Assembly (NCBI RefSeq): GCF_013155125.1
Contig: NZ_CP053564.1
Span: forward strand, 3,975,501-4,039,500
DNA from: Pseudonocardia broussonetiae
Lineage (GTDB): Bacteria; Actinomycetota; Actinomycetes; Mycobacteriales; Pseudonocardiaceae
Direction of reading: 5' to 3'
DNA length: 64,000 nucleotides
Shown: in pieces, positions 1 to 64,000 of the stretch
Position numbering within the stretch: position 1 is the stretch's first letter
Layout: each line of letters begins with the position of its first letter
Translations under genes and position numbers: made by a program
The notes under the pieces: model-generated
What the model saw: only the letters and a program-made list of their open reading frames with translations
What the model was told of the DNA's origin: nothing
The model's database searches: none

Positions 1-557
1 GGGGCGAAGATCTCGGCGAACCGGGGAGGGTCGAAGGCGTCGACGCGGGCGAAGACGTCCCGGATGAACTCCGGACCCGCGACGGGTGCGTCGCCGCCGA
101 GCGGGGTCCCGGTCGCGACGCTCTCCCGCACGGCGTCGAGGGTCGTGCGGACGGCGTCGAGGTAGTCCTCCTCCATGTGGCGCGCGAACTCGTCCTCCCG
201 GGCGCTGCCCGCCTCGACCCCGTCGACGGCGATCCGGAAGGTGAAGGTGAGCGTGAGCTCCCCGTCCTGCTCGCGGAGCTCGTTGTCGATCGTGCCGCGC
301 GCCTCGCCGTGGGTGCGCTGGAAGTGGACGAGCTGCTTCGGGTGGAAGGTGATGACCTCGCGCACGGGCCGGCCGGCGTGGACGATGTCGCGCACCAGCC
401 CGCCCTCGAACCGGTCGACGATGCGGCACGAGGTGATGCTGCGGACGTACTTCGTCGGGTTGCCGGCCTTGTCCAGCAGACCGGCCCACACGTCGTCGAC
501 GCTGAGTGCGGGCTCGGTGCCGTCGTTCACGACGAGCGTCCTGCTGATCTCGATCAT
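1..557 (-). CDS. SRPBCC (AtaL/DUF1857-like) protein, possibly fused to SnoaL-like domain, partial
   Basis: The gene starts at ATG 557 behind a GGAG ribosome site and reads leftward off the window edge, so only about 185 codons are visible. Residues 1 to about 150 look like the AtaL/DUF1857 branch of the SRPBCC hydrophobic-ligand fold (start MIEISRTLVV, later VHFQRTHGEARG). From about residue 165 the segment FIRDVFARVDAFDPPRFAEI resembles the start of a SnoaL/NTF2-like domain, which suggests a two-domain protein. Members are generally small-molecule binding or cyclase-like proteins without a fixed reaction. It lies downstream of, and co-directional with, the MDR and FAH genes and is probably in their operon. 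The substrate is unknown. Confidence 0.6.
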   Translation of the reverse strand, partial: MIEISRTLVVNDGTEPALSVDDVWAGLLDKAGNPTKYVRSITSCRIVDRFEGGLVRDIVHAGRPVREVITFHPKQLVHFQRTHGEARGTIDNELREQDGELTLTFTFRIAVDGVEAGSAREDEFARHMEEDYLDAVRTTLDAVRESVATGTPLGGDAPVAGPEFIRDVFARVDAFDPPRFAEIFA

Positions 558-575
558 GGCTGATCTCCGTTTCCG

Positions 576-605
576 GGTCGGTCAGGGCTGGGTCGGTCAG
601 GGCTG
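576..605. repeat. 15-bp tandem duplication over the MDR gene stop codon
   Basis: GGTCGGTCAGGGCTG occurs twice in direct succession (576-590 and 591-605). The leftward dehydrogenase gene ends inside the second copy (stop at 597-599), so the first copy extends the spacer to the next gene. It looks like a recent small slippage duplication. Confidence 0.8.
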
Positions 606-1703
606 GGTGACGAGGGCGACGCGGCCGACGTTGGTGTCGGACTCCACGTGGTGGTGCGCCTCGGCGGCGCGGTCGAGCGGGAACCAGCGGTCGACGACGG
701 GCCGGAAGCCGCGGGCCACCTCGGCCCACGACGCCCGGACGCTCTCCGGGTTGCCGGTGCGCACGCCGATGACCCGCTGGCACCGGGAGTAGAGCCGCAG
801 CAGGTCCACCGACGCGCCGCCGCCGAGGAAGGCCCCCGAGGTCACGACGGAGCCGGCGACCGCCAGCGCGTCGAGGGTGGCGGCGAACATCGCGGGCTCG
901 CCCAGGTCGTCGATGGCGATGTCGATGCCGTGGCCGCCGGTGACGTCGAGGACGTCCGCCGCGAAGGTGGGGCTGGTGCCGTCGAGGGTGAACTCGATCC
1001 CGGCGGCCTCGAGCCGGCTGCGCTTCTCCGCCGACCGCGAGGTCGCGATGACCCGGGCACCCAGGTGCGCCGCGAGCGTCGCGGTGGTCGAGCCGAGCGC
1101 CGACGCCGCCCCCTGCACCAGCACCCACATCCCGGGCTCGAACCCGGCCTGCGTCAGCTGGTTCCGGGCGACGGGTCCGGACAGCGCGAGTGCGGCGGCC
1201 TCGACGGGGGAGATGCCGTCGGGCACCGGCGTGACGTTGCGCTCGGGCACCGCGACGTAGTCGGCGTAGGCGCCCGGGCGGTGGGTCCCGATGAGCTGCA
1301 GGGATTGGCAGGCCTCGGCCTGGCCGCGCAGGCAGTACCGGCACCCGCCGCAGCACACGGACGGGAACACCGCGACGCGGTCGCCGACGCGAGAGGAGGT
1401 GACGCCGCTCCCGACCGCCGCGACGACGCCGGCGTGCTCAGCACCCAGGACGTGCGGCAGCACGAACCGCGCGTACGGGTGGGTCCCGGCGCGGGCGCGC
1501 AGGTCCAGGAGCCGGCCGACGCTGACCGCCGCGACCTGGACGAGCACCTCGTCCGGGGCGGGCTGCGGGGTGGCGATCGTGGCGCGGTGCAGCACCTCGG
1601 GCGGTCCGAACTCGGAGAAGACGACGGCGCTCATCTCCGCGCCGGGGGCGACGGGCACCGGCCAGGCGTCGGCCCCGGTCGTGACCCGGGTCGCGGCGCT
1701 CAC
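597..1703 (-). CDS. zinc-type alcohol dehydrogenase-like MDR family oxidoreductase
   Basis: A 368-residue medium-chain dehydrogenase/reductase with an N-terminal GroES-like domain and a C-terminal Rossmann domain (VQGAASALGSTTATLAA around residue 190). The structural-zinc lobe is intact, with the C-x2-C-x2-C-x7-C pattern in CCGGCRYCLRGQAEAC. The catalytic-zinc ligands look lost: the usual Cys region reads SVGRLLDL and the usual GHE reads GAE. It may therefore act like quinone-oxidoreductase-type MDRs rather than as a classical zinc alcohol dehydrogenase. Its start overlaps the end of the upstream FAH gene by 4 bp, so the two are translationally coupled. A role in oxidising or reducing an intermediate of the ring-cleavage locus is inferred. 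Confidence 0.85.
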   Translation of the reverse strand: MSAATRVTTGADAWPVPVAPGAEMSAVVFSEFGPPEVLHRATIATPQPAPDEVLVQVAAVSVGRLLDLRARAGTHPYARFVLPHVLGAEHAGVVAAVGSGVTSSRVGDRVAVFPSVCCGGCRYCLRGQAEACQSLQLIGTHRPGAYADYVAVPERNVTPVPDGISPVEAAALALSGPVARNQLTQAGFEPGMWVLVQGAASALGSTTATLAAHLGARVIATSRSAEKRSRLEAAGIEFTLDGTSPTFAADVLDVTGGHGIDIAIDDLGEPAMFAATLDALAVAGSVVTSGAFLGGGASVDLLRLYSRCQRVIGVRTGNPESVRASWAEVARGFRPVVDRWFPLDRAAEAHHHVESDTNVGRVALVTQP

Positions 1704-2593
1704 GACGCCACCACCGGGTTCACGAGGCGCCCGACCCGGTCGATCTCCACGACCACCTCGTCCCCGGGGGCGAGGAACTCCTCGCGGGGCAGGCCGACCC
1801 CGGCCGGGGTGCCGGTCAGGACGAGGTCACCGGGTTCGAGGGTGACCATCCGGCTGACCGCGGCGACCAGGTCGGCGACGGGACTGATCATGTCGGCGGT
1901 CGAGGAGTCCTGCTTGACCACGCCGTTGACCAGCAGCCGCACGGCCAGGTCGGCGGTGTCCCCGACGAGCCAGGCCGGCACCAGGCCGGGTCCGAGGGGG
2001 CAGAAGCCGTCCTGGGCCTTGGAGCCGACCCAGTCGAAGCCGAAGGGCGCGGCCACCGCGTCGGACCGCGTCAGCCGGGAGCGCGCGGAGATGTCGTTCG
2101 CGGGCAGGTAGCCCGCGATGTGCCCGGCGACGTCCTCGGGGGAGAGGTCGCGGCACCGGTCGGCGATGACCACGCCCAGCTCTGCCTCCCAGTCGATGCG
2201 GGTGTCCCCGACGGGGAGCGGGATCGCGGCGCCGGGACCGATCACCGTCGTCGTCGGCGGCTTGAAGAAGAAGAACGGCTCGGGCGGGGTCGCCGGTGCC
2301 GCGATCCCCATCTCCGCGAGGTGGGCGTAGTAGTTCGCGCCCGCGCAGAGGATCTTCGCCGGGTAGGTGAGCGGGGCGGCGAGCACGGCGTCGGGCACGA
2401 CGTCGTCGGAGTCCGGGGTCCAGGTCCGCAGCAGCGGTGCGACCTCGGCCCACCGGCGCAGGACCGCCATCAGGTCACCGTCCCCGAGGCCCGGGGGCGT
2501 CCTCACGATCTTGTCGTCGACCAGGGCGCCGACCGAGACACCGGTGTGCCCGGCGCGGGTGTACTGGACGAGCGACCATGGCGGCGCATGCAT
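1700..2593 (-). CDS. fumarylacetoacetate hydrolase (FAH) family protein
   Basis: A 297-residue FAH-fold protein (2-keto-4-pentenoate hydratase / 2-hydroxyhepta-2,4-diene-1,7-dioate isomerase superfamily). Conserved blocks are DWEAELGVVIADRC (metal-binding acidic residues), YLPANDISARSRLTR, GSKAQDGFCPLGPG and VLTGTPAGVGLP. ATG 2593 is preferred over an upstream in-frame start at 2680 because AAGAGGT lies just ahead of it and the family begins here; the longer start would read through two operator palindromes. It is the first gene of the leftward operon (FAH, MDR, SRPBCC) and probably hydrates or hydrolyses a ring-cleavage product made by the divergent dioxygenase. The exact substrate cannot be read from sequence. 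Confidence 0.85.
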   Translation of the reverse strand: MHAPPWSLVQYTRAGHTGVSVGALVDDKIVRTPPGLGDGDLMAVLRRWAEVAPLLRTWTPDSDDVVPDAVLAAPLTYPAKILCAGANYYAHLAEMGIAAPATPPEPFFFFKPPTTTVIGPGAAIPLPVGDTRIDWEAELGVVIADRCRDLSPEDVAGHIAGYLPANDISARSRLTRSDAVAAPFGFDWVGSKAQDGFCPLGPGLVPAWLVGDTADLAVRLLVNGVVKQDSSTADMISPVADLVAAVSRMVTLEPGDLVLTGTPAGVGLPREEFLAPGDEVVVEIDRVGRLVNPVVAS

Positions 2594-2607
2594 GCGGGAC
2601 CTCTTCC

Positions 2608-2620
2608 GACTGTCGACACC
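2608..2620. promoter_or_regulatory. putative GntR operator, copy 1 (imperfect)
   Basis: The TGTCGACA core at 2611-2618 lies 15-20 bp upstream of the FAH start codon. It shares the eight-base palindromic core of the two stronger copies at 2670 and 3547, but its outer arms do not match each other. Confidence 0.5.
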
Positions 2621-2669
2621 GGGGGCCGACGGGGCGCTGAACTGCTCGTCGTCGTCGGCGTTCCGCCAG

Positions 2670-2681
2670 AGTGTCGACACT
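2670..2681. promoter_or_regulatory. putative GntR operator, copy 2 (perfect palindrome AGTGTCGACACT)
   Basis: A perfect 12-bp palindrome in the divergent region between the FAH gene (start 2593) and the GntR gene (start 2774). GntR/FCD regulators commonly bind TGT-n-ACA type palindromes next to their own gene. An identical 12-mer precedes the dioxygenase operon. Confidence 0.65.
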
Positions 2682-2773
2682 TTTTGCGGACGTCAAGGGT
2701 CGGTTCGGGGGGTCTTGCCGCTACAGTGCGAGCGACCGATGGCGGGTCGTCGACGGGGGAGGCGGGCATCACG

Positions 2774-3520
2774 GTGTCAGAGGCGCTCGCAGGGCTGCCG
2801 GGACTGCGGATCACCGACCCCCGGCGGATCAGCGTGGAGGTGCACGCCCACCTGCGGGAGCTCATCGTCAGCGGCACCCTCGAGCCCGGCACGGAGCTCA
2901 AGCAGGCCGAGCTGGCGCGGGTCTTCGCCGTCAGCCGGGCGCCGCTGCGGGAGGCCTTCCGGATGCTGCAGGAGGAGGGGCTCGTCGTCGGCGAGCTCAA
3001 CCAGCGCAGCCGGGTCGCGGGCTTCGACCCCGACGAGCTCGAGCTCCTCTACGCCGCGCGGATCGCGCTCGAGGCGCTCGGCGTCCGCCTGACGGCGGGC
3101 CGGCTGACGGCGGCGGAGGCGAAGGACGCCGCGACCGCGCTGCGGGAGATGGACCGCGCCAACCGGGCCTCGGACATGACGAGCTGGTCGCGGGCCCACC
3201 ACCGCTTCCACCGCATCGTCGTGATCCGCTGCGGAGCGCGGGTCCTGCGCACGGTCGCCTCGTACGCGGAGCAGAGCGAGCCCTACGTCCGCGCGTTCCA
3301 GGCGCGGCACCGCGACCTGTTCCCGGACCGGCACCGCGAGCACGTCGCCATCCTCGACGCGGTCCTGGCCGGCGACCGCGACCTCGCGGCGCGGCTGATG
3401 GCCGAGCACCTCGCCGGCACGGCCCGGCGGGTCCTGTGCGACTTCACCCCCGACCGGCCGGCCGGGGCGGTCGAGGAGGCCGTGGCGTACGCCAGCGCCC
3501 TGGGGTCGTCCGGCGAGTAG
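2774..3520 (+). CDS. GntR family transcriptional regulator with FCD domain
   Basis: A 248-residue FadR/FCD-type GntR regulator. The winged helix is at about residues 15-85 (RISVEVHAHLRELIVSG, then VSRAPLREAFRMLQEEGLV). The C-terminal all-helical FCD domain carries the usual His-rich ligand pocket (HHRFHRI, HREHVAILDAV). GTG 2774 is chosen because GGGGGAGG lies about 10 bp upstream and the family starts here. It is divergent from the FAH operon and precedes the dioxygenase operon; AGTGTCGACACT is found on both sides of the gene. It is the likely local repressor, released by a pathway acid, though the ligand is unknown. Confidence 0.88.
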   Translation: MSEALAGLPGLRITDPRRISVEVHAHLRELIVSGTLEPGTELKQAELARVFAVSRAPLREAFRMLQEEGLVVGELNQRSRVAGFDPDELELLYAARIALEALGVRLTAGRLTAAEAKDAATALREMDRANRASDMTSWSRAHHRFHRIVVIRCGARVLRTVASYAEQSEPYVRAFQARHRDLFPDRHREHVAILDAVLAGDRDLAARLMAEHLAGTARRVLCDFTPDRPAGAVEEAVAYASALGSSGE

Positions 3521-3546
3521 CGGATCCGCTCTGGACATCCTGCCCA

Positions 3547-3558
3547 AGTGTCGACACT
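3547..3558. promoter_or_regulatory. putative GntR operator, copy 3 (perfect palindrome AGTGTCGACACT)
   Basis: Identical 12-mer to the site at 2670-2681, placed 107 bp upstream of the extradiol dioxygenase start codon and 27 bp after the GntR stop. It suggests that the GntR protein also controls the rightward dioxygenase operon. Confidence 0.65.
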
Positions 3559-3664
3559 ATGGCCGGGGTGCCGGCTCTGTCCGCCGCACCACCGCGATCG
3601 CGGCGCCGTCCGACGGAGGCGAACCACCGATCCGTCGTCGCCGCCGCAGGAGGAGGACCAGGTC

Positions 3665-4573
3665 ATGACCGCACCGGAGGCGGAGCCCGCCGTCCGCGTC
3701 TCGAAGCTGGGCTACGTGGCGTTCCAGACCCCCGACCTGGACCGCATGGTCGAGTACTACACGAAGGTCCTCGACTTCCACGTCGAGGAGCGCTCGGCGG
3801 ACGGCGCCTTCCTCACCACCGGCGCCGACCACCACTGCGTCGTGCTCACCACGGGCGGGACCCGGGCGAGGTCGGCCGTCGGCTACGAGGTGCAGGACTC
3901 CCTCGACGACGCCCGGCGCCGCCTGCAGGAGGCGGGCTATGAGGTCGAACGCCGCAGCGACATCGGCCCCGGCACCCCCGACGTGCTCGTGCTGGACGAG
4001 CCCGGCACCGGGGTCCCGCTGCACCTGTTCACCGCCCAGGACCGCAGCGGGGTCGAGGGCTACCCGCCGCTGCGCCCCACCAAGCTCGGCCACATCGCGG
4101 CGTTCACGCCCGAGCTGGCCTCGATGCAGAAGTTCTACCAGGACCTCCTCGGCTTCCGGTGGTCCGACACCATCGGCGACTTCTTCGTGTTCCTGCGGTG
4201 CAACGCCGACCACCACGCGGCCAACTTCATGGCCAGCAGCAAGTTCGAGGGGATGCACCACATCGCGTACGAGATGCGCGATCCGAACCACCTGATCACC
4301 ATGCTCGACCACATGGGGAAGAACGGGGTGCGGCTGCACTGGGGTCCCGGGCGCCACGGCCCGGGCCACAACCTCTTCACCTACCACAAGGACCCCGACG
4401 GCAACACGATCGAGCTGTTCACCCAGATCGACGTCATCCACGACGAGTCGAAGGGGCACTGGGAGCCGCGCCCGTGGCACGAGACGTACCCGCAGGGCCC
4501 GCGGACCTGGGAGGTCGACCTGGCCACGGTCAACATCTGGGGCCCCGTCCACCAGCCGTCGCTGGACCACTGA
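3665..4573 (+). CDS. type I extradiol ring-cleavage dioxygenase (VOC superfamily)
   Basis: A 302-residue protein with two VOC modules, like catechol 2,3-dioxygenase and 2,3-dihydroxybiphenyl dioxygenase. The C-terminal module shows the expected iron ligands: His in KLGHIAAFTPEL, His in GMHHIAYEM and Glu in NTIELFTQ. The stretch HNLFTYHKDPDGNTIE fits the extradiol dioxygenase signature. ATG 3665 follows a strong AGGAGGAGG. The expected reaction is Fe(II)-dependent meta-cleavage of a catechol-type ring in the cytoplasm. It heads an operon with a class II aldolase-like gene and a second VOC gene. The FAH protein encoded opposite could process its product. Ring specificity is not determined. Confidence 0.88.
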   Translation: MTAPEAEPAVRVSKLGYVAFQTPDLDRMVEYYTKVLDFHVEERSADGAFLTTGADHHCVVLTTGGTRARSAVGYEVQDSLDDARRRLQEAGYEVERRSDIGPGTPDVLVLDEPGTGVPLHLFTAQDRSGVEGYPPLRPTKLGHIAAFTPELASMQKFYQDLLGFRWSDTIGDFFVFLRCNADHHAANFMASSKFEGMHHIAYEMRDPNHLITMLDHMGKNGVRLHWGPGRHGPGHNLFTYHKDPDGNTIELFTQIDVIHDESKGHWEPRPWHETYPQGPRTWEVDLATVNIWGPVHQPSLDH

Positions 4574-4593
4574 CCCCGCCCGGCGCCACGGGC

Positions 4594-5268
4594 ATGGGTG
4601 CTGCGGAGCAGGTCGTCGACGGCGGCCGGGTCCTGGCCCGGCACGGGCTGGTGACGGCCTTCGGGCACGTGTCCGTCCGCGAGGGCGACGACATGGTGAT
4701 CACCCCGCCGGTGCCGCTGCGCGTCGCGGCCGCCGCCGACTGCCGCCGCGTCCCGCTGGGCGCGACCGCGCTCCCGGCGGGCGTCCCCGCCGAGGCGTGG
4801 CTGCACCTCGCCGTCTACCGGGCCCGTCCCGACGTCGGCGCGGTGTGCCGGGCGCAGCCGGACGACGCGACCTCGCTCGCCGCGGCGGGGGTGCGCATCG
4901 GCCCCGTCACCGGGCACGCCGTCCTGGCGGGGGCACCCGTCCCGGTCTCGGGGCCTGCGGTGCTCGTGCGCGACGCGGCGACCGCGGAACGCGCGGTCGC
5001 CGCCCTCGGCGCGGGCGACGCGCTCGTGCTCCGGGGCAACGGCGCGGTCACCACCGCCGACGCCCTCGGCCGCGCGGTCGCCCGGATGTGGCTGCTGGCC
5101 CGGGTGGCCCGGTCGGTCGCCCTCGCGGCCTCGGCCGGTACCCCGCGCGACCTGTCGGACGAGGAGATCGCGAGCTGGCGCGCGGTGTCCGGCGAGCTCC
5201 TCGACCGCGTCCGGGCCTACCTCGACCTTCCCGACGACCCGTCCACCGCAAGGGAGCGCCCCACATGA
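4594..5268 (+). CDS. class II aldolase/adducin family protein with altered metal site
   Basis: A 224-residue class II aldolase/adducin fold (LARHGLVTAFGHVSVRE, then LHLAVYRARPDVGAVCRAQP). In active members the second block ends in H-T-H-P and a later block reads N-H-G. Here they read CRAQP and RGNGAV, so the three zinc histidines appear to be missing. It is either catalytically inactive or acts without the canonical zinc. ATG 4594 lies 20 bp after the dioxygenase stop, and the gene overlaps the next VOC gene by 4 bp (ATGA), so it is in the same operon. In meta-cleavage pathways an aldolase releases pyruvate or acetaldehyde; whether this one can do so is doubtful. Confidence 0.75.
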   Translation: MGAAEQVVDGGRVLARHGLVTAFGHVSVREGDDMVITPPVPLRVAAAADCRRVPLGATALPAGVPAEAWLHLAVYRARPDVGAVCRAQPDDATSLAAAGVRIGPVTGHAVLAGAPVPVSGPAVLVRDAATAERAVAALGAGDALVLRGNGAVTTADALGRAVARMWLLARVARSVALAASAGTPRDLSDEEIASWRAVSGELLDRVRAYLDLPDDPSTARERPT

Positions 5269-6161
5269 TCGAGCTGCAGGACATCGCCTACGTCCGCTCC
5301 GGGACCGCCGACCTGGAGACGGCCGTCCGCTTCGCCGTCGACGTCGTCGGTCTCGAGGAGATCGCCCGCGAGGGCGGCACCGCGTACCTGCGGGCCGACC
5401 ACCGCCACCACTGCCTGGCGTTCGTCGAGGGGGAGTCCGGGGTCCTGTCGACGGGGTTCGTCGTCCGCGACCCGGCGGCCCTCGACGCCGCGGAGGCCGA
5501 GCTCTCGCTCGCGGGGTGCTGGGTCCGTCGCGGTGACCGGGCCGGTGCGGCGCACCGGCGCGTGGTCGACTACCTGGAGTTCGACGACCCGTGGGGCAAC
5601 CGCGTCGAGCTCGTCTGCGGGCAGGTGACGATCCCGCGGCCCGTCCACTTCGGTCGCGCCGCCGGGATCACCGAGTTCGGGCACATCTGCCTGGACGCCC
5701 CCGACACGCGCGAGGCCTACGCGTTCTGGTCCTCCCTGTTCAACATCAGGATCTCGGACTGGATCGGTGACCGCGCCGCGCTGATGCGGTTCGACCCCGT
5801 CCACCACAAGCTCGCGGTCTTCCAGGGCGACCGCCCCGGGCTGTGCCACATGAACTTCCAGGTCGCCTCCCTCGACGACGTCATGCGCAGCTGGCACGTC
5901 CTGGAGCGGGCGGGGGTCGAGATCGAGCTCGGCCCCGGCCGCCACCCCCAGTCCACGGCGGTGTTCCTGTACTTCAAGGGCCCCGAGGGCCTGACGTACG
6001 AGTACTCGTGGGGCGTGCGCCGGATCGAGGACGACGACGCGTGGCGTCCCCGCTACTTCGACCCCGCGGAGCCCGACGCCGTCGACCTCTGGGCGGGCCC
6101 GACCTCCAAGCCGTCCACCCAGTACCAGGTGCGGTCGCAGGTCTCGGCCACGCACACCTGA
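5265..6161 (+). CDS. VOC family protein (extradiol dioxygenase-like), second copy
   Basis: A 298-residue two-module VOC protein distantly related to the dioxygenase at 3665. Candidate metal ligands in the C-terminal module are His in EFGHICLDAP, His in LCHMNFQVAS and Glu in GLTYEYSWG. The motif near the third ligand (YFKGPEGLTYEYS) departs from the strict extradiol signature, so it may act on a different substrate or be a diverged dioxygenase. Its ATG overlaps the stop of the aldolase-like gene. It is the last recognisable gene of the rightward catabolic operon. Confidence 0.8.
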   Translation: MIELQDIAYVRSGTADLETAVRFAVDVVGLEEIAREGGTAYLRADHRHHCLAFVEGESGVLSTGFVVRDPAALDAAEAELSLAGCWVRRGDRAGAAHRRVVDYLEFDDPWGNRVELVCGQVTIPRPVHFGRAAGITEFGHICLDAPDTREAYAFWSSLFNIRISDWIGDRAALMRFDPVHHKLAVFQGDRPGLCHMNFQVASLDDVMRSWHVLERAGVEIELGPGRHPQSTAVFLYFKGPEGLTYEYSWGVRRIEDDDAWRPRYFDPAEPDAVDLWAGPTSKPSTQYQVRSQVSATHT

Positions 6162-6247
6162 TCTCGCGGGCGGTCGGGGCGTAGGGATCGCGTCAAGGTC
6201 CGCCGGAACTGCTGTGCCGGCCCGGCGGCAGAGAGCACAGTGGCGCG

Positions 6248-6334
6248 ATGCGCGAGATGCCGCGGTGGACGTTCTTCGTCGCCCTCTGGGTCGCGGTCGC
6301 GGCGGTCACCGTCGCGGTGTTCCTGTTCGACTGA
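6248..6334 (+). CDS. possible small single-pass membrane peptide (28 aa)
   Basis: The ORF starts MREMPRWTFF and is followed by one hydrophobic span (VALWVAVAAVTVAVFLF) ending at FD. A weak purine-rich stretch (AGAGAG) lies upstream. The charged N-terminus followed by one hydrophobic helix resembles many unannotated small actinobacterial membrane proteins. There is no recognised family and chance cannot be excluded, although the hydrophobic composition is distinctive against the surrounding Arg-rich shadow frames. Confidence 0.35.
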   Translation: MREMPRWTFFVALWVAVAAVTVAVFLFD

Positions 6335-6480
6335 ACAGCGGCGGCCCGTCGGGAGGAAGGCGACGAAGCCGACACTTATCTCACACCGGGCGTCCACAGC
6401 GGTGCAGGTACGCAGCCTGTCGTCGGTCGGCCACGCACCGGCACGAACCGCCGGCGTGATCCTCATCGAACGCGCCGGGT

Positions 6481-7479
6481 GTGACGATCCGTGAGGCCGG
6501 AGGTGCGTGGCAGAGCCGCCGCGGCACCGGTGGTCCGAGCTGCACCGACCGGTCGCACGCCGACGACGTGGCCGTGCTGCGCGAGCTGGCCGCGGACGTG
6601 ACGGCGAACCCGGTGCTGGCGCTGCGCGCGACGATGGTGCTGATGTGCGTGCTGGGGTCGTCGTCGTCGGTCGTGGCCCGGGAGGTCGGGTGCAGCCGGC
6701 GGACCGTGGTCACGTGGCGTGAGCGGTTCCGCGTCGAGGGCGTCGACGGGTTGCGGGACGCGCCGCGGCAGGGCCGGCCGGTCACGCTGAACCCGGCGGT
6801 GGTCGTGGTGCGCACGCTGCAGCCGCCCGGGGACGGGCACTCCCGGTGGTCGACCCGACGGCTCGCCGCCGAGCTGGGCATCAGCAACGTGTCGGTGGGT
6901 GCGGTGTGGCGGCAGTGGGGCATGCGCCCGGAGCCGGAGGGCCGGGTCGCGCTGCTGACCGAGCCCGTCCTCGACGCCACGATCGTCGACGTGGTGGGGC
7001 TGCTCGTCAGCCGGTCGATGGTGCTGTTCGCGGTCGCGGTGGGGGAGCCGCGCAGGCGGGCGGGCGCGGCCGTCGGGCTGGGCCGGGCGGTCAGCGACCG
7101 GCTCTCCGGGGTCGCCGGACGCGGGCCGTCCGGCGACGACCCGCTGCCCGTGGAGTTCCTCGACGGGCTGGAGGTGCTGCTGCGCGAGCAGGGCGCGAGG
7201 CGGCCGTCGGAGGCGCGGTTGCTGGTGCAGGGGGACGCGACCGCGTGCCGGTGGGCGCTCGAGCAGGCCGTGGTCGCCGCCCACGTCATCCCGGCGCACC
7301 TCGCGTGGGAGCGGATCGTGCGGTTGGGGTGCCTGATCGCCGGGTCCGACGAGGACGGCGCGGCCTCGGTCGGTGCGCTGCGCGCCGCGATCACCGACCA
7401 CGGGGACGGCGGCACGTTCGGCTGGCTCCGCCGGGCCGACAGGGAACCGGACCCGACCTCGACGGCCACCGGCTCCTGA
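6481..7479 (+). CDS. IS630-transposase-derived HTH protein lacking the DDE residues
   Basis: A 332-residue protein. Residues about 30-150 form the paired winged HTH of IS630-type transposases (VVAREVGCSRRTVVTWRERF, DGLRDAPRQGRPVTLNP, STRRLAAELGISNVSVGAVW). The C-terminal half still aligns by pattern to the DDE core, but VLCVDEKSQ of active enzymes reads VLFAVAVGE here, and the DNYATHK block reads QGDATACRWA. The catalytic aspartates are therefore gone. GTG 6481 is used, with no clear ribosome site. It is probably a domesticated or decaying transposase fragment. A second, frameshifted relative lies at 30.4-31.0 kb. A DNA-binding role is possible but not shown. Confidence 0.65.
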   Translation: MTIREAGGAWQSRRGTGGPSCTDRSHADDVAVLRELAADVTANPVLALRATMVLMCVLGSSSSVVAREVGCSRRTVVTWRERFRVEGVDGLRDAPRQGRPVTLNPAVVVVRTLQPPGDGHSRWSTRRLAAELGISNVSVGAVWRQWGMRPEPEGRVALLTEPVLDATIVDVVGLLVSRSMVLFAVAVGEPRRRAGAAVGLGRAVSDRLSGVAGRGPSGDDPLPVEFLDGLEVLLREQGARRPSEARLLVQGDATACRWALEQAVVAAHVIPAHLAWERIVRLGCLIAGSDEDGAASVGALRAAITDHGDGGTFGWLRRADREPDPTSTATGS

Positions 7480-7657
7480 GCGGTCGGCAGCGACGCCGTC
7501 ACGAGCGGCGAGCGCGCCGACGCGGTGACCTGCCCGACGGTGGTCGTCACCCCGGCGCGGGTACGCCGGCGTCAGCAGCGCGGTGACCGGCGTTGCCGCA
7601 CGCAGGACCGGACCGCGCCACCGGCGTGGGACGACGGAGCTCGAAAGGCTGGAACCC

Positions 7658-7858
7658 ATGATCTTGTTCTTCGGCACCCGGGTCAGGACGCGCGTCCTCG
7701 ACTCGCAGACGGGCCGGTGCCCCTACTGCGGTCAGCTGCGCACGTGCGAGCGGGTGGCGCTCCGGTCGTGGTTCCACGTGTTCTGGATCCCGATCTTCCC
7801 GATCGGGCGCGGTCAGGAGGCGCAGCGGTGCACCGTCTGCCGCGGCGAGTGGCGGTGA
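7658..7858 (+). CDS. small zinc-ribbon protein
   Basis: A 66-residue protein starting MILFFGTRVRTRVL with two CxxC knuckles (CPYC near residue 22 and CTVC near residue 58), a typical zinc-ribbon arrangement, separated by a hydrophobic stretch (WFHVFWIPIFPIG). GAAAGG lies upstream of the ATG. Proteins of this shape are common in actinobacteria and are annotated only as zinc-ribbon domain proteins. The hydrophobic middle suggests membrane association or a buried core. No operon partner is evident; the APP1-type gene follows on the same strand after about 140 bp. Confidence 0.75.
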   Translation: MILFFGTRVRTRVLDSQTGRCPYCGQLRTCERVALRSWFHVFWIPIFPIGRGQEAQRCTVCRGEWR

Positions 7859-7999
7859 CGGGTGGCACCGGGGTGCGCCGCTCGGAGGCCGCGGCGTTCC
7901 CGTGGACCGCCGTCCACCGGCCGCCCCCGTCCTGACGGGTGGTGCCTCCCGCTCCGTCCACGACCCGCGGCCGTCACCGTCGTGTGGCAGGGTGAGCTC

Positions 8000-9097
8000 G
8001 TGGCGCACGGGTCGGAGCCAGACGTCCTGAGGTCGTCGGCGGCCGTCGCGGGTCTCCACCGCGCAGCCCGTCTCGAGGACGCCGTGTACGGCAGGGTCGA
8101 GCCGAGGCTGCGGCAGCGCGGCTGGCGCGACACCCTCGTCCCCTACACCGGTTACGGGACGACGTCGTGGGTGCGGGTCTTCGGGCGGTTGCTGCTGCGC
8201 CGTCCCGACCTGGCGCCGGCACGGGTCAAGGCGGTCCGGGGCTGGCGCAGCTTCGCCACGCTCCCCGTCACCGACGAGCCCGTGACCGTCGAGGTGGGCG
8301 GCCGGCGGCACGAGGTGCGGACCGACCGCGGCGGCTACGTCGACGCCGTGGTGGAGGCCGATCTCGAACCGGGGTGGCGCAGCGTCCGGTTCCACCGGGC
8401 GGGCGCCGAGTCGGTCGAGGCGCCGGTGCGCGTGCTGGACCCGGACGTCCGCTTCGCCGTGGTGTCCGACATCGACGACACCGTGATGGTCACGGCGCTG
8501 CCGCGGCCCCTGCTCGCGGCGTGGAACACGTTCGTCCTCGACGAGTACGGGCGCTCGCCCGTCCCCGGGATGGCCGTGCTGTACGAGCGGCTGGTGACGG
8601 CGCACCCCGAGGCACCGGTGTTCTACCTGTCGACGGGGGCGTGGAACGTCGCGCCGGCGCTGACGCGGTTCCTGTCGCGCAACCTGTACCCGAAGGGGCC
8701 GCTGCTGCTCACCGACTGGGGCCCGACGACCGACCGCTGGTTCCGCAGCGGGCAGGCCCACAAGGCGGCCACGCTCGCCCGGCTGGCCGAGGAGTTCCCG
8801 GACGTCCGCTGGTTGCTCATCGGCGACGACGGGCAGCACGACCAGGAGATCTACGGCGAGTTCGCCGCGTCGCACCCGGAGCACGTCGCCGCCGTGGCGA
8901 TCCGCCAGCTGTCCCCGACCCAGTCCGTGCTCGCCGGCGGCCTGTCGGCACCCGCCGACGGCCCCGCTCCGGCTGACGGGCAGCGGCGGTCGTGGATGTA
9001 CGCGCCCGACGGCGCCGGCCTGGCCCGCCGGCTGCGCGAGCACGGACTCCTCCCGGCCCGGGGGTCGACGGCGTCCGCCACCGGTGCGGCCGAATAG
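8000..9097 (+). CDS. APP1-type phosphatidate phosphatase catalytic domain protein (DUF2183)
   Basis: A 365-residue protein with the HAD-like APP1 domain in its C-terminal half. Visible motifs are DIDDTV (DxDxT nucleophile motif, near residue 155), YLSTGAWN (motif II Ser/Thr region) and IGDDGQHDQEIY (acidic metal motif). The N-terminal 130 residues form the beta-rich region usual in bacterial members. GTG 8000 is preferred because AGGGTGAG precedes it; GTG 7982 is an alternative adding six residues. Yeast App1 dephosphorylates phosphatidate at actin patches. Bacterial homologues are inferred lipid or phosphate-ester phosphatases with unknown substrate. Confidence 0.85.
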   Translation: MAHGSEPDVLRSSAAVAGLHRAARLEDAVYGRVEPRLRQRGWRDTLVPYTGYGTTSWVRVFGRLLLRRPDLAPARVKAVRGWRSFATLPVTDEPVTVEVGGRRHEVRTDRGGYVDAVVEADLEPGWRSVRFHRAGAESVEAPVRVLDPDVRFAVVSDIDDTVMVTALPRPLLAAWNTFVLDEYGRSPVPGMAVLYERLVTAHPEAPVFYLSTGAWNVAPALTRFLSRNLYPKGPLLLTDWGPTTDRWFRSGQAHKAATLARLAEEFPDVRWLLIGDDGQHDQEIYGEFAASHPEHVAAVAIRQLSPTQSVLAGGLSAPADGPAPADGQRRSWMYAPDGAGLARRLREHGLLPARGSTASATGAAE

Positions 9098-9178
9098 GCG
9101 CGCATCTCGTCATTGCTGGTCAGGAGCACGGACTGCCAGCCTGGTGGCGCCAGGACCGTCGCCCGAAGGAGCCGCACC

Positions 9179-9802
9179 GTGCAGATCGCCATCGTCCTCT
9201 ACCCGGACTTCACCGCCCTGGACATCATCGGGCCCTACGAGGTCCTGGGGCGCCTGCCCGGTGCCGAGGTCGTGTTCGTGGCGGAGGATCCCGGCCTCGT
9301 GCGCAACGACCAGCGGAGCCTGTCGGTCAGCCCGGAGGCGACCCTGGACGAGGTGACGGAGCCGGACATCGTCCTCATCGGTGGGGGTCCCGGGTTCTTC
9401 GGCCAGCTGGGCGACGGGAAGCTGCACGAGTGGCTGCGCACCGTGGACCGCACCAGCACCTGGACCACGTCGGTGTGCACGGGCGCGCCGATCCTGGCCG
9501 CGGCCGGGCTGCTGCAGGGACGTCGCGCGACCACCCACTGGTCGGCGTTCGGGGAGCTCGAGCGGTTCGGTGCGATCCCCGCGCACGAGCGGGTGGTCGT
9601 CGACGGCCACTACGTCACCGGCGCCGGGGTCTCGGCGGGCATCGACATGTCCCTGACCCTGGCCGGGGAGATCGCGGGGGAGGAGACCGCGCAGATGGTG
9701 CAGCTCATCATCGAGTACGCCCCCGAGCCGCCCTTCCGGGCCGGTTCGATCGACGTCGCTCCCGCGTCGGTGGTCGAGCGCGCCCGCGCGGCCCTGGGGT
9801 AG
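9179..9802 (+). CDS. DJ-1/PfpI family protein (isonitrile hydratase-like)
   Basis: A 207-residue DJ-1/PfpI-fold protein without an HTH. The nucleophile elbow is SVCTGAPILAAAGLL (Cys near residue 100), followed by GRRATTHWSAF. The N-terminal acidic residue is in YPDFTALDIIGPYEVL. This combination is seen in cyclohexyl-isocyanide hydratase and in the sensor half of GlxA regulators. GTG 9179 has AAGGAG nine bases upstream. It is convergent with a GlxA-type regulator carrying a homologous sensor domain. The true substrate is unknown. Confidence 0.82.
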   Translation: MQIAIVLYPDFTALDIIGPYEVLGRLPGAEVVFVAEDPGLVRNDQRSLSVSPEATLDEVTEPDIVLIGGGPGFFGQLGDGKLHEWLRTVDRTSTWTTSVCTGAPILAAAGLLQGRRATTHWSAFGELERFGAIPAHERVVVDGHYVTGAGVSAGIDMSLTLAGEIAGEETAQMVQLIIEYAPEPPFRAGSIDVAPASVVERARAALG

Positions 9803-9830
9803 ACCCGGCCGGGGAGGGCGTCGGCGCGGG

Positions 9831-10820
9831 TCAGGCGGGGGACCGGTGCGAGGGGTGCGCCGACGCCGCGTGCCGGGCCCGGTAGCTGCCCGGCGACTCG
9901 TCCAGGACCCGCAGGAACGCCCGGCGCATCGCCTCGGAGGTGCCCCAGCCGCAGAGGCGGGCGATCCGGTCGACGTTGTCGACGGTGTCGGTCAGCATCC
10001 GCTGGGCGGTCTCCACCCTCGCCTGCTCGACGTACTTCCCCGGGGTGGTGCCGGTCTCGGACTGGAACTGCCGGGCGAAGTGCCGGGGCGACATCGTGGC
10101 CCGCTCGGCGAGGGCCGGGACCGAGAGGTCCTCGTCGAGGTGGTCGGCCAGCCACGCGCGGATGTCGCCCAGCCGCGTCCGCCGGGTCGACTGCACGGCC
10201 AGCTGCGTGCTGACCTGCGCCTGGTGGCCGGGCCGGCGCACGAAGACCACGAGCAGGCGGGCCACGCGGAGCGCCAGCTCGCGACCGCAGTCCTGCTCGA
10301 TCAGCGCGAGCGCGAGGTCGATCCCCGCCGTGACCCCGGCCGAGGTGAAGATGCCGTCGTCCTCGACGAAGATCGGGTAGCGCTGGACCTGCACCTTCGG
10401 GTACTCCCGCGCGAACTGGCCGCAGTAGGACCAGTGGGTGGTGGCCCGCCTGCCGTCCAGCAGGCCGGCCTCGGCGAGGAGCAGTGACCCGGTGCAGACC
10501 GACGCCAGGCGCTCCACGTCCCGGCCCAGCACGCGCAACCTCGAGGCGATCGCGGGGTTCGGGACCTCGGCGCCGGGCCCGCCGGGGACGAGGAGGATGT
10601 CTGGTCGCCGGACGTCGTCGATGTCCAGGTCCGGCGTGACCGTGAGGCCTCCGGCGAGCCGGACCGGGCGCCCCCCGATCGACGCGGTGCGCACGACGTA
10701 GGGCGGCCCCTCCGGGGACGAGTGGTACCGGGCGACCCCGGTGAAGGCGTCGTACGGGCCGACGACGTCGAGGGGTTGCGCCCCGTCGAACACGAAGATC
10801 ACCACGGTCCGCGGGCGCAT
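9831..10820 (-). CDS. GlxA family transcriptional regulator (DJ-1/PfpI plus AraC HTH)
   Basis: A 329-residue regulator. Residues 1 to about 190 form a DJ-1/PfpI domain with a Cys elbow (ASVCTGSLLLAEAGLL). Residues about 215-320 form an AraC/XylS double HTH (DLSVPALAERATMSPRHFARQF, then IARLCGWGTSEAMRRAFLRV). The start is ATG 10820. Such regulators typically sense a small metabolite through the degenerate amidotransferase domain. The adjacent convergent gene encodes a stand-alone DJ-1/PfpI protein with the same CTG elbow. No AraC-type operator was identified. Confidence 0.88.
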   Translation of the reverse strand: MRPRTVVIFVFDGAQPLDVVGPYDAFTGVARYHSSPEGPPYVVRTASIGGRPVRLAGGLTVTPDLDIDDVRRPDILLVPGGPGAEVPNPAIASRLRVLGRDVERLASVCTGSLLLAEAGLLDGRRATTHWSYCGQFAREYPKVQVQRYPIFVEDDGIFTSAGVTAGIDLALALIEQDCGRELALRVARLLVVFVRRPGHQAQVSTQLAVQSTRRTRLGDIRAWLADHLDEDLSVPALAERATMSPRHFARQFQSETGTTPGKYVEQARVETAQRMLTDTVDNVDRIARLCGWGTSEAMRRAFLRVLDESPGSYRARHAASAHPSHRSPA

Positions 10821-10917
10821 GGCGGCAGTCTCCGCTCGGTCGGGTTCCGGGGCAACGACGGACGGTCGGGTGGCGCCCCGGCCCCGGCACGAGCACGCCG
10901 GGAGCCGGAGCGCCGCC

Positions 10918-11292
10918 TCAGGCCCGGTCGTGCCACATGTCGACGCTGCACTTCCAGGTCCCGTCCGCCTGCAGCGCCCACGCCTCGTGCGTGACGCCCT
11001 CCGCGCGCGTGCCGTCCCCGGCCGTCGCGACGTAGGTGCCGACGAGGTGGGCGCTGTCCTCGCCCGCGACGGTCCTGATCACTCCCAGCTGGAACCGGAG
11101 CCCGTGCTGCTCCCGCAGCCCGGAGAGGTAGTCGCAGATCGCGGCCCGGCCCTCGATGGGGTCCTGGGCGGCCGGCATGGCCACCGCGTCCTCGGTGTAG
11201 AACCACGCGCCCAGCTCCTCGAACCGGCCCTCGTTGAAGAGCACGGGGAACCGGGCTCGGGTCTCCTCGATCGTCTGCGCGGTGCTGGGCAT
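10918..11292 (-). CDS. SnoaL-like / NTF2-fold protein
   Basis: A 124-residue cone-shaped NTF2/SnoaL-like protein. It shows the N-terminal helix TIEETRARFPVLFNEGRFEEL, the strand region YTEDAVAMPAA, then IEGRAAICDYLSGL and the C-terminal strand WKCSVDMWHDRA. The family includes small isomerases, dehydratases and cyclases, and no catalytic residues can be assigned safely. The ATG at 11292 is preceded by GGAG. It lies alone, divergent from the amide-catabolism operon across 263 bp. Confidence 0.75.
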   Translation of the reverse strand: MPSTAQTIEETRARFPVLFNEGRFEELGAWFYTEDAVAMPAAQDPIEGRAAICDYLSGLREQHGLRFQLGVIRTVAGEDSAHLVGTYVATAGDGTRAEGVTHEAWALQADGTWKCSVDMWHDRA

Positions 11293-11508
11293 GGGCGCTC
11301 TCCTGGGTGGGGCACCCCGCCGTCCGGGGTGGCGGCACGGAACCTAGCAACGGCTCGGAGCGTGCGGTCCCGGTCTGTCCGCATAGGTGGGCCGGTCGTC
11401 ATTGTCCGTCGTCCGCGGAGCGGCTTAGCTCAGGCCTTCCAGCGATCGCTCGTTCTGACCTGCTCACGGGGTGTGCGGCGAGCGGGATGGCCGTCGGCGT
11501 CGGAGCAA

Positions 11509-11537
11509 TTGGTCTGGGATGCAGGCCACAAGACCAA
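11509..11537. promoter_or_regulatory. putative operator for the operon GntR regulator (site 1)
   Basis: TTGGTCT at 11509-11515 and AGACCAA at 11531-11537 form a perfect 7-bp inverted repeat, ending 18 bp before the substrate-binding protein start. The stretch CCACAAGACC inside it is identical to one in the site upstream of the GntR gene (22853-22862), and TGGT lies 17 bp upstream in both. This makes a shared operator plausible. Confidence 0.6.
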
Positions 11538-11555
11538 CAAGTCTGAGGGTGAGAG

Positions 11556-12545
11556 ATGACGAGGGCAGGGATGGCGCGACGGGTGGCCGGTGCGACGGCG
11601 ACGGCGCTGGTGGTGCTCGGGGTCGGCGCCTGCGGCTCGGGCGCCGCGGCCGCCGGTGGCGACTGCGCGGAGACCTACGAGATCGGGCTCAGCCACCCGG
11701 TCGGTGAGGCCGCCTTCGTGAAGGCCCTCAAGAGGGAGGTCCAGGCCCAGGCCGACCGGATCGGCTGCGTCGAGATGCTGTTCGACGACACGCAGGCCAA
11801 CGACCTGGAGTCCCAGCGCAACACGGTCGAGACCTGGGTGACCCAGCGCGTCGACGCCGTCGTCGTGCTCCCGGTGGACGCGAAGGCGCTCTCGCCGCTG
11901 CAGGAGCAGGCCCAGTCGTCCGGGATCAAGTGGCTCACCTACGCCACGCCCGGTGAGGGGGCGGACGGCTACACCGGGTTCGACAACGTCCTCAGCGGGG
12001 ACCTGGTGGGCCGGGCGGCCGCCGACTGGATCACCGAGAACCAGCTCGGCGGACGGGTGACCGCCGCCATCAGCTCGATCAGCGCACTCCCGGACGTCCG
12101 GGGGCGCTGGACGCAACCGGAGCAGCTGATCCCCGCCGCCGGTGTCGAGGTGGTGTCCCTCCAGGACTGCGCCGACCAGACCTGCGGTCTGGAGCAGGCC
12201 GAGGTCCTCCTCAACGCGCACCCGGACCTGCGGGTCTACATCGGGGCCAACGACGACGCCGCCCTGGGCGCGCTCAAGGCGTTCGAGAGCAGGGGCATCG
12301 ACCCGGGCGAGGTCTTCATCGCCGGGCAGGACGGCAACGTCGAGGCCCTCAAGGCGGTCAGGGCGGGCGGCGCCTACCGGTTGTCGGCCGCGATCGACAT
12401 GAACGACCTGGCCCGCGCGATCGTCCAGAACTCGATCAACGCCGTCACGGGCACGGGCGAGACCGAGACCGAGGCGACCGTCGTCCCCGCCTCCCTCGAC
12501 GACCCCGCCAGGCTCGACGCGCTGATCGCCCAGCTCGGTGGGTGA
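11556..12545 (+). CDS. sugar-type ABC transporter substrate-binding lipoprotein
   Basis: A 329-residue periplasmic-binding-protein type 1 (RbsB-like) protein. The signal peptide ends in a lipobox LGVGAC with lipidated Cys26. The fold shows repeated Rossmann-like blocks (YEIGLSHPVGEAAFVKALKREV, DAVVVLPVDAKALSPL, VYIGANDDAALGALKAF). GAGGGTGAGAG precedes ATG 11556. It is the first gene of a long operon whose other products handle amides and amines rather than sugars, so the ligand may not be a sugar. It acts at the outer face of the cytoplasmic membrane. Confidence 0.88.
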   Translation: MTRAGMARRVAGATATALVVLGVGACGSGAAAAGGDCAETYEIGLSHPVGEAAFVKALKREVQAQADRIGCVEMLFDDTQANDLESQRNTVETWVTQRVDAVVVLPVDAKALSPLQEQAQSSGIKWLTYATPGEGADGYTGFDNVLSGDLVGRAAADWITENQLGGRVTAAISSISALPDVRGRWTQPEQLIPAAGVEVVSLQDCADQTCGLEQAEVLLNAHPDLRVYIGANDDAALGALKAFESRGIDPGEVFIAGQDGNVEALKAVRAGGAYRLSAAIDMNDLARAIVQNSINAVTGTGETETEATVVPASLDDPARLDALIAQLGG

Positions 12546-12548
12546 GCG

Positions 12549-14084
12549 GTGCCCACGACCGGCATGACCATCGAGGGACTGACCAAGTCCTACGGGCCCA
12601 ACGCGGTGCTCCGCGGTGTCGACCTGGAGATCCGGGCCGGCGAGGTCCACGCCCTGCTGGGTCCGAACGGCGCGGGCAAGTCGACGCTGCTCGGCTGCCT
12701 GAGCGGCGCGGTGCGGCCCGACGCGGGGTCGATCGTCGTGAACGGCGAGTCCCACACGGGCTTCACCCCCCAGTCGGCCCTGCGGGCCGGCACGGCGATC
12801 ATCTACCAGCACCTGGAGCTCGTGGACGACCTGTCCGCGGTGGAGAACATCTTCCTCGGCACCGAGCTGCGCACCCGGTTCGGGACCGTCCGGCAGCGTG
12901 CGCAGCACCGGATCGCGTCGGAGCTCCTCGGGCGGGTCGGGGCCGGGTTCGACCCGGCCCGGCCGCTGACCTCGCTGACGACGGGGCAGAAGCAGGTCGT
13001 CGAGATCGCCAAGGCCCTCCGGCACGAGCCCGAGGTGCTCGTCCTGGACGAACCGACGGCCGCCCTGAGCGCGCGGGAGACCGAGGTGCTCCTGGCGCTC
13101 GTCACGAAGCTCGCGCACGGGTCGGGGCTCGCCGTCGTCTACGTCACCCACCTCCTGCGGGAGGTGACGGCGATCGCCGACCGGGTCTCGGTCCTGCGGG
13201 ACGGGAGCGTGGAGTGGACGCGGCGCAGCGCCGAGCTCACCCTCGAGGACCTGGTGGAGGGGATCACGGGCGCTCCCGCGCCCACGTCGAACCGGCCCCC
13301 GGGGACGGACGCACCGGGCGCGGGCGGGAAGGCACTGCTCGAGCTCACCGACTTCCGCGCCGCGGGCGCGCCCCCGGTCTCGCTCGCGGTCGGCGTCGGC
13401 GAGGTCGTCGGGGTGTTCGGACTCCTGGGGTCCGGTCGCACCAACCTGGTCGAGGCGCTGGCCGGGGCGCGGCCGAGCCGGGGCGGGCTCCGGCTGGCCG
13501 GGCGTGCGGTGCCGGTGCCCTCGCCGCGGGTCGCCCGCCGGTCCGGCATCGCCCTGGTGCCCTCGGACCGCGCGGTGCAGTCGCTGTTCCCGTCGCTGTC
13601 GGCGCAGGAGAACGTCCTGGTGCCGCACTACGGGCGGCTGTCGGGACGGGTGCGCCGCCCCGGGGTCGAGGAGCGGACGTTCCGCGAGGTCGCCGAGCGC
13701 ATGCGGCTGCACCCCCTGGACCCGGGACTGCCCGGGGACCGGTTCTCGGGCGGCAACGCCCAGAAGCTGGTGATGGGCCGGTGGCTCGTGGAGGACGGCG
13801 GCGTCACCCTGCTGCTGCTCGACGAGCCGACCCAGGGCGTCGACGTGGGGGCGCGCGCCGAGCTCCACCGCATGGTCCGGGAGTTCGCCCGCACGGGCGA
13901 CCGCGCCGTCGTGTTCGTCTCGAGCGACGTCGAGGAGCTCAACGCCCTCGCCGACCGGATCGTCGTCCTCGCCGACTCCCGCGTCACGGGGGTCGTCCCC
14001 GGCCACGCCTCCGAGCGGGACCTGCTCGTGCTCGCCCAGACGTCGGCCGGCGGCGTCGAACCCGAAGGGAGCAGTGCCGCATGA
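12549..14084 (+). CDS. ABC transporter ATPase, RbsA-type (two nucleotide-binding domains)
   Basis: A 511-residue duplicated ATPase. Domain 1 has Walker A GPNGAGKST, signature SLTTGQKQVVEIAKAL and Walker B VLVLDEPTAAL. Domain 2 has the usual degenerate P-loop GLLGSGRTNLVEAL, signature FSGGNAQKLVMGRWL and Walker B LLLLDEPTQGVDVG. Length and architecture match RbsA/MglA-type transporters. GTG 12549 follows the binding-protein stop by 3 bp, and its end overlaps the permease start by 4 bp. It energises the importer encoded by this operon. Confidence 0.92.
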   Translation: MPTTGMTIEGLTKSYGPNAVLRGVDLEIRAGEVHALLGPNGAGKSTLLGCLSGAVRPDAGSIVVNGESHTGFTPQSALRAGTAIIYQHLELVDDLSAVENIFLGTELRTRFGTVRQRAQHRIASELLGRVGAGFDPARPLTSLTTGQKQVVEIAKALRHEPEVLVLDEPTAALSARETEVLLALVTKLAHGSGLAVVYVTHLLREVTAIADRVSVLRDGSVEWTRRSAELTLEDLVEGITGAPAPTSNRPPGTDAPGAGGKALLELTDFRAAGAPPVSLAVGVGEVVGVFGLLGSGRTNLVEALAGARPSRGGLRLAGRAVPVPSPRVARRSGIALVPSDRAVQSLFPSLSAQENVLVPHYGRLSGRVRRPGVEERTFREVAERMRLHPLDPGLPGDRFSGGNAQKLVMGRWLVEDGGVTLLLLDEPTQGVDVGARAELHRMVREFARTGDRAVVFVSSDVEELNALADRIVVLADSRVTGVVPGHASERDLLVLAQTSAGGVEPEGSSAA

Positions 14085-15073
14085 CCGAGGTCCTCGCCAC
14101 CAGCACGCGGCCGACGGCGGCCGTCCCGCTCCGGTCCGGCCTGCTCACGGGCATCGACAGCATCATGCCCGTCGCGACCGTCGGGCTGATGGTGTTCTTC
14201 GCCGTCCGCGAGTCCGCGTTCCTGACCGCCGACAACCTGCTGCTCGTCGCGCTCCAGTCGGCACCGCTGATGGTCGTGGCCGTGGGGGCCGCGCTGCTGC
14301 TGATGTGCGGCTACATCGACCTGTCCGTCGGCTCGGTGATCGCGGTGTCGGGCGTCTGCGCCGGTCTGACCTTCAACGCCGCCGGCGTCCCGGCGGGCGT
14401 CCTGGTCGGGCTCTGCGTCGGTCTCGCCTTCGGCGTGCTCAACGGCCTGCTCATCGGCTACCTGGGCCTGTCGCCCATCATCGTCACGCTCGGCGTGCTG
14501 GCGGCCGGGCGGGGACTGGCGCAGGTGCTCTCGCCGGACTCGCTCTACGGGTTCCCCGACGCCGTGCTCGAGTTCGGCAGCGCGAGGGTCCTCGGCGTCG
14601 CGAACCTCGTGTGGATCGCGGTCGCCGTCGTGGCGCTCGGGGGCCTGGTCATGGCGATGCTCCCCGTGGGGCGCCACATCGTCGCGGTGGGCGTCAACAG
14701 CCGGGCGGCCTACCTCAGCGGGATCCCGGTCCGGCGGCTCGTCTTCGGGATGTACGCCCTGGTCGGCCTGCTCAGCGCCGTGGGCGGCCTCATGATCGTC
14801 TCGCGCCTGGACAGCGCCCCCAGCGGGACCCTGGGTGCGGGACTCGAGATCAGCGTCCTCACGGCGGTCCTGCTCGGCGGCATCCCCTACAGCGGCGGCA
14901 AGGGCCACCTGTGGCGGGTCGTCCTCGGCGTCTGGCTGATGGGGATCCTCACGAACGGCATCACCCTGATGAACGTCAGCTCGCAGCTCAGCCAGGTCCT
15001 CACCGGTCTCGTCCTGGTGCTCGCGGCCGCGCTCGAAGGCATCCGCTCCTGGCTCCACCGGTCGTCGCACTGA
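14081..15073 (+). CDS. ABC transporter permease, RbsC-type
   Basis: A 330-residue polytopic membrane protein with about eight to ten hydrophobic helices. It has the RbsC-family pattern LLMCGYIDLSVGSVIAVSGV near residue 80 and the cytoplasmic EAA-like loop VGVNSRAAYLSGIPVRRL. One permease gene is present, so the transporter would be a homodimer with the RbsA-type ATPase. ATG 14081 overlaps the ATPase stop. It is followed after 32 bp by the amidohydrolase-like gene, so uptake and breakdown are co-transcribed. Confidence 0.92.
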   Translation: MTEVLATSTRPTAAVPLRSGLLTGIDSIMPVATVGLMVFFAVRESAFLTADNLLLVALQSAPLMVVAVGAALLLMCGYIDLSVGSVIAVSGVCAGLTFNAAGVPAGVLVGLCVGLAFGVLNGLLIGYLGLSPIIVTLGVLAAGRGLAQVLSPDSLYGFPDAVLEFGSARVLGVANLVWIAVAVVALGGLVMAMLPVGRHIVAVGVNSRAAYLSGIPVRRLVFGMYALVGLLSAVGGLMIVSRLDSAPSGTLGAGLEISVLTAVLLGGIPYSGGKGHLWRVVLGVWLMGILTNGITLMNVSSQLSQVLTGLVLVLAAALEGIRSWLHRSSH

Positions 15074-15105
15074 CGTTCCGGCCCTCGACCCCTCGGGAGT
15101 TGCCC

Positions 15106-17334
15106 GTGATCCCCTCGATCCTGACCTCCTACACCGACCGGCTCTCCTACTTCCCCGGTGAGGCGATCCACCTGTTCGTCTCCAGCCCGCAGGAGGACCG
15201 GGCGAGGGTGTCCCTGGTGCACCTGGACGCCGCCCTCGACTCCCCGGGGAAGGAGGCGCAGACCACGGAGGTCCCGTGGGCCGACGCGACGACCGTGCCG
15301 GTCGGCGGGCAGGACGGCCACTTCGGCGGCTTCATGACCGGGGTCCTGGCCGCGGCGCCCGGCACCCGCTTCACGGTCGGGGCCTTCGTGCGCTTCGACG
15401 AGCGCATCGGGCCCTCGCTGCAGGCGGTCGTCGCGGTGGGCGACGAGCAGCGGGCCGTCGTCCTCGGTGTCGAGGACGCCCGGCTCGTGCTGCGCAGCCC
15501 CGACGGCGCGGTCCGATGCACCGAGCCGCTCGACCCGAACGCGTGGTACCTCCTCGTGGGCACCGTCGACGGTGACCGGGCCGAGGTGCACGCCCTCGCC
15601 GTCGAGGTGGGGGCCGCCACGGCGTCGGCGACCGGGAGCCTGCCCGGCGCCGCCCCGCTGGGCACCGACGTCGTCGTCGCCGGGGCCTTCCCGGTCGTGA
15701 CCCGGGGCAGCGGGGCCACCGCCCACGGGCGCGCGGCGGCGAACCTCACCGCCACCGTCAGCTGGCCGTTCGTGACCTCGACCGTGCTCGACCCCGAGCA
15801 GTTGCGCGCCCTGGCGCAGCAGCGCGCCCTCGACGCCGCGGCGTTCGGCGACGGGCTCCTCGGCGCCTGGGACCTGTTCCCGGGCGACGGCGAGGACGGC
15901 CTCGCGCGATCCGCCACCGGCGGCGAACCGGGACGGTTGCACAACCTGCCGACCCGGGCGGTCCCCGGGCCGAACTGGCAGCGGCGGACGACCCGCTTCG
16001 TGGAGGCTCCCGCCGAGTACTCCGCGGCCCACTTCCACGCGACCGACCTCGTGGACGCCGGCTGGAGCGAGACGTTCTCCGGCGCACTGCCCGCCGACCT
16101 GCCCTCGGGCGCCTACGCCCTCCGGGTCGCGACCGAGCGGGAGACGGACGTCGTCCCCTTCGTCGTGGCGCCCGCCCCGGCCGACGCCCGCAAGCCGGTC
16201 GTGGTGGTGATCCCGACCTTCACCTACCTGTCCTACGCCAACGAGTCGCTCTTCGAGGGCATGGTCCCGTCCGTCACCGGACACTTCACGACCGGCCCGA
16301 GCGAGGCGGACCTGGCCCACGTCGGGAACCGGACCTTCGGGCTCTCGCAGTACGACACCCACGCGGACGGCCACGGGGTGGTGTTCTCGAGCGCGGCGCG
16401 CCCGATCGTCAACACGCGGCACGACTACCGCATGTGGCTCAGCGACAGCGGTCGCGGCTTCTCGGCGGAGATGTACCTCCTGGAGTGGCTGGCGACCGTC
16501 GGGATCGCGTTCGACGTGATCACCGACTTCGAGCTGCACACGCTCGGCGCCGACTACCTCGCCGGGTGGGAGGTCGTCCTGTCGGGCGCCCATCCGGAGT
16601 ACCACTCGAGCGAGATGCTCGACGCGCTCACCCGGTACCGCGACACCGGCGGTCACCTCGTCTACCTCGGGGGGAACGGCTTCTACTGGGTGACCGGCGT
16701 CGTCTCGGAGTCGCCGCTGGTCCTGGAGGTCCGCCGCGGGTTCGCCGGCATCACGGCCTGGAAGTCCCGACCGGGTGAGACCTGCCTGGTCTCCACCGGG
16801 CTGCTCGGCGGGTCCTGGCGGCACCGCGGCCGGGAGCCGCAGCGCCTGGTCGGCGTCGGGATGGCGGGCCAGGGCTGGGGCGGCTCGCAGCCGTACTGGC
16901 GGACGGAGGCCTCGTACGCCCCCGAGGTCGCGTGGATCTTCGAGGGGGTGGAGGAGGAGCCGATCGGCGCGTACGGGCGCGTGATGGGCGGCGCCGCGGG
17001 TGACGAGCTCGACCGCGCCGACCCGGTACTGGGGACGCCCGCCGACGCGGTCGTCCTCGCCGCCTCGCGCGACCACGACCGCACCTACCAGCGCGACGCC
17101 GCCGAGGTGGCGTTCATCCTCGACGGCCAGCACGGCGGGGACGTCGATCCCGAGGTGCACTCCGACGTCGTCCACTTCACGACACCGGGCGGGGGAGCGG
17201 TGTTCGCCGCCGGGTCGATCGCGTACTCGGGCGCCCTGCTCGAGAACGGCGCGAAGAACGGGATCTCACGCATGACGGAGAACGTCGTCCGGCGCTTCGC
17301 CGGTCTCGACACCACCGAGGGGAGCAGCGCATGA
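15106..17334 (+). CDS. N,N-dimethylformamidase large-subunit (beta) family protein
   Basis: A 742-residue protein matching the length and layout of the N,N-dimethylformamidase large subunit. A beta-sandwich/LamG-like region (about 30-200) is followed by the N,N-dimethylformamidase beta C-terminal domain. The segment SGAHPEYHSSEMLDAL around residue 500, with YLGGNGFYWV after it, corresponds to the region that supplies the unusual tyrosine-ligated iron site in characterised enzymes. GTG 15106 with upstream GGGAG is used, since in-frame codons further upstream lie within the permease gene. Known enzymes hydrolyse formamides to formate and an amine and pair with a small alpha subunit, whose gene is not seen here. 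The physiological amide is unknown. Confidence 0.85.
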   Translation: MIPSILTSYTDRLSYFPGEAIHLFVSSPQEDRARVSLVHLDAALDSPGKEAQTTEVPWADATTVPVGGQDGHFGGFMTGVLAAAPGTRFTVGAFVRFDERIGPSLQAVVAVGDEQRAVVLGVEDARLVLRSPDGAVRCTEPLDPNAWYLLVGTVDGDRAEVHALAVEVGAATASATGSLPGAAPLGTDVVVAGAFPVVTRGSGATAHGRAAANLTATVSWPFVTSTVLDPEQLRALAQQRALDAAAFGDGLLGAWDLFPGDGEDGLARSATGGEPGRLHNLPTRAVPGPNWQRRTTRFVEAPAEYSAAHFHATDLVDAGWSETFSGALPADLPSGAYALRVATERETDVVPFVVAPAPADARKPVVVVIPTFTYLSYANESLFEGMVPSVTGHFTTGPSEADLAHVGNRTFGLSQYDTHADGHGVVFSSAARPIVNTRHDYRMWLSDSGRGFSAEMYLLEWLATVGIAFDVITDFELHTLGADYLAGWEVVLSGAHPEYHSSEMLDALTRYRDTGGHLVYLGGNGFYWVTGVVSESPLVLEVRRGFAGITAWKSRPGETCLVSTGLLGGSWRHRGREPQRLVGVGMAGQGWGGSQPYWRTEASYAPEVAWIFEGVEEEPIGAYGRVMGGAAGDELDRADPVLGTPADAVVLAASRDHDRTYQRDAAEVAFILDGQHGGDVDPEVHSDVVHFTTPGGGAVFAAGSIAYSGALLENGAKNGISRMTENVVRRFAGLDTTEGSSA

Positions 17335-18101
17335 CCGCGCGTCACCAGGGCCGGGTCGCCCTCGTCACCGGGGCCGGCGCCGGCATCGGACGCGCGATCG
17401 CGTTCCGGCTGGCCGCCGAGGGGGCCCGGGTCGTCGTCACGGACCTCGACGAGAAGGCGGCGACGGTGGTCGCCGAGGCCGTCGTGGCCGACGGGGGAGA
17501 GGCCGTCGCCGTCGCGCTCGACGTCCGGCGCCCGGACCAGATCGACGCGGCGGTGGCCCGGGCGGAGGAGGCGTTCGGCGCGATCCACCTGCTCGCCAAC
17601 AACGCCGGTGTCGTCACGGACCACTCCCTGGCCACCCTGACCGAGGAGGCCTGGGACCTCGTCGTCGACGTCAACCTGAAGGGACAGTTCTTCGTCGCGC
17701 GGGCCGTGGCCGCCGCCATGGCCCGGGCCGGCGGTGGCGCGATCGTCAACCTGTCGACGATCGAGGCGCTCGTCGTCGTCACGTCGGGGACGACGGCGCA
17801 GCCGCACTACAACGCCAGCAAGGGCGGCGTCCCGATGCTGACGAAGGCCCTGGCCGTGGAACTGGCCGCCGACGGCATCCGCGTCAACTGCGTGGCGCCC
17901 GGGCCGATCGCGACGGACTTCTTCGACCTGGAGGCGGTGACGTCGGAGGCGGGGCTGGAGTTCATGAAGCAGCGGCTGCTGGTGCCGCGCGTGGGACGAC
18001 CCGAGGACGTCGCGCAGGCGGTCTCGTTCCTCCTGTCCGACGAGGCGTCGTTCATCGACGGGGTCCAGCTCCCCGTCGACGGCGGGTGGCTGACCCGGTG
18101 A
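17331..18101 (+). CDS. SDR family NAD(P)-dependent oxidoreductase
   Basis: A 256-residue classical short-chain dehydrogenase. It has cofactor motif TGAGAGIG (residues about 13-20), NNAG, active-site Ser in NLSTIE, and YNASK with catalytic Tyr and Lys. The acidic Asp at the end of beta-2 (VVVTDLDEKA) favours NAD(H). It overlaps the amidase-like gene by 4 bp and the ligase gene by 4 bp, so it is central to the operon. It probably oxidises a hydroxyl or carbinol intermediate, perhaps before the aldehyde dehydrogenase step. Confidence 0.9.
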   Translation: MTARHQGRVALVTGAGAGIGRAIAFRLAAEGARVVVTDLDEKAATVVAEAVVADGGEAVAVALDVRRPDQIDAAVARAEEAFGAIHLLANNAGVVTDHSLATLTEEAWDLVVDVNLKGQFFVARAVAAAMARAGGGAIVNLSTIEALVVVTSGTTAQPHYNASKGGVPMLTKALAVELAADGIRVNCVAPGPIATDFFDLEAVTSEAGLEFMKQRLLVPRVGRPEDVAQAVSFLLSDEASFIDGVQLPVDGGWLTR

Positions 18102-19471
18102 GCGCCGAGATCCTCGCTGCGGCCGGACTCGCCGAGGACGAGATCCACACCGTCGTCGTCGCGACGCCGGACCTGCAGGGCCGCCTGGTCGGCCGCCGCG
18201 TCCCGGTCGAGGGCTTCGCACGGGTCGTCGAGGAGGGCGTCGACGTCTGCACCTGCGTCTTCGCCTGGGACCTCACGCAGAGCCTGGAGCTCGTGGAGGC
18301 GAACGTCTTCACGCTGTGCGGCCTGCACAACGGGATACCGGACTTCACGCTCCTGCCGGACCTCACGACCCTGCGCCGGGCGGCCTGGTTGGACGGGATC
18401 GCCTTCTGCTTCGCCGACGCCGTCGACAAGGCCACCCGGGAGCCCCTGCCCATCTCCCCGCGGCAGATCCTCAAGCAGCAGATCGAGCGCCTCGGCGCCG
18501 TGGGCCTGCGCGCGCTGACCGGGACGGAGCTGGAGTTCTACCTGTTCCTCAACGCGCCCCGGGACCTGCGCCGAGCCGGGTTCCGCGGGCTGGAGCCGAC
18601 CACCCTGGTCCCGTCGGACTTCATGATCCACGAGGGGAACCTCCACGAGCCGTTCTTCCGCGCGCTCCGCCGGGACCTGCGCGACTCGAGGATCGAGGTG
18701 GAGGCGGCCCAGAGCGAGTGGGGCTCGGGCCAGTGGGAGATGACGTTCCGCTACGGCGAGCCGTTGGAGATGGCCGACCGGCACGCCCTGTACAAGCTGG
18801 CGGTGCGCGACAGCGCCGCGGCCGCGGGGATGTCGGCCACCTTCATGGCCAAGCCGCTCAACCAGGGCCAGCCCGGGTCGTCGTGCCACGTCCACGTGTC
18901 CATGGTGGACCTCGACGGACGGCCGACCTTCTGGGACCCGGCGGAGGAGCACGGCATCGCCGGCACGATGGCGCAGGCGATCGGCGGAGTCCTCGAGCAC
19001 GCGCCGGACCTGATGGCCTGGTACGTCCCGACCGTCAACGCCTACCGGCGCGTGAACTCGGGCGACGTCGCCGGCTGGGGGAGCACCTGGGGGCTCGACA
19101 ACCGGACGACGTCGGTGCGCGTCGTCGGGCGGCACTCCCACGACCTCCGCTTCGAGTTCCGCCTGCCCGGGGCCGACACGAACCCGTACCTGACGCTGGC
19201 GGGGCTCCTCGCCTCCGCGCGGGACGGGATCCTGGGCAAGACCGCCCCGCCCCCGATGACGACCGGGAACGGCTACGCGGCGCCGGTGGACCCGGCGTTC
19301 CCGGTGGACCTGGGCCAGGCCGCGGCCCGGCTCCGGGGCTCCGCCTTCGTCGCCGACACCGTCGGCGAGGACCAGCGCGATCACATGGCCGTCCTGGCCG
19401 AGCACGAGTGGCGCGCGTTCATGGCCCACACCGGTGACTGGGACCTCGACCGCTACTTCGACAGGATCTGA
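18098..19471 (+). CDS. glutamine synthetase family protein (PuuA/gamma-glutamylamide synthetase-like)
   Basis: A 457-residue GS-fold ligase. It shows TGTELEFYLF (metal Glu), SEWGSGQWEMTFRYGEPLEMAD, GSSCHVHVSM (metal and ATP His), WGLDNRTTSVRVV and the C-terminal block FEFRLPGADTNPYLTLAGLL. Active-site loops differ from housekeeping GlnA (for example AWGRRNRS is replaced by TWGLDNRT), as in ligases that attach glutamate to amines other than ammonia. GTG 18098 gives a GTGA overlap with the SDR; GTG 18086 is an alternative. With the PuuD-like hydrolase and aldehyde dehydrogenase nearby, a gamma-glutamylation route is likely. The amine substrate is unknown. Confidence 0.88.
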   Translation: MSAEILAAAGLAEDEIHTVVVATPDLQGRLVGRRVPVEGFARVVEEGVDVCTCVFAWDLTQSLELVEANVFTLCGLHNGIPDFTLLPDLTTLRRAAWLDGIAFCFADAVDKATREPLPISPRQILKQQIERLGAVGLRALTGTELEFYLFLNAPRDLRRAGFRGLEPTTLVPSDFMIHEGNLHEPFFRALRRDLRDSRIEVEAAQSEWGSGQWEMTFRYGEPLEMADRHALYKLAVRDSAAAAGMSATFMAKPLNQGQPGSSCHVHVSMVDLDGRPTFWDPAEEHGIAGTMAQAIGGVLEHAPDLMAWYVPTVNAYRRVNSGDVAGWGSTWGLDNRTTSVRVVGRHSHDLRFEFRLPGADTNPYLTLAGLLASARDGILGKTAPPPMTTGNGYAAPVDPAFPVDLGQAAARLRGSAFVADTVGEDQRDHMAVLAEHEWRAFMAHTGDWDLDRYFDRI

Positions 19472-19477
19472 CCGCCG

Positions 19478-20920
19478 ATGGGAACCCCCGTCCCCCGCAC
19501 CTGGCTCGCCGGCGCACCGCGCGCCGGCGGTGCGACGACCACCCACGACCTCCACGACCCCAACACCGGCGAGGTCCTCCAGACCTACGCGTTCTCGTCG
19601 GACGCCCAGGTCGACGACGTGCTGGCCGCGGCGTCGGCGGCGCACGCGTCCGGCGTCTGGGCCGAGGCCGACCCGGCCGAGCGCGCCGCCGTGCTCACCG
19701 CCTTCGCCACCCGTCTGGAGGGCGTGGCCGACCGGATCGCCGAGCTGGACGCCCTCAACAGCGGGGTGCCGGTGCGGTTCACCCGCATGTTCGCGCGGAG
19801 CCTCCCGGACACCGTCCGCCGCGCGGTGGAGCTGGCGCAGGAGCAGGCCGCCCGCCGGTGGCTCGAGGCCGACGGGCGGAGCGTGCAGCTGCGGCACGTG
19901 CCGTGGGGCCCGACGGCCCTGCTGCTGCCCTGGAACGCACCCGCCGCCGTGCTGGTCAAGAGCCTCGCCTACGCCCTCGTCGCCGGGGCGCCGGTGGTGG
20001 CCAAGCCCTCGCCGGAGTCGCCGTGGAGCGCGGAGGTCGTGGCGGGCGCGCTGACCTCGGCGGGCGTCCCGGACGGCGTGTTCGGGCTCGTCCACGGGGG
20101 CGCGCACGTCGGGGGGCTGATCGCCGCCGACCCGAGGGTCCGGGCCGTGTCCCTGACCGGGTCCACGGCGACCGGCCGCAGCGTGGCGGCGACCGCCGGG
20201 GGGAACCTGACCCGGCTCCGCCTGGAGCTCGGGTCCAACAACCCGGCCGTGGTCCTCGCCGACGCCGACGTCCCGGCCACGGCCCGGGCTCTGGTCGCCG
20301 GGTTCACCAAGCTCAACGGCCAGTGGTGCGAGGCGCCCCGCGCGGTGTTCGCCGAGAGCCGCCTGGTCGAGCCGCTGGTCGAGGCCGTCGTCGCGGAGAT
20401 CGGCAGGATCGCGATGGGCCCCAGCACCTCCGGGGACACGACCTTCGGGCCCCTGGCGTTCGCCGGGCGGAAGGCGGCTCTCGAGGACCAGATCGAGCGG
20501 ATGGTGGCCGGGGGCGCCCGGCGCCTGGCGCCGCTCACCACGCCCCCGCGCGGCTGGTTCCTCTCGCCCACCCTGCTCCTCGGTGACGACGTGCGGCTCC
20601 CCGGTGAGGTGTTCGGGCCGGTCCTCGCGATCAGCCCGGTGCCGGACGACCGCCAGGCGGTGGCCGCGGCGAACGCACTCGGGGGCGGCCTCGCGGGCTA
20701 CGTCTTCACCGGCGACGAGGAACGGGGGATGCAGGTCGGTGCCCGGATCGTCGCGGGCGAGGTGAAGCTCAACGGGACCAGCCTGCTGGACATGGCGCGC
20801 GACTCGGCGCAGAGCTTCTTCGGCGGCAGCGGCCTGGGCGGGCACGGCGACCGCGACGTCCTGGAGTTCTACGCGGGCAAGCAGGTGCTCGGCGCCGACC
20901 TGCTCGACCCCGCGATCTGA
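19478..20920 (+). CDS. aldehyde dehydrogenase family protein
   Basis: A 480-residue NAD(P)-dependent aldehyde dehydrogenase. Visible features are PWNAPAAVLVKSLAYALVAG, SLTGSTATGRSVAA (cofactor turn), LELGSNNPAVV with the general-base Glu, and NGQWCEAPR with the catalytic Cys. The motif around the Glu reads GSNNP instead of the common GGKSP, so specificity may be unusual. It lies 6 bp after the ligase gene. In Puu-like pathways the corresponding enzyme oxidises a gamma-glutamyl aminoaldehyde, the step inferred here. Confidence 0.9.
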   Translation: MGTPVPRTWLAGAPRAGGATTTHDLHDPNTGEVLQTYAFSSDAQVDDVLAAASAAHASGVWAEADPAERAAVLTAFATRLEGVADRIAELDALNSGVPVRFTRMFARSLPDTVRRAVELAQEQAARRWLEADGRSVQLRHVPWGPTALLLPWNAPAAVLVKSLAYALVAGAPVVAKPSPESPWSAEVVAGALTSAGVPDGVFGLVHGGAHVGGLIAADPRVRAVSLTGSTATGRSVAATAGGNLTRLRLELGSNNPAVVLADADVPATARALVAGFTKLNGQWCEAPRAVFAESRLVEPLVEAVVAEIGRIAMGPSTSGDTTFGPLAFAGRKAALEDQIERMVAGGARRLAPLTTPPRGWFLSPTLLLGDDVRLPGEVFGPVLAISPVPDDRQAVAAANALGGGLAGYVFTGDEERGMQVGARIVAGEVKLNGTSLLDMARDSAQSFFGGSGLGGHGDRDVLEFYAGKQVLGADLLDPAI

Positions 20921-20956
20921 CCCCTCACGACCGTCCACATCGAACCGAGGAGAACC

Positions 20957-22027
20957 ATGATCGACGAGGTCTTCGGCGCAGGGCACGAGCAGGTGGTGCT
21001 GTGCCACGACGAGGAGTCCGGTCTCCGGGCCGTCATCGCCCTGTACTCCACTGCGCTCGGGCCCGCGATGGGGGGAACCCGCTTCTACCCGTACGGCTCG
21101 TCGCAGGAGGCCCTCGACGACGCGCTGCGGCTGTCGAGGGCGATGGCCTACAAGAACTCCCTCGCCGGGCTCGACCACGGCGGGGGCAAGGCGGTCGTCA
21201 TCGGCGACCCGGACAAGCACAAGTCCGAGATCGTCCTGCGGGCCTACGGCCGCTTCGTCCACGGCCTGAACGGCCGCTACATCACCGCGTGCGACGTCGG
21301 CACCTACAGCCCGGACATGGACGTCATCGCGCGCGAGACGCCCCACGTCACCGGGCGGACCGTCGCGAACGGCGGAGCGGGCGACTCGTCGATCCTGACC
21401 GCGTGGGGCGTCTTCCAGGGCATGCGGGCGGCGGCGCAGCACCGCTGGGGGAGCACGGCCCTGCGCGGCAGGCGGATCGGGATCGCGGGAGCCGGGAAGG
21501 TGGGGTCCCGCCTCACCGAGCTGCTGGTCGAGGCGGACGCGGTCGTGACGGTCACCGACCCCTACCGCCCGGCGCTCGACGCGCTGGTCGCCCGCTGCCC
21601 GCACGTCACCGTGGTCGACTCCACCGAGGAGCTGCTGGCCGGGGACCTCGACGTCTACTCGCCGTGCGCCATGGGCGGGGCGATCGGCCGGGCCACGCTC
21701 GCCGCGCTGCGGGCGGAGATCGTGTGCGGGGGAGCCAACAACCAGCTGGCCGAGCCGGGGATCGACCGGGAGCTCGCGGCCAGGGGCGTCCTGTACGCAC
21801 CGGACTACTGCGTCAACTCCGGGGGCGTCATCCAGATCGCGGACGAGCTGCGGGGCTTCGACCCCGAGCGGGCCAAGGCGCGGGCCACCGGCATCTTCGA
21901 CACCACGCTGCAGGTCCTCGAACTGGCCGCGTCCACGGGTGTCACCACCGCGGCGGCCGCGGACCGGCTGGCCGAGGAGCGGATCGCGGGCGTCAGCCGC
22001 CTGCGCGCCCTCCACACCGGCCCGTGA
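20957..22027 (+). CDS. Glu/Leu/Phe/Val dehydrogenase family protein (valine/leucine dehydrogenase-like)
   Basis: A 356-residue branched-chain-type amino acid dehydrogenase. It has the catalytic-Lys block [19 protein letters not shown], a dinucleotide fold [12 protein letters not shown] near residue 180, and [17 protein letters not shown] and [12 protein letters not shown] typical of leucine/valine dehydrogenases. GAGGAG precedes ATG 20957. These enzymes reversibly deaminate an aliphatic amino acid to a 2-oxo acid and ammonia. Here it closes the amide/amine operon and may remove ammonia from the released amino acid. Confidence 0.9.
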
Positions 22028-22081
22028 GACGGCGGTGGACGGCGGTCCCCGCGGGGTCCGCCGTCCCACCGGTCTCCGCAG

Positions 22082-22834
22082 TCAGGCCGACGCGGCCAGG
22101 GTGGACGTGGTGTCCCGCGCTGCGGAGACCAGCCAGCCGAACACCGGGTCACCCGCGAAGCACTCCGGGTGCCACTGGACGCCGAGCACGGGCGCGCCGT
22201 CCAGCTCGATCGCCTCGACGACCCCGTCGCCCGCCCGCCCGCTCACCCGGAGCCCGTGACCGAGCCGGTCCACGGCCTGGTGGTGGAAGGAGTTGACCGC
22301 CACCCGCCCGCCGTACAGACCGTGCGCCACGCTGCCGGCCTCGAGGTGGACGTCGTGGCGGCGGCTGGCCCGGGGGTAGGCGTGGGACGCGTGCGAGTCG
22401 CCCTCGCCGATCGGCAGGTCGGACACGAGGGTGCCGCCCAGTGCCACGTTGAGGAGCTGGGCCCCGCGGCAGATGCCCAGGACCGGTTTGCCGGCGTCGA
22501 GGACGGCCCGCAGGAGCGCCAGTTCGACGGCGTCGCGGACGGGGTCCAGCACGGTGGACCTCGGGCCGGCCACCGCGCCGTAGAGGGTCGGGTCCACGTC
22601 GTCGCCACCGGAGAGCACGAGCGCGTCGAGCACGTCGGCGACCGCCTCGGGCGGGCTGTCGACCGCGACGTGGAAGGGGAGCCCGCCCGCCTGCGCCACG
22701 CAGCGCGCGTAGTCGCTGTAGTACGCCTCCACCACCGCGTCGGCGAAGCCGGGCGGTGAGCCGATGCGCGAGGCGGTCGTGCGCCGGCCCGTCAGGCCGA
22801 CGACGGGTGGGCGACGATCGGGATCGGGTCTCAT
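22082..22834 (-). CDS. gamma-glutamyl-gamma-aminobutyrate hydrolase family protein (PuuD-like class I amidotransferase)
   Basis: A 250-residue class I glutamine amidotransferase fold. The nucleophile is Cys in LGICRGAQLLNVALGG, with the oxyanion/GG motif ALVLSGGDDVDP and the His/Glu pair in GVQWHPECFAG. The second conserved block FHHQAVDRLG matches PuuD-type hydrolases. ATG 22834 is chosen over an upstream GTG/ATG run because the 22837-22855 palindrome begins immediately beyond it. It is convergent with the main operon and divergent from the GntR gene. It would remove glutamate from gamma-glutamylated intermediates made by the GS-like ligase. Confidence 0.88.
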   Translation of the reverse strand: MRPDPDRRPPVVGLTGRRTTASRIGSPPGFADAVVEAYYSDYARCVAQAGGLPFHVAVDSPPEAVADVLDALVLSGGDDVDPTLYGAVAGPRSTVLDPVRDAVELALLRAVLDAGKPVLGICRGAQLLNVALGGTLVSDLPIGEGDSHASHAYPRASRRHDVHLEAGSVAHGLYGGRVAVNSFHHQAVDRLGHGLRVSGRAGDGVVEAIELDGAPVLGVQWHPECFAGDPVFGWLVSAARDTTSTLAASA

Positions 22835-22836
22835 AA

Positions 22837-22862
22837 TGGTATGGATTCTAGACCACAAGACC
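22837..22862. promoter_or_regulatory. putative GntR operator in the PuuD/GntR divergent promoter (site 2)
   Basis: TGGTATGGATTCTAGACCA (22837-22855) is an imperfect 19-bp palindrome. It is followed by CAAGACC, and the 26-bp region matches site 1 at 11510-11535 at most positions. It starts 3 bp beyond the PuuD start codon and lies 26 bp before GTG 22881, so binding would block both promoters. Confidence 0.65.
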
Positions 22863-22880
22863 TCGAGAGGCGGAGATCCG

Positions 22881-23603
22881 GTGCTCCGGAATAGGCTCGG
22901 CGACGTGGCCGATCCCCAGGTGCGTGTTCCCGCGGCCTACTCGGTGGTGGTGGAGAGGCTCCGGCGGGACATCATGCTCAGCCGGGTGTCGCCCGGAGAA
23001 CGGTTCCCGCCGGAGCGCGAGCACGCCGAGCGCCTGGGCGTCTCGCGGGTGACCCTGCGCGAGGCGCTCCGCGTCCTCGAGGGCGAGGGCCTGATCGAGG
23101 TGCGCCGAGGCGTCCACGGCGGCTCGATCGTCACGACACCCCCGGCGGCCGACGGCCGCGTGCCTCCGCTGGTCCCGTGGTCGGAGCTCCAGGGACTGCT
23201 CGAGCTCCGGGCCTGCATCGAACCGCTCGCCGCCCGCCGCGCGGCGGAGCGCCTCACCGACGAGGGCTTCGCCGGCCTGGACCGGGCGGTGCAGGGGCTG
23301 GGCACGGCGACGGACATCGGGACGTTCCGGGCCCTGGACTCCGCGTTCCACCTGCTGATCGCGGAGATGGCCGACCTGCCGCTGCTGCTCACCGCCGTCG
23401 AGGCGACCCGGATCGCGATGTTCGAACCGCTGGACCGGCTGGACTTCGACGTCGCCCTCGCGTCGACGCAGCGGGCGCACCGTCGCGTGCTGGCCGCCAT
23501 CGCGGAGGGCAACGCGAAGCTGGCGGAGCGACGGATGGCGGCGCACCTGGCCGACTCGGGCCGTGAGATCGCCGAGGTGTACGCCCGGTTCACGGAGGCC
23601 TAG
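22881..23603 (+). CDS. GntR family transcriptional regulator with FCD domain
   Basis: A 240-residue FadR/FCD regulator. The winged helix is at about residues 20-85 (VVVERLRRDIMLSRVSPGERFPPEREHAERLGVSR is visible in parts) with recognition region SRVTLREALRVLEGEGL. The FCD domain occupies the C-terminal 150 residues (ALDSAFHLLIAEM, HRRVLAAIAEGN). GTG 22881 is preferred for its GGAG six bases upstream; GTG 22905 is an alternative. It is divergent from the PuuD-like gene and is the likely regulator of the whole amide/amine cluster. An IS481 element inserted so that the native stop TAG 23601-23603 lies inside the target duplication; the reading frame was not altered. Confidence 0.88.
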   Translation: MLRNRLGDVADPQVRVPAAYSVVVERLRRDIMLSRVSPGERFPPEREHAERLGVSRVTLREALRVLEGEGLIEVRRGVHGGSIVTTPPAADGRVPPLVPWSELQGLLELRACIEPLAARRAAERLTDEGFAGLDRAVQGLGTATDIGTFRALDSAFHLLIAEMADLPLLLTAVEATRIAMFEPLDRLDFDVALASTQRAHRRVLAAIAEGNAKLAERRMAAHLADSGREIAEVYARFTEA

Positions 23604-23604
23604 T
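23599..23604. repeat. IS481 target-site duplication, left copy
   Basis: CCTAGT directly abuts the left end of the IS and is repeated at 24721-24726. It fits the NCTAGN target known for IS481. Confidence 0.85.
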
Positions 23605-24720
23605 TGTACTGATCGGAGACGTTGGTCGAGGTCGTGTGACGACACGGTCTGACTGATCTTGATAGGTGAGGACCCCCTGGGGTGGTGTGGAGCTGTCTGA
23701 CGGCACCCACACCACGACCCCAGGAGGTCCTCACCGTGCACGCTAACGCTGCGCTGACCCCGACCGCACGACTACGCCTGGGGAAGCTGGTCGTCGAGCA
23801 GGACTGGCCCGTCGCCCGGGCCGCGGAACGGTTCCAGGTGTCCTGGCCGACGGCGAAACGCTGGGCCGACCGCTACGCCTGCGAGGGCGAGGCCGGGATG
23901 CAGGACCGGTCCTCCCGCCCGCACCACTCGCCGCTGGCGACCCCGGCCCCGGCGGTGCGCAAAATCGTGCACCTGCGCTGGAAGCAACGCCTGGGCCCGG
24001 TCGGGATCGCCGCGATCCTCGGGCTGTCGACCTCCACGGTGCACCGCATCCTGACCTCATGCCGGATCAACCGGCTCTCCCACCTGGATCGGGCCACCGG
24101 GGAACCGGTGCGCCGCTACGAACACCCCCACCCCGGCGACCTGGCCCACGTGGATGTGAAGAAGCTGGGCAACATCCCCGACGGCGGCGGATGGCGCTTC
24201 GTCGGACGAGCCCAAGGCAAGCGTCATCGAGCCGCGACCCCGGGCAAGCCGCGCAACCGCCACCACCAGCCCAAGATGGGCACCGGCTACCTGCACACCG
24301 TCCTCGACGACCACTCCCGCGTCGCCTACACCGAGATATGCGACGACGAAACCGCCACCACCGCGGTCGCGGTGCTACACCGGGCAGTGGCCTGGTTCGC
24401 CGCCCGCCACATCACCGTCCGAGCGGTCCTGACCGACAACGGAGCCTGCTACCGCTCACACCTGTGGCGCGAGGCCTGCGCCGAGCTCGAGATCCGCCAC
24501 CGCCGCACCCGCCCCTACCGCCCGCAGACCAACGGCAAGGTCGAACGGTTTCACCGGACGCTGGTCGAGGGGTGGGCGTTCCGCCGGCTCTACGCCAGCG
24601 AAACCCACCGCCGCAAAGCCCTACCCGGCTGGATTCACGAGTACAACCATCACCGACCCCACACCGCCTGCGGCGGACACCCACCGATCACCAGGTTGAC
24701 CAACCTGTCCGATCAGTACA
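23605..24720 (+). mobile_element. IS481 family insertion sequence (1,116 bp), intact
   Basis: The element is bounded by terminal inverted repeats TGTACTGATCGGA at 23605-23617 and their complement at 24708-24720, extending to 23 bp with two mismatches (23605-23627 and 24698-24720). It is flanked by 6-bp target duplications CCTAGT. It contains one transposase gene with an intact DDE triad and so may still be active. It sits just after the GntR stop codon. Confidence 0.92.
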
Positions 24721-24725
24721 CCTAG
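23736..24725 (+). CDS. IS481 family transposase
   Basis: A 329-residue transposase. The N-terminal HTH (ARAAERFQVSWPTAKRWADRY) and second HTH (GPVGIAAILGLSTSTVHRIL) precede an rve-type DDE core. Catalytic acids are in LAHVDVKKLG, VLTDNGACYRS and NGKVERFHRTL. GTG 23736 follows AGGAGGT. The stop codon TAG at 24723-24725 lies outside the inverted repeat, within the duplicated target CCTAGT, so termination depends on the insertion site. It is full length for the family with no frameshift. Confidence 0.93.
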   Translation: MHANAALTPTARLRLGKLVVEQDWPVARAAERFQVSWPTAKRWADRYACEGEAGMQDRSSRPHHSPLATPAPAVRKIVHLRWKQRLGPVGIAAILGLSTSTVHRILTSCRINRLSHLDRATGEPVRRYEHPHPGDLAHVDVKKLGNIPDGGGWRFVGRAQGKRHRAATPGKPRNRHHQPKMGTGYLHTVLDDHSRVAYTEICDDETATTAVAVLHRAVAWFAARHITVRAVLTDNGACYRSHLWREACAELEIRHRRTRPYRPQTNGKVERFHRTLVEGWAFRRLYASETHRRKALPGWIHEYNHHRPHTACGGHPPITRLTNLSDQYT

Positions 24726-24726
24726 T
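24721..24726. repeat. IS481 target-site duplication, right copy
   Basis: CCTAGT, identical to 23599-23604. It supplies the transposase stop codon (TAG 24723-24725). Confidence 0.85.
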
Positions 24727-24741
24727 CCCTCGCGATCCCGG

Positions 24742-25185
24742 TCAGCGACGGCGGCCGGCGACCAGGGTGACGAGGAACTGACCGCCGCCCGCCGTGATCC
24801 CGGCGCTCACCGGCAACCCCGGGACCAGTCGGGAGAAGCGGTCCACCAGCCACTCCGCAGCCTGCTGGGCATCGTGCTCGGTCGGACAGCGGGCCACCAG
24901 CTCGCGTCCGCCCTTGCGCTCCAGCCGCCCGGCGACGGTGATCAGCGGTGCGGGGTCGACCACGTACAGGTGGTCCGGCCAGGCGATGACGACCGTGACC
25001 GCGCCCTTGCGGGTGTTGCACCCGCGGTGCGCGAGCCGCTCGGCGATCTTCGCCTTCCGGTCGGCGGTCCGGCTGTCGACGCTGGGTCCGCGGGGGTCGT
25101 TCACCGACATGTCCGGGTCGACCGGCTCGTCGCACACCCAGCACCGCCAGCCGTCGCGCTCGGCGACGGTCTCGAGGAGGCTCAT
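24742..25185 (-). CDS. HNH-endonuclease-like hypothetical protein
   Basis: A 147-residue protein. The first 65 residues carry a CxxC pair (CWVC near residue 15) and a terminal block LAHRGCNTRKGA that resembles the last part of HNH nuclease domains (H..CN..KG). The central D/H motif normally seen between them is not obvious; DPRGPSVDSRTADRKAK occupies that space. The C-terminal 75 residues show no known family. Nuclease activity is therefore uncertain. It lies alone, with its 3-prime end 16 bp from the IS481 right target duplication. Confidence 0.6.
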   Translation of the reverse strand: MSLLETVAERDGWRCWVCDEPVDPDMSVNDPRGPSVDSRTADRKAKIAERLAHRGCNTRKGAVTVVIAWPDHLYVVDPAPLITVAGRLERKGGRELVARCPTEHDAQQAAEWLVDRFSRLVPGLPVSAGITAGGGQFLVTLVAGRRR

Positions 25186-25227
25186 CCCGGCACGCTAGCC
25201 CGCCCGGCCGCGGCGACCTCGCCGCGG

Positions 25228-26211
25228 TCAAGGCCGTGGACGACGAGGTGCGACGGCGGGGCAGAGTGTCAGTCCTTCCTGGACGGCGATGGCCACTGCT
25301 GCCGTCCGCGTGCGTGAGGCGAGCTTGTCCAGGATGCGTTCGACGTGGTGGGCGACGGTCCGTTCGCTGAGGCAGAGCTGCTGGGCGATCTCGCCGTTGG
25401 TCGCCCCCGTGCAGAGCCTGTCGAGGACCTCCAGCTCCCGGTGGGAGAGCCGGTGGGGCAGGGTCTCGCGGTGGGCCTCGGCCCGAAGTCCCGGGCCGGA
25501 CCAGTGGAGATCGACGCGGTACCAGGTGCGGCTGGGACCGAGCCACCGGAACGAGCGGCTCCGTTCCGACCGGCCCGCGGTCGCGTGGCTGCGGAGGCAG
25601 GGCAGCAGAGGCGCGAACTCACTCTGCTGCGCCCCGTCGACGACCACTGTCCGGCCGTCGTCGACCAGGACGAACGGCTGCTGCGGGCCGGTGGCCGTGT
25701 CGTCGAGGATGTCGGCCACGACCGCCAGCGAGCGGCCGAGCACGGCCAGCTGCGCCGGGGACGGCACGAACCGGTCCTTCGTGCTCATGTGGAAGTCACC
25801 GACGTGGTGGCCCGCCGCTGTGCTCAACCGCATCGACAGGCCGCCGCGGAAGCCGGCCGGCAGCAGGAAGCCCCGTGCCGCCGGACTCTGCTCGTAGGCG
25901 TAGTCGGGATCGACCCAGGACCGGATGGGCGAACGGCTCCCGCCACGCAGGATGCTCCGGTAGGCGGGATCGCGGCTCAGGAACTCGGGCGAGGTCATCG
26001 GTGCGACCGCTCCGGGGCCGTAACCGAACACGGCACCGGCGTAGAGCAGGTGCGAGGTGCGACTGCACCGGGTGAGGATCGCCGCCTCGGCCGGGGCGAC
26101 GGAGCTCAGGAGCTCGAGGAGGGGGACGTCCGGCCGTCGTCCGCGCAGGGCACCCGCAGCGATGTCGGCCAGCGTGAAGCCGAACTCCGGGTACCCGCCC
26201 TCGTCAGCCAC
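25228..26211 (-). CDS. LuxR family transcriptional regulator
   Basis: A 327-residue regulator. The C-terminal LuxR-type HTH (about 260-315) reads LSHRELEVLDRLCTGATNGE followed by SERTVAHHVERILDKLASRT. The N-terminal 200 residues look GAF-like (AGFRGGLSMRLSTAAGHHVGDFH). No receiver phospho-acceptor pattern is visible, so it is more likely ligand-sensing than a two-component regulator. It lies 73 bp downstream of the amidase gene on the same strand and may be co-transcribed, suggesting control of the amidase or its pathway. Confidence 0.82.
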   Translation of the reverse strand: MADEGGYPEFGFTLADIAAGALRGRRPDVPLLELLSSVAPAEAAILTRCSRTSHLLYAGAVFGYGPGAVAPMTSPEFLSRDPAYRSILRGGSRSPIRSWVDPDYAYEQSPAARGFLLPAGFRGGLSMRLSTAAGHHVGDFHMSTKDRFVPSPAQLAVLGRSLAVVADILDDTATGPQQPFVLVDDGRTVVVDGAQQSEFAPLLPCLRSHATAGRSERSRSFRWLGPSRTWYRVDLHWSGPGLRAEAHRETLPHRLSHRELEVLDRLCTGATNGEIAQQLCLSERTVAHHVERILDKLASRTRTAAVAIAVQEGLTLCPAVAPRRPRP

Positions 26212-26284
26212 CGCCGGCTCCCTGCCGTAGGTCGACCCTCCGCCGGTCTGCGACGCTACCGCCCGGTCCGTGCACCGTCGACGG

Positions 26285-27721
26285 TCACCGCGAGACGTGC
26301 ACCGCCGGCCTGCGGCCCTTCCACGGCATGGCCCGTTCGAGCTGGGCGGACACGGCGATGAGCAGCGGCTCCTGGCACATGTCGGCAGCGAGCTGCACCC
26401 CGATCGGAAGACCCGTCGAGGACTGCCCCAGCGGCAGGCTGATCGCGGGTGTCCCGGTCTGGTTGAACAGCGGTGTGAACGAGAGGTGGTCGTGGAACTC
26501 GTGCGTCCACTCCTCGGCGCTGATCGTGTCGTCGTCGTGGTCGAGGAACCCGAGGGGCAACGCGGGCGAGTTGGTCGTCGGCGTGATGATCAGGTCGTAG
26601 CGGGTGAAGAACTCCCCCAGGGCGCGGCTCGTGCGGTTCTGGATGTCCAGGGCCTCCGACAACTGCGGCGCGGTCATCCGCAGCCCGGCCTCGTACCCGG
26701 CGAGAGTGCTCGCCTCGAGCGTCTCCGGACCGGGCGCGAGACCGGACAGGGCACTCGCCGCGACCACGCAGTCCTTGGCGAAGGTCGCCCAGAAGCGGCA
26801 TTCGGCCACCATGAACTCGTCGTAGTCGAACGTCGGGGTAGCGGCCTCGACGTGGTGCCCGAGGTCCCGCAGCGCCGACGCGACCGACTCGACGGCGGCG
26901 ACGACGTCGCGGTCCACGGCGGTCCCCGCCCACGAGTCCGTGTGGACCGCGATCCGGAGACCGCTGTGCTCGGCGGACAGCTCGTCGACGTAGGGCCGCG
27001 ACGGTGCCTGCACCCGGTAGCGCTCGCCGGGCACCCAGCCCGCGACCTGGTCGAGGATCCCGGCCACGTCCCGGACGCTCCTGGTGATGACGAACTCGGA
27101 TGCGAGACCGGTGGCCCCCTCGGCGAAGTGCGGCCCGAGCGAGACGACGCCCCGGCTCGGCTTCAGCCCGACGGTTCCGTTGAACGACGACGGGATCCGG
27201 ATGGAACCACCGGCATCGTTCGCGTGCGCGACCGGAACGGCGCCGGACGCCACCAGCGCGGCGCTCCCGCCACTCGACCCGCCCACCGATCGACTCAGGT
27301 CCCACGGGTTCCGCGTCGACCCGTTGACCAGTGGCTCGGTGTTCCCGCCGTAGCCCATCTCGGGTGTGGCGGTGAGCGCCGTGGTGGCGAGGCCCGCCTT
27401 GCGGAAGCGGGCCATCAGCTCGGAGTCGTGGTCGAAGACCACCCCGCGCTCACCCGTCAGTCGGCTTCCCCACCTGCTCGGCACGCCCGCCGCGTGGCAG
27501 ACCAGGTCCTTCAGCCCGAACGGGACCCCCGCGAACGGCCCGGTCCGGTCGTAGTCCAGGGGACTCGACCAGGGCTCGGCCACGCACGCGTTGATCTCCG
27601 GCTGCACCGTGCCGATCGCCTCCACCGCCACCTGGTGCACCTCGTCGGCAGGAACGGCGCCGGATCTGATCAGCTCCGCGACCCCTGTCGCATCCAGCTC
27701 GGCGTACTCCTCGATGTTCAT
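26285..27721 (-). CDS. amidase signature family protein
   Basis: A 478-residue amidase-signature enzyme. The Ser-cisSer-Lys triad is present: Lys in VPFGLKDLVCH, and the two serines in SVGGSSGGSAALVASGAVPV followed by DAGGSIRIPSSFNGTVGLKP. ATG 27721 is chosen because GGGGAG lies nine bases upstream and the family starts here; open frame continues far upstream only because of high GC. It hydrolyses carboxamides or aryl-amides to acid plus ammonia or amine in the cytoplasm. It is unrelated in fold to the dimethylformamidase-like protein at 15.1 kb. The substrate is unknown. Confidence 0.9.
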   Translation of the reverse strand: MNIEEYAELDATGVAELIRSGAVPADEVHQVAVEAIGTVQPEINACVAEPWSSPLDYDRTGPFAGVPFGLKDLVCHAAGVPSRWGSRLTGERGVVFDHDSELMARFRKAGLATTALTATPEMGYGGNTEPLVNGSTRNPWDLSRSVGGSSGGSAALVASGAVPVAHANDAGGSIRIPSSFNGTVGLKPSRGVVSLGPHFAEGATGLASEFVITRSVRDVAGILDQVAGWVPGERYRVQAPSRPYVDELSAEHSGLRIAVHTDSWAGTAVDRDVVAAVESVASALRDLGHHVEAATPTFDYDEFMVAECRFWATFAKDCVVAASALSGLAPGPETLEASTLAGYEAGLRMTAPQLSEALDIQNRTSRALGEFFTRYDLIITPTTNSPALPLGFLDHDDDTISAEEWTHEFHDHLSFTPLFNQTGTPAISLPLGQSSTGLPIGVQLAADMCQEPLLIAVSAQLERAMPWKGRRPAVHVSR

Positions 27722-28257
27722 GCGGTCTCCCCAGGCGATGCTCGGTCGGCGTGCTGCCGTCTCCGAGGTTCGTCCACCCGGAGGCCGGTCCCCAGGGCAG
27801 ATCTGCCCTACTTCGAGCTCGGGAGCACGCAGGGGAGGAGACAGGAACATCGAGCGACGTCCGCTGCGGCAACGGGGTCGGCGGTGCCGCCAGATCCTGC
27901 GGCGACCGGATCGCCGTCTGCCCTCGACAGTCCGGGCGCTACCGTGCGGCACGAGGTCCTCCGCGACCCGGTCCCCGTTCCTGAACCTCATCACGCGGGC
28001 GCAGTGGCAGCTGGCCGACACGCTCGTCCTGCACTCGAAGGTCCGCCTGGGGCCACGCGCGCGTGGCCGGCCGAGCCGGCCCCGCCACCTCGGCATTCGT
28101 GGAGTGACCCCGTCGCCTCGACACCAGTGTCCGACCACTGCGCCGCGCCCGCTGACCGCCCTGAGCGTGCATTGCCGTGATGGAGGTCCGTGTCGAACCG
28201 GTCCCGCTGTGGTAGTCCGTGGACGGTGTCCGACCTACAGGGACGGGGTGCGATCAG
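27722..28257. other. intergenic region upstream of amidase and ABM genes
   Basis: About 536 bp between two divergent genes. I see no convincing gene, tRNA or repeat. It should hold the amidase and ABM promoters, but no clear motif stands out. Confidence 0.5.
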
Positions 28258-28557
28258 ATGATGACCGTGGTGACCGAGGTGACGCTGAAGCCGGGCTGCG
28301 AACCCGAGTGGGACGCGGCCATGCGGGAACGACTGTCGGCGGCGCACGAGCGCCCCGGTTGGGTGGGCGGGCAGCTGACCATCCCGCTCGATGCGCCGCA
28401 CAAGCGGGCCGTCATCGGTACCTGGGAGAGCCGGGCCGACTGGGAGGCGTGGCACGAGGACGACACGTTCGCCGAGACCCGCACCAGGATGGACGGGTTG
28501 CAGGAGGGTCGTGGCGAGATGGTCTGGTACGAGGTCGTGACGGAGGGGCGGGCCTGA
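28258..28557 (+). CDS. antibiotic biosynthesis monooxygenase (ABM) domain protein
   Basis: A 99-residue dimeric alpha/beta ABM-type fold (MTVVTEVTLKPGCEPEWDAA, then ERPGWVGGQLTIPLD, VIGTWESRADWEAWHEDDTF). The WES.ADW motif and spacing are typical of the family, whose members include cofactor-free monooxygenases and haem-degrading enzymes as well as uncharacterised stress proteins. ATG 28258 is followed immediately by a second ATG. It stands alone and its function cannot be assigned more closely. Confidence 0.8.
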   Translation: MMTVVTEVTLKPGCEPEWDAAMRERLSAAHERPGWVGGQLTIPLDAPHKRAVIGTWESRADWEAWHEDDTFAETRTRMDGLQEGRGEMVWYEVVTEGRA

Positions 28558-28676
28558 CGCCGTCGGCCGACCCGGACGGCTACCGGATCGAGCCGTGCTC
28601 ACCTGGTCGGCCGGCAGCCCCAGCATCGTGACCACGCCCGGGTCAGGTCCCCGGGGAGGCTCGCTTCCCTGGCTGC

Positions 28677-29087
28677 TCAGCTGTTGGCGGCGTCGACGGC
28701 CTCGATCACGCTGAGGTCGTCGCGGACCGCCCAGTGCTCGGTCAAGCGGTCGCCCTCGACGGTGAAGACGTGGAGCTGCTTCCAGGCGATCTGCGCGCCG
28801 CTGGGCGCCCGGTCTCCGAGCCAGGGCATCCCGCTGCCGGTGTGCCTGCCGTGCAAGGTCACCCAGACCGCGATCCGGCCGTCGTCGAGGGTGCCCCAGC
28901 CGTGGAGCTCCGCTGTCCGCTCGTCGAAGCTCCGTTCGATCCAGCCCCAGACCATGTCCCATGTCTCGGGCCCGCGCTGCCCGCTGACGTGATCGTGCAG
29001 ATCGGGCCGCATCATGGCCTGGAAGTCGGGCTCGCCGTCCGCGATCCAGCGGGCGTAGGCCTGCGCGACCTGCTTGGCTTCGAGCAC
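28677..29087 (-). CDS. SnoaL-like / ester cyclase-type NTF2-fold protein
   Basis: A 136-residue NTF2-like protein (VAQAYARWIADGEPDFQAMM, HDHVSGQRGPETWDMVW, then QLHVFTVEGDRLTEHWAVRDD). The His-Asp-His patch and the final EHWAVRDD strand resemble SnoaL-like polyketide cyclases and related ester cyclases. The GTG start at 29087 lies 67 bp from the integrase remnant on the other strand. It may belong to the chromosome or to the remains of an older element at the tRNA site. No operon partner is seen. Confidence 0.75.
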   Translation of the reverse strand: MLEAKQVAQAYARWIADGEPDFQAMMRPDLHDHVSGQRGPETWDMVWGWIERSFDERTAELHGWGTLDDGRIAVWVTLHGRHTGSGMPWLGDRAPSGAQIAWKQLHVFTVEGDRLTEHWAVRDDLSVIEAVDAANS

Positions 29088-29154
29088 CGACCCACTGTGA
29101 CACAGCGTTGCCGCCTCCAGGAGACGACGTACGCGGACCTCCCGCTGGCACGCC

Positions 29155-29510
29155 CTGGTCTTCGCGACCGAGGCGGGACGGCGATGGACGCGGCGAACGT
29201 ACGGCGTGACTTCCAGCGAGTGGCCGCCGCAGCAGGTCTGGACGACCGGCGGTGGTCACCGCGGGAGCTGCGCCACAGCTTCGTGTCGCTGCTGTCGGAC
29301 GGTGGGGTGCCGATCGAGGAGATCGCCCGGCTGATCGGACACGCCGGTGGTTCGAAGGTCACCGAGGCCGTCTACCGCAAGCTGCTGCGACCCGTCATCG
29401 ACGACGGCGCGACCGCGACGAACCGCGTCTTCCCGCGTCAGGGAGTTAGGCCCTCAGTGCCGCCCAGAATGCCAAGAAGGCCTGGTCCGAATCCCCAGAT
29501 GGGGCTCTGA
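29155..29510 (+). pseudogene. truncated tyrosine integrase, C-terminal remnant of an earlier element
   Basis: The segment is clearly homologous to the last 125 codons of the integrase at 44453-45691. It includes the catalytic blocks SPRELRHSFVSLLSDGG and LIGHAGGSKVTEAVYRK and the same tail PRRPGPNPQMGL. Similarity stops abruptly near 29155, and a one-base deletion (GAGGCGGGA against GAGGCCGGGA) shifts the frame just inside it. It directly precedes the left 104-bp direct repeat, so it is what remains of a related element that used the same tRNA site. It cannot be functional because the N-terminal DNA-binding domains are absent. Confidence 0.88.
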
Positions 29511-29568
29511 CCAGGCCTTACGTGGTGGGCGATACAAGGATTGAACTTGTGACCTCTTCCGTGTCAAG
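29465..29568. repeat. 104-bp direct repeat, left copy (attL of element A)
   Basis: Identical base for base to 45646-45749. It contains the last codons of the integrase, the terminator hairpin and the 3-prime 46 nt of tRNA-Val(GAC) including CCA (29523-29568). The sequences diverge at 29569 against 45750, inside the anticodon arm. Confidence 0.93.
29477..29519 (+). terminator. hairpin terminator of the integrase remnant
   Basis: AAGGCCTGGTC (29477-29487) pairs perfectly with GACCAGGCCTT (29509-29519), enclosing a second stem CCCC/GGGG. The stop codon TGA 29508-29510 lies in the loop/3-prime arm. The same hairpin recurs at 45658-45700. Confidence 0.75.
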
Positions 29569-30218
29569 AAGGCCGGGTCAAGACACGTCAAGGGCATATG
29601 TGCAGGTCAGGGCGCTGCGCCGTCCCCTGGCGTCCCCGGAAATCCCCCCGGATCCGGGTCCGTAGTCACCCAGTTAGTCACCCAGATGTTGATCTCTTCG
29701 TGCTGCTCGGCTGCTGGAGCGCCACGTGTTCACCGCTGCTGGTCCGTGGTCGTGCGTGGTCATGACGGACCGTCCGGTCGAGCTGCGTGGTCGATGCGTT
29801 TCCGCTCGGTGTTGAGCCGATCGGATCACGATGGCGCAGTGTCGACGTCGCCGACTCGCGTGTGCAGTCGGTGCTGCGTCGACGATCTCGCGATCTGACA
29901 GCAGTGATCATCGTGGCCCGAAGTGACTGTGAAGGGTCGGGAGACGTGGCTCGTGGGGAGTCGTTCGGCTCACCGGGGGTACGCGACGTGGCCGCCCGCC
30001 CGGTCACCTCGGTGTGTGGACGACCCGCATCGAAGGCCGCGATTCATCCTTGAGCCGGATGCGCCACCACCTGCCTGAGCCCTGGGGGAGTCCTGGTGTT
30101 CGTGTCCGACTGATCGGCACTCCTGGAAGCTCGGCGGACCCGGTCTGCTCCTCCCGCCGCTGAACACGCGAACGCCCCGTCTCCGCGATCGGGGGACGGG
30201 CCGTTGGCGTCGGAGTTC
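29569..30218. other. non-coding or decayed left end of element A
   Basis: About 650 bp with no gene I can support; open frames here have low-complexity Arg/Ser-rich translations. It ends in a hairpin at 30171-30205. It may contain the element's left terminal recombination arms. Confidence 0.4.
30171..30205 (-). terminator. hairpin, probable terminator of a decayed leftward gene
   Basis: AACGCCCCGTC (30171-30181) and GACGGGCCGTT (30195-30205) pair with one mismatch around a 13-base loop. It lies just beyond the stop codon at 30219-30221 of the leftward gene fragment. Confidence 0.55.
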
Positions 30219-30363
30219 CTACTGGTCGAGCAGGACGGCGAGGTCGGTGACGTCGTTGCTGAAGGTGCCGAAGTCGGTGGCGCCGCCGGTCAGGACGTCA
30301 ACGACCCAGAGGGGCGCTGGCCGTCGACCTCGAGGGTGGCGAAGGCGGCGTTGCCGTCGGCCG
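30219..30363 (-). pseudogene. 3-prime remnant of an unidentified leftward gene
   Basis: The reading VVDVLTGGATDFGTFSNDV then TDLAVLLDQ-stop looks like a genuine protein C-terminus. Upstream of a one-base frame change near 30318 it continues as ADGNAAFATLEVDGQRP. A terminator-like hairpin follows the stop. The rest of the gene has been replaced by the IS630-like pseudogene from about 30365. No family is recognised. Confidence 0.4.
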
Positions 30364-30364
30364 C

Positions 30365-30965
30365 AGCGTCGCCGCGCGACGCCCCGCGTAGGGGGGCCGG
30401 TCACGCTGGACCCGGCCGTGGTCGTGGTGCGCACGCTGCAGCACCTGCGATGGACGCAGCCGGTGGTCGACCCGCTGGCTCGCGGCGGAGCTGGGCATCA
30501 GCAACGTCTCGGTGGGCGCGGTGGGCGCGGTGGGCGGCAGTGGGGCATCCGTCCGAAGTCGGCGGGCGGGTCGCGCTGCTGACCGAGCCCGTCCTCGACG
30601 CCGTGATCGTCGACGTGTCGGGTTGTTCGTCAGCCGGTTGACGGTGCTGTCTGTGGTCGCGGTGGGGGAGCCGCGACGGCGTGCGGGTGCGGCGGTCGGG
30701 CTCGGCCGGGCGGTCAGCGACCGGCTCTCCGGGATCGCGGGCCGCGGGCCGTCCGGTGACGACCCGCTGCCGGTGGAGTTCCTTGACCGGTTGAAGCTGC
30801 AGCTGCGCGAGCGGGCGTCGGAGCTGCGGTTGCTGGTGCAAGGGACGCGACCGCGTGCCGGAGGGCGCACGACCAGGCCGTGACCGCGGCGCACGGCATC
30901 CCGTCCCACCTGGTGTGGGAGCGGATGGTGCGCGTCGGGTACCTGATCGCCGGGCCGACGTGGCT
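30365..30965 (+). pseudogene. decayed relative of the IS630-derived HTH protein at 6481
   Basis: Long stretches match the 6481-7479 gene at DNA level, for example GTCGTGGTGCGCACGCTGCA and CGGCTCTCCGGG, as well as GAGCTGGGCATCAGCAACGT. Multiple small insertions and deletions break the frame, including an extra GTGGGCGCG unit near 30520 and losses near 30625 and 30845. Only the region after the first HTH is present. It shows that the family has been copied more than once in this genome, and that this copy is dead. Confidence 0.8.
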
Positions 30966-31054
30966 GCGGCCCCGACCTCAAGGACCACGGGATCGTGTGC
31001 GGTTGCGCTGTCACTCCGTGACGGGATCGGGTTGTACGTGGGTGGTCACGGCAG

Positions 31055-31627
31055 CTAGGCGTCGTCGTCGGCCCTGGGTGGCAGGATCGACGGATTCTCG
31101 ACGCCGATCTGCAGGCGCAGCTCGCCGGCGCGGGCGAACGTGAGCACCACCGGGTAGGTCATGCCGGCCCGGACCGGCGCTGTGAGGTCGAGTAGGGCGA
31201 GTTCCACCTCGCGGGTGCCTTCGGTGACGATGGACGCCACCGGCTGGTCGTAGCCTGCGGCGAGCACCTGCCCGTCAGGGATGGTGGCGTTCCCGACGAT
31301 GCGTCCCGATGACGCGATCGGGCTGGACAACGAGACCAGGGTGTCGCTTCCGTCCAGTCCGGCGTCGGTGGTGTTGACGATGGTGAGCTGCAGCGGCGCG
31401 TCCTCGCCCACCGCGTAGACCTCGTCGCCGGGCACCTCACCGGACCAGGCGATCTGCGCGTCTCGCACCTGGAGTGACCCCACTGCTGCGGCCGCTCCCG
31501 AGGAAGACGTCTGTTGGGTCGCTGTTGCTGCCTGCTGGCCGGACCCGCAACCGGCGAGTGCGGCGACGCAGCACGCCGTCGCCACCGCGTGTACGCACCA
31601 GGTCGAGGCGTTCCTGTTGCTCTGCAT
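31055..31627 (-). CDS. putative lipoprotein with copper-chaperone-like (PCuAC/DUF461) beta fold
   Basis: A 190-residue secreted lipoprotein. The signal peptide ends in lipobox ALAGC (Cys27), followed by a low-complexity Gln/Ala/Ser linker. A beta-rich domain then runs VGSLQVRDAQIAWSG to the C-terminus. The pattern APLQLTIVNTTDAGLDGSDT and later MTYPVVLTFARAGELRLQI resembles PCuAC/LpqE-type proteins, but the methionine/histidine copper ligands are not evident, so copper binding is doubtful. It sits between the IS630-like pseudogene and the signalling operon of element A. Confidence 0.7.
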   Translation of the reverse strand: MQSNRNASTWCVHAVATACCVAALAGCGSGQQAATATQQTSSSGAAAAVGSLQVRDAQIAWSGEVPGDEVYAVGEDAPLQLTIVNTTDAGLDGSDTLVSLSSPIASSGRIVGNATIPDGQVLAAGYDQPVASIVTEGTREVELALLDLTAPVRAGMTYPVVLTFARAGELRLQIGVENPSILPPRADDDA

Positions 31628-31805
31628 GTGCGTGCGTACCCGCAGCCACTGCGTCGCAGTAGCAGTCGACCGCCGTCTCTGCGCCTTGTGTCCGGATCGT
31701 CACCTCACCGACACGGAAGATTCCGAGGGTGTGAGCCGAGGGTGGCGTGCTCCGGGTCCGTGGCCGTCGGGATGCTCGCGACGGCGCGCCAGGAGCCGGC
31801 GCCGG

Positions 31806-32201
31806 TCATCCTCGCAGTTCGAACCAGACCCGTTTGCCGTCACCGAAGGGCTCGGTGCCCCACCGCTCGGACAGCGCGTCGACGAGCGAAAGACCGTGCC
31901 CGCCGTCCGACGAGGGCTGATCGACGAGTGCGGCCCGGGCGCTGGACGAGTCGACCACCGCCACGCGGAGGCCGGGGCCGGAGAGATGAACCTCGAGCAC
32001 CATCGGTGATGTCCGGTCGTCGACGTAACGGACGACGTTGGTGACGAGTTCGCTGACGAGCAGGTTCGCGTCATCGCGGAACCGGTCGGCGTCCCAGGCA
32101 ATCAGGAGCTCTGAGAGCAGGTGTCGCGCGGTCGGGACGCTGCGGGGGTGTGTCGGCAGGTCGATCGACGCGCTCAACGCGGCAGCGAAGTCCGGCATCA
32201 C
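31806..32201 (-). CDS. RsbW-type ATP-binding protein (HATPase anti-sigma regulator)
   Basis: A 131-residue GHKL ATPase of the anti-sigma/serine-kinase type. The N-box is LLVSELVTNVVRYVDD, the G1 region VAVVDSSS and the G2 region GGHGLSLVDALSERWG. It begins with an ATGA overlap with the STAS gene upstream, making it the last gene of a four-gene operon (REC-PAS-GAF-SpoIIE-HATPase, PAS-GAF-SpoIIE, STAS, HATPase). In known systems such a kinase phosphorylates its STAS partner and sequesters a sigma factor. No sigma gene is found on the element. Confidence 0.85.
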   Translation of the reverse strand: MMPDFAAALSASIDLPTHPRSVPTARHLLSELLIAWDADRFRDDANLLVSELVTNVVRYVDDRTSPMVLEVHLSGPGLRVAVVDSSSARAALVDQPSSDGGHGLSLVDALSERWGTEPFGDGKRVWFELRG

Positions 32202-32524
32202 GCTGTGTCGTAGTTGCGTGGTGGTTCGGGGATGATCTCGAGCTTGGGCAGCAGCCCCAGTGCCCGGAAGACGCGCAGCGCCGGACCGGCGCCGAGGCGC
32301 ACCGCGAGGCGGCGTCCGCAGGCCCGGGCCCGGTCGTCGGCCAGCAACACCAGCCGCACGCCCGACGAGTCGACGAAGGTGAGCTCGGACAGGTCCAGCA
32401 GCAGCACCGCCGGGGCGCTCGCCTCGGCCTCGGTGACCTGGGCGTCGGCCCGTTCCACGGTGGTGATGTCGAGCTCTCCGCGCAGCACGACCCGCCGTAC
32501 GTCACCGTCGTCGTGCTGGGTCAC
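32198..32524 (-). CDS. STAS domain anti-anti-sigma factor
   Basis: A 108-residue SpoIIAA/RsbV-like STAS protein. The core strand and phospho-site read LLLDLSELTFVDSSGVRLVL, with the expected Asp-Ser-Ser-Gly where the RsbW-type kinase would act. GTG 32524 overlaps the SpoIIE gene stop (GTGA), and the 3-prime end overlaps the HATPase start (ATGA). This tight coupling suggests stoichiometric production of phosphatase, STAS and kinase. Confidence 0.87.
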   Translation of the reverse strand: MTQHDDGDVRRVVLRGELDITTVERADAQVTEAEASAPAVLLLDLSELTFVDSSGVRLVLLADDRARACGRRLAVRLGAGPALRVFRALGLLPKLEIIPEPPRNYDTA

Positions 32525-34668
32525 GGTGCGGCCCGGACGACGAGCAGCACGACGTCGTCGCGCGGCGGGCCGTGTCGGAAGGCCGCGACGTCGGAGAGGA
32601 CGGCCTCGGCGACCGACTCCGCGCTGCGTCCGGCGCACCCCGCGACCACCGCCGCCAGACGGTCCGGGCCGTACAGACCGTCCACTCCGTGAGCCTCCGT
32701 CACGCCGTCGGTGTAGAGCACCAGCACCTCGCCGGGGGAGAGCCGGACGTCGATCTCGAGCAGATCGACATCGGGGTAGACGCCGAGGAGGGTACCGGGC
32801 GCGTCGAGCACCTCGACCCCGCCGGCGCGCAGCACCAGCGGCGGTTCGTGCCCCCCGCTGACCAGGCGCACCGACGCGCCGTCGTCGCCGACGTCGAACT
32901 GCGCGTGCACCACCGTGGCGAACCGCGCGGGGTCCGTGCCGGGCTCGCGCAGCATCGCGGCGTTGAGCCGGCGGAGCACCTCGGCGGGCTGCACGCCGTG
33001 GTCGACCTCGGCGCGGACGGTGTGCCGGATCAGCGCGGTGAGCGCCGCGGCCTCGGTACCCTTGCCGCACACGTCGGCGACGGTCACCGCGCAGCTGCCG
33101 TGGCCGGGAACGACGTCGTAGAGGTCACCGCCCACGTGGACGGCCCCGGGATGGGCGGCCTGCGGGACGTAGCGGGCCGCGAGCTCCAACCCGGTCACCG
33201 CAGGCAGGCTCCGCGGCAGCAGCGCCGACTGCAGGGTGCGCGCGATTGCCTGCTGCTGCTCGAACAGCCGTGCATTGTCGAGCGCGAGGGCCGCTGTCGC
33301 GGCCAGCTGCTGCGCGAACGCGAGGTCGGTCTCGTCGAAGCGGTTGCCGGACTCCGCATGCACCAGGGTGAGTGCGCCGAGGCGGGTGTCGCGCACGACC
33401 AGCGGGACGACCACGGCCGACCGCATGCCGATGCCCCGCAGGATGTCCAGGTGCGCCTCGTCGACGGCCGCCGCGACGAGCATCTCGTCGGGGATGTCGC
33501 GCAGGTGCACGGGCACGCCGGTGCGGGCCACCTGGATCGCGCCACCGGGCGCGTGAGGGTCGGGTGGGTACCGGTGCTGCAGCTCGTCGACGAAGCGCAC
33601 CTTGTCCGGATCGGCGTGGGCTACGGCGACCCGGTCGACGCCGTCGTCGCGCACGAGGTGCACGGCGCACCAGTCGGCGATAGTCGGGACCGCCAGGTCG
33701 GCGAGCTGCCGCAGGCGCTCCTGCACCGACAGCGGGGCCTCCATCAGCCGACCGGCCCGGGCCAGGAACGTCATACGGTCGCGCTGCTGCTCGGCCGCGG
33801 CACGTGCCGCCTGCTCGGCCACCAGCAGGCGGGCGCGGTCCAGAGCTTGCGCGCACAACGCCGCCACGGCCAGCAGGTGCCCGCGCTCGCCGGTGGTGAA
33901 GGCGCGGGGCCGGGCGAAGGTGAACACCGCGGCGCCGAGGTCACGGTCTTCGACCCGGAAGGGGATGCAGGCGGTGGCCTGGAAGCCTCCCGAGGTGCCC
34001 ACCGCGGCCATCTCCGGGTACCGCAGCCGCCACTGCTCGGCGTCCTCGAGCCACACGGGCTCGCCGGCGAGGACGGCGTCGGACAGGGGCCGGCCGCGCT
34101 GCAGCACCAGGTGTTCGTACTGCCGGAGGGTGGCATCGGGCCAGCCGAGGGAGTGCAGCACCTCAAGGCGCCCGGGCCCGGCTGAGGAGTACGCGCCCGC
34201 CGCGTCGGCGTGCAGCACCTCGACGGCGGCGGTGACGCACAACGCCCCGATCGCCGACGGTGTGGCAGCCCGGGAGAGCTCGGTGGCGAGTTGCTGCAGC
34301 GCGGAGGACCGTTGGCGGGCGCGCACGGCGTCGATCAGCCCCAGGCCGTCGTGCCCCTCGCCGGCGACGTGCAGCAACACCCCGGCCACGCTGCCGTCGG
34401 GGTCGCGGATCGGGACGCAGCCGACCGTCACCGCGGCCGGTTCCACCCCGGCGTGGCTCGGCTCGCCCTCGCGGTACGCCCGGTCCAACGCGGCGAGGAC
34501 GGCGTCGCCGATGGGCAGGGACGCTCGTGCCGTCGTGCCGACGACGAGATCGGACCCGAGCAGCCGGTGCGCGGTCGGGTCAAGGAGCTGCACCACGTGG
34601 TCCGGGCCTGCGGTGACGCAGATCGGGAAGGGCAGGTGGCCGACGAGCTCGACGACGTCGGTCAGCAT
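32521..34668 (-). CDS. PAS-GAF-GAF-SpoIIE serine phosphatase
   Basis: A 715-residue RsbU-like PP2C phosphatase. A PAS-like segment (1 to about 110, FPICVTAGPDHVVQLLDP) precedes two GAF domains (about 125-285 and 310-470) and a C-terminal SpoIIE domain. Metal-binding acids are in VGGDLYDVVPG, TVADVCGKGTE, LYTDGVTEAHG and PPRDDVVLLVV. ATG 34668 overlaps the preceding SpoIIE/HATPase gene by 7 bp. It should dephosphorylate the adjacent STAS protein in response to a signal sensed by the GAF/PAS modules. No membrane segment is seen. Confidence 0.88.
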   Translation of the reverse strand: MLTDVVELVGHLPFPICVTAGPDHVVQLLDPTAHRLLGSDLVVGTTARASLPIGDAVLAALDRAYREGEPSHAGVEPAAVTVGCVPIRDPDGSVAGVLLHVAGEGHDGLGLIDAVRARQRSSALQQLATELSRAATPSAIGALCVTAAVEVLHADAAGAYSSAGPGRLEVLHSLGWPDATLRQYEHLVLQRGRPLSDAVLAGEPVWLEDAEQWRLRYPEMAAVGTSGGFQATACIPFRVEDRDLGAAVFTFARPRAFTTGERGHLLAVAALCAQALDRARLLVAEQAARAAAEQQRDRMTFLARAGRLMEAPLSVQERLRQLADLAVPTIADWCAVHLVRDDGVDRVAVAHADPDKVRFVDELQHRYPPDPHAPGGAIQVARTGVPVHLRDIPDEMLVAAAVDEAHLDILRGIGMRSAVVVPLVVRDTRLGALTLVHAESGNRFDETDLAFAQQLAATAALALDNARLFEQQQAIARTLQSALLPRSLPAVTGLELAARYVPQAAHPGAVHVGGDLYDVVPGHGSCAVTVADVCGKGTEAAALTALIRHTVRAEVDHGVQPAEVLRRLNAAMLREPGTDPARFATVVHAQFDVGDDGASVRLVSGGHEPPLVLRAGGVEVLDAPGTLLGVYPDVDLLEIDVRLSPGEVLVLYTDGVTEAHGVDGLYGPDRLAAVVAGCAGRSAESVAEAVLSDVAAFRHGPPRDDVVLLVVRAAP

Positions 34669-37487
34669 CCGGGGACCGTACCGGGACCGGGAGTCTCCTG
34701 GCGCGTCCACCACTGGGGCGCGCCGCTGCCCGGCGTGCGCTGGGCCAGCGGTTCGGTCGTCGCGGGGACGCGGAAGACGATCGTGGTGCCCTGCGAGGTG
34801 GGGTGGAGCTCGACGTGCTCGGCCAGGGTGTGGATGACGGCGAGCCCGCGGCCGCGGTAGCCGGGGTCGGCCGGCGGCGGCCGCCAGGCGCCGAAGTCCT
34901 GCACGCTCGCCTCGACCGCTCCGTCCGCAGTGCGGTGCACCCGGCAGCGGATCTCGCCGGTACCCCCGGCGTAGGCGTGCTCGACGCAGTTGGTGACTGC
35001 CTCGCTCAGGGCCAGCTGGAGGTCGTCGGCGCCGTCCTCGGACATGCCCGCGGTGACAGCCCAGGCGTGTACGTCGTGCCGCAGCCCGGGGAGGAGCAGA
35101 GGGTCGGCGTCGAGGCTCCGTTCGAGCGGGCGGGGCACGAGCCGCGCGAGGACGAGTGCCACGTCGTCGCCGGTGTCGGAGCCGAGGACCTCGGCGAGAA
35201 GCAGATCGAGCAGTTCTCCGGAAGGGCGCTGGTGGCCTCGTTCGGCCACGGCAGCGAACCGTTGCAGCCCGTCGTCGACGACCTGGCCGCGCCGCTCGAC
35301 GAGCCCGTCGGTGTACAGGGCGATCGTCGTGCCCGCGACGACGGTCTCGTGGCCCTCGCAGTAGGGTGCGCGGCCGGACACCCCGAGCAGTGCGCCCTCC
35401 CCCCCGTGCGCGAACCGGGTGCCGTCGGGCCCGGCAAGCAGGGGCGGTAGGTGTCCTGCCGCCGACCAGGCCACGTCGCCGCTGTCGGTGTCGACGATCA
35501 GGCACAGCGCCGTGCTGCCCCGGGCGCCGGGTATGCGTCGCGCGGTGCGGTCCAGGCCCTCCAGCGCCTGGGCGGGTGAGTGCCCGTCGTGCAGGTAGGC
35601 CGACACGACGCTGCGCAGCTGGCCCATGACCGCCGCCGCGGTGGGGCCCTGCCCGACCACGTCGCCCACCACGAGCGCGACCCGGGCCGGGCCGAGGGCG
35701 AACACGTCGTACCAGTCGCCGCCGGCCTCGAACTCCCGCTGCGCGGGCTCGTAGTGCGCGGCCAGGGCCAGCTGCGCGAACGCGGGCAGGGACGAGGGCA
35801 GCAGAGCGCGCTGCAAGGCGCGGGCGAGCTGCCACCGCTGATCGGCCAGCGCCGCGCGCTCGAATGCCTGCGCGGCCTGGCCGGCCAGCATCGCGGCGAG
35901 TTCGCGTTCGTCGGGCAGGAGGTGACCGGAGCCGCTGCGCTCCACGGCCAGCACCCCGACGACGCGCTCGCCCACGGTGAGCGGGATCGCGGCGACTGGC
36001 CCTGTCGAGGTCGGCGGCCACACCGGGCCGTGCCCGGACGCGGCGCGCGCCACCGCGCCCGGGCCGTCGACCCGCAGGACCGGCTCCCCACTCGCCGTGC
36101 CCTCGCCGTCGCGGTGCACCAGGTGCAGGTGCACGCCGTCGGGGTCGAGCGCGTAGACCGTGGCGGTGCTCGTGGCGAGCGCCCGCTGGACCCCGTCGAC
36201 CAGGGCGCGGGCGGTCTCGATCAGGGTTCCTGCCGAGGCGAGGGCCGTGGTGACCTCGTGCAACCGGGCGGCCCGCTCCGCGACCCGATCGGCGTCCACC
36301 GCGGCGGCGATGCGCCGCGCGAGCAGCTCGGCCACGTCCACATCGGCCCTGGATCCCTCGGCTGGGCCGGTGTCGGAGGTGGTCGCGAAGTCGAGCCCGG
36401 CGAAGCGCAGCGTCCCGAGCACCCGGTCGGTGCCGACCAGCGGCACGACGAGGTCGTCACCGTCCTGCCTGTTCCCGTTCCCGGCCTGCCGATCAACCGG
36501 TGCTGCTGCGACCGGTGCGCTGCGGCCGTCCGGACCGCGCAGTTCCACCGCGACCCGCCCGCCCAGTACGCGGGCGATGATCGGGATGAGCTGTCGCAGC
36601 CGCTCGGTGAGCGGACCCGGTTCGGTCAGTAGCGCCGCTGCCCGGGCCAGCAGCGCGTCGCGCTCGGTGGCGCGCCGGGCGGCGGTCACATCGTGCAGCG
36701 TCGCGAGGTAGGACCGGCCTCCACGGCTGCGGTCCGGTAGCGCGATGTAGGAGATGGACACCCAGATGCGGGCCCGGGTCGTGGCGTGCCGCAGCGGCAC
36801 GACGGCGCGCCCGCGTTCCTCGGTCGACGCGCGCGTCCACGCCGACTCGACCATGGCGGACCCCTCCGGGTCCTCCTCGGCCGCCGGGAGGAAGGGGAGC
36901 GGCGGACCGAACGGGAGGTCCTCGGGCTGCAGGCCGAGCAGATCGGTCGCGGCCGCGTTGGCCGAGACGATCGCCCCGCGGGCGCCGTCCACGACGCAGC
37001 AGCCCTCCTGGCTTGCGGCGAGCACCGCGCTGCGCCAAGCCCGGTCGAGGTGGTCCGAGCGCGCCACATCGAGGGCTGATCGCAGACCGGTCAGCACGCC
37101 GTGGGCGGACGAGGGCACGGAGAGCAGATCGTCCACGCCTGACTGCAGCCCCTGCAGCACGGCGTCCTCCTCCGCCCGGCACGTCAGCAGGATCGCCGGC
37201 ACCGCTGCCGACGCGGGCCGCGCGCGGAGCTCGGTGAGCAGGCCGGACCTGGTGGATCCGAGCACCAGCACGTCGACCGCGTGCCGCCCGACGACCTCCA
37301 ACGCGTCGGCCCCGTCGTGCCCGACGAGAACCGTGCAGTGCGGATCGAGCAGGCTCGCGACGAGGCTGCGTCGCCGTGGGTCATCATCGACGACCAGGAC
37401 GATGGGCCGGTCGGCGCCCGCGCCCGCCACCTGTTCCTGGTGTCCGGCGTCAGCCGTGGCGTCCTCGGCCCCGGGAGCCGTCGTCAT
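34662..37487 (-). CDS. pseudo-receiver-PAS-GAF-SpoIIE-HATPase signalling protein
   Basis: A 941-residue multidomain protein. Residues about 28-145 form a receiver-like domain (IVLVVDDDPRRRSLV) in which the phospho-acceptor position reads VLVLGSTRSG with no Asp, and the conserved Lys is missing. PAS (about 150-270) and GAF regions (about 280-560) follow. The SpoIIE phosphatase (about 575-790) has EAGGDWYDVF, VGDVVGQGPTA and TDGLVERRG. The C-terminal HATPase has N-box LSEAVTNCVEHAYAG and YRGRGLAVIHTL. It carries phosphatase and kinase-type ATPase activities on one chain. It is the first gene of the leftward operon. Confidence 0.88.
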   Translation of the reverse strand: MTTAPGAEDATADAGHQEQVAGAGADRPIVLVVDDDPRRRSLVASLLDPHCTVLVGHDGADALEVVGRHAVDVLVLGSTRSGLLTELRARPASAAVPAILLTCRAEEDAVLQGLQSGVDDLLSVPSSAHGVLTGLRSALDVARSDHLDRAWRSAVLAASQEGCCVVDGARGAIVSANAAATDLLGLQPEDLPFGPPLPFLPAAEEDPEGSAMVESAWTRASTEERGRAVVPLRHATTRARIWVSISYIALPDRSRGGRSYLATLHDVTAARRATERDALLARAAALLTEPGPLTERLRQLIPIIARVLGGRVAVELRGPDGRSAPVAAAPVDRQAGNGNRQDGDDLVVPLVGTDRVLGTLRFAGLDFATTSDTGPAEGSRADVDVAELLARRIAAAVDADRVAERAARLHEVTTALASAGTLIETARALVDGVQRALATSTATVYALDPDGVHLHLVHRDGEGTASGEPVLRVDGPGAVARAASGHGPVWPPTSTGPVAAIPLTVGERVVGVLAVERSGSGHLLPDERELAAMLAGQAAQAFERAALADQRWQLARALQRALLPSSLPAFAQLALAAHYEPAQREFEAGGDWYDVFALGPARVALVVGDVVGQGPTAAAVMGQLRSVVSAYLHDGHSPAQALEGLDRTARRIPGARGSTALCLIVDTDSGDVAWSAAGHLPPLLAGPDGTRFAHGGEGALLGVSGRAPYCEGHETVVAGTTIALYTDGLVERRGQVVDDGLQRFAAVAERGHQRPSGELLDLLLAEVLGSDTGDDVALVLARLVPRPLERSLDADPLLLPGLRHDVHAWAVTAGMSEDGADDLQLALSEAVTNCVEHAYAGGTGEIRCRVHRTADGAVEASVQDFGAWRPPPADPGYRGRGLAVIHTLAEHVELHPTSQGTTIVFRVPATTEPLAQRTPGSGAPQWWTRQETPGPGTVPGC

Positions 37488-37988
37488 CGGCCTTCCCAGG
37501 ACGACGGACAGGGTCCAGGGGGCGCGGGGAACACGCGCTCATCGGACGAGGGCGCGAACGACCGCGCAACGCGGGCGGGCGTTGCGCATCGACGGAGCCG
37601 GTGGGTCATGACACTCCTCGCGGCCACGTGGCTGAAGCCGCGGGACGAGTATGTCGCCGTTCGCCGTGTCGCGCACCGCGAACCGGCCGAGCTGCCGCCG
37701 CAGGCTCACGAGGCGATGATCTGGAGCGAGGGGGCCCTCAGGTGGGCGTTGGCCCACGCGACGCAGGTCGGCGAGCAGCAGCAGCCCGGGCTGCGGGCGG
37801 CGACCGGGCGGCGGTGCTGAGCCGCTGCACCATCGAGGCCGCCGCGGGCACGCTCCGGCGCGGTTGAGGGTCGAGCTGCACGCCGTGGTCGCGGCCGGCT
37901 CGGCGAGGCTGCACACGTGGGTCTGTGACCACCTCGCGATGTCGCGGCCGATGAGGAAGATCTCGTGGTCGCCCGATGAGCCCGCGGT
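37488..37988. other. region upstream of the SpoIIE operon without a supported gene
   Basis: About 500 bp. Several open frames exist on both strands, but none has a recognisable fold or a good start. It contains the perfect hairpin at 37564-37587. It may be promoter DNA plus remnants of a lost gene. Confidence 0.4.
37564..37587. promoter_or_regulatory. perfect 9-bp inverted repeat upstream of the SpoIIE operon
   Basis: GCGCAACGC (37564-37572) and GCGTTGCGC (37579-37587) flank a 6-base loop, 77 bp upstream of the 941-residue protein start. It could be an operator or a hairpin in the leader. Confidence 0.45.
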
Positions 37989-38294
37989 CTACTTCGCCTC
38001 GGACGGGCGCGGTGTGGTCGTCGCTGACCGTCCGGACCGCCAGCTGTCCCATCGCTCTTGCTCGGCGAGCTCGTGTTCGGCGAATTCGCGCGCTTCCCGC
38101 GCCTTCGCGAGCAGGGTCTCGGCTCGGTCCGGTTCGTCGTCGGCGATCTGCTCCAGCGTGGTGGCGACGCGGCGTTCGGTCTCGGCGATCTCTCCTGCAA
38201 CGCGCGACACCTGCCTCGTGAGCTGACGAGATCGCTGCTCGCTGGCGGCTACTCGTGCGGCGAGGTGGTCAGCAGGATCGGGCTTGCTCGGCAT
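37989..38294 (-). CDS. small coiled-coil hypothetical protein
   Basis: A 101-residue soluble protein, highly charged and alanine-rich. It is mostly one long predicted helix (VAASEQRSRQLTRQVSRVAG, then TERRVATTLEQIADDEPDRAETLLAKAREAREFAE visible in parts) with heptad-like spacing. The ATG at 38294 begins MPSKPDPADHL. It lies upstream of the SpoIIE operon on the same strand. No family is recognised; similar small coiled-coil proteins accompany ANTAR/STAS genes in actinobacteria, but this is only context. Confidence 0.55.
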   Translation of the reverse strand: MPSKPDPADHLAARVAASEQRSRQLTRQVSRVAGEIAETERRVATTLEQIADDEPDRAETLLAKAREAREFAEHELAEQERWDSWRSGRSATTTPRPSEAK

Positions 38295-38376
38295 GCTGTG
38301 TGAGTACCCCCGGGACGCACTGTCGACGCCAGGCAGCAGGACTGACCGTCCGTCGAAGCTGCCACCATTTTTCTGA

Positions 38377-38721
38377 TCACGGGTTGTCGAGGCACGATGT
38401 GACGTCGAGTTCTGCCCACACGGACTTGCCGGTCTCGTGGGTGCACCAGTTCCAGTCGGTGGCCAGGAGAGCGATGACCTGTTGGTGCAGATCAGCTCGG
38501 GGCGGAAGAGGTGAGTGATCGTCGACGGTCACCCGTACCGCCTCGCCGCGGCGGCTGACGAGTACGACACTCGGCGTTCGGGCGTGTTCGATCGCCATCG
38601 TGGCCAGCTCGGTCGCCAGTGCCAGCAACAACTCGACCAGGCGGGGGTCGAGCTGCTGACCCTGCGCTGCTGTTCTGAGGTCGGCACGCAGTCGCCGTAG
38701 CTCGGCGGCGTCCGGGCTCAT
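38377..38721 (-). CDS. RsbW-like ATP-binding protein with altered N-box
   Basis: A 114-residue short GHKL-type protein. The N-box region reads LLALATELATMAIEHARTP, where the Mg-binding Asn of ELVTNAIEHA is replaced by Met. The later part (VRVTVDDHSPLPP, GKSVWAELDV) fits the fold, but the glycine-rich ATP lid is missing. It is probably inactive as a kinase. ATG 38721 is used; GTG 38751 is possible. The open frame runs upstream into a frameshifted membrane-protein remnant, which may have fused the two reading frames. Confidence 0.65.
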   Translation of the reverse strand: MSPDAAELRRLRADLRTAAQGQQLDPRLVELLLALATELATMAIEHARTPSVVLVSRRGEAVRVTVDDHSPLPPRADLHQQVIALLATDWNWCTHETGKSVWAELDVTSCLDNP

Positions 38722-38864
38722 CTCCCGGCAGAACCACACCTCCTCCGCCACCGTTCGGCCCCCGGTCCTGTCAGTGCCCAGCGCCGATCGGCGCGCGGTC
38801 GCCTCGTAACTGCCCGGAAGCGCGCCGTCTACTCGCGTGGCCTGCTTCGTGCGTGTGGCGAGGT

Positions 38865-39213
38865 TCAGTGGTCGGAGCCGGCGCGGTCGACCTTGCGGTG
38901 GAAGCGCATGCCGGCCAGCCCGCCCAGAACCGCACCGTGAAGTGACCCCCGTTGGCCGGACACCTTGGGAGGCGGCGAGGGCCATGAGCGCGGTGATGAC
39001 GCCGGCGGTGGTCGGGGCGCCTTCACCGATCGGAAGGCGGGGCAGACCGTTGAGGGTGGCCAGGATGCTGAACCGACTGCCGACGACGGCGGTGAGGATC
39101 GCGACCACGACGGCGATGACGATCGCCCACACCCAGACCGCGATGCCCTGCTTGGCGCCGTTGAAGCGGGCCATGCGCCCGCCGGCGTAGGCGACGAGGA
39201 GGATCACCAGCAC
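38865..39213 (-). pseudogene. frameshifted, 5-prime-truncated four-helix membrane protein
   Basis: The translation VILLVAYAGGRMARFNGAKQ then WVWAIVIAVVVAILTAVVG and LPRLPIGEGAPTTAGVITAL matches a common actinobacterial membrane protein family. The expected C-terminus GAVLGGLAGMRFHRKVDRAG is present in another frame ending at 38865-38867, so a frameshift lies near 38940-38965. The N-terminal helices are missing, and GGYVAGRMARF of intact members is shortened to AGGRMARF. A decayed passenger gene. Confidence 0.7.
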
Positions 39214-39429
39214 AATGATGCGGTCCCGGTCCCGTTCCCGGCGGTGTGAGCGCCTTCGGCGTGGATGTCCTCGGCGTGGCTGTCTGGGGCGTGGCTGCCC
39301 CGGGTGGGGTTGGCGCAGTAGAGGTCGGGACCGTCATAGTCACAGCCAGGGCGATCACCGTGGGATCCAACTGGTTGGATGGTTTCGGCAGCCCGGCCGA
39401 CTATGTGTTCAACGACCGGACCCAGGGGC

Positions 39430-39678
39430 TCACGTCGCCATGGCGGACGAGAACCCCTCCGAGGGCCGGCACGGGTCGGACCCTGTCGTCGCAGTGGAAG
39501 CGCCGGGATCTCGGTACCGGCTCATGGAGCGCATGCGCTGTCGGCGTGCCCGGTCGTCCGCACGCATCTGGGCCGCCCGCCGCCGGACCGCGTCCAGTTC
39601 TGCGCACAGCGCGACCCGGTGCGCGCGCACCCGCGCGACATGACCGGAGACGCTCACGGCGACGTGCTGCTCACCCAT
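39430..39678 (-). CDS. small hypothetical protein coupled to the STAS gene
   Basis: An 82-residue ORF starting MGEQHVAVSVSGHVARVRAH, Arg/Ala-rich, with a helical segment to about residue 52. Its ATG overlaps the 3-prime end of the STAS gene by 8 bp, the spacing of coupled genes, and this is the main reason for calling it. No family is recognised. The C-terminal 30 residues look low-complexity, so the true protein may be shorter or the ORF spurious. Confidence 0.35.
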   Translation of the reverse strand: MGEQHVAVSVSGHVARVRAHRVALCAELDAVRRRAAQMRADDRARRQRMRSMSRYRDPGASTATTGSDPCRPSEGFSSAMAT

Positions 39679-40057
39679 CGAGGACGCACAGCGCGCTGTC
39701 GAGGCAGGCGTGGACAGGTAAGACCCCGTCCAGGCCGGTGATCCGGAGCGGCACGGCCACCGCTGGATGGTTCCCGACCACAGCGATGGCAGCGAAGTGT
39801 GCGTGGCACTCGATCAGGACGTGGAGCCCGGCCGAGGCCAGGAACGTCACCCGGCTCAGGTCCACCACCAGATGGCGCACCGGTGCCCGGCCTCTGGCGT
39901 CGCGGGTGCACGCGTCGCGCAGGACCGGTGCCGTGCTCATGTCCACCTCACCGGTGACGCACACCAGTCTGATGGTGGGACGCGGATAGGCGATCTGGAC
40001 GCTGATGAGGCGCTTGTCGTCCCCTGAGGGGTACCGGGGACCGGTGGTGTCGCGCAC
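39671..40057 (-). CDS. STAS domain protein (anti-anti-sigma-like)
   Basis: A 128-residue protein whose C-terminal 110 residues form a STAS domain: RLVCVTGEVDMSTAPVLRDA, VRHLVVDLSRVTFLASAGLH, CHAHFAAIAVVG. The usual Asp-Ser-Ser-Gly is Ala-Ser-Ala-Gly; the serine is kept. GTG 40057 with GAGG eight bases upstream is the best start. It is divergent from the GAF-ANTAR gene across 145 bp, so the two may share regulation. Confidence 0.8.
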   Translation of the reverse strand: MRDTTGPRYPSGDDKRLISVQIAYPRPTIRLVCVTGEVDMSTAPVLRDACTRDARGRAPVRHLVVDLSRVTFLASAGLHVLIECHAHFAAIAVVGNHPAVAVPLRITGLDGVLPVHACLDSALCVLDG

Positions 40058-40202
40058 GACGGCCTCACTGTGTCGCGCCTGCTCGCAATCCTGCGTCGTC
40101 AAGACCAGCACCAGGCACCACCTGTCTACCAGCCTCGCCAGCCCAGCGGTACCTGTGATGGGCTGTGTGCGTCCGACGGCGAGTCCCTGCGCGGTGAAGA
40201 AG

Positions 40203-41024
40203 GTGAGCACGACGAGCACCCACGAAGTGACCAGCACTTCCAACCGCCCCGACGACGGCGGAACCCACAGCGACGGCCGCGGCCAGCCGTCCAGCAGCGA
40301 CACCGGCCGGTACACCGACCTGGAGGACCTTGCGGTGCACCTGAGCGAGCTGGCCCGGGAGCTGCAGCAGGAACCGAGCCTGGACGACACCTTGGCGGGC
40401 ATCGTGGCGGCGGCGGTCGACAACGTGCCCGGCGCGCAGATCGCCGCTATCAGCCGCGTGACCCGGCGCACGACGATCGAGACAACGGCCTGCACCAGCG
40501 AGCTGGCCCAGCGAGTGGACGAGGCCCAGTACGAGACCGGGCAGGGCCCGTGCCTGAGCACCATCTACGACGAGCGCTCCATGCGGCTCTCGGACATGAG
40601 CAGTGAGGACCGGTGGCCGCGATTCACCGAGCGAGCGCTGGCGCTGGGCATCGGGTCGATGATGTCGGTGCAGCTGTTCGTCGAGGGCGAGAACCTCGGC
40701 GCGCTCAACCTGTACAACCGCGAACCCCACGGCTTCGGCGACGAGTCCGAGCACGTCGCCCTGCTCCTGGCCAGCCACGCCGCGATCGCCATGGTCGGCT
40801 CCGAGCAGCACCAGCGGCTGAGCCGGGGTCTGGAGTCGCGGGACCTGATCGGCCAGGCCAAAGGGATCTTGATGGAGCGTTTCAAGATCGACAGTGGGGT
40901 GGCGTTCCAGCTGCTGATCCGGGCGAGTCAGTCCACCAACACCAAGCTGCGCGACGTCGCCGACCACCTCGCCCGCACCGGTGAGATCGAGAACGCTCCC
41001 GGTGCGGACAGGATGCTCGACTGA
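40203..41024 (+). CDS. GAF and ANTAR domain RNA-binding regulator
   Basis: A 273-residue protein. A GAF domain spans about 40-195 (QQEPSLDDTLAGIVAAAVDN, YETGQGPCLSTIYDERSM, LFVEGENLGALNLY). The ANTAR domain spans about 205-262 (RDLIGQAKGILMERFKIDSG, AFQLLIRASQSTNTKLRDVA). ANTAR proteins bind paired stem-loops in RNA and act as antiterminators; the GAF module presumably gates this. GTG 40203 (with GAAGAAG) is chosen; GTG 40227 is an alternative. It lies within the signalling cargo of element A. Its RNA target is unknown. Confidence 0.87.
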   Translation: MSTTSTHEVTSTSNRPDDGGTHSDGRGQPSSSDTGRYTDLEDLAVHLSELARELQQEPSLDDTLAGIVAAAVDNVPGAQIAAISRVTRRTTIETTACTSELAQRVDEAQYETGQGPCLSTIYDERSMRLSDMSSEDRWPRFTERALALGIGSMMSVQLFVEGENLGALNLYNREPHGFGDESEHVALLLASHAAIAMVGSEQHQRLSRGLESRDLIGQAKGILMERFKIDSGVAFQLLIRASQSTNTKLRDVADHLARTGEIENAPGADRMLD

Positions 41025-41057
41025 AGTGCCGGTCGCGTGACGCGACGCGGCGGACCG

Positions 41058-41438
41058 TCACCGGCCGGCGTCGGGTGCGTGGAGCAGTCCGTCCATGTCA
41101 TCGTGATCGGCGAATCGTTCCCGCACGCCGGTGATGTCCAGGACGCGGCGCACGTGGTCGTTGTTGGCCACCCCGACCAGGTGCACCCGGTCGACGCCCT
41201 GGGCCTCGGCCAGTGCGGTCACCAGCATGCTGATCCCGGGCGATGCCATGGATGTGACCGGGGTGAGGTCGAGGACCAGGTGCCGGACACCGTCAGCGGT
41301 CAGGTGACGCAGGTAGGTCGTGACGCCCGGCGCGGTCGCGAGGTCGAGGTCACCGAGCAGGCGGACCCGCACGACGTCGGGTCGGATCCAGCTGGTCTGT
41401 CGGGTCAGCCCTCTGCTACTGGTGCTCTCGGTCGACAT
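41058..41438 (-). CDS. STAS domain protein (anti-anti-sigma-like)
   Basis: A 126-residue STAS protein (VVRVRLLGDLDLATAPGVTT, HLVLDLTPVTSMASPGISML, GVDRVHLVGVANNDHVRRVL). The phospho-site motif reads Met-Ala-Ser-Pro-Gly, keeping one serine. Its 5-prime end overlaps the 3-prime end of the decayed HATPase gene by 23 bp, the usual kinase-STAS gene pairing. With that kinase broken, this STAS protein may be an orphan or may be served by the other HATPase proteins of the element. Confidence 0.8.
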   Translation of the reverse strand: MSTESTSSRGLTRQTSWIRPDVVRVRLLGDLDLATAPGVTTYLRHLTADGVRHLVLDLTPVTSMASPGISMLVTALAEAQGVDRVHLVGVANNDHVRRVLDITGVRERFADHDDMDGLLHAPDAGR

Positions 41439-41950
41439 CTGCGGTGGTCTTCTGGTCCTCGGCCGGCGACCGGTCGGCCGTTCCTGCCGCGAGCAGAGGG
41501 CTGTTCGACACCGGCAGGGTCGCCCACACGGCTGTGCCGCCTCCGACTCGGAACCAGCCCCAGGGGGTGCTGAGTGCGTCGACCATCTGCAGGCCCCGGC
41601 CGCGCCCGGCGTGCACGTCGTGAACCTGGATCTGCGGCAGATCTGTGGACCGATCGGCAACGGTGATCCGCACGACCGTGCGCAGTCGTCGCACCTTCAG
41701 CCGACAGGGGTGCGGGCGTGCTCAATCGCGTTGGTCACCAGCTCGATCGCGACCAGCAGCAGGGCGTAGGTGTCCTCCTCGTCCGCCAGGTCTGCGCCTG
41801 CGCACGGACGGTGTAGTGGACCTGTCTCAGCGCTTCGCTGGAGGCCTCGACGTGCCAGCTCGCGACCACTAGGTGCTTGGGGCGCGACCGCTTCGGACGC
41901 TGACCCAGCGCAGGGACGAGCTCGGTCGGGCCGTCCCCTCTCTGTGTCAT
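41416..41950 (-). pseudogene. frameshifted RsbW-type HATPase gene
   Basis: Three pieces in different frames reconstruct one anti-sigma ATPase. From ATG 41950 the frame gives HVEASSEALRQVHYTVRAQA. A second frame gives ALLLVAIELVTNAIEHARTP and hits a stop at 41697-41699. A third gives LKVRRLRTVVRITVADRS then GRGRGLQMVDALSTPWGWF and ends at 41416. At least two single-base changes are needed to restore the frame. The N-box Asn and the G-rich lid were intact, so the ancestor was probably functional. Confidence 0.78.
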
Positions 41951-42191
41951 CGTGGAGGAGTTGACCCACACGTTCGTGCTGGCGGCCACGGATCCCGGCG
42001 TTCGCTCCCGGGGCGAAATAGCGCCGTCGCCTCGTCGCAGCGGGTGCCGGTCTTCAGGCGGCCGTGCAGGATCCGACACCAGCGCGGGGAGCGTTTCCCT
42101 TGTCGAGTGATCGATCCGAGTCCGGACATGCGTGCCGTGACGATCACCAGTGATGGTGCTCGGCCCGAGCGGGAGGAGTAGGAGCAGAGCG

Positions 42192-42217
42192 AGATATGCC
42201 GGAAGCGATGCTTCCGG
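42192..42217. other. candidate nic/oriT motif with hairpin, element A
   Basis: AGATATGC (42192-42199) runs into the stem CCGGAAGC-GAT-GCTTCCGG (42199-42217). The same AGATATGC, preceded by GAGC plus one purine, occurs before a hairpin at 50799-50828 in element B, which carries a homologous relaxase. Confidence 0.45.
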
Positions 42218-42229
42218 CCGGGTCAGGAG

Positions 42230-42278
42230 CGTGGTCAGGGCGGAACGGGGGCGTTCCTCGGGTTCGAACCTGACCACG
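42230..42278. repeat. nested inverted repeats, candidate oriT structure
   Basis: CGTGGTCAGG (42230-42239) pairs with CCTGACCACG (42269-42278). Inside it are the stem GGAACG/CGTTCC (42242-42247, 42252-42257) and the palindrome GGTTCGAACC (42261-42270), which overlaps the outer arm. It lies about 100 bp before the MobC-like start. Confidence 0.55.
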
Positions 42279-42379
42279 AGCGAGGCCGTGACCTGCTGTT
42301 TCCACGTCCGAATCTGCGGTGGTTGTGAGCAGTACTGGTGACCACGGTGCAGTAGCGGCCCTCTGGTGCCGTATCGAGC

Positions 42380-42712
42380 GTGGAGCGAGTGGTTCGGCGT
42401 CGAGTGCGGTCGGGCGTGCCGCGCCTGAAGCAGGTCGTGGTCCGCTTCAGCGATGCTGAGCTTGCGGTGGTGCGGGAGCGGGCGGCCGCCGCGGGGCTCG
42501 CCGTCGGGGCCTGGATCGGGGAGACGGTCCTGGACACCGCGGAGCCGGGCAGCGGTTCGGTGTGGGCGCTTCCGGATCTGCTGCGGTTGCACGCCGATGT
42601 GGTGGCGGTGCAGCGTGCCGGTGCTGTGGGGGACGGGCGGCTGGAGGCGCTGCTGGTCCGGTTGGAGGCTGTGGTCGAGGTCGCGGCGGTGGAGTTCGAG
42701 GTGCGCCAGTGA
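42380..42712 (+). CDS. MobC-like plasmid mobilization relaxosome protein
   Basis: A 110-residue protein with an N-terminal ribbon-helix-helix-like segment (QVVVRFSDAELAVVRERAAA, AVGAWIGETVLD) and a helical C-terminus, the layout of MobC-type relaxosome accessory proteins. GTG 42380 is the start, and the stop overlaps the relaxase start (GTGA). A homologous gene precedes the relaxase of element B. It probably binds oriT and helps load the relaxase. Confidence 0.78.
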   Translation: MERVVRRRVRSGVPRLKQVVVRFSDAELAVVRERAAAAGLAVGAWIGETVLDTAEPGSGSVWALPDLLRLHADVVAVQRAGAVGDGRLEALLVRLEAVVEVAAVEFEVRQ

Positions 42713-44160
42713 TCATGAAGGTGGTGCACGGGTGGCGGGTCGGCGGGCTGGTCACCTACCTCATGGGGCCGGGGCGGGCGCAGGAGCACGTGCGGCCGCG
42801 GGTGATCGCCAGCTGGGACGGGCGCGACGCAGCGTGGCAGCCGGCGCAGACCGGTGTCGGTGAGTTCGACCTCGAGTTGGGCCCGATGATCCGGGCGCTG
42901 CGCGCCCCGGCGATCGCCGCGGGGTTGGGCGAGTCCGACGACCAGGGCCGGCGCGGCTACGTGTGGCACTGCTCGGCGCGGGTGGCGGGCGGTGATCGGG
43001 TGTTGTCCGACGCGGAGTGGGCTCAGGTCGCGCGGGAGCTGCTGGATGGGTCCGGGGTGGCGCCGCGCGGCGATGCGGGTGGTCCGCGGTGGCTGGCGAT
43101 CCGTCACGCCGATGACCACGTGCACATCGCGGTGGTGCTGGTGCGGCAGGACACGTGCCGGCGGTTCTGGCCGTCGCACGACTACCCGCGGTTGCGGACG
43201 ACGGCTCAGCAGATCGAGCGGCGCCTCGGGCTGGTGGTGACGGCGACGGCGGACGGGACCGCGGCGCGGGCGCCGGGGCGGGGTGAGATCGAGAAGGCGC
43301 GCCGGCAGGGTCGGGAGCCGGCGCGGGTCGAGCTCGCCTGGGCGGTGCGGGCGGCGTCGGTGACCGCTGCTGGCCTTCCCGGCTTCATCGCTGCTCTGGA
43401 CGCTGCGGGGTATCGGGTGGAGGTGCGGCGCGCCCCGTCGGGGGATCCGCTGGGGTACAAGGTGGCCCGGCCCGGTGACCTGACGGTGGCGGGGGAGCCG
43501 GTCTTCTACAGCGGCAGCAAGTTGGCGCCGGACCTCTCGCTGCCGCGGCTGACACAGGCATGGGAGTCGGCCGCCCGCGGGTCCGGTGCGTCTGTGTCAC
43601 CGAGCGGGGCGCGGCGGCGGGTGCAGGCGGCGCGGGCGGCGGTCGGATCATCGCGTCGTGGTGAGGCGGGGGAGGACGCGGACGGGATCGTTCAAGCCAC
43701 CGGGGCGGTGGTGACGGCGTTGCGGGAGTGGTCGGGTGAACTCGGATCCGCGGCCGACGTGTTCGACCGGGCCGCCCGGATCCCCCGAGGCGTGCGTGTC
43801 CAGGAGGGGAACCTAGCCGCCGGGTTGCGTCGGACTGCCCGGCACCTGCTGCGCCAGCGGCGCGGGCTGGGCGCGGTGGATGAACCGGGCGCTGCGTCGT
43901 TGGCGCTGGCCTTGGCGGTGTCCTCGCTGGTTCGGGAGATCGCGGCCTGGCACCAGGACCGCGGCCGGGCGCACCAGGCCGCGGCGGCCCGTGCGAGCGC
44001 GACTCTGATCGCCGGTTGGGTGGGGGAGCGGACGGTGGATGGTCTGCGCCCGCCCGCCGCTCTCGACCGCCCGGTGACCACGCGTGGACCACGCCCCGAC
44101 CACGCCGCTCCAGGCAGGCGCGCGGGCGCGAACGCCAACCGGCCGGCATCCGGCCTCTGA
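42709..44160 (+). CDS. relaxase/mobilization nuclease (MobA/VirD2-like), element A
   Basis: A 483-residue relaxase. The start MIMKVVHGWRVGGLVTYLMG is shared with the element B relaxase. The metal-binding motif is IRHADDHVHIAVVLVRQD (His-x-Asp-x-His type). The shared block VIASWDGRDAAWQP lies near residue 35 and YSGSKLAPDLSLPRL near residue 270. The catalytic Tyr is not certain; Tyr in VTYLMG near the N-terminus is a candidate. GTG 42709 overlaps the MobC-like stop. It should nick oriT and lead single-strand transfer through a helper-encoded channel. Confidence 0.87.
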   Translation: MIMKVVHGWRVGGLVTYLMGPGRAQEHVRPRVIASWDGRDAAWQPAQTGVGEFDLELGPMIRALRAPAIAAGLGESDDQGRRGYVWHCSARVAGGDRVLSDAEWAQVARELLDGSGVAPRGDAGGPRWLAIRHADDHVHIAVVLVRQDTCRRFWPSHDYPRLRTTAQQIERRLGLVVTATADGTAARAPGRGEIEKARRQGREPARVELAWAVRAASVTAAGLPGFIAALDAAGYRVEVRRAPSGDPLGYKVARPGDLTVAGEPVFYSGSKLAPDLSLPRLTQAWESAARGSGASVSPSGARRRVQAARAAVGSSRRGEAGEDADGIVQATGAVVTALREWSGELGSAADVFDRAARIPRGVRVQEGNLAAGLRRTARHLLRQRRGLGAVDEPGAASLALALAVSSLVREIAAWHQDRGRAHQAAAARASATLIAGWVGERTVDGLRPPAALDRPVTTRGPRPDHAAPGRRAGANANRPASGL

Positions 44161-44247
44161 CCACGTCGCCGTCGAGGTGGTGGCCACGGAGCGCGTCACG
44201 CGGATCGTCACCGTGGGCCTCCCGTGGATCGGTCGAAGGAGGCAGAG

Positions 44248-44469
44248 ATGCGGAACGAGGAGCACGAGGGCGGCGACCAGACGGTGCAGCTGTACCGCGT
44301 TCCCGAGGCGATGCGGCTGCTGTCGTTGAGCCGTTCGGTGATCTACGAGCTGATCCGCTCGGGCCGGCTGCGCTCGGTGACCCAGGGCCGGACCCGGCTC
44401 ATCCCCGCCGCCGCGATCGCTGAGTACGTCGCTCTGCTGGTGCGGGAAGCCGATGACGGCGCGGCGTAG
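44248..44469 (+). CDS. excisionase / MerR-like HTH DNA-binding protein
   Basis: A 73-residue AlpA/Xis-type winged HTH (LYRVPEAMRLLSLSRSVIYE, LIRSGRLRSVTQGRTRLIPA). AAGGAGG lies just upstream of ATG 44248. It overlaps the integrase start by 17 bp, the classic xis-int arrangement. It probably directs recombination toward excision of element A. Confidence 0.87.
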   Translation: MRNEEHEGGDQTVQLYRVPEAMRLLSLSRSVIYELIRSGRLRSVTQGRTRLIPAAAIAEYVALLVREADDGAA

Positions 44470-45691
44470 CCGCGGCGACGGTGGCCTGCACTACGACGAG
44501 GCACGACAGCGATGGGTCGCGACCATCACCGTGGGTCACACGCCCTCCGGCAAGCGCATCGTCCGCAAGGCCAGCGGACGCACGCGGACCGAGGCACGCA
44601 ACCGGCTCAAGGAGCTCGTCCGCGACCACGACGACGGCGTCCTGATCGCCGCGCAGAGCTACACCGTGCATCAGGCGGTGCAGGACTGGCTCGACCACGG
44701 GCTCGGCGGGCGGGACCCGAGCACGGTGCAGACCCTGCGCAACCTCGCGCTGCGCCACGTCGTCCCGGCGCTAGGCCGACGCAAGCTGCGGGAGCTGTCG
44801 GCGGAGGACGTCGACCGCTGGCTGGCGGAGAAGGCGCGAGAGCTGAGCACGAGCACGGTGTCGCGGATCAAGTCGATCCTGTCCCGGTCCATCACCCGCG
44901 CGCAGGCGCGGGACAAGGTGAAGCGCAACGTGGTGCTGCTGTGCGGAACTCCGACCGGGCTGGGCGGGCGGCCGTCGCAGGCGATGACGTTCGACCAGGC
45001 GCAGGCGCTGCTCGAGGCCGCGCCGGCGACCACGATGGGCGCCTACGTGGTCGTGTCGTTGCTGACCGGTGCCCGCACCGAGGAGCTGCGGGCGCTGACG
45101 TGGGAGCACGTCGACCTGGTAGGGGATCCGGACGGTGTTCCGCCGGTTCCGCCGAACGTGCGGGTGTGGCGTTCGGTACGCGCCGGCGGCGACACGAAGA
45201 CGCGGGGTTCGCGGCGGACCATCGCGTTGCCGGAGCGTTGTGTCGAGGCATTGGAGGAGCACCGCGATCGCCAGGTCGTCACTCGAGCAACGGCGGGAAG
45301 GCGGTGGACCGACCGCGACCTGGTCTTCGCGACCGAGGCCGGGACGGCGATGGACGCGGCGAACGTTCGGCGCGACTTCCAGCGCGTGGTCGTCGCCGCC
45401 GGGCTGGACGACCGTCGGTGGTCACCGCGGGAGCTGCGCCACAGCTTTGTGTCGCTGTTGTCGGACGGTGGCGTGCCGATCGAGGAGATCGCCCGGTTGA
45501 TCGGGCACACGGGAGGTTCGAAGGTGACCGAGTCGGTCTACCGCAAGCAGCTGCGGCCCGTCATCGAGGAGGGCGCGACGGCGATGAACCAGGTCTTTCC
45601 GGGTCGTCGACGAGTTAGTCACCCAGTTAGTCACCCAGAGCGCGTCAGAATGCCAAGAAGGCCTGGTCCGAATCCCCAGATGGGGCTCTGA
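44453..45691 (+). CDS. tyrosine site-specific integrase of element A
   Basis: A 412-residue phage-type integrase. An N-terminal AP2-like arm-binding region (GGLHYDEARQRWVATITVGH) precedes a SAM-like core-binding domain (VHQAVQDWLDHGLGG, PALGRRKLRELSAEDVDRWL) and the catalytic domain. Catalytic residues are in TGARTEELRAL (Arg), ELRHSFVSLL (His-x-x-Arg), LIGHTGGSK (His) and ESVYRKQ (Tyr). It is intact. Its last codons fall in the 104-bp repeat, and its stop lies 13 bp before the CCA end of tRNA-Val(GAC), its attachment site. Confidence 0.95.
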   Translation: MTARRSRGDGGLHYDEARQRWVATITVGHTPSGKRIVRKASGRTRTEARNRLKELVRDHDDGVLIAAQSYTVHQAVQDWLDHGLGGRDPSTVQTLRNLALRHVVPALGRRKLRELSAEDVDRWLAEKARELSTSTVSRIKSILSRSITRAQARDKVKRNVVLLCGTPTGLGGRPSQAMTFDQAQALLEAAPATTMGAYVVVSLLTGARTEELRALTWEHVDLVGDPDGVPPVPPNVRVWRSVRAGGDTKTRGSRRTIALPERCVEALEEHRDRQVVTRATAGRRWTDRDLVFATEAGTAMDAANVRRDFQRVVVAAGLDDRRWSPRELRHSFVSLLSDGGVPIEEIARLIGHTGGSKVTESVYRKQLRPVIEEGATAMNQVFPGRRRVSHPVSHPERVRMPRRPGPNPQMGL

Positions 45692-45749
45692 CCAGGCCTT
45701 ACGTGGTGGGCGATACAAGGATTGAACTTGTGACCTCTTCCGTGTCAAG
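45646..45749. repeat. 104-bp direct repeat, right copy (attR of element A)
   Basis: Identical to 29465-29568. It covers the integrase tail, terminator hairpin and the 3-prime 46 nt of tRNA-Val(GAC). The repeat ends in the anticodon arm, where tyrosine integrases commonly cross over. Confidence 0.93.
45658..45700 (+). terminator. integrase terminator hairpin
   Basis: An 11-bp perfect stem AAGGCCTGGTC/GACCAGGCCTT with an inner CCCC/GGGG stem. It overlaps the last integrase codons and ends 3 bp before the encoded CCA of the tRNA on the other strand. It may insulate integrase and tRNA transcription. Confidence 0.75.
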
Positions 45750-45778
45750 GAAGCGCTCTCCCACTGAGCTAATCGCCC
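45704..45778 (-). tRNA. tRNA-Val(GAC)
   Basis: A full cloverleaf on the minus strand: acceptor GGGCGAT/ATCGCCC, D-arm GCTC...GAGC, anticodon stem CTTCC/GGAAG with loop TTGACAC (anticodon GAC), T-loop TTCAATC, discriminator A and encoded CCA. It is the integration site of element A; its 3-prime 46 nt lie in the duplicated att sequence. Confidence 0.95.
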
Positions 45779-45780
45779 GA

Positions 45781-45851
45781 GGCGGTGGCGGGAATCGAAC
45801 CCGCGTACAGGGCTTTGCAGGCCCTTGCCTAAACCACTCGGCCACACCGCC
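45781..45851 (-). tRNA. tRNA-Cys(GCA)
   Basis: A cloverleaf on the minus strand with acceptor GGCGGTG and anticodon loop CTGCAAA (anticodon GCA). The T-arm is GCGGG-TTCGATT-CCCGC. It lies 2 bp from tRNA-Val(GAC), forming a small tRNA operon. Confidence 0.95.
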
Positions 45852-45903
45852 AGATCCGGTGACGTCAGGGATCTAGACCTGGAGGTCCGAGCGGACCCTC
45901 CGA

Positions 45904-45974
45904 GCGGACGACGGGATTCGAACCCGCGACCCTCACCTTGGCAAGGTGATGCGCTACCACTGCGCTACGTCCGC
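45904..45974 (-). tRNA. tRNA-Gly(GCC)
   Basis: A cloverleaf on the minus strand with acceptor GCGGACG, anticodon stem CACCT/AGGTG with loop TGCCA (GCC anticodon) and T-loop TTCGAAT. It is the first tRNA of the Gly-Cys-Val cluster. Confidence 0.95.
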
Positions 45975-46079
45975 CTGTTTGCGATGTGTTCACCGCGTTG
46001 TGGAGAACCTTAGCCTAGCCCGCCAGGGGGTTCCACACCCACCCCCTGCGCGGCGGCGAAGGCCTTCCGACCTGCTCGA

Positions 46080-46517
46080 TCAGTCCCGAGCGCGGTCGTC
46101 GTCCTTGTGCAGCAGCTCCGAGAGCGCGCTGTCGAAGTCGAGCCAGGAGTACTCGTGTCCGGGCGCGACCGCGTCGTAGGTGCGGTGCAGGAACTCGCCC
46201 AGCGTCTGCGCGCACGTGGTGAACACCGCGTGGCCGGACGGGGAGGAGAGCTCCAGCTGCACCCGGTTCGGGTCGTGCGGCACGGGCTGCACCCGCACGT
46301 CCCCGCTCCCGGAGGGGGCGATGAGACCGTCGTGCAGCAGGTCCCGGGCGAAGACCCAGTCCACCGCGCTACCGTGTCCGGTGCGGAAGGACGCCTGCAC
46401 GGCGAAGGGGTCGCGGCTGTGGTACGTCAGATCGACCTTGACGCGCACCGCAGGGGCGTCATCGGTGATCAGCTCGAACACCGCCGGTGAGCAGATGACC
46501 GTGTGCTCGTCGCGCAT
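46080..46517 (-). CDS. SsgA family sporulation/cell division regulator (SsgB-like)
   Basis: A 145-residue SsgA-like protein. Blocks DLTYHSRDPFAVQASFRTG, WVFARDLLHDGLIAPSGSGD and HAVFTTCAQTLGEFLHRTYD with GHEYSWLDFDSALSELL are diagnostic. In Streptomyces SsgB helps place FtsZ at sporulation septa, and in most other actinomycetes it is the only family member. ATG 46517 is the start. A 31-bp tandem repeat lies just upstream in the probable promoter. The gene is core-type and sits between the two integrative elements. Confidence 0.9.
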   Translation of the reverse strand: MRDEHTVICSPAVFELITDDAPAVRVKVDLTYHSRDPFAVQASFRTGHGSAVDWVFARDLLHDGLIAPSGSGDVRVQPVPHDPNRVQLELSSPSGHAVFTTCAQTLGEFLHRTYDAVAPGHEYSWLDFDSALSELLHKDDDRARD

Positions 46518-46528
46518 CGTGCGTCCTC

Positions 46529-46590
46529 TTTCGTGGTCCTGCGTGGCTCGTCAGAGAGATTTCGTGGTCCTGCGTGGCTCGTCAGAGAGA
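46529..46590. repeat. 31-bp perfect tandem repeat upstream of the SsgA-like gene
   Basis: Unit 46529-46559 is repeated exactly at 46560-46590 (core CGTGGTCCTGCGTGGCTCGT). It begins 12 bp upstream of the start codon at 46517, so it covers the leader and perhaps the promoter. Confidence 0.92.
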
Positions 46591-46712
46591 AAAACGACCG
46601 TGTCGCCAAGATGTGACGGGTCGAGCTACACACACCGCCCGGATGCCGGTACGCCCTCACTCCGACGGGGCAACGGTCACGCTCCGCAGAGGGTGATCCT
46701 GCGCCGACCGGG

Positions 46713-47435
46713 GTGGTGGGGACTAATCTGAACCGATCGCTGCGTCGCAGCGAAGACGATGACGTGAGGATCCCGCTGGTGGCTGAAGTCGCCGATGCGC
46801 CAGGGCCCGCCGGACGGCGGCCCAGAGCGGCGTCGGCGCGCGCCCACGACCCTGCCGACGAGCTGCTCGTCGCGCGGATCGTCGACGGCGACCAGACCGC
46901 TCTCGGTGCCCTGTACGACCGCTACGGCCGTCCGGCGTACTCCCTGGCCCGGCGCATCTGCGCTGATGACGGCATCGCGGAGGACGTCGTGCAGGAGGTG
47001 TTCCTCGCCTTCTGGCGCGACCCGCGCCGCTTCGACCCCGAGCGCGGGGCCTTCGGCACGTGGCTGCTGACCCTGGTGCACCACAAGTCCGTCGACGCCG
47101 TGCGCCGCGAGAGCTCCATCCGCCGCCGCACCGTGCCCGCGGCCGAGGACGGCGACGAGTGGTCGGCCCCGCCCGGACCGGGTGCCGACCAGGCCGCGCT
47201 GGGCAAGGTCGTCGCGGGGCAGGTGCGCGACGCGCTGGGCCGGCTGCCGGCCGAGCAGCGCCAGGCGCTGGCGCTCGCCTACTACGGGGGGTACACGCAG
47301 CGTGAGGTCGCCGCTCTCACGGGAGTGCCGCTGGGCACCGTGAAGTCCCGCATGTTCACCGGCGTGCAGCGGTTGCGGAGCGTGCTCGGCCCGCTGCTCG
47401 GCGAGTTCGCGACCGATTTCGGCGGCGCACGATGA
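46713..47435 (+). CDS. ECF-type RNA polymerase sigma factor
   Basis: A 240-residue ECF sigma factor. Region 2 (LVARIVDGDQTALGALYDRY, then AEDVVQEVFLAFWRDPRRF) is followed by region 4 (ALGRLPAEQRQALALAYYGG, YTQREVAALTGVPLGTVKSR). GTG 46713 gives the longest frame; GTG 46764 or 46779 (GAGG nine bases ahead) may be the true start. It overlaps the anti-sigma gene by 4 bp, the usual SigK/RskA-like arrangement in actinobacteria. Confidence 0.88.
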   Translation: MVGTNLNRSLRRSEDDDVRIPLVAEVADAPGPAGRRPRAASARAHDPADELLVARIVDGDQTALGALYDRYGRPAYSLARRICADDGIAEDVVQEVFLAFWRDPRRFDPERGAFGTWLLTLVHHKSVDAVRRESSIRRRTVPAAEDGDEWSAPPGPGADQAALGKVVAGQVRDALGRLPAEQRQALALAYYGGYTQREVAALTGVPLGTVKSRMFTGVQRLRSVLGPLLGEFATDFGGAR

Positions 47436-48283
47436 CGACACCACAGGAATGCCCGTTGACGCAGCAGGCGGTCGGGTGGGCGCTGCACGCCCTGGAGCCC
47501 GACGAGGAGATGGCGGTGCTGCTGCACCTGCCTCACTGCGCCTCCTGCCGTGCAGCGGTGGCGGAGGCCGAGTCGGTCCTGTCCGCGCTCGGCGGGGTCG
47601 TCGCGGCCGCGGAGCCGCCGCCGGCGCTGCGCGACCGCCTGATGTCCGCCGTGGCGCAGACCGAGCAGCGTCCGGTGCCCGCCCCGCGCGTGGAGCAGCC
47701 GGAGCCGACGCCGGTGCCCGTCCCGTCGTACCCGAGCGACGGCCGCCGCCACCGCCTCGACGAGGAGGACCGCGCGGGTCGACGCCCGTCGTGGCTCAGC
47801 AGCCGCGGCCGCAAGCTCGTCGCGGCGTCGCTCGCCGTCGTCGCCGTGCTGTCGGTCGGCGGTCTCGCCGTCCGCGCCACGCAGCTCGAGCAGCAGCGCG
47901 ACGCCGAGTCGGCCCAGGCCGAGGGGCTGTCCGAGCTCATCGCGCGGCTCGACGAGCCGGGCACGAAGCACGCGATGCTGGCAGGGGCCGACAACACCAT
48001 GGTCGCGGCCGTCCTGCTCGACAGCGGCGAGCGCCAGGTCTACTCGCTGGGGCTCGAGGCCAACCCGCACGACCACACCTACGTGCTGTGGGGGATCAAG
48101 CCCGACGCCGCGCCGGTGCCGCTCGGCACCTTCGACGTCGCGACGGCCGACCAGGGTTCGCGCCCGGTGGGCGCGGCGCCCCAGACGGAGGACTTCGCGC
48201 AGTACGCGATCTCGATCGAGCCCGGCCGCGAAGCACCCTCGTCGCCGACGGAGGTCGTGGCGAGCGGGCAGGTCGAGGTATGA
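47432..48283 (+). CDS. RskA-type anti-sigma factor
   Basis: A 283-residue single-pass membrane anti-sigma factor. The cytoplasmic N-terminus carries HLPHCASCRAAVAE, matching the zinc anti-sigma H-x3-C-x2-C pattern. A transmembrane helix lies at about 128-148 (LVAASLAVVAVLSVGGLAV). The extracytoplasmic RskA C-terminal domain contains HTYVLWGIKPDAAPVPLGTF and SIEPGREAPSSPTEVVASG. It should hold the co-encoded ECF sigma until released by regulated proteolysis. It overlaps the next gene by 4 bp. Confidence 0.9.
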   Translation: MTTPQECPLTQQAVGWALHALEPDEEMAVLLHLPHCASCRAAVAEAESVLSALGGVVAAAEPPPALRDRLMSAVAQTEQRPVPAPRVEQPEPTPVPVPSYPSDGRRHRLDEEDRAGRRPSWLSSRGRKLVAASLAVVAVLSVGGLAVRATQLEQQRDAESAQAEGLSELIARLDEPGTKHAMLAGADNTMVAAVLLDSGERQVYSLGLEANPHDHTYVLWGIKPDAAPVPLGTFDVATADQGSRPVGAAPQTEDFAQYAISIEPGREAPSSPTEVVASGQVEV

Positions 48284-48693
48284 GCAGCAGCACCGAGAAG
48301 TCCGGGGCGCCGGGGTTCCGCGAGCGCATCGAGGAGAACCCGGCGCTGCGCAAGACCTACCGCGTCGGCGTGGGTGTGGTCGGCACGATCGTGCTGCTGC
48401 TCGGCATCGTCGCGATCCCGTACCCGGGCCCCGGCTGGCTCATCGTGTTCGCTGGCCTCGCCATCCTGGCCAGCGAGTTCGCCTGGGCGAAGCGCGTCCT
48501 GCGCTACGCCCGCGGCAAGTACGACGCGTGGACGCAGTGGCTGGGACGCCAGTCCGTCGTCGTCCGGGCGGCCGTCCTGGCCGCCACCGGACTGATCGTC
48601 CTGACGACTCTCTACCTGCTCGGCGCGCTCTACCTCGTGGCCGGCTGGGTCGGGCTGGGCGGATGGACCTGGCTGCAGAGCCCGTTCTTCTGA
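48280..48693 (+). CDS. TIGR02611/PGPGW family transmembrane protein
   Basis: A 137-residue membrane protein. Helix 1 and the diagnostic motif lie in VGTIVLLLGIVAIPYPGPGW followed by LIVFAGLAILASEFAWA. A C-terminal pair of helices follows (AAVLAATGLIVLTTLYLLGA). The family is common in actinobacteria and of unknown function. Its ATG overlaps the anti-sigma stop, so it may be a third partner in this envelope-stress operon. Confidence 0.87.
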   Translation: MSSSTEKSGAPGFRERIEENPALRKTYRVGVGVVGTIVLLLGIVAIPYPGPGWLIVFAGLAILASEFAWAKRVLRYARGKYDAWTQWLGRQSVVVRAAVLAATGLIVLTTLYLLGALYLVAGWVGLGGWTWLQSPFF

Positions 48694-48715
48694 CGTGTAG
48701 AGTCTGCGACGGCTC

Positions 48716-48787
48716 GGGCGATTAGCTCAGGGGGAGAGCGCTTCGTTCACACCGAAGAGGTCACTGGTTCGATCCCAGTATCGCCCA
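48716..48787 (+). tRNA. tRNA-Val(CAC)
   Basis: A full cloverleaf: acceptor GGGCGAT/ATCGCCC, anticodon stem CTTCG/CGAAG with loop TTCACAC (anticodon CAC), T-loop TTCGATC. CCA is not encoded. The integrase of element B ends 6 bp downstream on the other strand, which marks this tRNA as the probable attachment site. Confidence 0.95.
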
Positions 48788-48793
48788 CGCAGG

Positions 48794-50074
48794 TCAGAGG
48801 CCCGGTTCGAGATCTTCGAACCGGGCCTTTGCCGTTGGAGTCAGCGGAAAGTCAGCAAGAGTGGTCGTGTCGGGGTCGCCTCCATCGTCGTCCATCGCCT
48901 GCAGGATGCGGTGATGGTTGTCGGTGCGGCGCGTGTAGAGGTCGAGCGTGGTGGACGAGCGCTCGTGTCCCATCACCCTCTGCACCATGTTGATGGGCAC
49001 GCCGTCGTCGACCAGCCACGTCGCGTAGGAATGGCGAAGGTCGTGGAAGCGCAGTCCGCCAGGGGCGTGCTCCGCGATGTACGACACCGCGGCGGGCTCG
49101 GTGTCGAACGGCTTGCTGATCGTCGCGCCGCCCGACTCGACCCATGTGGCGAGGAAGCGGTCATCACCGGTGTGCGTGATGCGGCCGAGGAGGCCGGCCC
49201 GAACGAGTGCCGGTCGCCAGACCCGGATTCGGAACAGTGTTCGTCGCAGCGGCCTCCCGACTTGGTTGCCGAAGATCAGGCCGTTGTCTCCGAGCGGATG
49301 GTGCTCGAGGTGCGTTGCGAGGATCGGGCGCACCCAGGACGGGACCGGGATGACCCGCCGGCCCGCAGCGGATTTGGGAAACGGCTTGAAAGTGGTGGTT
49401 CCGCTGACCTCGACCACGGTGCGGACTACTCGTACTGTCCGGAGCCCGTCGTCGATCGCGTCGTCGCACAGCCCGGCAAGTTCGCCCCATCGCATCCCCG
49501 TGCCCGCGGCGGTGGCAATCAGTGCCCGGTAGCGGAGCGGCACAACGGGCAGCAATCGATGGCGAACGAGGTTCCGCTCCACGATCTGATCCGCTGTGTC
49601 GCGCTTGCGCCGGCGAGGAACCTTGACGCCGTCGCACGGGTTGTAGGCGATCTTCCGATCGCGGACAGCGGCCCGCAGGACGGCTGACAGGAGCCGGTGG
49701 GCCTCTGCGACAGTGGCCGCAGAACGCCGCTGACCGAGATCGCTGATCCATTCCTGAACGCTGGTGTGATCGATCCGGCCGAGTGCCCAGGTGCCCCACG
49801 CAGGGAGGACGTGGGTGCGCATGACCGAGGCGTCTCGGGCCCGCGTCGTGATCTCGTCGTTGCGACTGCTCAGCCAGCGGGTTGCGTAGGGTGCCAGCAG
49901 CATCCGGCCCGCGTGCGGATCGACGTAAAGTCCGCGCGTCAGGCTGGTCTCGAGCTCGGCGAGGAATCGTTTCGCGTCCCGCTTGGTGGCGAAGGTCTTC
50001 GCCCGCTGACGACCGGAGGGATCGCGCCAGTTCGCGCGCCAGCTGCCTGCGGGTGTCGGTGTGATGTGGGCCAT
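48794..50074 (-). CDS. tyrosine site-specific integrase of element B
   Basis: A 426-residue phage-type integrase. The N-terminal arm-binding fold reads GSWRANWRDPSGRQRAKTFA, followed by the core-binding domain (APYATRWLSSRNDEITTRAR). The catalytic domain has Arg in GTGMRWGELAGL, RFHDLRHSYATWLVDDG, VMGHERSSTTLDLY and Tyr in LDLYTRR. It is intact. ATG 50074 shares one base with the excisionase stop. It is only moderately similar to the element A integrase, consistent with a different tRNA-Val target. Confidence 0.94.
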   Translation of the reverse strand: MAHITPTPAGSWRANWRDPSGRQRAKTFATKRDAKRFLAELETSLTRGLYVDPHAGRMLLAPYATRWLSSRNDEITTRARDASVMRTHVLPAWGTWALGRIDHTSVQEWISDLGQRRSAATVAEAHRLLSAVLRAAVRDRKIAYNPCDGVKVPRRRKRDTADQIVERNLVRHRLLPVVPLRYRALIATAAGTGMRWGELAGLCDDAIDDGLRTVRVVRTVVEVSGTTTFKPFPKSAAGRRVIPVPSWVRPILATHLEHHPLGDNGLIFGNQVGRPLRRTLFRIRVWRPALVRAGLLGRITHTGDDRFLATWVESGGATISKPFDTEPAAVSYIAEHAPGGLRFHDLRHSYATWLVDDGVPINMVQRVMGHERSSTTLDLYTRRTDNHHRILQAMDDDGGDPDTTTLADFPLTPTAKARFEDLEPGL

Positions 50075-50343
50075 CAGGCTGTCTCCGATTGGTCGTTGAG
50101 CCATGCGTGGAATCGAACTCGAGGGATGATCCAGCGCCGTCCCAGCCGCTTCGCCGGGATCGCGCCTTCCTTCACGAGCTCGTAGGTGAGGCCGACACTG
50201 ATGCCGAGACGGACTGCGACCTGATCCACCGTGTAGATCTCTATGAGTGGAAGGTCGTTGACCGATGTCGGGTCGGTGGGATTGATCAAGGTCGTATCCC
50301 AACGCTGGCGCCGGAATGACCTTGAAGCGGTTTCGTTGGTCAT
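50074..50343 (-). CDS. excisionase / HTH DNA-binding protein of element B
   Basis: An 89-residue MerR/AlpA-like HTH protein (IEIYTVDQVAVRLGISVGLT, YELVKEGAIPAKRLGRRWII). ATG 50343 is preceded by GGAGAAG. The stop codon overlaps the integrase start by one base, so the two are co-translated. It is the probable recombination directionality factor. Confidence 0.86.
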   Translation of the reverse strand: MTNETASRSFRRQRWDTTLINPTDPTSVNDLPLIEIYTVDQVAVRLGISVGLTYELVKEGAIPAKRLGRRWIIPRVRFHAWLNDQSETA

Positions 50344-51027
50344 CTTCTTCTCCACTTCGCTTGGGCGACCGCAGGCGGGAGCCGTTGAGAACACCAGGCG
50401 ATTCACCCAACGCCGCCCTGGGTGTGAGCTGGCGGCCTCCACTGTCGTCATCGAAGTGGCACGGAAGGTTCCCCGCGCGCTGCGGCTGAACCGGCGATGT
50501 CGCTGCTCGAGCTTGTGCTGTTCCCCCTTTCCCGCACGTGCAGCCGAGCCCGGCGTGACTGGCGTGTGTCGAACGCGATTCGGACGAGTTTCCCCCACGG
50601 ATGACCGGTCGCGAGCGGAGCAACTAACCGCTGTGGAGGTACGAGTCCGAATGTGGATGAACCTGCCGCCAGTATCCGGAACGGAGCGTCGGGTTCAATT
50701 CGATTGCGATGTCGTCGGTTTCAACGAACTCATACGCTCATGTTGCGATGATCTCGGCTTCGACCTGGTTGATCCCTGCCGTTGCCCCCGGCGGAGCAAG
50801 ATATGCGCTAAGTAGACCTTCGGTCTACAACGCGCGCTGTGACGTCCGGAACCGGGGGGTTCCGTACTCATGCTTGTCCACAACGGGTCAGCACGGCCCG
50901 ATTTGTCCACATGTCCTCGATTCGTGTCCCGTGCGGAGTGCGCACTTGCTGCCATGGCAGGTCACGGCCGAAAGGGTGAGTATTGTGCTGGTTTGGGACT
51001 GGGACGCGCGTCGCGAGGTGTCATCTG
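50344..51027. other. intergenic region between excisionase and mobilization genes of element B
   Basis: About 680 bp without a supported gene. It contains the candidate nic motif and hairpin at 50799-50828 and must hold the divergent promoters for the xis-int and mob operons. GC content drops in parts (for example around 50700-50760), as often seen near origins of transfer. Confidence 0.5.
50799..50828. other. candidate nic/oriT motif with hairpin, element B
   Basis: AGATATGC at 50799-50806, preceded by GAGCA, lies 5 bp before the perfect stem GTAGACC-TTC-GGTCTAC (50812-50828). The motif and following hairpin recur at 42192-42217 in element A, although the stem sequences differ. The hairpin could alternatively be a terminator. 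Confidence 0.45.
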
Positions 51028-51246
51028 ATGTCGCCGAATGACGAGATCGACCCGCTGATGATCACTTGGTTACGCGATGCGCAAGACCGGCTCTTCCATG
51101 CCGTGCCGGCCGACCAACTCCCGCCTCAGCGGGATCCACCCGGGCCTATCGCGCTCTGCGGACGGCTGGTGCTGCTGACCTCGCTGCTTGACGATCCGGC
51201 GGGTGCGGCGTGCAAGCCGTGCCTATGGAGGATCTCTCCGCGCTGA
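51028..51246 (+). CDS. small hypothetical protein with Cys pairs
   Basis: A 72-residue protein starting MSPNDEIDPLMITWLRDAQD. The C-terminal half contains ALCGRLVLLTSLLDD and ACKPCLW, so a CxxC with another upstream Cys may bind zinc. GAGGTG precedes ATG 51028. It lies 54 bp upstream of the MobC-like gene and may lead the mobilization operon. No family is recognised; small Cys-pair proteins of this form occur in actinobacterial mobile elements, but that is only context. Confidence 0.55.
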   Translation: MSPNDEIDPLMITWLRDAQDRLFHAVPADQLPPQRDPPGPIALCGRLVLLTSLLDDPAGAACKPCLWRISPR

Positions 51247-51300
51247 GTGGCAGCGTGACGTCGGCGTCGTGGGCGGCGCCGGGAACCGCGGGGCACGGCC

Positions 51301-51768
51301 GTGGCCGTCACGGCGTACAGCCTTGATCCGGTGAACAGCGTCAACCGACCCGGGCCAGGGCCACGTCGACGTCGCCCGCCGGCCGACGCCCCCCGCCGGC
51401 ACGAGGTGCGGGTGCGGCTGAGCCCCGTCGAAGCCGACGCTGTGGGCGCGGCCGCACGGCGCGACGGGCTGTCGGTCGGGGCCTGGGTCGGGCAGCTCGC
51501 AGTGGGACGGGCACAGGGCCAAGCACACCCGGTGTCGGTTTCGTGGCAGGAGCTCGTCGCTGAGCTGATTCGCTTTCGGGCCGATGTCCGCCGGGCGGTG
51601 GACCTCATCGAGGAGGTCACGCCGGGCGCACAGCTACCCGGAGCCGTCGTCGTCGCCGAGCTTGCGGGTGAGCTGCTGGGCCGGGTTGACGCCGTGACGG
51701 CTGCAGCCCTTGCGGTTGGTAGGCCGGGCCTGGCTGCGGCCATTCGCGGCCGGCACCCGGGACCATGA
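51301..51768 (+). CDS. MobC-like relaxosome protein, element B
   Basis: A 155-residue protein with a ribbon-helix-helix-like core (EVRVRLSPVEADAVGAAARR, SVGAWVGQLAVGRAQ) matching the MobC-like protein of element A (VVVRFSDAELAVVRERA, AVGAWIGETV). It has a longer C-terminal helical tail. GTG 51301 begins the frame; a shorter start inside the Pro/Arg-rich leader is possible. The stop overlaps the relaxase ATG by 4 bp. Confidence 0.75.
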   Translation: MAVTAYSLDPVNSVNRPGPGPRRRRPPADAPRRHEVRVRLSPVEADAVGAAARRDGLSVGAWVGQLAVGRAQGQAHPVSVSWQELVAELIRFRADVRRAVDLIEEVTPGAQLPGAVVVAELAGELLGRVDAVTAAALAVGRPGLAAAIRGRHPGP

Positions 51769-53237
51769 TCACCAAGGTCGTGCACGGATGGCGGCCAGCC
51801 GGGTTGTTGGCCTACCTGCTGGGCCCCGGTACGGCCGAGGTGCACCGTTCGCCTCGGGTGATCGCGAGCTGGGACGGCCTCGATGCGGGCTGGCAGCCGG
51901 AGCGGACCGGGCCGTCCGAGTACGATCTGCGGCTCGGTCCGCTGGTGGATGCGCTGCACGCGCCGGCGGTCGCTGCGGGTCTGCCGACTCGCGCGCCCCG
52001 GAACGGGTCGAAGCGCGGGTACGTCTGGCATTGCTCGGCCCGGCTCGCCGCGTCGGACCGCACGCTGAGCGACGGGCAGTGGGCGGACATCGCTCGGGAA
52101 CTGCTTGATGGCGCGGGCATCGCCGAGCGCGGCGATCCGGGTGAGCCGCGCTGGGTGGTGATCCGGCATGCGGATGACCACATCCATATCGCGGTCGTTC
52201 TCGTGCGCCAGGACACCGGTCGCAGGTTCTGGCCGCATCACGACTACCCGAAGTTGCGGTCAGCGGCTCGGGCCATCGAGCAACGCCTCGGCCTGACCGT
52301 CACCGCCGTGGCCGACGACACCGCGGCGCGGCGGCCGGGTCGCGGCGAGACGGAGAAGGCGGCTCGGCGCGGGCGGGGTCCGGCCAGGCCCGAGCTGCGC
52401 CGCGCCGCGCAGCAGGCGGCGATCCGGGCGGGCGGGCCGGAGGAGTTCGTCGCGGAGCTGCGGGCGATGGGCTACCTGGCTGAGCTGCGACGCGGGCCCT
52501 CGGGTGACGCCCTGGGTTACCGGATCGGGCGAGCGGGTGACGTCACGGCGGCGGGCCAGCAGGTCTTCTACAGCGGCAGCAAGCTTGCCCCCGATCTGTC
52601 GTTGCCGCAGCTGCGCCGTCGATGGGCCCAGAACCCGGACCGGCCCGGCCTGGGTGGGCGGCCGTTGTCGGCGGAGGCCGAGGACCTCGTCGTGCGCGCC
52701 CGGGTGGCCGTCGGCGCGCGGGATTCGCGAGAAGGCGTCGACGGCATCGTCCATGCCACCGGCGATGTGCTGACCGCGCTCGCCGCGAACGACCGGGGCC
52801 ACAAGCGGGGCTGGTGGGATGCCGCCGAACGGTACGAGCGGGCCTCGCGGCCGCCGGGTGGGCGGGTTCCCGACGTCGGCCCGGTGGGGGCGGAGCTGAG
52901 GTTGCTCGCACGGAGACTGCTCGCTGCTCGCGGTTTCCGCGGGAAGGCCGCGGTCGGCTCGGTGGCTCTGGCGATCGCCGTGGCCGGGCTGCTGCAGGAG
53001 GTCGCGGCCTGGCAACGCCAACGGGGCCGCGAACATCAGGCAGCTGCGGCCGACGCTGCGGGCGCTCGCTTGCAGGCCCGCCACGTGCGTCAGCGGGATC
53101 CCGACTTCGGCTCGGCAGCGGTGCAGGGGAGCGGGAGGGAACGCGCTGGATTCACCAGGGAGCCAGGCTCGGCGATACAGCTGGTGCCGGAGAGCGAGGC
53201 GGGGATGACGCGACGATCAACAGGCCCGCGGCGATGA
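51765..53237 (+). CDS. relaxase/mobilization nuclease, element B
   Basis: A 490-residue relaxase homologous to the element A enzyme over most of its length. The N-terminus is MITKVVHGWRPAGLLAYLLG, the block VIASWDGLDAGWQPERTG follows, and the metal motif is VIRHADDHIHIAVVLVRQD. Further shared blocks are RRFWPHHDYPKLRSAARAIE and QQVFYSGSKLAPDLSLPQL. ATG 51765 overlaps the MobC-like stop, and its own stop overlaps the next gene. It is predicted to nick the element's oriT. The similarity suggests that both elements belong to one mobilization family. Confidence 0.87.
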   Translation: MITKVVHGWRPAGLLAYLLGPGTAEVHRSPRVIASWDGLDAGWQPERTGPSEYDLRLGPLVDALHAPAVAAGLPTRAPRNGSKRGYVWHCSARLAASDRTLSDGQWADIARELLDGAGIAERGDPGEPRWVVIRHADDHIHIAVVLVRQDTGRRFWPHHDYPKLRSAARAIEQRLGLTVTAVADDTAARRPGRGETEKAARRGRGPARPELRRAAQQAAIRAGGPEEFVAELRAMGYLAELRRGPSGDALGYRIGRAGDVTAAGQQVFYSGSKLAPDLSLPQLRRRWAQNPDRPGLGGRPLSAEAEDLVVRARVAVGARDSREGVDGIVHATGDVLTALAANDRGHKRGWWDAAERYERASRPPGGRVPDVGPVGAELRLLARRLLAARGFRGKAAVGSVALAIAVAGLLQEVAAWQRQRGREHQAAAADAAGARLQARHVRQRDPDFGSAAVQGSGRERAGFTREPGSAIQLVPESEAGMTRRSTGPRR

Positions 53238-53872
53238 CTCGTCGTAGTGACCAGGCAGTACTGGCGATCGTGCGGCTGGTCGGAGTCCAGGACACGGACG
53301 TCACCGTCCAGCATCCGGGCACGGACGAAGCGGCCGTGGCGGTGCGGATCGGGCGGACTCTGCTGTATTTGCATCAGCAGACGACGGCCGAGCACTTCCT
53401 CAACGTCTGGCTGGAGAGCCACGAGGCGGCCAGGGCGCTGCCGGTCAATGCCGACCGCAGGACCATCCGGGGTCTGCGGGGGATGCCCGAACCCGGTGTC
53501 GTCGTCAACGCCATCGGCCGTCCGGCGTCCAGCGTGACCATCGTCGGCGAGGGGGAGCAGGTTCACCGCTCGTACCTGCGGATCCAGCTCGGTCGTGTCG
53601 CGTTCGAGGTACGGGACCATGGTGCGTTCCACAGCTGTACCAATGCGTTCCGCGACGCGTACAACCTTGCTCGGTACGTCTTCGTGCCGCCGGGCTCCGA
53701 GCGGGTGCTCCGGGGTGCCGTGGACGTCGCGTCGGACGCCTTCTTCCCGGCGTTGGTCAAGCGGGACCTTCGAGCGACGCCGTCGCGGCTGCGGCCCGCC
53801 GCGGCAGCTCCCCCGCAGCGTTCGGAGTCGGGGCCGTACCGCCGGCCGCCGACATCGGGGACGGCGCGATGA
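53234..53872 (+). CDS. relaxase-coupled protein of unknown function
   Basis: A 212-residue protein with no recognised family. It is mixed alpha/beta (TVQHPGTDEAAVAVRIGRTL, SVTIVGEGEQVHRSYLRIQL, FEVRDHGAFHSCTNAFRDAY) with a Pro/Arg-rich disordered tail after about residue 185. Both ends overlap neighbours by ATGA, so it is translated with the relaxase and with the next unknown gene. It has no signal peptide or membrane helix. A relaxosome or DNA-processing accessory role is inferred only from position. Confidence 0.6.
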   Translation: MTRRSDQAVLAIVRLVGVQDTDVTVQHPGTDEAAVAVRIGRTLLYLHQQTTAEHFLNVWLESHEAARALPVNADRRTIRGLRGMPEPGVVVNAIGRPASSVTIVGEGEQVHRSYLRIQLGRVAFEVRDHGAFHSCTNAFRDAYNLARYVFVPPGSERVLRGAVDVASDAFFPALVKRDLRATPSRLRPAAAAPPQRSESGPYRRPPTSGTAR

Positions 53873-54759
53873 GCACCGACTACCCACTGCTCGCGGTTCC
53901 CGGCTATGAGCTGTACCAGCTCGCGCACATCGCCACGTTCATCGCGGACGGGCTCGTCCGACACCGGCGTGCGGCCGTGGCGCGGGACCGCCCGGGTCGG
54001 CGCCGGGCGGCGCGCGATGTGCACGCCGGTCGCGCGGCCCTCGCCAACGCCACCGGCGATCCGTCCGCGGCGGGCGGGCCGCTGCCGCGTCCACTCGACA
54101 CCGATACCTACCGCGCTGCGCGCGGGTTGCTGGCCGGGCAGATGGAGCGTCAGGCGCTGGTCGTGTCGCTGTCCAGCCTCGGCCGCGACAGCTGGGCGGT
54201 TGTCGGGTTCGTGCCCGGGCTCGGCCCCGTCGGCGCAGAGCTGGCGAACCACGACCTGGCCGGAGCGCTGCGGGAACACGTCCTCACTCGGCCCGCCCGG
54301 GAGCTCGTCGGGTGGAGCGTGACCGATCGGCCGCTGCGACTGGGCCAGGACCGGTGGGGCACAGCCGATGAGGCCGCTGCCGCGGCCGACCTCGATCCAC
54401 GACGCGCGCAGCACCAGGCGGTCGGGCGGCACCTGCGAGGTGTGTCGAGCGAGGTCGATGGGGTGATCGCCGAGAAGTTCGCCGGCGACGACCTCGATGC
54501 AGCTTCCGCGGCCCCGGCACGCACGCCTCAGCGGGCCGCGTCCTCGCAGACGTCCAGCGAGGCGACGGCGCGGCAGCCGTTCCGAGCCGCGTCGCGTGCA
54601 CTGGCGGTCGAAGCCGACGATGACGCCCTCGAGCGCCTCAACCAGCAGAGCGAAGCGTCCAGTGCCCGCGCAGCCCGTGGCGACGTGCCCGGCCGTGCCC
54701 CGCGCCTCCCGCAAGTGGGCGCCCGACCTGCGCCCGGTCGCGGCCCGATCAGGCCGTGA
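53869..54759 (+). CDS. relaxase-operon protein of unknown function
   Basis: A 296-residue protein without a recognised family. The N-terminal 40 residues (YPLLAVPGYELYQLAHIATF) are followed by an Arg-rich segment and a central domain (RQALVVSLSSLGRDSWAVVG, GPVGAELANHDLAGALREHV). The C-terminal 80 residues are Ala/Arg-rich and probably disordered. It overlaps the upstream gene by 4 bp and the convergent prepilin peptidase gene by 11 bp. It is the last gene of the mobilization operon. Confidence 0.6.
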   Translation: MSTDYPLLAVPGYELYQLAHIATFIADGLVRHRRAAVARDRPGRRRAARDVHAGRAALANATGDPSAAGGPLPRPLDTDTYRAARGLLAGQMERQALVVSLSSLGRDSWAVVGFVPGLGPVGAELANHDLAGALREHVLTRPARELVGWSVTDRPLRLGQDRWGTADEAAAAADLDPRRAQHQAVGRHLRGVSSEVDGVIAEKFAGDDLDAASAAPARTPQRAASSQTSSEATARQPFRAASRALAVEADDDALERLNQQSEASSARAARGDVPGRAPRLPQVGARPAPGRGPIRP

Positions 54760-55372
54760 CCAGCACCGCGATCAGTGTCCCTGTCACCATCGACGGGCCG
54801 TACGGCACGATCACGACCCGACCCGAACGAACCGCCAGGAGAGCGGCGGTTGCCAGGATGAACAGCGCCCAGGCGAGCAGGCCGACGTACACGGTGAACC
54901 AGCCGCTCCAGGCCAGGCACGCGGTCAGGCTCGGCGCGAGCTTGACGTCGCCCCAGCCAACCGCGGCGTCGCTCAGCCACTTCCCGATGATCGCGAGGAG
55001 AAGACCGGCGACGAAGCCGTACAGCGCGCGTCTGCCGTCGGCGTGCCCGCCGACGGCAGCAAGTGTGATCGTCACGGCGACGCCGGCCGCGAGGCAGCCG
55101 GTGAGGACGTCGGGGAGCCTGCGCTCGTGGGCGTCGACCAGCGCCGCAGCGCCGGCCAGGACCAGGACGGGAAGCAGTCCGACCGCGTGGCCGGTCTCGA
55201 GCCGTGCGCCCGCCGCGGCGCCGACGCCTCCGAGGGCCACGGCAAGCGCGAAGCGGACCGGCGCCGTGGTGACGGCGTTCCGGTGCGCGGTCGCGTCGGC
55301 GAGGCGAACCAGCAGGGGCGTGAGTGCGGCCGCGCCGACGGCGCAGCTTGCCGACACGAGGATCGCCGCCAC
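54749..55372 (-). CDS. prepilin peptidase, A24 family (TadV-like)
   Basis: A 207-residue polytopic aspartyl protease without the N-terminal methylase domain, as in TadV. The two catalytic Asp are in AALVDAHERRLPD (near residue 80) and GWGDVKLAPS (near residue 140), each beside a transmembrane helix. It is the last gene of a leftward Tad locus and is predicted to mature the Flp/TadE-type pilins encoded upstream. It lies 7 bp after the LysM/BTAD gene. Confidence 0.88.
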   Translation of the reverse strand: MAAILVSASCAVGAAALTPLLVRLADATAHRNAVTTAPVRFALAVALGGVGAAAGARLETGHAVGLLPVLVLAGAAALVDAHERRLPDVLTGCLAAGVAVTITLAAVGGHADGRRALYGFVAGLLLAIIGKWLSDAAVGWGDVKLAPSLTACLAWSGWFTVYVGLLAWALFILATAALLAVRSGRVVIVPYGPSMVTGTLIAVLVTA

Positions 55373-55379
55373 CCGGGCC

Positions 55380-58300
55380 TCAGCTGGTCGGGACGCGGAG
55401 GCCGTGGGGGAACAGGGCGTCGAACACCGCGAAGCTCTCGGGTGGAAGATCCTCGCCGACCTCGAACCCTCGCTCGGCGAGGAGCAGCTCGGCGTGTTCG
55501 CGCATCTCGGCGAGGTCGCCTGCCCTGTGCGCGATGCGCATCAGGTCGGTGAACGGGCGATCGGAGGTGCGGTCCGGGTCGACCCGTTGGGCCGCCTCGG
55601 CCGCGAACCGGGCGAGCTCGATGTCGCCGTCGTCGAGTGCGAGGTCGACCAGCTCGTGGGCGGTGTCGATGATGAATCCGGGGATGAGGTGCTCGTGGCG
55701 CTGGTCGGGGTTGTGCAGCCATCCGTATCCCCGCTGCCGCAGCGGGTGGAGCACCGGGCCGCGGACGAGCCCCAGGGCGTTCTCGTAGTCGTCGGTCGCG
55801 TCGGCTCGTCGACCGGCAGCGACGCGGGCCTGCGCGCGTTTGCGCAGGCGACGGAACAGGTCCCAGTCCATGAGGTGCCCGGTGATCCGGTATCGGTCAC
55901 CGCCGGCCGGCGAGATGCTCGGGATGTGGTCGACGGGCGGGTCGACGCTGTGGTCCTTGCCGGCCCACTGCCGCGCCTCCGCAACGGCCCGTCGGATGGT
56001 CGGAGGCCGCACGGTGCTGCCCTCCGGCCAGAGGTCCGTTGTGATCTTGTCCCGGTCGACCCCCGTCGGGTGCAGCGCCAGATAGACCACGACCTCGACG
56101 TACCAGCTGCGCCGCTTCTCGGGTGGGGGTCCGGCAGCGTCGAAGGCCGGTTCGCCGAGGATGGAGACGAGCGGGCGGGATGACGGACCCTCGACGTGCC
56201 ACAGCGCGACGTCGTCGTCCAGTCCCGGATCATGTTTCTCCACCAGGAGCAGCCGTCGAAGCGCGACTTCGTCCGGCTGCTGATCAGGAGGCTCCGCGAG
56301 GTGCGGTATGTGGGCTGGAGCTTCATGCAGATCGTCGATCTGGATCTCGAGTGGAGCGGAGTCGGGGGCGCCCGCATCGAGTTGCAGCGATCCGTCGCTG
56401 CGCATGTCGTTCGCCCAGGGCTGCGGTTCGGGCGCGGACGGTACTGGCACATCGTGATCCAGCGCGGTGCCGATGACGGAGAGCAGTCCGAGGGCGATGT
56501 CGGCCGGCATCTGCTCGGCGCGCAGCGTTCCCGTATCCAGCCGCGGTATCTGGACCGTGCCGTCGGAGTCGATGTGCACCTGCTCCCCGGGCAGCGTCGT
56601 CGGTGCTCCGGCGATGATGATGGCGGCCGACTTCCGTTCGCCGCTTGCGAGATCACCGCACAACTCGGCGAGCGCCTCTAGGTGCGCCTTGTCGGGTTCG
56701 GCCACGAGCAGGACTGTGACGACCCAGGAGTCGCTGAGCCGGTCCTGGATCCGCATGTCCACGACGGAGTCGCTGTCCACTCGCTCCAGGTGCTCCTGCG
56801 TCACAGACATCGCCGCTCGCAGGCGATCGGCCGCGACCCGAACGTCGTGCACCTGCTCGACCCGGTTCGGGGGGAGGTCGGTCAGGGCGGCCTCCAGCCC
56901 GACGACCATGATCGAGGTGTCGTCGGCCCAACGGCATGTGCCCAGCTCCACCGCCATGTTCCGCAGCAGATCGACCGTCCTGGTCCGGTCGCCGACGAGG
57001 TGCAGCGCTCCGGCCCGCTCGGCATCGACCAGCAGGGTCGCTCCGTCCTCGCCAATGCCGATGGAGACGAGAGCGGGGAACGGATTCGCGACGCCGACCG
57101 CCTCCTGCTCCGTGATCGGCAGTCTTGCCTCCGCATCTACGTGCCATACCGATCCCTCGTCCTCCGCGACGAACGGCGCGACCGCCTCCCGTCGCTCGAT
57201 GAGCACGAGATCGATGCCCGTCGGTGCGAGCCAGACGGCATCCAGCGACGGCAAGCTGGGACTCAGACCGGGCGTGGCGGTGAGGGATCTCAGCACGGTG
57301 TCCAGGAACCGCGTGCCGGCAGTCTGTGCGGCGGCGACAGTGGCGGACTCGAGCCGGGAATGGTCCAGATCGGGCAGGGCGATCTGGCGGCCGGCGCGGC
57401 GCCACCGCGTCTGACGGCGCCGGTACGCGACGATACCGGCGACGATCCCGCTGGCGGCGAGTCCTGAGACGACGAGAGTCGCCGGAACCGCGAACGACGG
57501 CTGCTCCGAATCTGTGTCGCCTGCTGGATCGCTCGGCGGGGCCAGTGCCGATGTCTCGGGCGGCGCGATCGAGGGTGGCGGATCCCCGGTCGGGGCCGGG
57601 GGCTCGCTTAGCGGTGATGGGGTGGTGCGGGGTGGCAGGACGGGTGCGGCGCCGTCAACCGGCGGTGGGATGTCGCCCGCCCGTTGCTCGACGGGTCCCT
57701 CAGCGGTGGGGACGGAAAGGAGCCAGCCGGGGCGGATCACGTCGGGGTCATTCAGATAGCTGCCGTCTGGCTGGCGGACACCGACGTTGACCTCGTAGAG
57801 GTCCGGGTACCGCGCAGGGTCGCCGAGGTACTGGTCCGCGAGACCGGTGAGGCTGTCCCCGACCTCGACACGCACTCGCCGCTCGGAGGGGTCCTGCTCG
57901 GCGGGCAGCCGCAGCTCCCACCCGACATGCAGGACCGATCCGTCGCTCAACCGGCCGCCGTCGGACTGGAGATGCCCGACGTTGAGATCGAAGATCTCGC
58001 GCCACCGCAGCGGATCGCCCAGGACGCGGGCTGCGATGTCCCACAACGTGTCACGCTCCTGCACGACGTGAACGGTCCCGGCCGCGGGTGATGACTCCGC
58101 CGACGCGGCGGCAGCGGGATGGATGGATGCGCCCACCGTGACGGGACGTGTGGTCGATGCGGTCGCCGGCGTCGTGGCCATGGTGAGGACCCAGCCGATG
58201 AGCAGGGCGGCGAGCGTGCGGGTCGTCCGGAACCCGAACCGATCGGCGCGCAGCCGCGGCAATGAGCCAACCTGGGCCGCGGTCTCGACCAGGATCGAGT

Positions 58301-58526
58301 AGGCGAGCTGCAGCCAGAGGATCCAGCCGACGATCACAAGCAGCGCGAGCAGCAGGCTGCCGTCGTCGGGTCGGGTGAGCGCCACGACGACGTCGTCCAT
58401 GGTCGGCACGTGGTCGAGGAGGAACGGCGACCCGAGCGACCACAGTGCCGCCGGGACTCCCGCGAGCAGCCCGGCCAGTGTGACGAGCGCGATCAGCCCA
58501 CGCGCGATCCGCAACACGGTCATCAC
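55380..58526 (-). CDS. membrane LysM and BTAD-domain regulator-like protein of the Tad locus
   Basis: A 1,048-residue protein. Three N-terminal hydrophobic helices (about 7-30, 58-80 and 102-118) precede two LysM domains (about 151-207 and 218-273). Then come a Pro-rich linker (280-340) and a fourth helix (348-368, VSGLAASGIVAGIVAYRRR). The large C-terminal part ends in a winged-helix segment (VEVVVYLALHPTGVDRDKIT, VRPPTIRRAVAEARQWAG) and a BTAD-type domain (about 890-1040). It may link the peptidoglycan with cytoplasmic control of pilus genes. GTG 58526 or ATG 58523 is the start, both overlapping the upstream gene. Confidence 0.83.
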   Translation of the reverse strand: MMTVLRIARGLIALVTLAGLLAGVPAALWSLGSPFLLDHVPTMDDVVVALTRPDDGSLLLALLVIVGWILWLQLAYSILVETAAQVGSLPRLRADRFGFRTTRTLAALLIGWVLTMATTPATASTTRPVTVGASIHPAAAASAESSPAAGTVHVVQERDTLWDIAARVLGDPLRWREIFDLNVGHLQSDGGRLSDGSVLHVGWELRLPAEQDPSERRVRVEVGDSLTGLADQYLGDPARYPDLYEVNVGVRQPDGSYLNDPDVIRPGWLLSVPTAEGPVEQRAGDIPPPVDGAAPVLPPRTTPSPLSEPPAPTGDPPPSIAPPETSALAPPSDPAGDTDSEQPSFAVPATLVVSGLAASGIVAGIVAYRRRQTRWRRAGRQIALPDLDHSRLESATVAAAQTAGTRFLDTVLRSLTATPGLSPSLPSLDAVWLAPTGIDLVLIERREAVAPFVAEDEGSVWHVDAEARLPITEQEAVGVANPFPALVSIGIGEDGATLLVDAERAGALHLVGDRTRTVDLLRNMAVELGTCRWADDTSIMVVGLEAALTDLPPNRVEQVHDVRVAADRLRAAMSVTQEHLERVDSDSVVDMRIQDRLSDSWVVTVLLVAEPDKAHLEALAELCGDLASGERKSAAIIIAGAPTTLPGEQVHIDSDGTVQIPRLDTGTLRAEQMPADIALGLLSVIGTALDHDVPVPSAPEPQPWANDMRSDGSLQLDAGAPDSAPLEIQIDDLHEAPAHIPHLAEPPDQQPDEVALRRLLLVEKHDPGLDDDVALWHVEGPSSRPLVSILGEPAFDAAGPPPEKRRSWYVEVVVYLALHPTGVDRDKITTDLWPEGSTVRPPTIRRAVAEARQWAGKDHSVDPPVDHIPSISPAGGDRYRITGHLMDWDLFRRLRKRAQARVAAGRRADATDDYENALGLVRGPVLHPLRQRGYGWLHNPDQRHEHLIPGFIIDTAHELVDLALDDGDIELARFAAEAAQRVDPDRTSDRPFTDLMRIAHRAGDLAEMREHAELLLAERGFEVGEDLPPESFAVFDALFPHGLRVPTS

Positions 58527-58957
58527 CCACTAGCCGGCGCAGGCCGCGACGGCACGACATCCGCCTCGGCCGAGCCCGTCGCCGAGATCTCGTCGACACC
58601 CAACAACCCAAGCAGCACAGTGGGTTGCCGGAGGACGACCTCGACCCGGATCCGGTCCGGGGCCACGACGAACACCTCGCCGGTCACCCCCGCGGCGCCC
58701 AGGTACTCCTGGGCCGCTGCGCGTGCGTCGTCCGCATCGAGCGCCGCCTCCCCGCGCTGCGCCGCCGCCAGGTCGACGACCTGGCCGCCCGCGCGGGCGG
58801 CCTCCTCGGCCACCGCGTCTGCCGTGGCGATCTGCTGGGCCTTGCGTGCCCCGTCGATCGCCAGTCCGCTGACGGCGATCAGCGCCAGCATGGCGATGGC
58901 CATCGGCGCGCTGACCGACCCGCCGCCGCGGTCCCGTTCGTCCTCGGTCCGGGTCAT
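58523..58957 (-). CDS. TadE/TadG-like pilus assembly protein
   Basis: A 144-residue protein with a charged N-terminus (RTEDERDRGGGSV) and one long hydrophobic helix (SAPMAIAMLALIAVSGLAID), typical of TadE/TadG pseudopilins. A soluble domain with ATADAVAEEAARAGGQVVDL follows. It overlaps the upstream TadE gene by 4 bp and the LysM/BTAD gene by 4 bp. It would act as a minor pilin or a periplasm-side scaffold component. Confidence 0.78.
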   Translation of the reverse strand: MTRTEDERDRGGGSVSAPMAIAMLALIAVSGLAIDGARKAQQIATADAVAEEAARAGGQVVDLAAAQRGEAALDADDARAAAQEYLGAAGVTGEVFVVAPDRIRVEVVLRQPTVLLGLLGVDEISATGSAEADVVPSRPAPASG

Positions 58958-59397
58958 CGCTGCCTTTCCCGGAGTTGATCTATCGGGCTGGTGAACGACG
59001 CTTCAAGATCATGAGTTCCGGGCGCGCCGGGAAGCGCGAGATCTGACCACCGGACCTGGCATGCGACGTCGGCTCGGACGACGCCGGGCTCGCCGAGTGG
59101 TGCGCCGAACTGGCTGGTGTCGATCGTGACGACGAGCTGCGCCAACGTCAGACCTTGGGACGCCGCGGCCGCTTCGGCAGCGATCTGGCCCTGCACCTGG
59201 GCTTGGGCAGCGTCCCGCTCGATGGAGGCCATGCGCGCGGCTGCGCGGGCGGCGTGGTCGCAGGCCGACTCGGCGGCCACCAAGCGTCCAGCGGCGATGA
59301 CGAAGCCGATGAGCAGTCCCATCAGCGTGGCGAGCAACGCGGCCTCGACCGACGGTCCGCCTCCCAGTTCCCCCCGCGCGTCAATGGGCGCGATCAC
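58954..59397 (-). CDS. TadE-like pseudopilin
   Basis: A 147-residue protein. The N-terminal motif ELGGGPSVEAALLATLMGLL is the TadE pattern, with a Glu five residues into the hydrophobic helix. A C-terminal soluble part follows (CDHAARAAARMASIERDAAQ, QLVVTIDTSQFG). GTG 59397 overlaps the upstream TadE stop. The open frame extends further upstream but only through the neighbouring gene. It is predicted to be processed by the prepilin peptidase. Confidence 0.8.
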   Translation of the reverse strand: MIAPIDARGELGGGPSVEAALLATLMGLLIGFVIAAGRLVAAESACDHAARAAARMASIERDAAQAQVQGQIAAEAAAASQGLTLAQLVVTIDTSQFGAPLGEPGVVRADVACQVRWSDLALPGAPGTHDLEASFTSPIDQLRERQR

Positions 59398-59786
59398 GGC
59401 GTGACCCGCTCGATCGCGCCGGTCGCCTGCTTGGCAACGTGCAGTTCCAAGCCGGGCACGACCGCGAGCGCGGTCCCGCTGACGGTCACCTGCAGCGTTC
59501 CACCCTCGTCGCTGATCACGGCCTCCACCGCCGGTGCGCCGAGGGTGGTGCCGGCGGTGCGGGCGATGAAGTCCTCCGCCCCACGGCGGGCCTGCTCCGC
59601 GGATCCGACGCCGTAGTAGCGCCCCGACCGCAGCCCGTCCTCGGCCGCGGTGAGCGCGAGCTGGCCGGCGAGGTACAACAGCGCGGCCTGGACCACAGCC
59701 AGGATGAACGTGAGCATGGCCAGCCACAGGAGCGCCATCTGCACGCTCGTCGCTCCGCCCCGTTCCCCGCTGTCGATCGTGGTCAC
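59394..59786 (-). CDS. tadE: TadE-like pseudopilin
   Basis: A 130-residue TadE-family protein. RGGATSVQMALLWLAMLTFI starts the hydrophobic helix after a charged leader (TTIDSGERGG). The periplasmic part contains LALTAAEDGLRSGRYYGVGS and a beta-rich tail. Three consecutive TadE/G-type genes occur in this locus, the number usual in Tad clusters. It is overlapped by the next gene and follows the small membrane ORF by 12 bp. Confidence 0.82.
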   Translation of the reverse strand: MTTIDSGERGGATSVQMALLWLAMLTFILAVVQAALLYLAGQLALTAAEDGLRSGRYYGVGSAEQARRGAEDFIARTAGTTLGAPAVEAVISDEGGTLQVTVSGTALAVVPGLELHVAKQATGAIERVTP

Positions 59787-59798
59787 GGCGCGTTCCCG

Positions 59799-60005
59799 TC
59801 ACTCGCCGAGGGCGCCGAGCTTCCTGGCGATGAACGCCCCGACGCCGGCAGCGATCGCACCCGCCACGATGGCGCCGCCGGAGATGTGGAAGCCCTCGTC
59901 GGTGTTGCGTCCTCCGCCGCGGTCGTCGACCGGGCCCAGCCGTGCGCCCAGGCGTCCGATCACGTCCATCGTCAGCAGGGTCAGGGTCATGCGGATCTTC
60001 TCCAT
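59799..60005 (-). CDS. small membrane protein, candidate Flp-type pilin
   Basis: A 68-residue protein (MEKIRMTLTLLTMDVIGRLG) with a Gly-rich C-terminal hydrophobic segment (GGAIVAGAIAAGVGAFIARK). Size and position between the TadC-like and TadE genes fit the major pilin slot, but the classical Flp motif (G-x-x-x-x-EY) is not obvious. The segment DEGFHISGGAIV could contain a prepilin cleavage site. A pilin role is inferred only from position and size. Confidence 0.5.
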   Translation of the reverse strand: MEKIRMTLTLLTMDVIGRLGARLGPVDDRGGGRNTDEGFHISGGAIVAGAIAAGVGAFIARKLGALGE

Positions 60006-60030
60006 CGGTTCCTCCTCCGATTCGATGCCG

Positions 60031-60933
60031 TCACGAGCTCAGCAGTGCGGCTGCGGCCGGGAACAACACCCACGCCGCGATCAGGAATACCTGGATCGCG
60101 CCGGGTGTGCTCATCTGGCCGGTCGCCCGGTTCGCGTCCGTGTGGGCGTCGGCGATGAGCTCGTCGTTGAGGCTCTCGGCCCGAGCGAGCAGGGTGTCGA
60201 TCACGGCGCCGCCGTCGTGTCCCGCCGTCTCCGCGATTGTGGAGAGGTCTTGGAGCTCGTTGACGTCGATCTGGGCGCCGAATCGACGCAGGCCCTCCCA
60301 TGGCATCAGTCCGGCGCGTTCGGCCAGTTCGAGTTCACGGCCGATGCGACGCATCGCCTCGCTGTCGTCGAGCAACTGCGTGGGGAGGCTGAGCGCGGTG
60401 GCAATGCCTGCCCCGCCGCGGCGCAACAGGCTCACCTGCTGCAGGTAGGCGACGAGGACGTAGCGCATCTGATCCCGGACATCGTCGGCCCGGTCTCGGG
60501 TGCGGCGCCCGTAGCTCGTCCATCCGATGACGCCGCCGGCCACGCAGAACCCGGTCGGCACGACGACAGGAAGGCTCGCATCCAGGACCAGCAGCACCAC
60601 GGCGAGCGCCGGTCCGATCGCCGCATACGCGAGCGCCGTACCGAGCCGCCCGACGAGGTGGCGGTCCCGGTCGAGCTGGAGGACGTCCAGATCGCGCTCG
60701 CCGACCGACCCGGGCAGGCGCCGTGCGACGTCGAGGAGAACGTGGAACACAGCCGCGCGCGTCCCCGGTGCGCGACTGGAGTGGGCGGCAGCCGGGCGGG
60801 GGAGGCGTTCATCGAGGTTCGCCAGCGCGTCCGAGAGGACCGGATGCCACCTTGTCAGCCCAGCCAGAAGCACCGCCAACCCGGCGCCGACGAGGGCGCC
60901 TGTTCCGATGGTGGCCAGCAGCAGCGCGTTCAC
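60031..60933 (-). CDS. tadC: type II secretion F family protein (TadC-like)
   Basis: A 300-residue membrane protein with the GspF/TadC fold. N-terminal helices (LLLATIGTGALVGAGLAVLL and the pair around VVLLVLDASLPVVV) precede the cytoplasmic domain (YVLVAYLQQVSLLRRGGAGI, LRRFGAQIDVNELQDLSTIA) and C-terminal helices (VFLIAAWVLFPAAAALL). GTG 60933 overlaps the TadB-like stop. It forms the inner-membrane platform of the pilus together with TadB. Confidence 0.86.
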   Translation of the reverse strand: MNALLLATIGTGALVGAGLAVLLAGLTRWHPVLSDALANLDERLPRPAAAHSSRAPGTRAAVFHVLLDVARRLPGSVGERDLDVLQLDRDRHLVGRLGTALAYAAIGPALAVVLLVLDASLPVVVPTGFCVAGGVIGWTSYGRRTRDRADDVRDQMRYVLVAYLQQVSLLRRGGAGIATALSLPTQLLDDSEAMRRIGRELELAERAGLMPWEGLRRFGAQIDVNELQDLSTIAETAGHDGGAVIDTLLARAESLNDELIADAHTDANRATGQMSTPGAIQVFLIAAWVLFPAAAALLSS

Positions 60934-61832
60934 CGGCTCGCTCCGAACCACCTGGGGGCCGAGTGTCCGACCGCGAGTTTCCGCATCCAGATCAGGAGCG
61001 CGAAGGTGCCCGCCAGCAGGGTGGCCATGATGAGCTGCCCGAACGGGCTCCCGTAGGGAGCGGCGAAACCGGGAACCAGGGCCAGCATCGCGAGCACCCC
61101 GCCCTGTATGAGGAGCAGCGTCCGGATGGACTGGCGCGCTTCGGCGCGCTCCGCCTCGATGTCGCGTCGGGCGCGAACGTCCCGGGACACGCCGTCGGCG
61201 AGTTGGCGCAGCACGCGGGCGATGCCGCTGCTCTGCTGGTGCAGGGCCAGCCCGAGCGCGGCCGCAACCGAGTCCCCGACCGGGTCGTCGATGCCGTCGG
61301 CGAACTCCCGGAGCGCATCGATCGGAGTTCCGTGTCCGGATCGGAGCCGTTCGGCCAGCTGCTGCACCGGGCCAGCGATCTGCATCGGGGCGTGATCGGA
61401 GGTGAGGGTGATCGCTTGCGCGAGCCCGATCGCTCCGCCACCGGTCAACGTGTCGGCCATCCGGCGGCACCACGTGGACAGCGCGTCGATCTTGCTGATC
61501 TGGTCCTGCGCCGCGCGGGCCGAACCGAGCAGCCACGGCGACCAGGCCCCGATGCCGGCGAGCGCGGCCCCGGCGGCCGGCCAGCCGGTGATCACCCATA
61601 CCAGCAGCCCGGCGACCATCCACGCGGTGATCCGCCAGCGGTGCTGCCCGCGCTCCGTCCCCGGGACGCGGGCTGCGTGCAGCACCGCCCGCAAGGGACT
61701 CCACCGACGTCTCGATCGCTGCCCGGTCACCGCACGGTCGGCTACGTTGGGGCCGGCGACCATGACTGTCAACCCGGCCGCGACGAGCGCTCCGGAAGCC
61801 GCCGCCAGCCAGGTCATCGGACTCAACTCCAT
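60930..61832 (-). CDS. tadB: type II secretion F family protein (TadB-like)
   Basis: A 300-residue membrane protein with TadB architecture. Helix 1 (TWLAAASGALVAAGLTVMVA) and helices near residue 80 (AGLLVWVITGWPAAGAALAG) precede the F domain (WCRRMADTLTGGGAIGLAQA, DPVGDSVAAALGLALHQQSS) and C-terminal helices (LLLIQGGVLAMLALVPGFAA). ATG 61832 overlaps the TadA stop by 10 bp. It partners TadC in the platform. Confidence 0.86.
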   Translation of the reverse strand: MELSPMTWLAAASGALVAAGLTVMVAGPNVADRAVTGQRSRRRWSPLRAVLHAARVPGTERGQHRWRITAWMVAGLLVWVITGWPAAGAALAGIGAWSPWLLGSARAAQDQISKIDALSTWCRRMADTLTGGGAIGLAQAITLTSDHAPMQIAGPVQQLAERLRSGHGTPIDALREFADGIDDPVGDSVAAALGLALHQQSSGIARVLRQLADGVSRDVRARRDIEAERAEARQSIRTLLLIQGGVLAMLALVPGFAAPYGSPFGQLIMATLLAGTFALLIWMRKLAVGHSAPRWFGASR

Positions 61833-63214
61833 GGCGTCCTCCCCACGTGAGCCGGCGATGCCCCGCGGTGCTCGCCGGTGAGAAACCCGATGTCGATGCC
61901 GGCTTCGTGGAAGGGCCACCGGATCTGCGGCGCCATCCGGAAGACCGCGCGGGGGTCGCCGGACTCCGGGTCCTCGGCGAAGATCCGGTTCATCGCGATC
62001 TTGCCGCTTTCGTTGACGTCGGTGACCTCGGCGATCTCGGCGACGAACCGGCGACGTCCCTCGGATCCGGGATGCGCGGTGTGGCGCATATGCACGACGT
62101 AGTCGATGCCCTGCGCCGCGAGTCGGGTCACGAAGGTGTCCGACCAGCCCTGGCCCGCCGCCTTGAGCGCGGCGGTGACGAGACGTTCGAGTGCGTCGGC
62201 CGCGGACCCGGCATGCAGCGTGCACATCGAGCCGGGCATCCCGGCGTTCATCGCCTCCAGCATCGGCAGCGCCTCAGCACCCCGGACCTCGCCGACGATG
62301 ACCCGGGTGACCGACATGCGCAGGGTCTGATGCAGGAGCTCGGACAGCGTGATCTCCCCGGCCCTTTGCCCGGTCGAGGGGTCAATCTCGGTGGATCCAG
62401 GGCGGGTCTCCATCGCCACCAGCAGCGATGATGCGCCGGGCAGCCGGTGCAGGGCCAGTTCGTACTCGGTCTCCAGGGTGGCGATGCGTTCCCCGGCGGG
62501 GATCTCCTTCGCAAGCGCGCGCACCAGCGTGGTCTTGCCACAGGCGGGCGCTCCGGTCACGAGCAGGCTGCACCGGGCGCCTACGAGCGCGGACAGGAAG
62601 CGTGCCGCGTGCTCGGTGAGCGTGCCGAGCCGGACCAGGTCGGGGAGACCCACGTCGAGCAGGCGGTGGCGGCGGATGGTCACGACCGGATGTGGCACGA
62701 CGTCGCGCATCGCCGCGAGCCGTGACCCGTCGGGCAGCTGCAGGTTCAGGCACGGCTGCGCCGGGGAGAACGCCCGTTCCGACGCGCCGTGGTGTGCCGC
62801 GATGAACTGCAGCTGCTGGATGAGATCGTCGTCGGAATCGGCCACCGGCTCCCCGGCACGACGCAGCGATCCGTCCGCCATACGCAGCATGGGCCGTTCG
62901 GCACCGACGATGTGGATGTCCTCGACGTCGTGGATGTCGAGGAGCTGCTGCAGCCGCCCGAGCCCCCAGATGGTGTTCTCGACCGCGCGCAGCACGGCGA
63001 TCTCGGTGAACCGGTCAAGCTGCGGCTCCCCGTCGGTCACCCGCCGCCGCGACTCGACCGAGAGCTCGTTCTCGACCCAGGACCGCAGCAGTTCGCGCTG
63101 ATCACTGAGGCCGAGGCCGTGCCGCCCGGCATCGGATCCCAGACGCTGCAGCACCGCCGTGCGGATCGTGTCCACGAGTCGCCGGTCGGCGATGGCCGTC
63201 GCGCCGTTTCTCAT
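61823..63214 (-). CDS. tadA: TadA/CpaF-type pilus assembly ATPase
   Basis: A 463-residue secretion ATPase. The N-terminal domain contains GLGRLQQLLDIHDVEDIHIV. The core has Walker A GAPACGKTTL, an Asp-box region (LETEYELALHR), Walker B and His-box regions (VTRVIVGEVRGAEALPMLEA, CTLHAGSAADALERLV). ATG 63214 is chosen because the family starts here and it overlaps the upstream ATPase gene by 4 bp. It powers polymerisation of the Tad pilus at the cytoplasmic face. Confidence 0.92.
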   Translation of the reverse strand: MRNGATAIADRRLVDTIRTAVLQRLGSDAGRHGLGLSDQRELLRSWVENELSVESRRRVTDGEPQLDRFTEIAVLRAVENTIWGLGRLQQLLDIHDVEDIHIVGAERPMLRMADGSLRRAGEPVADSDDDLIQQLQFIAAHHGASERAFSPAQPCLNLQLPDGSRLAAMRDVVPHPVVTIRRHRLLDVGLPDLVRLGTLTEHAARFLSALVGARCSLLVTGAPACGKTTLVRALAKEIPAGERIATLETEYELALHRLPGASSLLVAMETRPGSTEIDPSTGQRAGEITLSELLHQTLRMSVTRVIVGEVRGAEALPMLEAMNAGMPGSMCTLHAGSAADALERLVTAALKAAGQGWSDTFVTRLAAQGIDYVVHMRHTAHPGSEGRRRFVAEIAEVTDVNESGKIAMNRIFAEDPESGDPRAVFRMAPQIRWPFHEAGIDIGFLTGEHRGASPAHVGRTPWS

Positions 63215-64000
63215 CGCAGGACCCTGCCGTTGATCCCGACGCACGGCTGAGGTGTTCTGACCTCGCGGCATGCCATCGCACGGTCGGCCAACGATCTGGC
63301 GAGTACACCCGCCGCGCGCTGCAGTCTGGACCGCTGGAAGCCACGGCCGGGAAGCTCTCCGTCGCTCCACACGCTCGCAGCCACCGGGTCATCGGGCAGC
63401 GTCCCGGCGACCTCGGCCTGGCACCCCCCGGCGATCTCCTCGGCGTTGTAGGGCAGGTCGGGACCGACGATCACCAGAACGAGCCGCCCGGGGCCGCTGA
63501 TCGCGTCGCCGGCTGTCCCCAGCTCGCGACGGATGAGTGGCAGCGTCCGCGCGGCGGCGCGCACGATCCGCAGCGACGAACCGGCCACCAGGACGACGAG
63601 GTCACTGTGACGCAGTACGGCCGAGACCGGATGGTCGAGGGTGAAGCGGCCGCAGTCGGCGACGACGTCCGCCCCAGGCACGTCCACCAAGTGGCTCCCG
63701 AGCAGGTCCCACGGGACGTTCGCCGCCTGGCCCGGGGCGCCGAACCCGGCCAGCACCGGCGGGCTGTGCGGAGCGGGCCGAACGACCTGCCGGCCCATCG
63801 CCGCGAGCATGCTGTCGGTGCGAGCCTCGACGAGCAGTTCGACGATCCCATGCCGAGCCGGTTGCCGGCCTCCTCCGACCCCGGCCAGGATGTCGCCGCC
63901 CTGCGGGTCGAGATCCACGGCGATCGCGCTGCGCGGCCATCGCGTCGCAAGGGCGAGGACCGCGGTGGTGACGCCGGGGCTGCCTTTGGCCGAGAGGAAC
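63211..64000 (-). CDS. CpaE/TadZ-like MinD-family ATPase, partial
   Basis: Only the C-terminal 263 residues are in the window. A deviant Walker A (SAKGSPGVTTAVLALA) and AIAVDLDPQGGD mark a MinD/ParA-type ATPase. Later blocks are VPGADVVADCGRFTLDHPVS and LVVLVAGSSLRIVRAAART. It precedes and overlaps TadA, the typical place of TadZ, which localises the pilus machine. The N-terminal receiver-like domain, if any, lies beyond 64,000. Confidence 0.82.
   Translation of the reverse strand, partial: FLSAKGSPGVTTAVLALATRWPRSAIAVDLDPQGGDILAGVGGGRQPARHGIVELLVEARTDSMLAAMGRQVVRPAPHSPPVLAGFGAPGQAANVPWDLLGSHLVDVPGADVVADCGRFTLDHPVSAVLRHSDLVVLVAGSSLRIVRAAARTLPLIRRELGTAGDAISGPGRLVLVIVGPDLPYNAEEIAGGCQAEVAGTLPDDPVAASVWSDGELPGRGFQRSRLQRAAGVLARSLADRAMACREVRTPQPCVGINGRVLR

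Follow-up and report, generated by a model that had tools for sequence, protein, structure and literature searches.

Ten genes in the window (the whole 64,000-nucleotide stretch of Pseudonocardia broussonetiae DNA analysed here) probably form one regulon through which an aliphatic amino alcohol bound as an amide, R-CO-NH-CH(R')-CH2OH, is catabolized; we give this reading a probability of roughly 0.6. We infer all substrates and reaction directions of the proposed pathway.

Layout and conservation of the cluster

All ten genes (11556-23603) are present with open reading frames. The features, in window coordinates, are as follows:
9831..10820, minus strand: GlxA/FtrA-type regulator (DJ-1/PfpI plus AraC) beside the cluster, a conserved neighbour
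11510..11528, plus strand: predicted GntR operator upstream of the operon (0 mismatches to TGGTCTRNNNNNYAGRCCA)
11556..12545, plus strand: CUT2-family solute-binding lipoprotein (Peripla_BP_4, 110 bits; VGAC lipobox found by eye)
12549..14084, plus strand: CUT2-type double ABC ATPase (ABC_tran twice; best NCBIfam model AraG, under its cut-off)
14081..15073, plus strand: CUT2-type ABC permease (coding frame; orthologs at 84-85% in L009 and L116)
15106..17334, plus strand: DMFase-like iron amidase (DMFA2_C; PF20254, 274.6 bits; solved DMFase, 330.8 bits)
17331..18101, plus strand: short-chain dehydrogenase (SDR), predicted gamma-glutamyl-amino-alcohol dehydrogenase (profiles)
18098..19471, plus strand: GS-like ligase, predicted gamma-glutamyl-amine ligase of the GoaS type (PF00120, 274 bits)
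19478..20920, plus strand: aldehyde dehydrogenase (ALDH), predicted gamma-glutamyl-aminoaldehyde dehydrogenase (PF00171, 329 bits)
20957..22027, plus strand: valine/leucine-type amino acid dehydrogenase, Vdh-like (profile and relatives)
22082..22834, minus strand: PuuD-like gamma-glutamyl-amide hydrolase (Peptidase C26; PF07722, 202 bits; solved relatives include PuuD, 6vtv)
22837..22855, plus strand: predicted GntR operator between puuD and gntR (1 mismatch, on either strand)
22881..23603, plus strand: GntR/FCD regulator, start uncertain (PF07729 and PF00392; relatives at 30-84% adjoin related modules)

The first-pass annotation had described a set of genes chained by overlaps, with the PuuD-like and GntR genes at its end, and the coordinates bear this out. 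The binding-protein gene is followed after 3 nt by the ATPase gene, which overlaps the permease gene by 4 nt; a gap of 32 nt leads to the DMFase-like gene, which in turn overlaps the SDR gene by 4 nt. The GS-like gene starts at 18098 or 18086, the SDR gene ending at 18101, and runs to 19471; the ALDH gene follows after 6 nt and the Val/Leu-type dehydrogenase gene after a further 36 nt. This spacing suggests that the genes from 11556 to 22027 form one operon. The PuuD-like gene is convergent with the operon, and the GntR/FCD gene is divergent from the PuuD-like gene.

Nakamurella leprariae (L009) and genome G439 (L116/L117) have the ten genes in identical order, at 71-85% and 76-85% identity, respectively, puuD being divided between the two stretches of G439. 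Aeromicrobium endophyticum (L010) has eight of the genes at 53-69% identity and a GntR match of 39%; there, puuD lies within the operon and the locus has no ELFV gene. Because the grouping recurs in the first two genomes and largely in the third, it is not due to chance. Among loci whose amidase exceeds 56% identity, the set is co-conserved in 4 of the 4 readable ones (the window's own, G439, L009 and L010), P0004 (amidase 56-57%) standing outside this comparison. The co-conservation of the DMFase-like gene with GS, ALDH and PuuD genes, on which the first-pass annotation had staked its proposal, thus held in these loci. Across the wider DMFA2_C family such a link is rare: among the best 80 loci of 433 relatives, 32 of them under 20 kb, a PuuD match was found in 2 and in none of the other 78, a GS match in 4 and a CUT2-permease match in 15. 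Amidase, importer and module are linked in four known loci only.

The GlxA/FtrA-type regulator is kept in the same place in L116 (83%) and L009 (78%); L010 has a 108-residue match only. An isocyanide-hydratase-like enzyme is encoded at 9179-9802. A gene pair of 774 and 150 aa in L009, L010 and L116 was considered as a molybdenum hydroxylase and rejected, the L116 pair being an AceE-like E1 and an AsnC regulator.

The iron amidase and the importer

The amidase matches PF20254 over its C-terminal domain, at 274.6 bits against a cut-off of 27, and the solved large subunit of DMFase over nearly its full length (330.8 bits). The Fe(III) ligands of DMFase (Y399, Y440 and E521) and its catalytic residues (H519, N547 and E657), as given in PMC7686228, are all identical in the amidase; when the window protein and 11 relatives were aligned with DmfA2 of pAMI2, to which the amidase is 32% identical, the six residues were identical throughout. 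The near full-length match and the retention of the DMFase residues ally the enzyme with the DMFase large subunit (6LVB) and with another solved family member, an N-acetyl-(R)-beta-phenylalanine acylase (8HUY); unlike these, it has no small subunit gene adjacent and belongs to a CUT2/gamma-glutamyl operon. Since one solved member is such an acylase, the DMFA2_C family cleaves larger amides too. Amide hydrolysis is likely to be the first step of the pathway. No match was found when the amidase and PuuD-like proteins were scanned with defence models.

The homology to DMFase is also what would be expected if the cluster degraded N,N-dimethylformamide (DMF) or another simple N-alkyl amide, with later gamma-glutamylation of methylamine as in Paracoccus aminophilus, an organism that has a DMFase and a glutamate-methylamine ligase encoded on different replicons (PMC4543880, in excerpt). 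However, the 32 nt between the permease and amidase genes hold no small subunit gene, and a genome search with DmfA1 of pAMI2 at E <= 1, run without a positive control, found nothing; the Paracoccus large subunit is inactive by itself (PMC7686228). Moreover, that route needs N-methylglutamate enzymes and not an SDR, an ALDH, PuuD and a valine-type dehydrogenase. Excerpts of the P. aminophilus work describe an amidase-family enzyme that frees an amine and a GS-like ligase that later glutamylates an amine, as proposed here; unlike in the window, the genes are spread over replicons, dimethylamine is demethylated first, and the route through DMFase, amine oxidation and the N-methylglutamate pathway has, in those excerpts, no SDR-ALDH-PuuD steps. 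With no small subunit found and the wrong downstream enzymes, DMF degradation was set aside as highly improbable. In the open-licence PMC literature, the P. aminophilus work was the only one found to combine DMFase with gamma-glutamyl; no amino-alcohol pathway including an amidase was found among the papers listed there, and no paper on the N-acetyl-(R)-beta-phenylalanine acylase.

The permease was assigned by position and homology. CUT2 importers carry mostly sugars and polyols, and an Asp-Arg pair in CUT2 sugar-binding proteins holds the sugar hydroxyls. This pair is present in 4YV7, the nearest solved relative, and in RbsB. The window's binding protein lacks it, and it is absent from the 13 amidase-linked binding proteins aligned, its position falling in a gap in the RbsB alignments. 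Genes for FGGY kinases, along with those for polyol-type dehydrogenases or TIM-barrel proteins, are carried by other amidase/CUT2 loci: L019 has GlpA-like genes together with an FGGY kinase, L020 and L023 show a matching order of similar genes, and in L151 an FGGY kinase is found with a TIM barrel. Judged by these loci, compounds derived from polyols or sugars may be what the amidase/CUT2 front end handles. Possibly the amide in the window is of this kind and the amine an aminopolyol or another polyhydroxylated amino alcohol, which would suit the usual cargo of CUT2 importers. The missing Asp-Arg pair and the resemblance of the cluster's dehydrogenase to leucine dehydrogenases argue against this, and we regard it as improbable. 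In G168, a genome with the module only, a 40% relative of the amidase is found elsewhere, with a CUT2 importer and an FGGY kinase.

The gamma-glutamyl module and the Vdh-like dehydrogenase

The GS-like enzyme was aligned with the genome's own GlnA-type proteins, the columns being chosen by eye from known motifs. At the ammonium residues it has Val in the E327 column and Ala in the D50 column, with an Asp two columns further on, and it carries a loop insertion near the N-terminus; the residues for metal, glutamate and ATP are retained. Changes at E327 and D50 together with a loop insertion are described for GlnA4 and NpaA1 in excerpts of the published work. On these features the enzyme is predicted to be a glutamyl organic amine synthetase (GoaS). 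The SDR and ALDH profiles do not pin down substrates; most likely, it is the SDR that makes the pathway one for amino alcohols, and an amino alcohol is a fairly probable identity for the amine.

That a PuuD-like and a GS-like gene are present could also point to Puu-like catabolism of a polyamine or diamine. This is unsupported: the genes at 11556-23603 include no PuuB-type FAD amine oxidase, and the GGputSyn model gives the GS-like enzyme 171.6 bits against a cut-off of 650. For want of an amine oxidase in the operon, we dismissed this reading and hold it to be very improbable.

A ligase, alcohol and aldehyde dehydrogenases, an amidohydrolase and a regulator, the genes of an ethanolamine-type pathway, are all found in the module, together with a shared palindromic site. 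They are clustered as in the gamma-glutamyl ethanolamine pathway of Streptomyces coelicolor (the GlnA4 cluster) and Phaeobacter MED193, a route proposed, in the excerpts at hand, to end in glycine; unlike it, the window adds an amide importer and an iron amidase before the module and a Vdh-like dehydrogenase after it. We consider it very likely that the gamma-glutamyl module is present as such. The pathway had been put forward as a candidate undescribed one; its GS-SDR-ALDH-amidohydrolase core is, from the same excerpts, of a known kind, and the novelty lies at its two ends, DMFase-like/CUT2 in front and Vdh-like behind.

Two further systems share some of these elements. The Ipu isopropylamine pathway of Pseudomonas KIE171 and Arthrobacter aurescens TC1 has gamma-glutamylation of an amine, an amidotransferase-type hydrolase and an alaninol intermediate; in Ipu, as excerpted, the glutamyl amide is the substrate of an oxidising P450, and alaninol is released prior to its own oxidation, whereas the window operon has no P450 (PMC6776027). 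In Rhodococcus opacus 1CP, the plasmid region for tetramethylpyrazine (L006) brings together, in some 15 kb, a DMFase-like gene and PuuD-like, SDR and GS-family genes. Unlike those of the window, its genes are distant (DMFase-like 46-47%, PuuD 39%, GS 30%) and lie beside tpdB, with no CUT2 importer among the features listed.

The dehydrogenase at 20957-22027 is the sole match in the genome at E <= 1e-10. By pairwise identity it is 64% identical to the Aeromicrobium copy linked to purF-purM and 49-51% identical to the three other paralogs there, so that, of the Aeromicrobium copies, the purF-purM (valine dehydrogenase) one is the closest to it. Excerpts of Streptomyces work document vdh adjoining purF-purM. 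The gene lies directly behind the ALDH gene in three genomes; in Aeromicrobium it is not in the cluster, the copies being elsewhere. Four of 14 genomes (G168, G127, G304 and G413) have no dehydrogenase match at E <= 1e-40, and the L158 dehydrogenase is 41% identical. Since the Aeromicrobium cluster lacks the gene and these four genomes lack a match, deamination is not an obligatory part of the module.

The Vdh-like gene might instead be a passenger that replaces a missing housekeeping valine dehydrogenase, the amine of the same module being ethanolamine or another unbranched amino alcohol. The match of the module to the ethanolamine cluster, the lack of a second dehydrogenase match in the genome and the position of the Aeromicrobium copy at purF-purM are all consistent with this. 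Against it stand the placement directly behind ALDH in three genomes and the substrate range of the Val/Leu-type family, of which, to our knowledge, glycine is not a usual substrate. We consider this alternative rather unlikely.

The palindromic site and the proposed route

A palindromic site, TGGTCTR-N5-YAGRCCA, lies upstream of the operon and again between puuD and gntR. Nowhere in the window other than at these two copies, 11510-11528 and 22837-22855, does TGGTCTRNNNNNYAGRCCA match with fewer than 2 mismatches; with up to 3 mismatches allowed, the window has 26 matches against 17.06 expected, so only the two best sites are meaningful. The pattern was derived from the very sites scored; 11 of the 12 upstream regions carry it with no more than 2 mismatches, each equalled by 0-2 of 200 shuffles, the upstream region of L009 gntR having 4 mismatches and 69 of 200 shuffles as good. 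In an earlier 7-mer count the best 7-mer occurred in 5 of 7 intergenic regions, and in 31 of 300 shuffles at least one 7-mer reached 5 or more; the further operons and the palindromic pattern make the case for a regulatory site stronger than that count. GntR is presumably the protein that binds it.

In 8 genomes from 4 genera, PuuD, SDR, GS, ALDH and GntR genes also occur together, and the stretches retrieved contain neither an amidase nor a CUT2 gene. An APC permease accompanies the module in L144, L157 and L158; no intact one was identified in L147, L148, L150, L159 and L160. The site precedes 5 of the 10 amidase-free module loci examined, 3 of these being led by an amino-acid-type permease, which argues that the five genes are a separable module. 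Elsewhere the site is weak or absent (3-4 mismatches in L147, L148 and L150; 5 in L149 and L145). In the lower-GC loci (L145-L148 and L150), which were read by tblastn matches and plain ORFs, L145 and L146 have an Fe-ADH directly adjoining GS-ALDH in place of the SDR. This swap is not a clean one, since neither locus has a PuuD match and L146 retains an SDR match (38%) two genes on. A branched-chain oxoacid dehydrogenase operon beside the L157 module was borne out only in part: an ELFV dehydrogenase and an E2 are present, and the three frames scanned between them gave one MatC/citrate-type transporter, one metallo-beta-lactamase fold and one frame without an assignment.

In the proposed route, the binding protein and CUT2 importer would take up an N-acyl, perhaps N-formyl, aliphatic amino alcohol, which the iron amidase would split into the amino alcohol and a small acid such as formate. 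The GS-like enzyme would cap the amine with glutamate at the expense of ATP, shielding the reactive amino-aldehyde formed later; oxidation of the alcohol by the SDR would give the aldehyde, which the ALDH would convert to the acid, a gamma-glutamyl amino acid. The PuuD-like hydrolase would split this into glutamate and the amino acid, which the Vdh-like enzyme would deaminate to the 2-oxo acid. Through the two copies of its operator, GntR would control the operon, puuD and its own gene. The chances that the side chain is aliphatic, like that of valine, leucine or 2-aminobutyrate, seem about even. The outline given in the first-pass annotation, from import and hydrolysis through gamma-glutamylation, oxidation and deglutamylation to deamination, fits the gene evidence; the SDR step had been left unassigned in it.

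The substrate could conceivably, at long odds, be an isocyanide (isonitrile), for example a fungal one derived from valine. The product of 9179-9802 would then form an N-substituted formamide, the amidase would remove formate, and the module and the Vdh-like enzyme would yield a branched keto acid. If true, these enzymes would together make up a complete route for the catabolism of a natural isocyanide.

Catabolism of an aliphatic amino alcohol amide, the reading we prefer, would link gamma-glutamyl amine catabolism with an iron amidase family about which little is known, and would place that family in a physiological setting beyond solvent degradation. It suggests a modular logic, in which an amino alcohol module follows either an amino-acid-type permease, for the free amine, or a CUT2 importer and an amidase, for the amide-bound amine. 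If right, it predicts a substrate class for an orphan subfamily of CUT2 binding proteins and for actinomycete GS-like proteins annotated merely as glutamine synthetase.

Layout and conservation of the cluster

All ten genes called by the first-pass annotation are open and lie where it had placed them in the window, which has a GC content of 72% and belongs to a genome of 7.29 Mb in four contigs. The features discussed here are the following.

9179-9802, plus strand: DJ-1/PfpI protein, the nearest solved protein being the isonitrile hydratase InhA (177.7 bits)
9831-10820, minus strand: GlxA/FtrA-type regulator, found beside the cluster at 78-83% in Nakamurella leprariae (locus L009) and genome G439 (locus L116), and as a 108-residue match only in Aeromicrobium endophyticum (locus L010)
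11556-22027, plus strand: eight-gene run with overlaps or short gaps between genes
22082-22834, minus strand: PuuD-like gene
Divergent from the PuuD-like gene: GntR/FCD gene
23682-24725, plus strand: IS481-type transposase, directly behind gntR

Comparative genomics, which the same annotation had proposed as a check on co-conservation, recovered the complete set in the same order in N. leprariae (71-85% per protein) and in G439 (L116/L117; 76-85%), which belongs to a different family of the same order. In A. endophyticum the order is SBP-ATPase-permease-amidase-PuuD-SDR-GS-ALDH (53-69%), followed by a GntR match at 39%; no ELFV gene was found within that locus, and an amino-acid-permease gene adjoins the Aeromicrobium cluster. 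The cluster is real and conserved.

Another close amidase, P0004, shows 56-57% identity. Among 36 genomes of the genus, the window's own included, only the latter has an amidase match above 60%, the next best, in G413, being 49%. A class-wide sample of 394 genomes gave matches at E <= 1e-60 in 17, and identity was 44% or less in all of these except the window's own. This patchy presence, together with the insertion element, suggests horizontal gain of the cluster. Among the best 80 amidase-family loci, PuuD matches occur in 2, GS matches in 4 (2 of these at about 30%) and a CUT2 permease in 15, counts that are lower bounds because 32 of the 80 loci are shorter than 20 kb. The link between amidase and module is rare in the wider amidase family.

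Several genomes of the same genus carry DMFA2_C tandem pairs (L111, L112, L113, L115); these short loci gave no module match. Within the window, an amidase-signature amidase (26285-27721, minus strand) lies apart from the operon and has no known link to it. At 44248-45974, an excisionase-like and an integrase-like gene, recognized by eye, adjoin three tRNA genes, possibly as an integrated element.

The probable gamma-glutamyl module

The GS-like protein was aligned with the genome's own GlnA-type proteins and inspected by eye. Residues for metal, glutamate and ATP are retained; the column of E327 holds Val, that of D50 holds Ala with an Asp two columns on, and an inserted loop adds about 12 residues. 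E327 and D50 are reported to be lost in GlnA4 and NpaA1 (PMC6529630, PMC11335346).

The protein was searched for in one class-wide and two order-wide samples, and loci were read for the seven best foreign class-wide matches (46-66%) and, from an order-wide sample, for four out of six foreign ones (60-61%); G439 (counted separately), G892 (79%, probably the Nakamurella genome) and the many class-wide matches at about 40% or less stand outside this set. The retrieved sequence of 8 of the 11 loci, in four genera, holds PuuD, SDR, GS, ALDH and GntR together and neither an amidase nor a CUT2 gene. An APC permease accompanies the module in L144, L157 and L158, and an APC-like match of 91 residues is found at L159 and L160. 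No APC permease was identified in L147, L148 and L150, all three with a second GS gene nearby. L149 has SDR-GS-ALDH only. At L145 and L146, neither of which gave a PuuD match, ALDH-GS is adjoined by an iron-containing alcohol dehydrogenase, which argues, if not cleanly, that the SDR step is an alcohol oxidation; L146 also has an SDR match (38%) two genes on.

The ethanolamine cluster of S. coelicolor comprises a short-chain dehydrogenase, an aldehyde dehydrogenase, GlnA4, a regulator, a transporter and a glutamine amidotransferase (PMC6529630), the same parts as the module here, and a Phaeobacter cluster has similar parts (PMC10132767). In the S. coelicolor route, GlnA4 alone was assayed and the later steps were predicted (PMC6529630). 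On gene content, the basis of our claim for the module, the core of the pathway is known. The earlier label of a candidate undescribed pathway does not hold for this core, whose ethanolamine-type gene content is published; the front end and the back end are new.

Other neighbors were seen at individual loci. At L159 and L160 a xanthine-dehydrogenase-type molybdenum enzyme precedes the module, which lacks an intact permease, and enoyl-CoA-hydratase-like and acyl-CoA-ligase-like genes (by eye) also lie ahead of it. A beta-eliminating-lyase (threonine-aldolase-type) gene (L144:4873-5940) adjoins gntR of the permease-fed module and might point to a hydroxylated amino acid product at that locus.

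Front end, back end and a possible isocyanide route

The window amidase (742 aa) matches PF20254, and structures are solved for its relatives DMFase and N-acetyl-(R)-beta-phenylalanine acylase. All six residues that PMC7686228 names as iron-binding or catalytic are retained in an alignment to DmfA2 of pAMI2. F693 of DMFase narrows the pocket; in that column, where the alignment is not tight, Phe is found in the window, L009, L010 and L116 and Met in the eight other relatives aligned, a hint that the acyl group may be a small one, e.g. formyl. DMFase requires a small subunit (PMC7686228), and none was found beside the amidase gene or in a genome search run without a positive control. Paracoccus aminophilus has DMFase and glutamate-methylamine ligase in one strain, on separate replicons (PMC4543880), a precedent, for methylamines, of amide hydrolysis with later gamma-glutamylation. 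A plasmid of R. opacus 1CP (L006) carries a DMFase-like gene close to tpdB, a gene of tetramethylpyrazine breakdown, in the company of PuuD-like, glutaminase, GS-family and SDR genes. Kutanovas is said to have reported in 2013 that this pathway runs via N-acetylated amino-ketone and amino-alcohol intermediates. No mention of them was found in PMC6099782. The plasmid setting is no more than a lead.

The best solved matches of the binding protein are 4YV7 and RbsB-type chains. The Asp-Arg of 4YV7 is absent from all 13 amidase-linked binding proteins in our alignment, to which others, e.g. those of L051, L056 and L151, do not belong, and the Tyr just before it is kept in all 13. The missing Asp-Arg speaks against an ordinary sugar as ligand, but names no ligand. 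Elsewhere the amidase and CUT2 importer keep other company: genes for an FGGY kinase and GlpA-like FAD proteins at L019, comparable genes at L020 and L023, and an FGGY kinase together with a TIM barrel at L151. These loci form a second, polyol-type setting of the front end, which, given such neighbors, is not confined to a single kind of cargo.

The dehydrogenase resembles leucine dehydrogenases. At positions 40, 42, 113, 134, 291 and 294 of 1LEH, which we take to be pocket positions, it has Met, Gly, Ala, Thr, Val and Ile against Leu, Gly, Ala, Thr, Val and Val. The nearest relative in Aeromicrobium (64%; three other paralogs, 49-51%) adjoins purF and purM, and one in G238 (56-57%) likewise lies beside purM and purF; in Streptomyces, vdh is in a purF-purM block (synteny study, PMC13118837). 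The window's genome has no second match at E <= 1e-10. The amino acid product is thus probably valine-like. An AceE-like E1 and an AsnC regulator (families named in L116, and assigned by similarity in L009 and L010) occur no further than about 5 kb from the cluster in all three loci, with an E2 after the E1 in L010; the E1 relative of the window's genome (63%) is far from the cluster. A nearby E1 fits a 2-oxo acid product, though it may be a coincidence. At L157 and L158, the permease-fed module has genes for an ELFV dehydrogenase (40-41%) and for the E2 of a 2-oxoacid dehydrogenase at a distance of up to about 7 kb.

A route from isocyanide via formamide to amine can also be drawn. The InhA-like gene (9179-9802), tail to tail with the regulator at 9831-10820, could belong to it, the small acyl group hinted at by F693 and the Vdh-like enzyme would fit, and valine-derived isocyanides and N-formylvaline conjugates exist in fungi (PMC9381783). 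However, that gene is outside the operon, no gene of its kind adjoins any of the three sister clusters, relatives (45-62%) lying elsewhere in those genomes, and for N-formylvaline itself the gamma-glutamyl steps would be unnecessary.

A shared upstream site

In the 64-kb window, TGGTCTRNNNNNYAGRCCA has one exact copy, at 11510-11528, and one copy with a single mismatch, at 22837-22855; no other place has fewer than two mismatches. When up to three are allowed, the count is 26, against an expectation of 17.06. Eleven of 12 upstream regions contain a copy with 0-2 mismatches, equalled by 0-2 of 200 shuffles. The upstream region of gntR in L009 has four mismatches, and 69 of 200 shuffles did as well. 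The upstream regions of ten amidase-free loci (all but L146) were surveyed: L144, L157, L158, L159 and L160 have 0-1 mismatches (L159 and L160 being near-identical there), L147, L148 and L150 have 3-4, and L149 and L145 have 5. As TGGTCTRNNNNNYAGRCCA was derived from the sites themselves, these mismatch counts are partly circular, and more weight belongs to the shuffles and to the separate operons.

The cluster is probably co-regulated, and the operon, puuD and gntR would form one regulon. The substrate class of the cluster is inferred. Where the sites are good, clusters fed by an amide and those fed by a permease may respond to a similar inducer.
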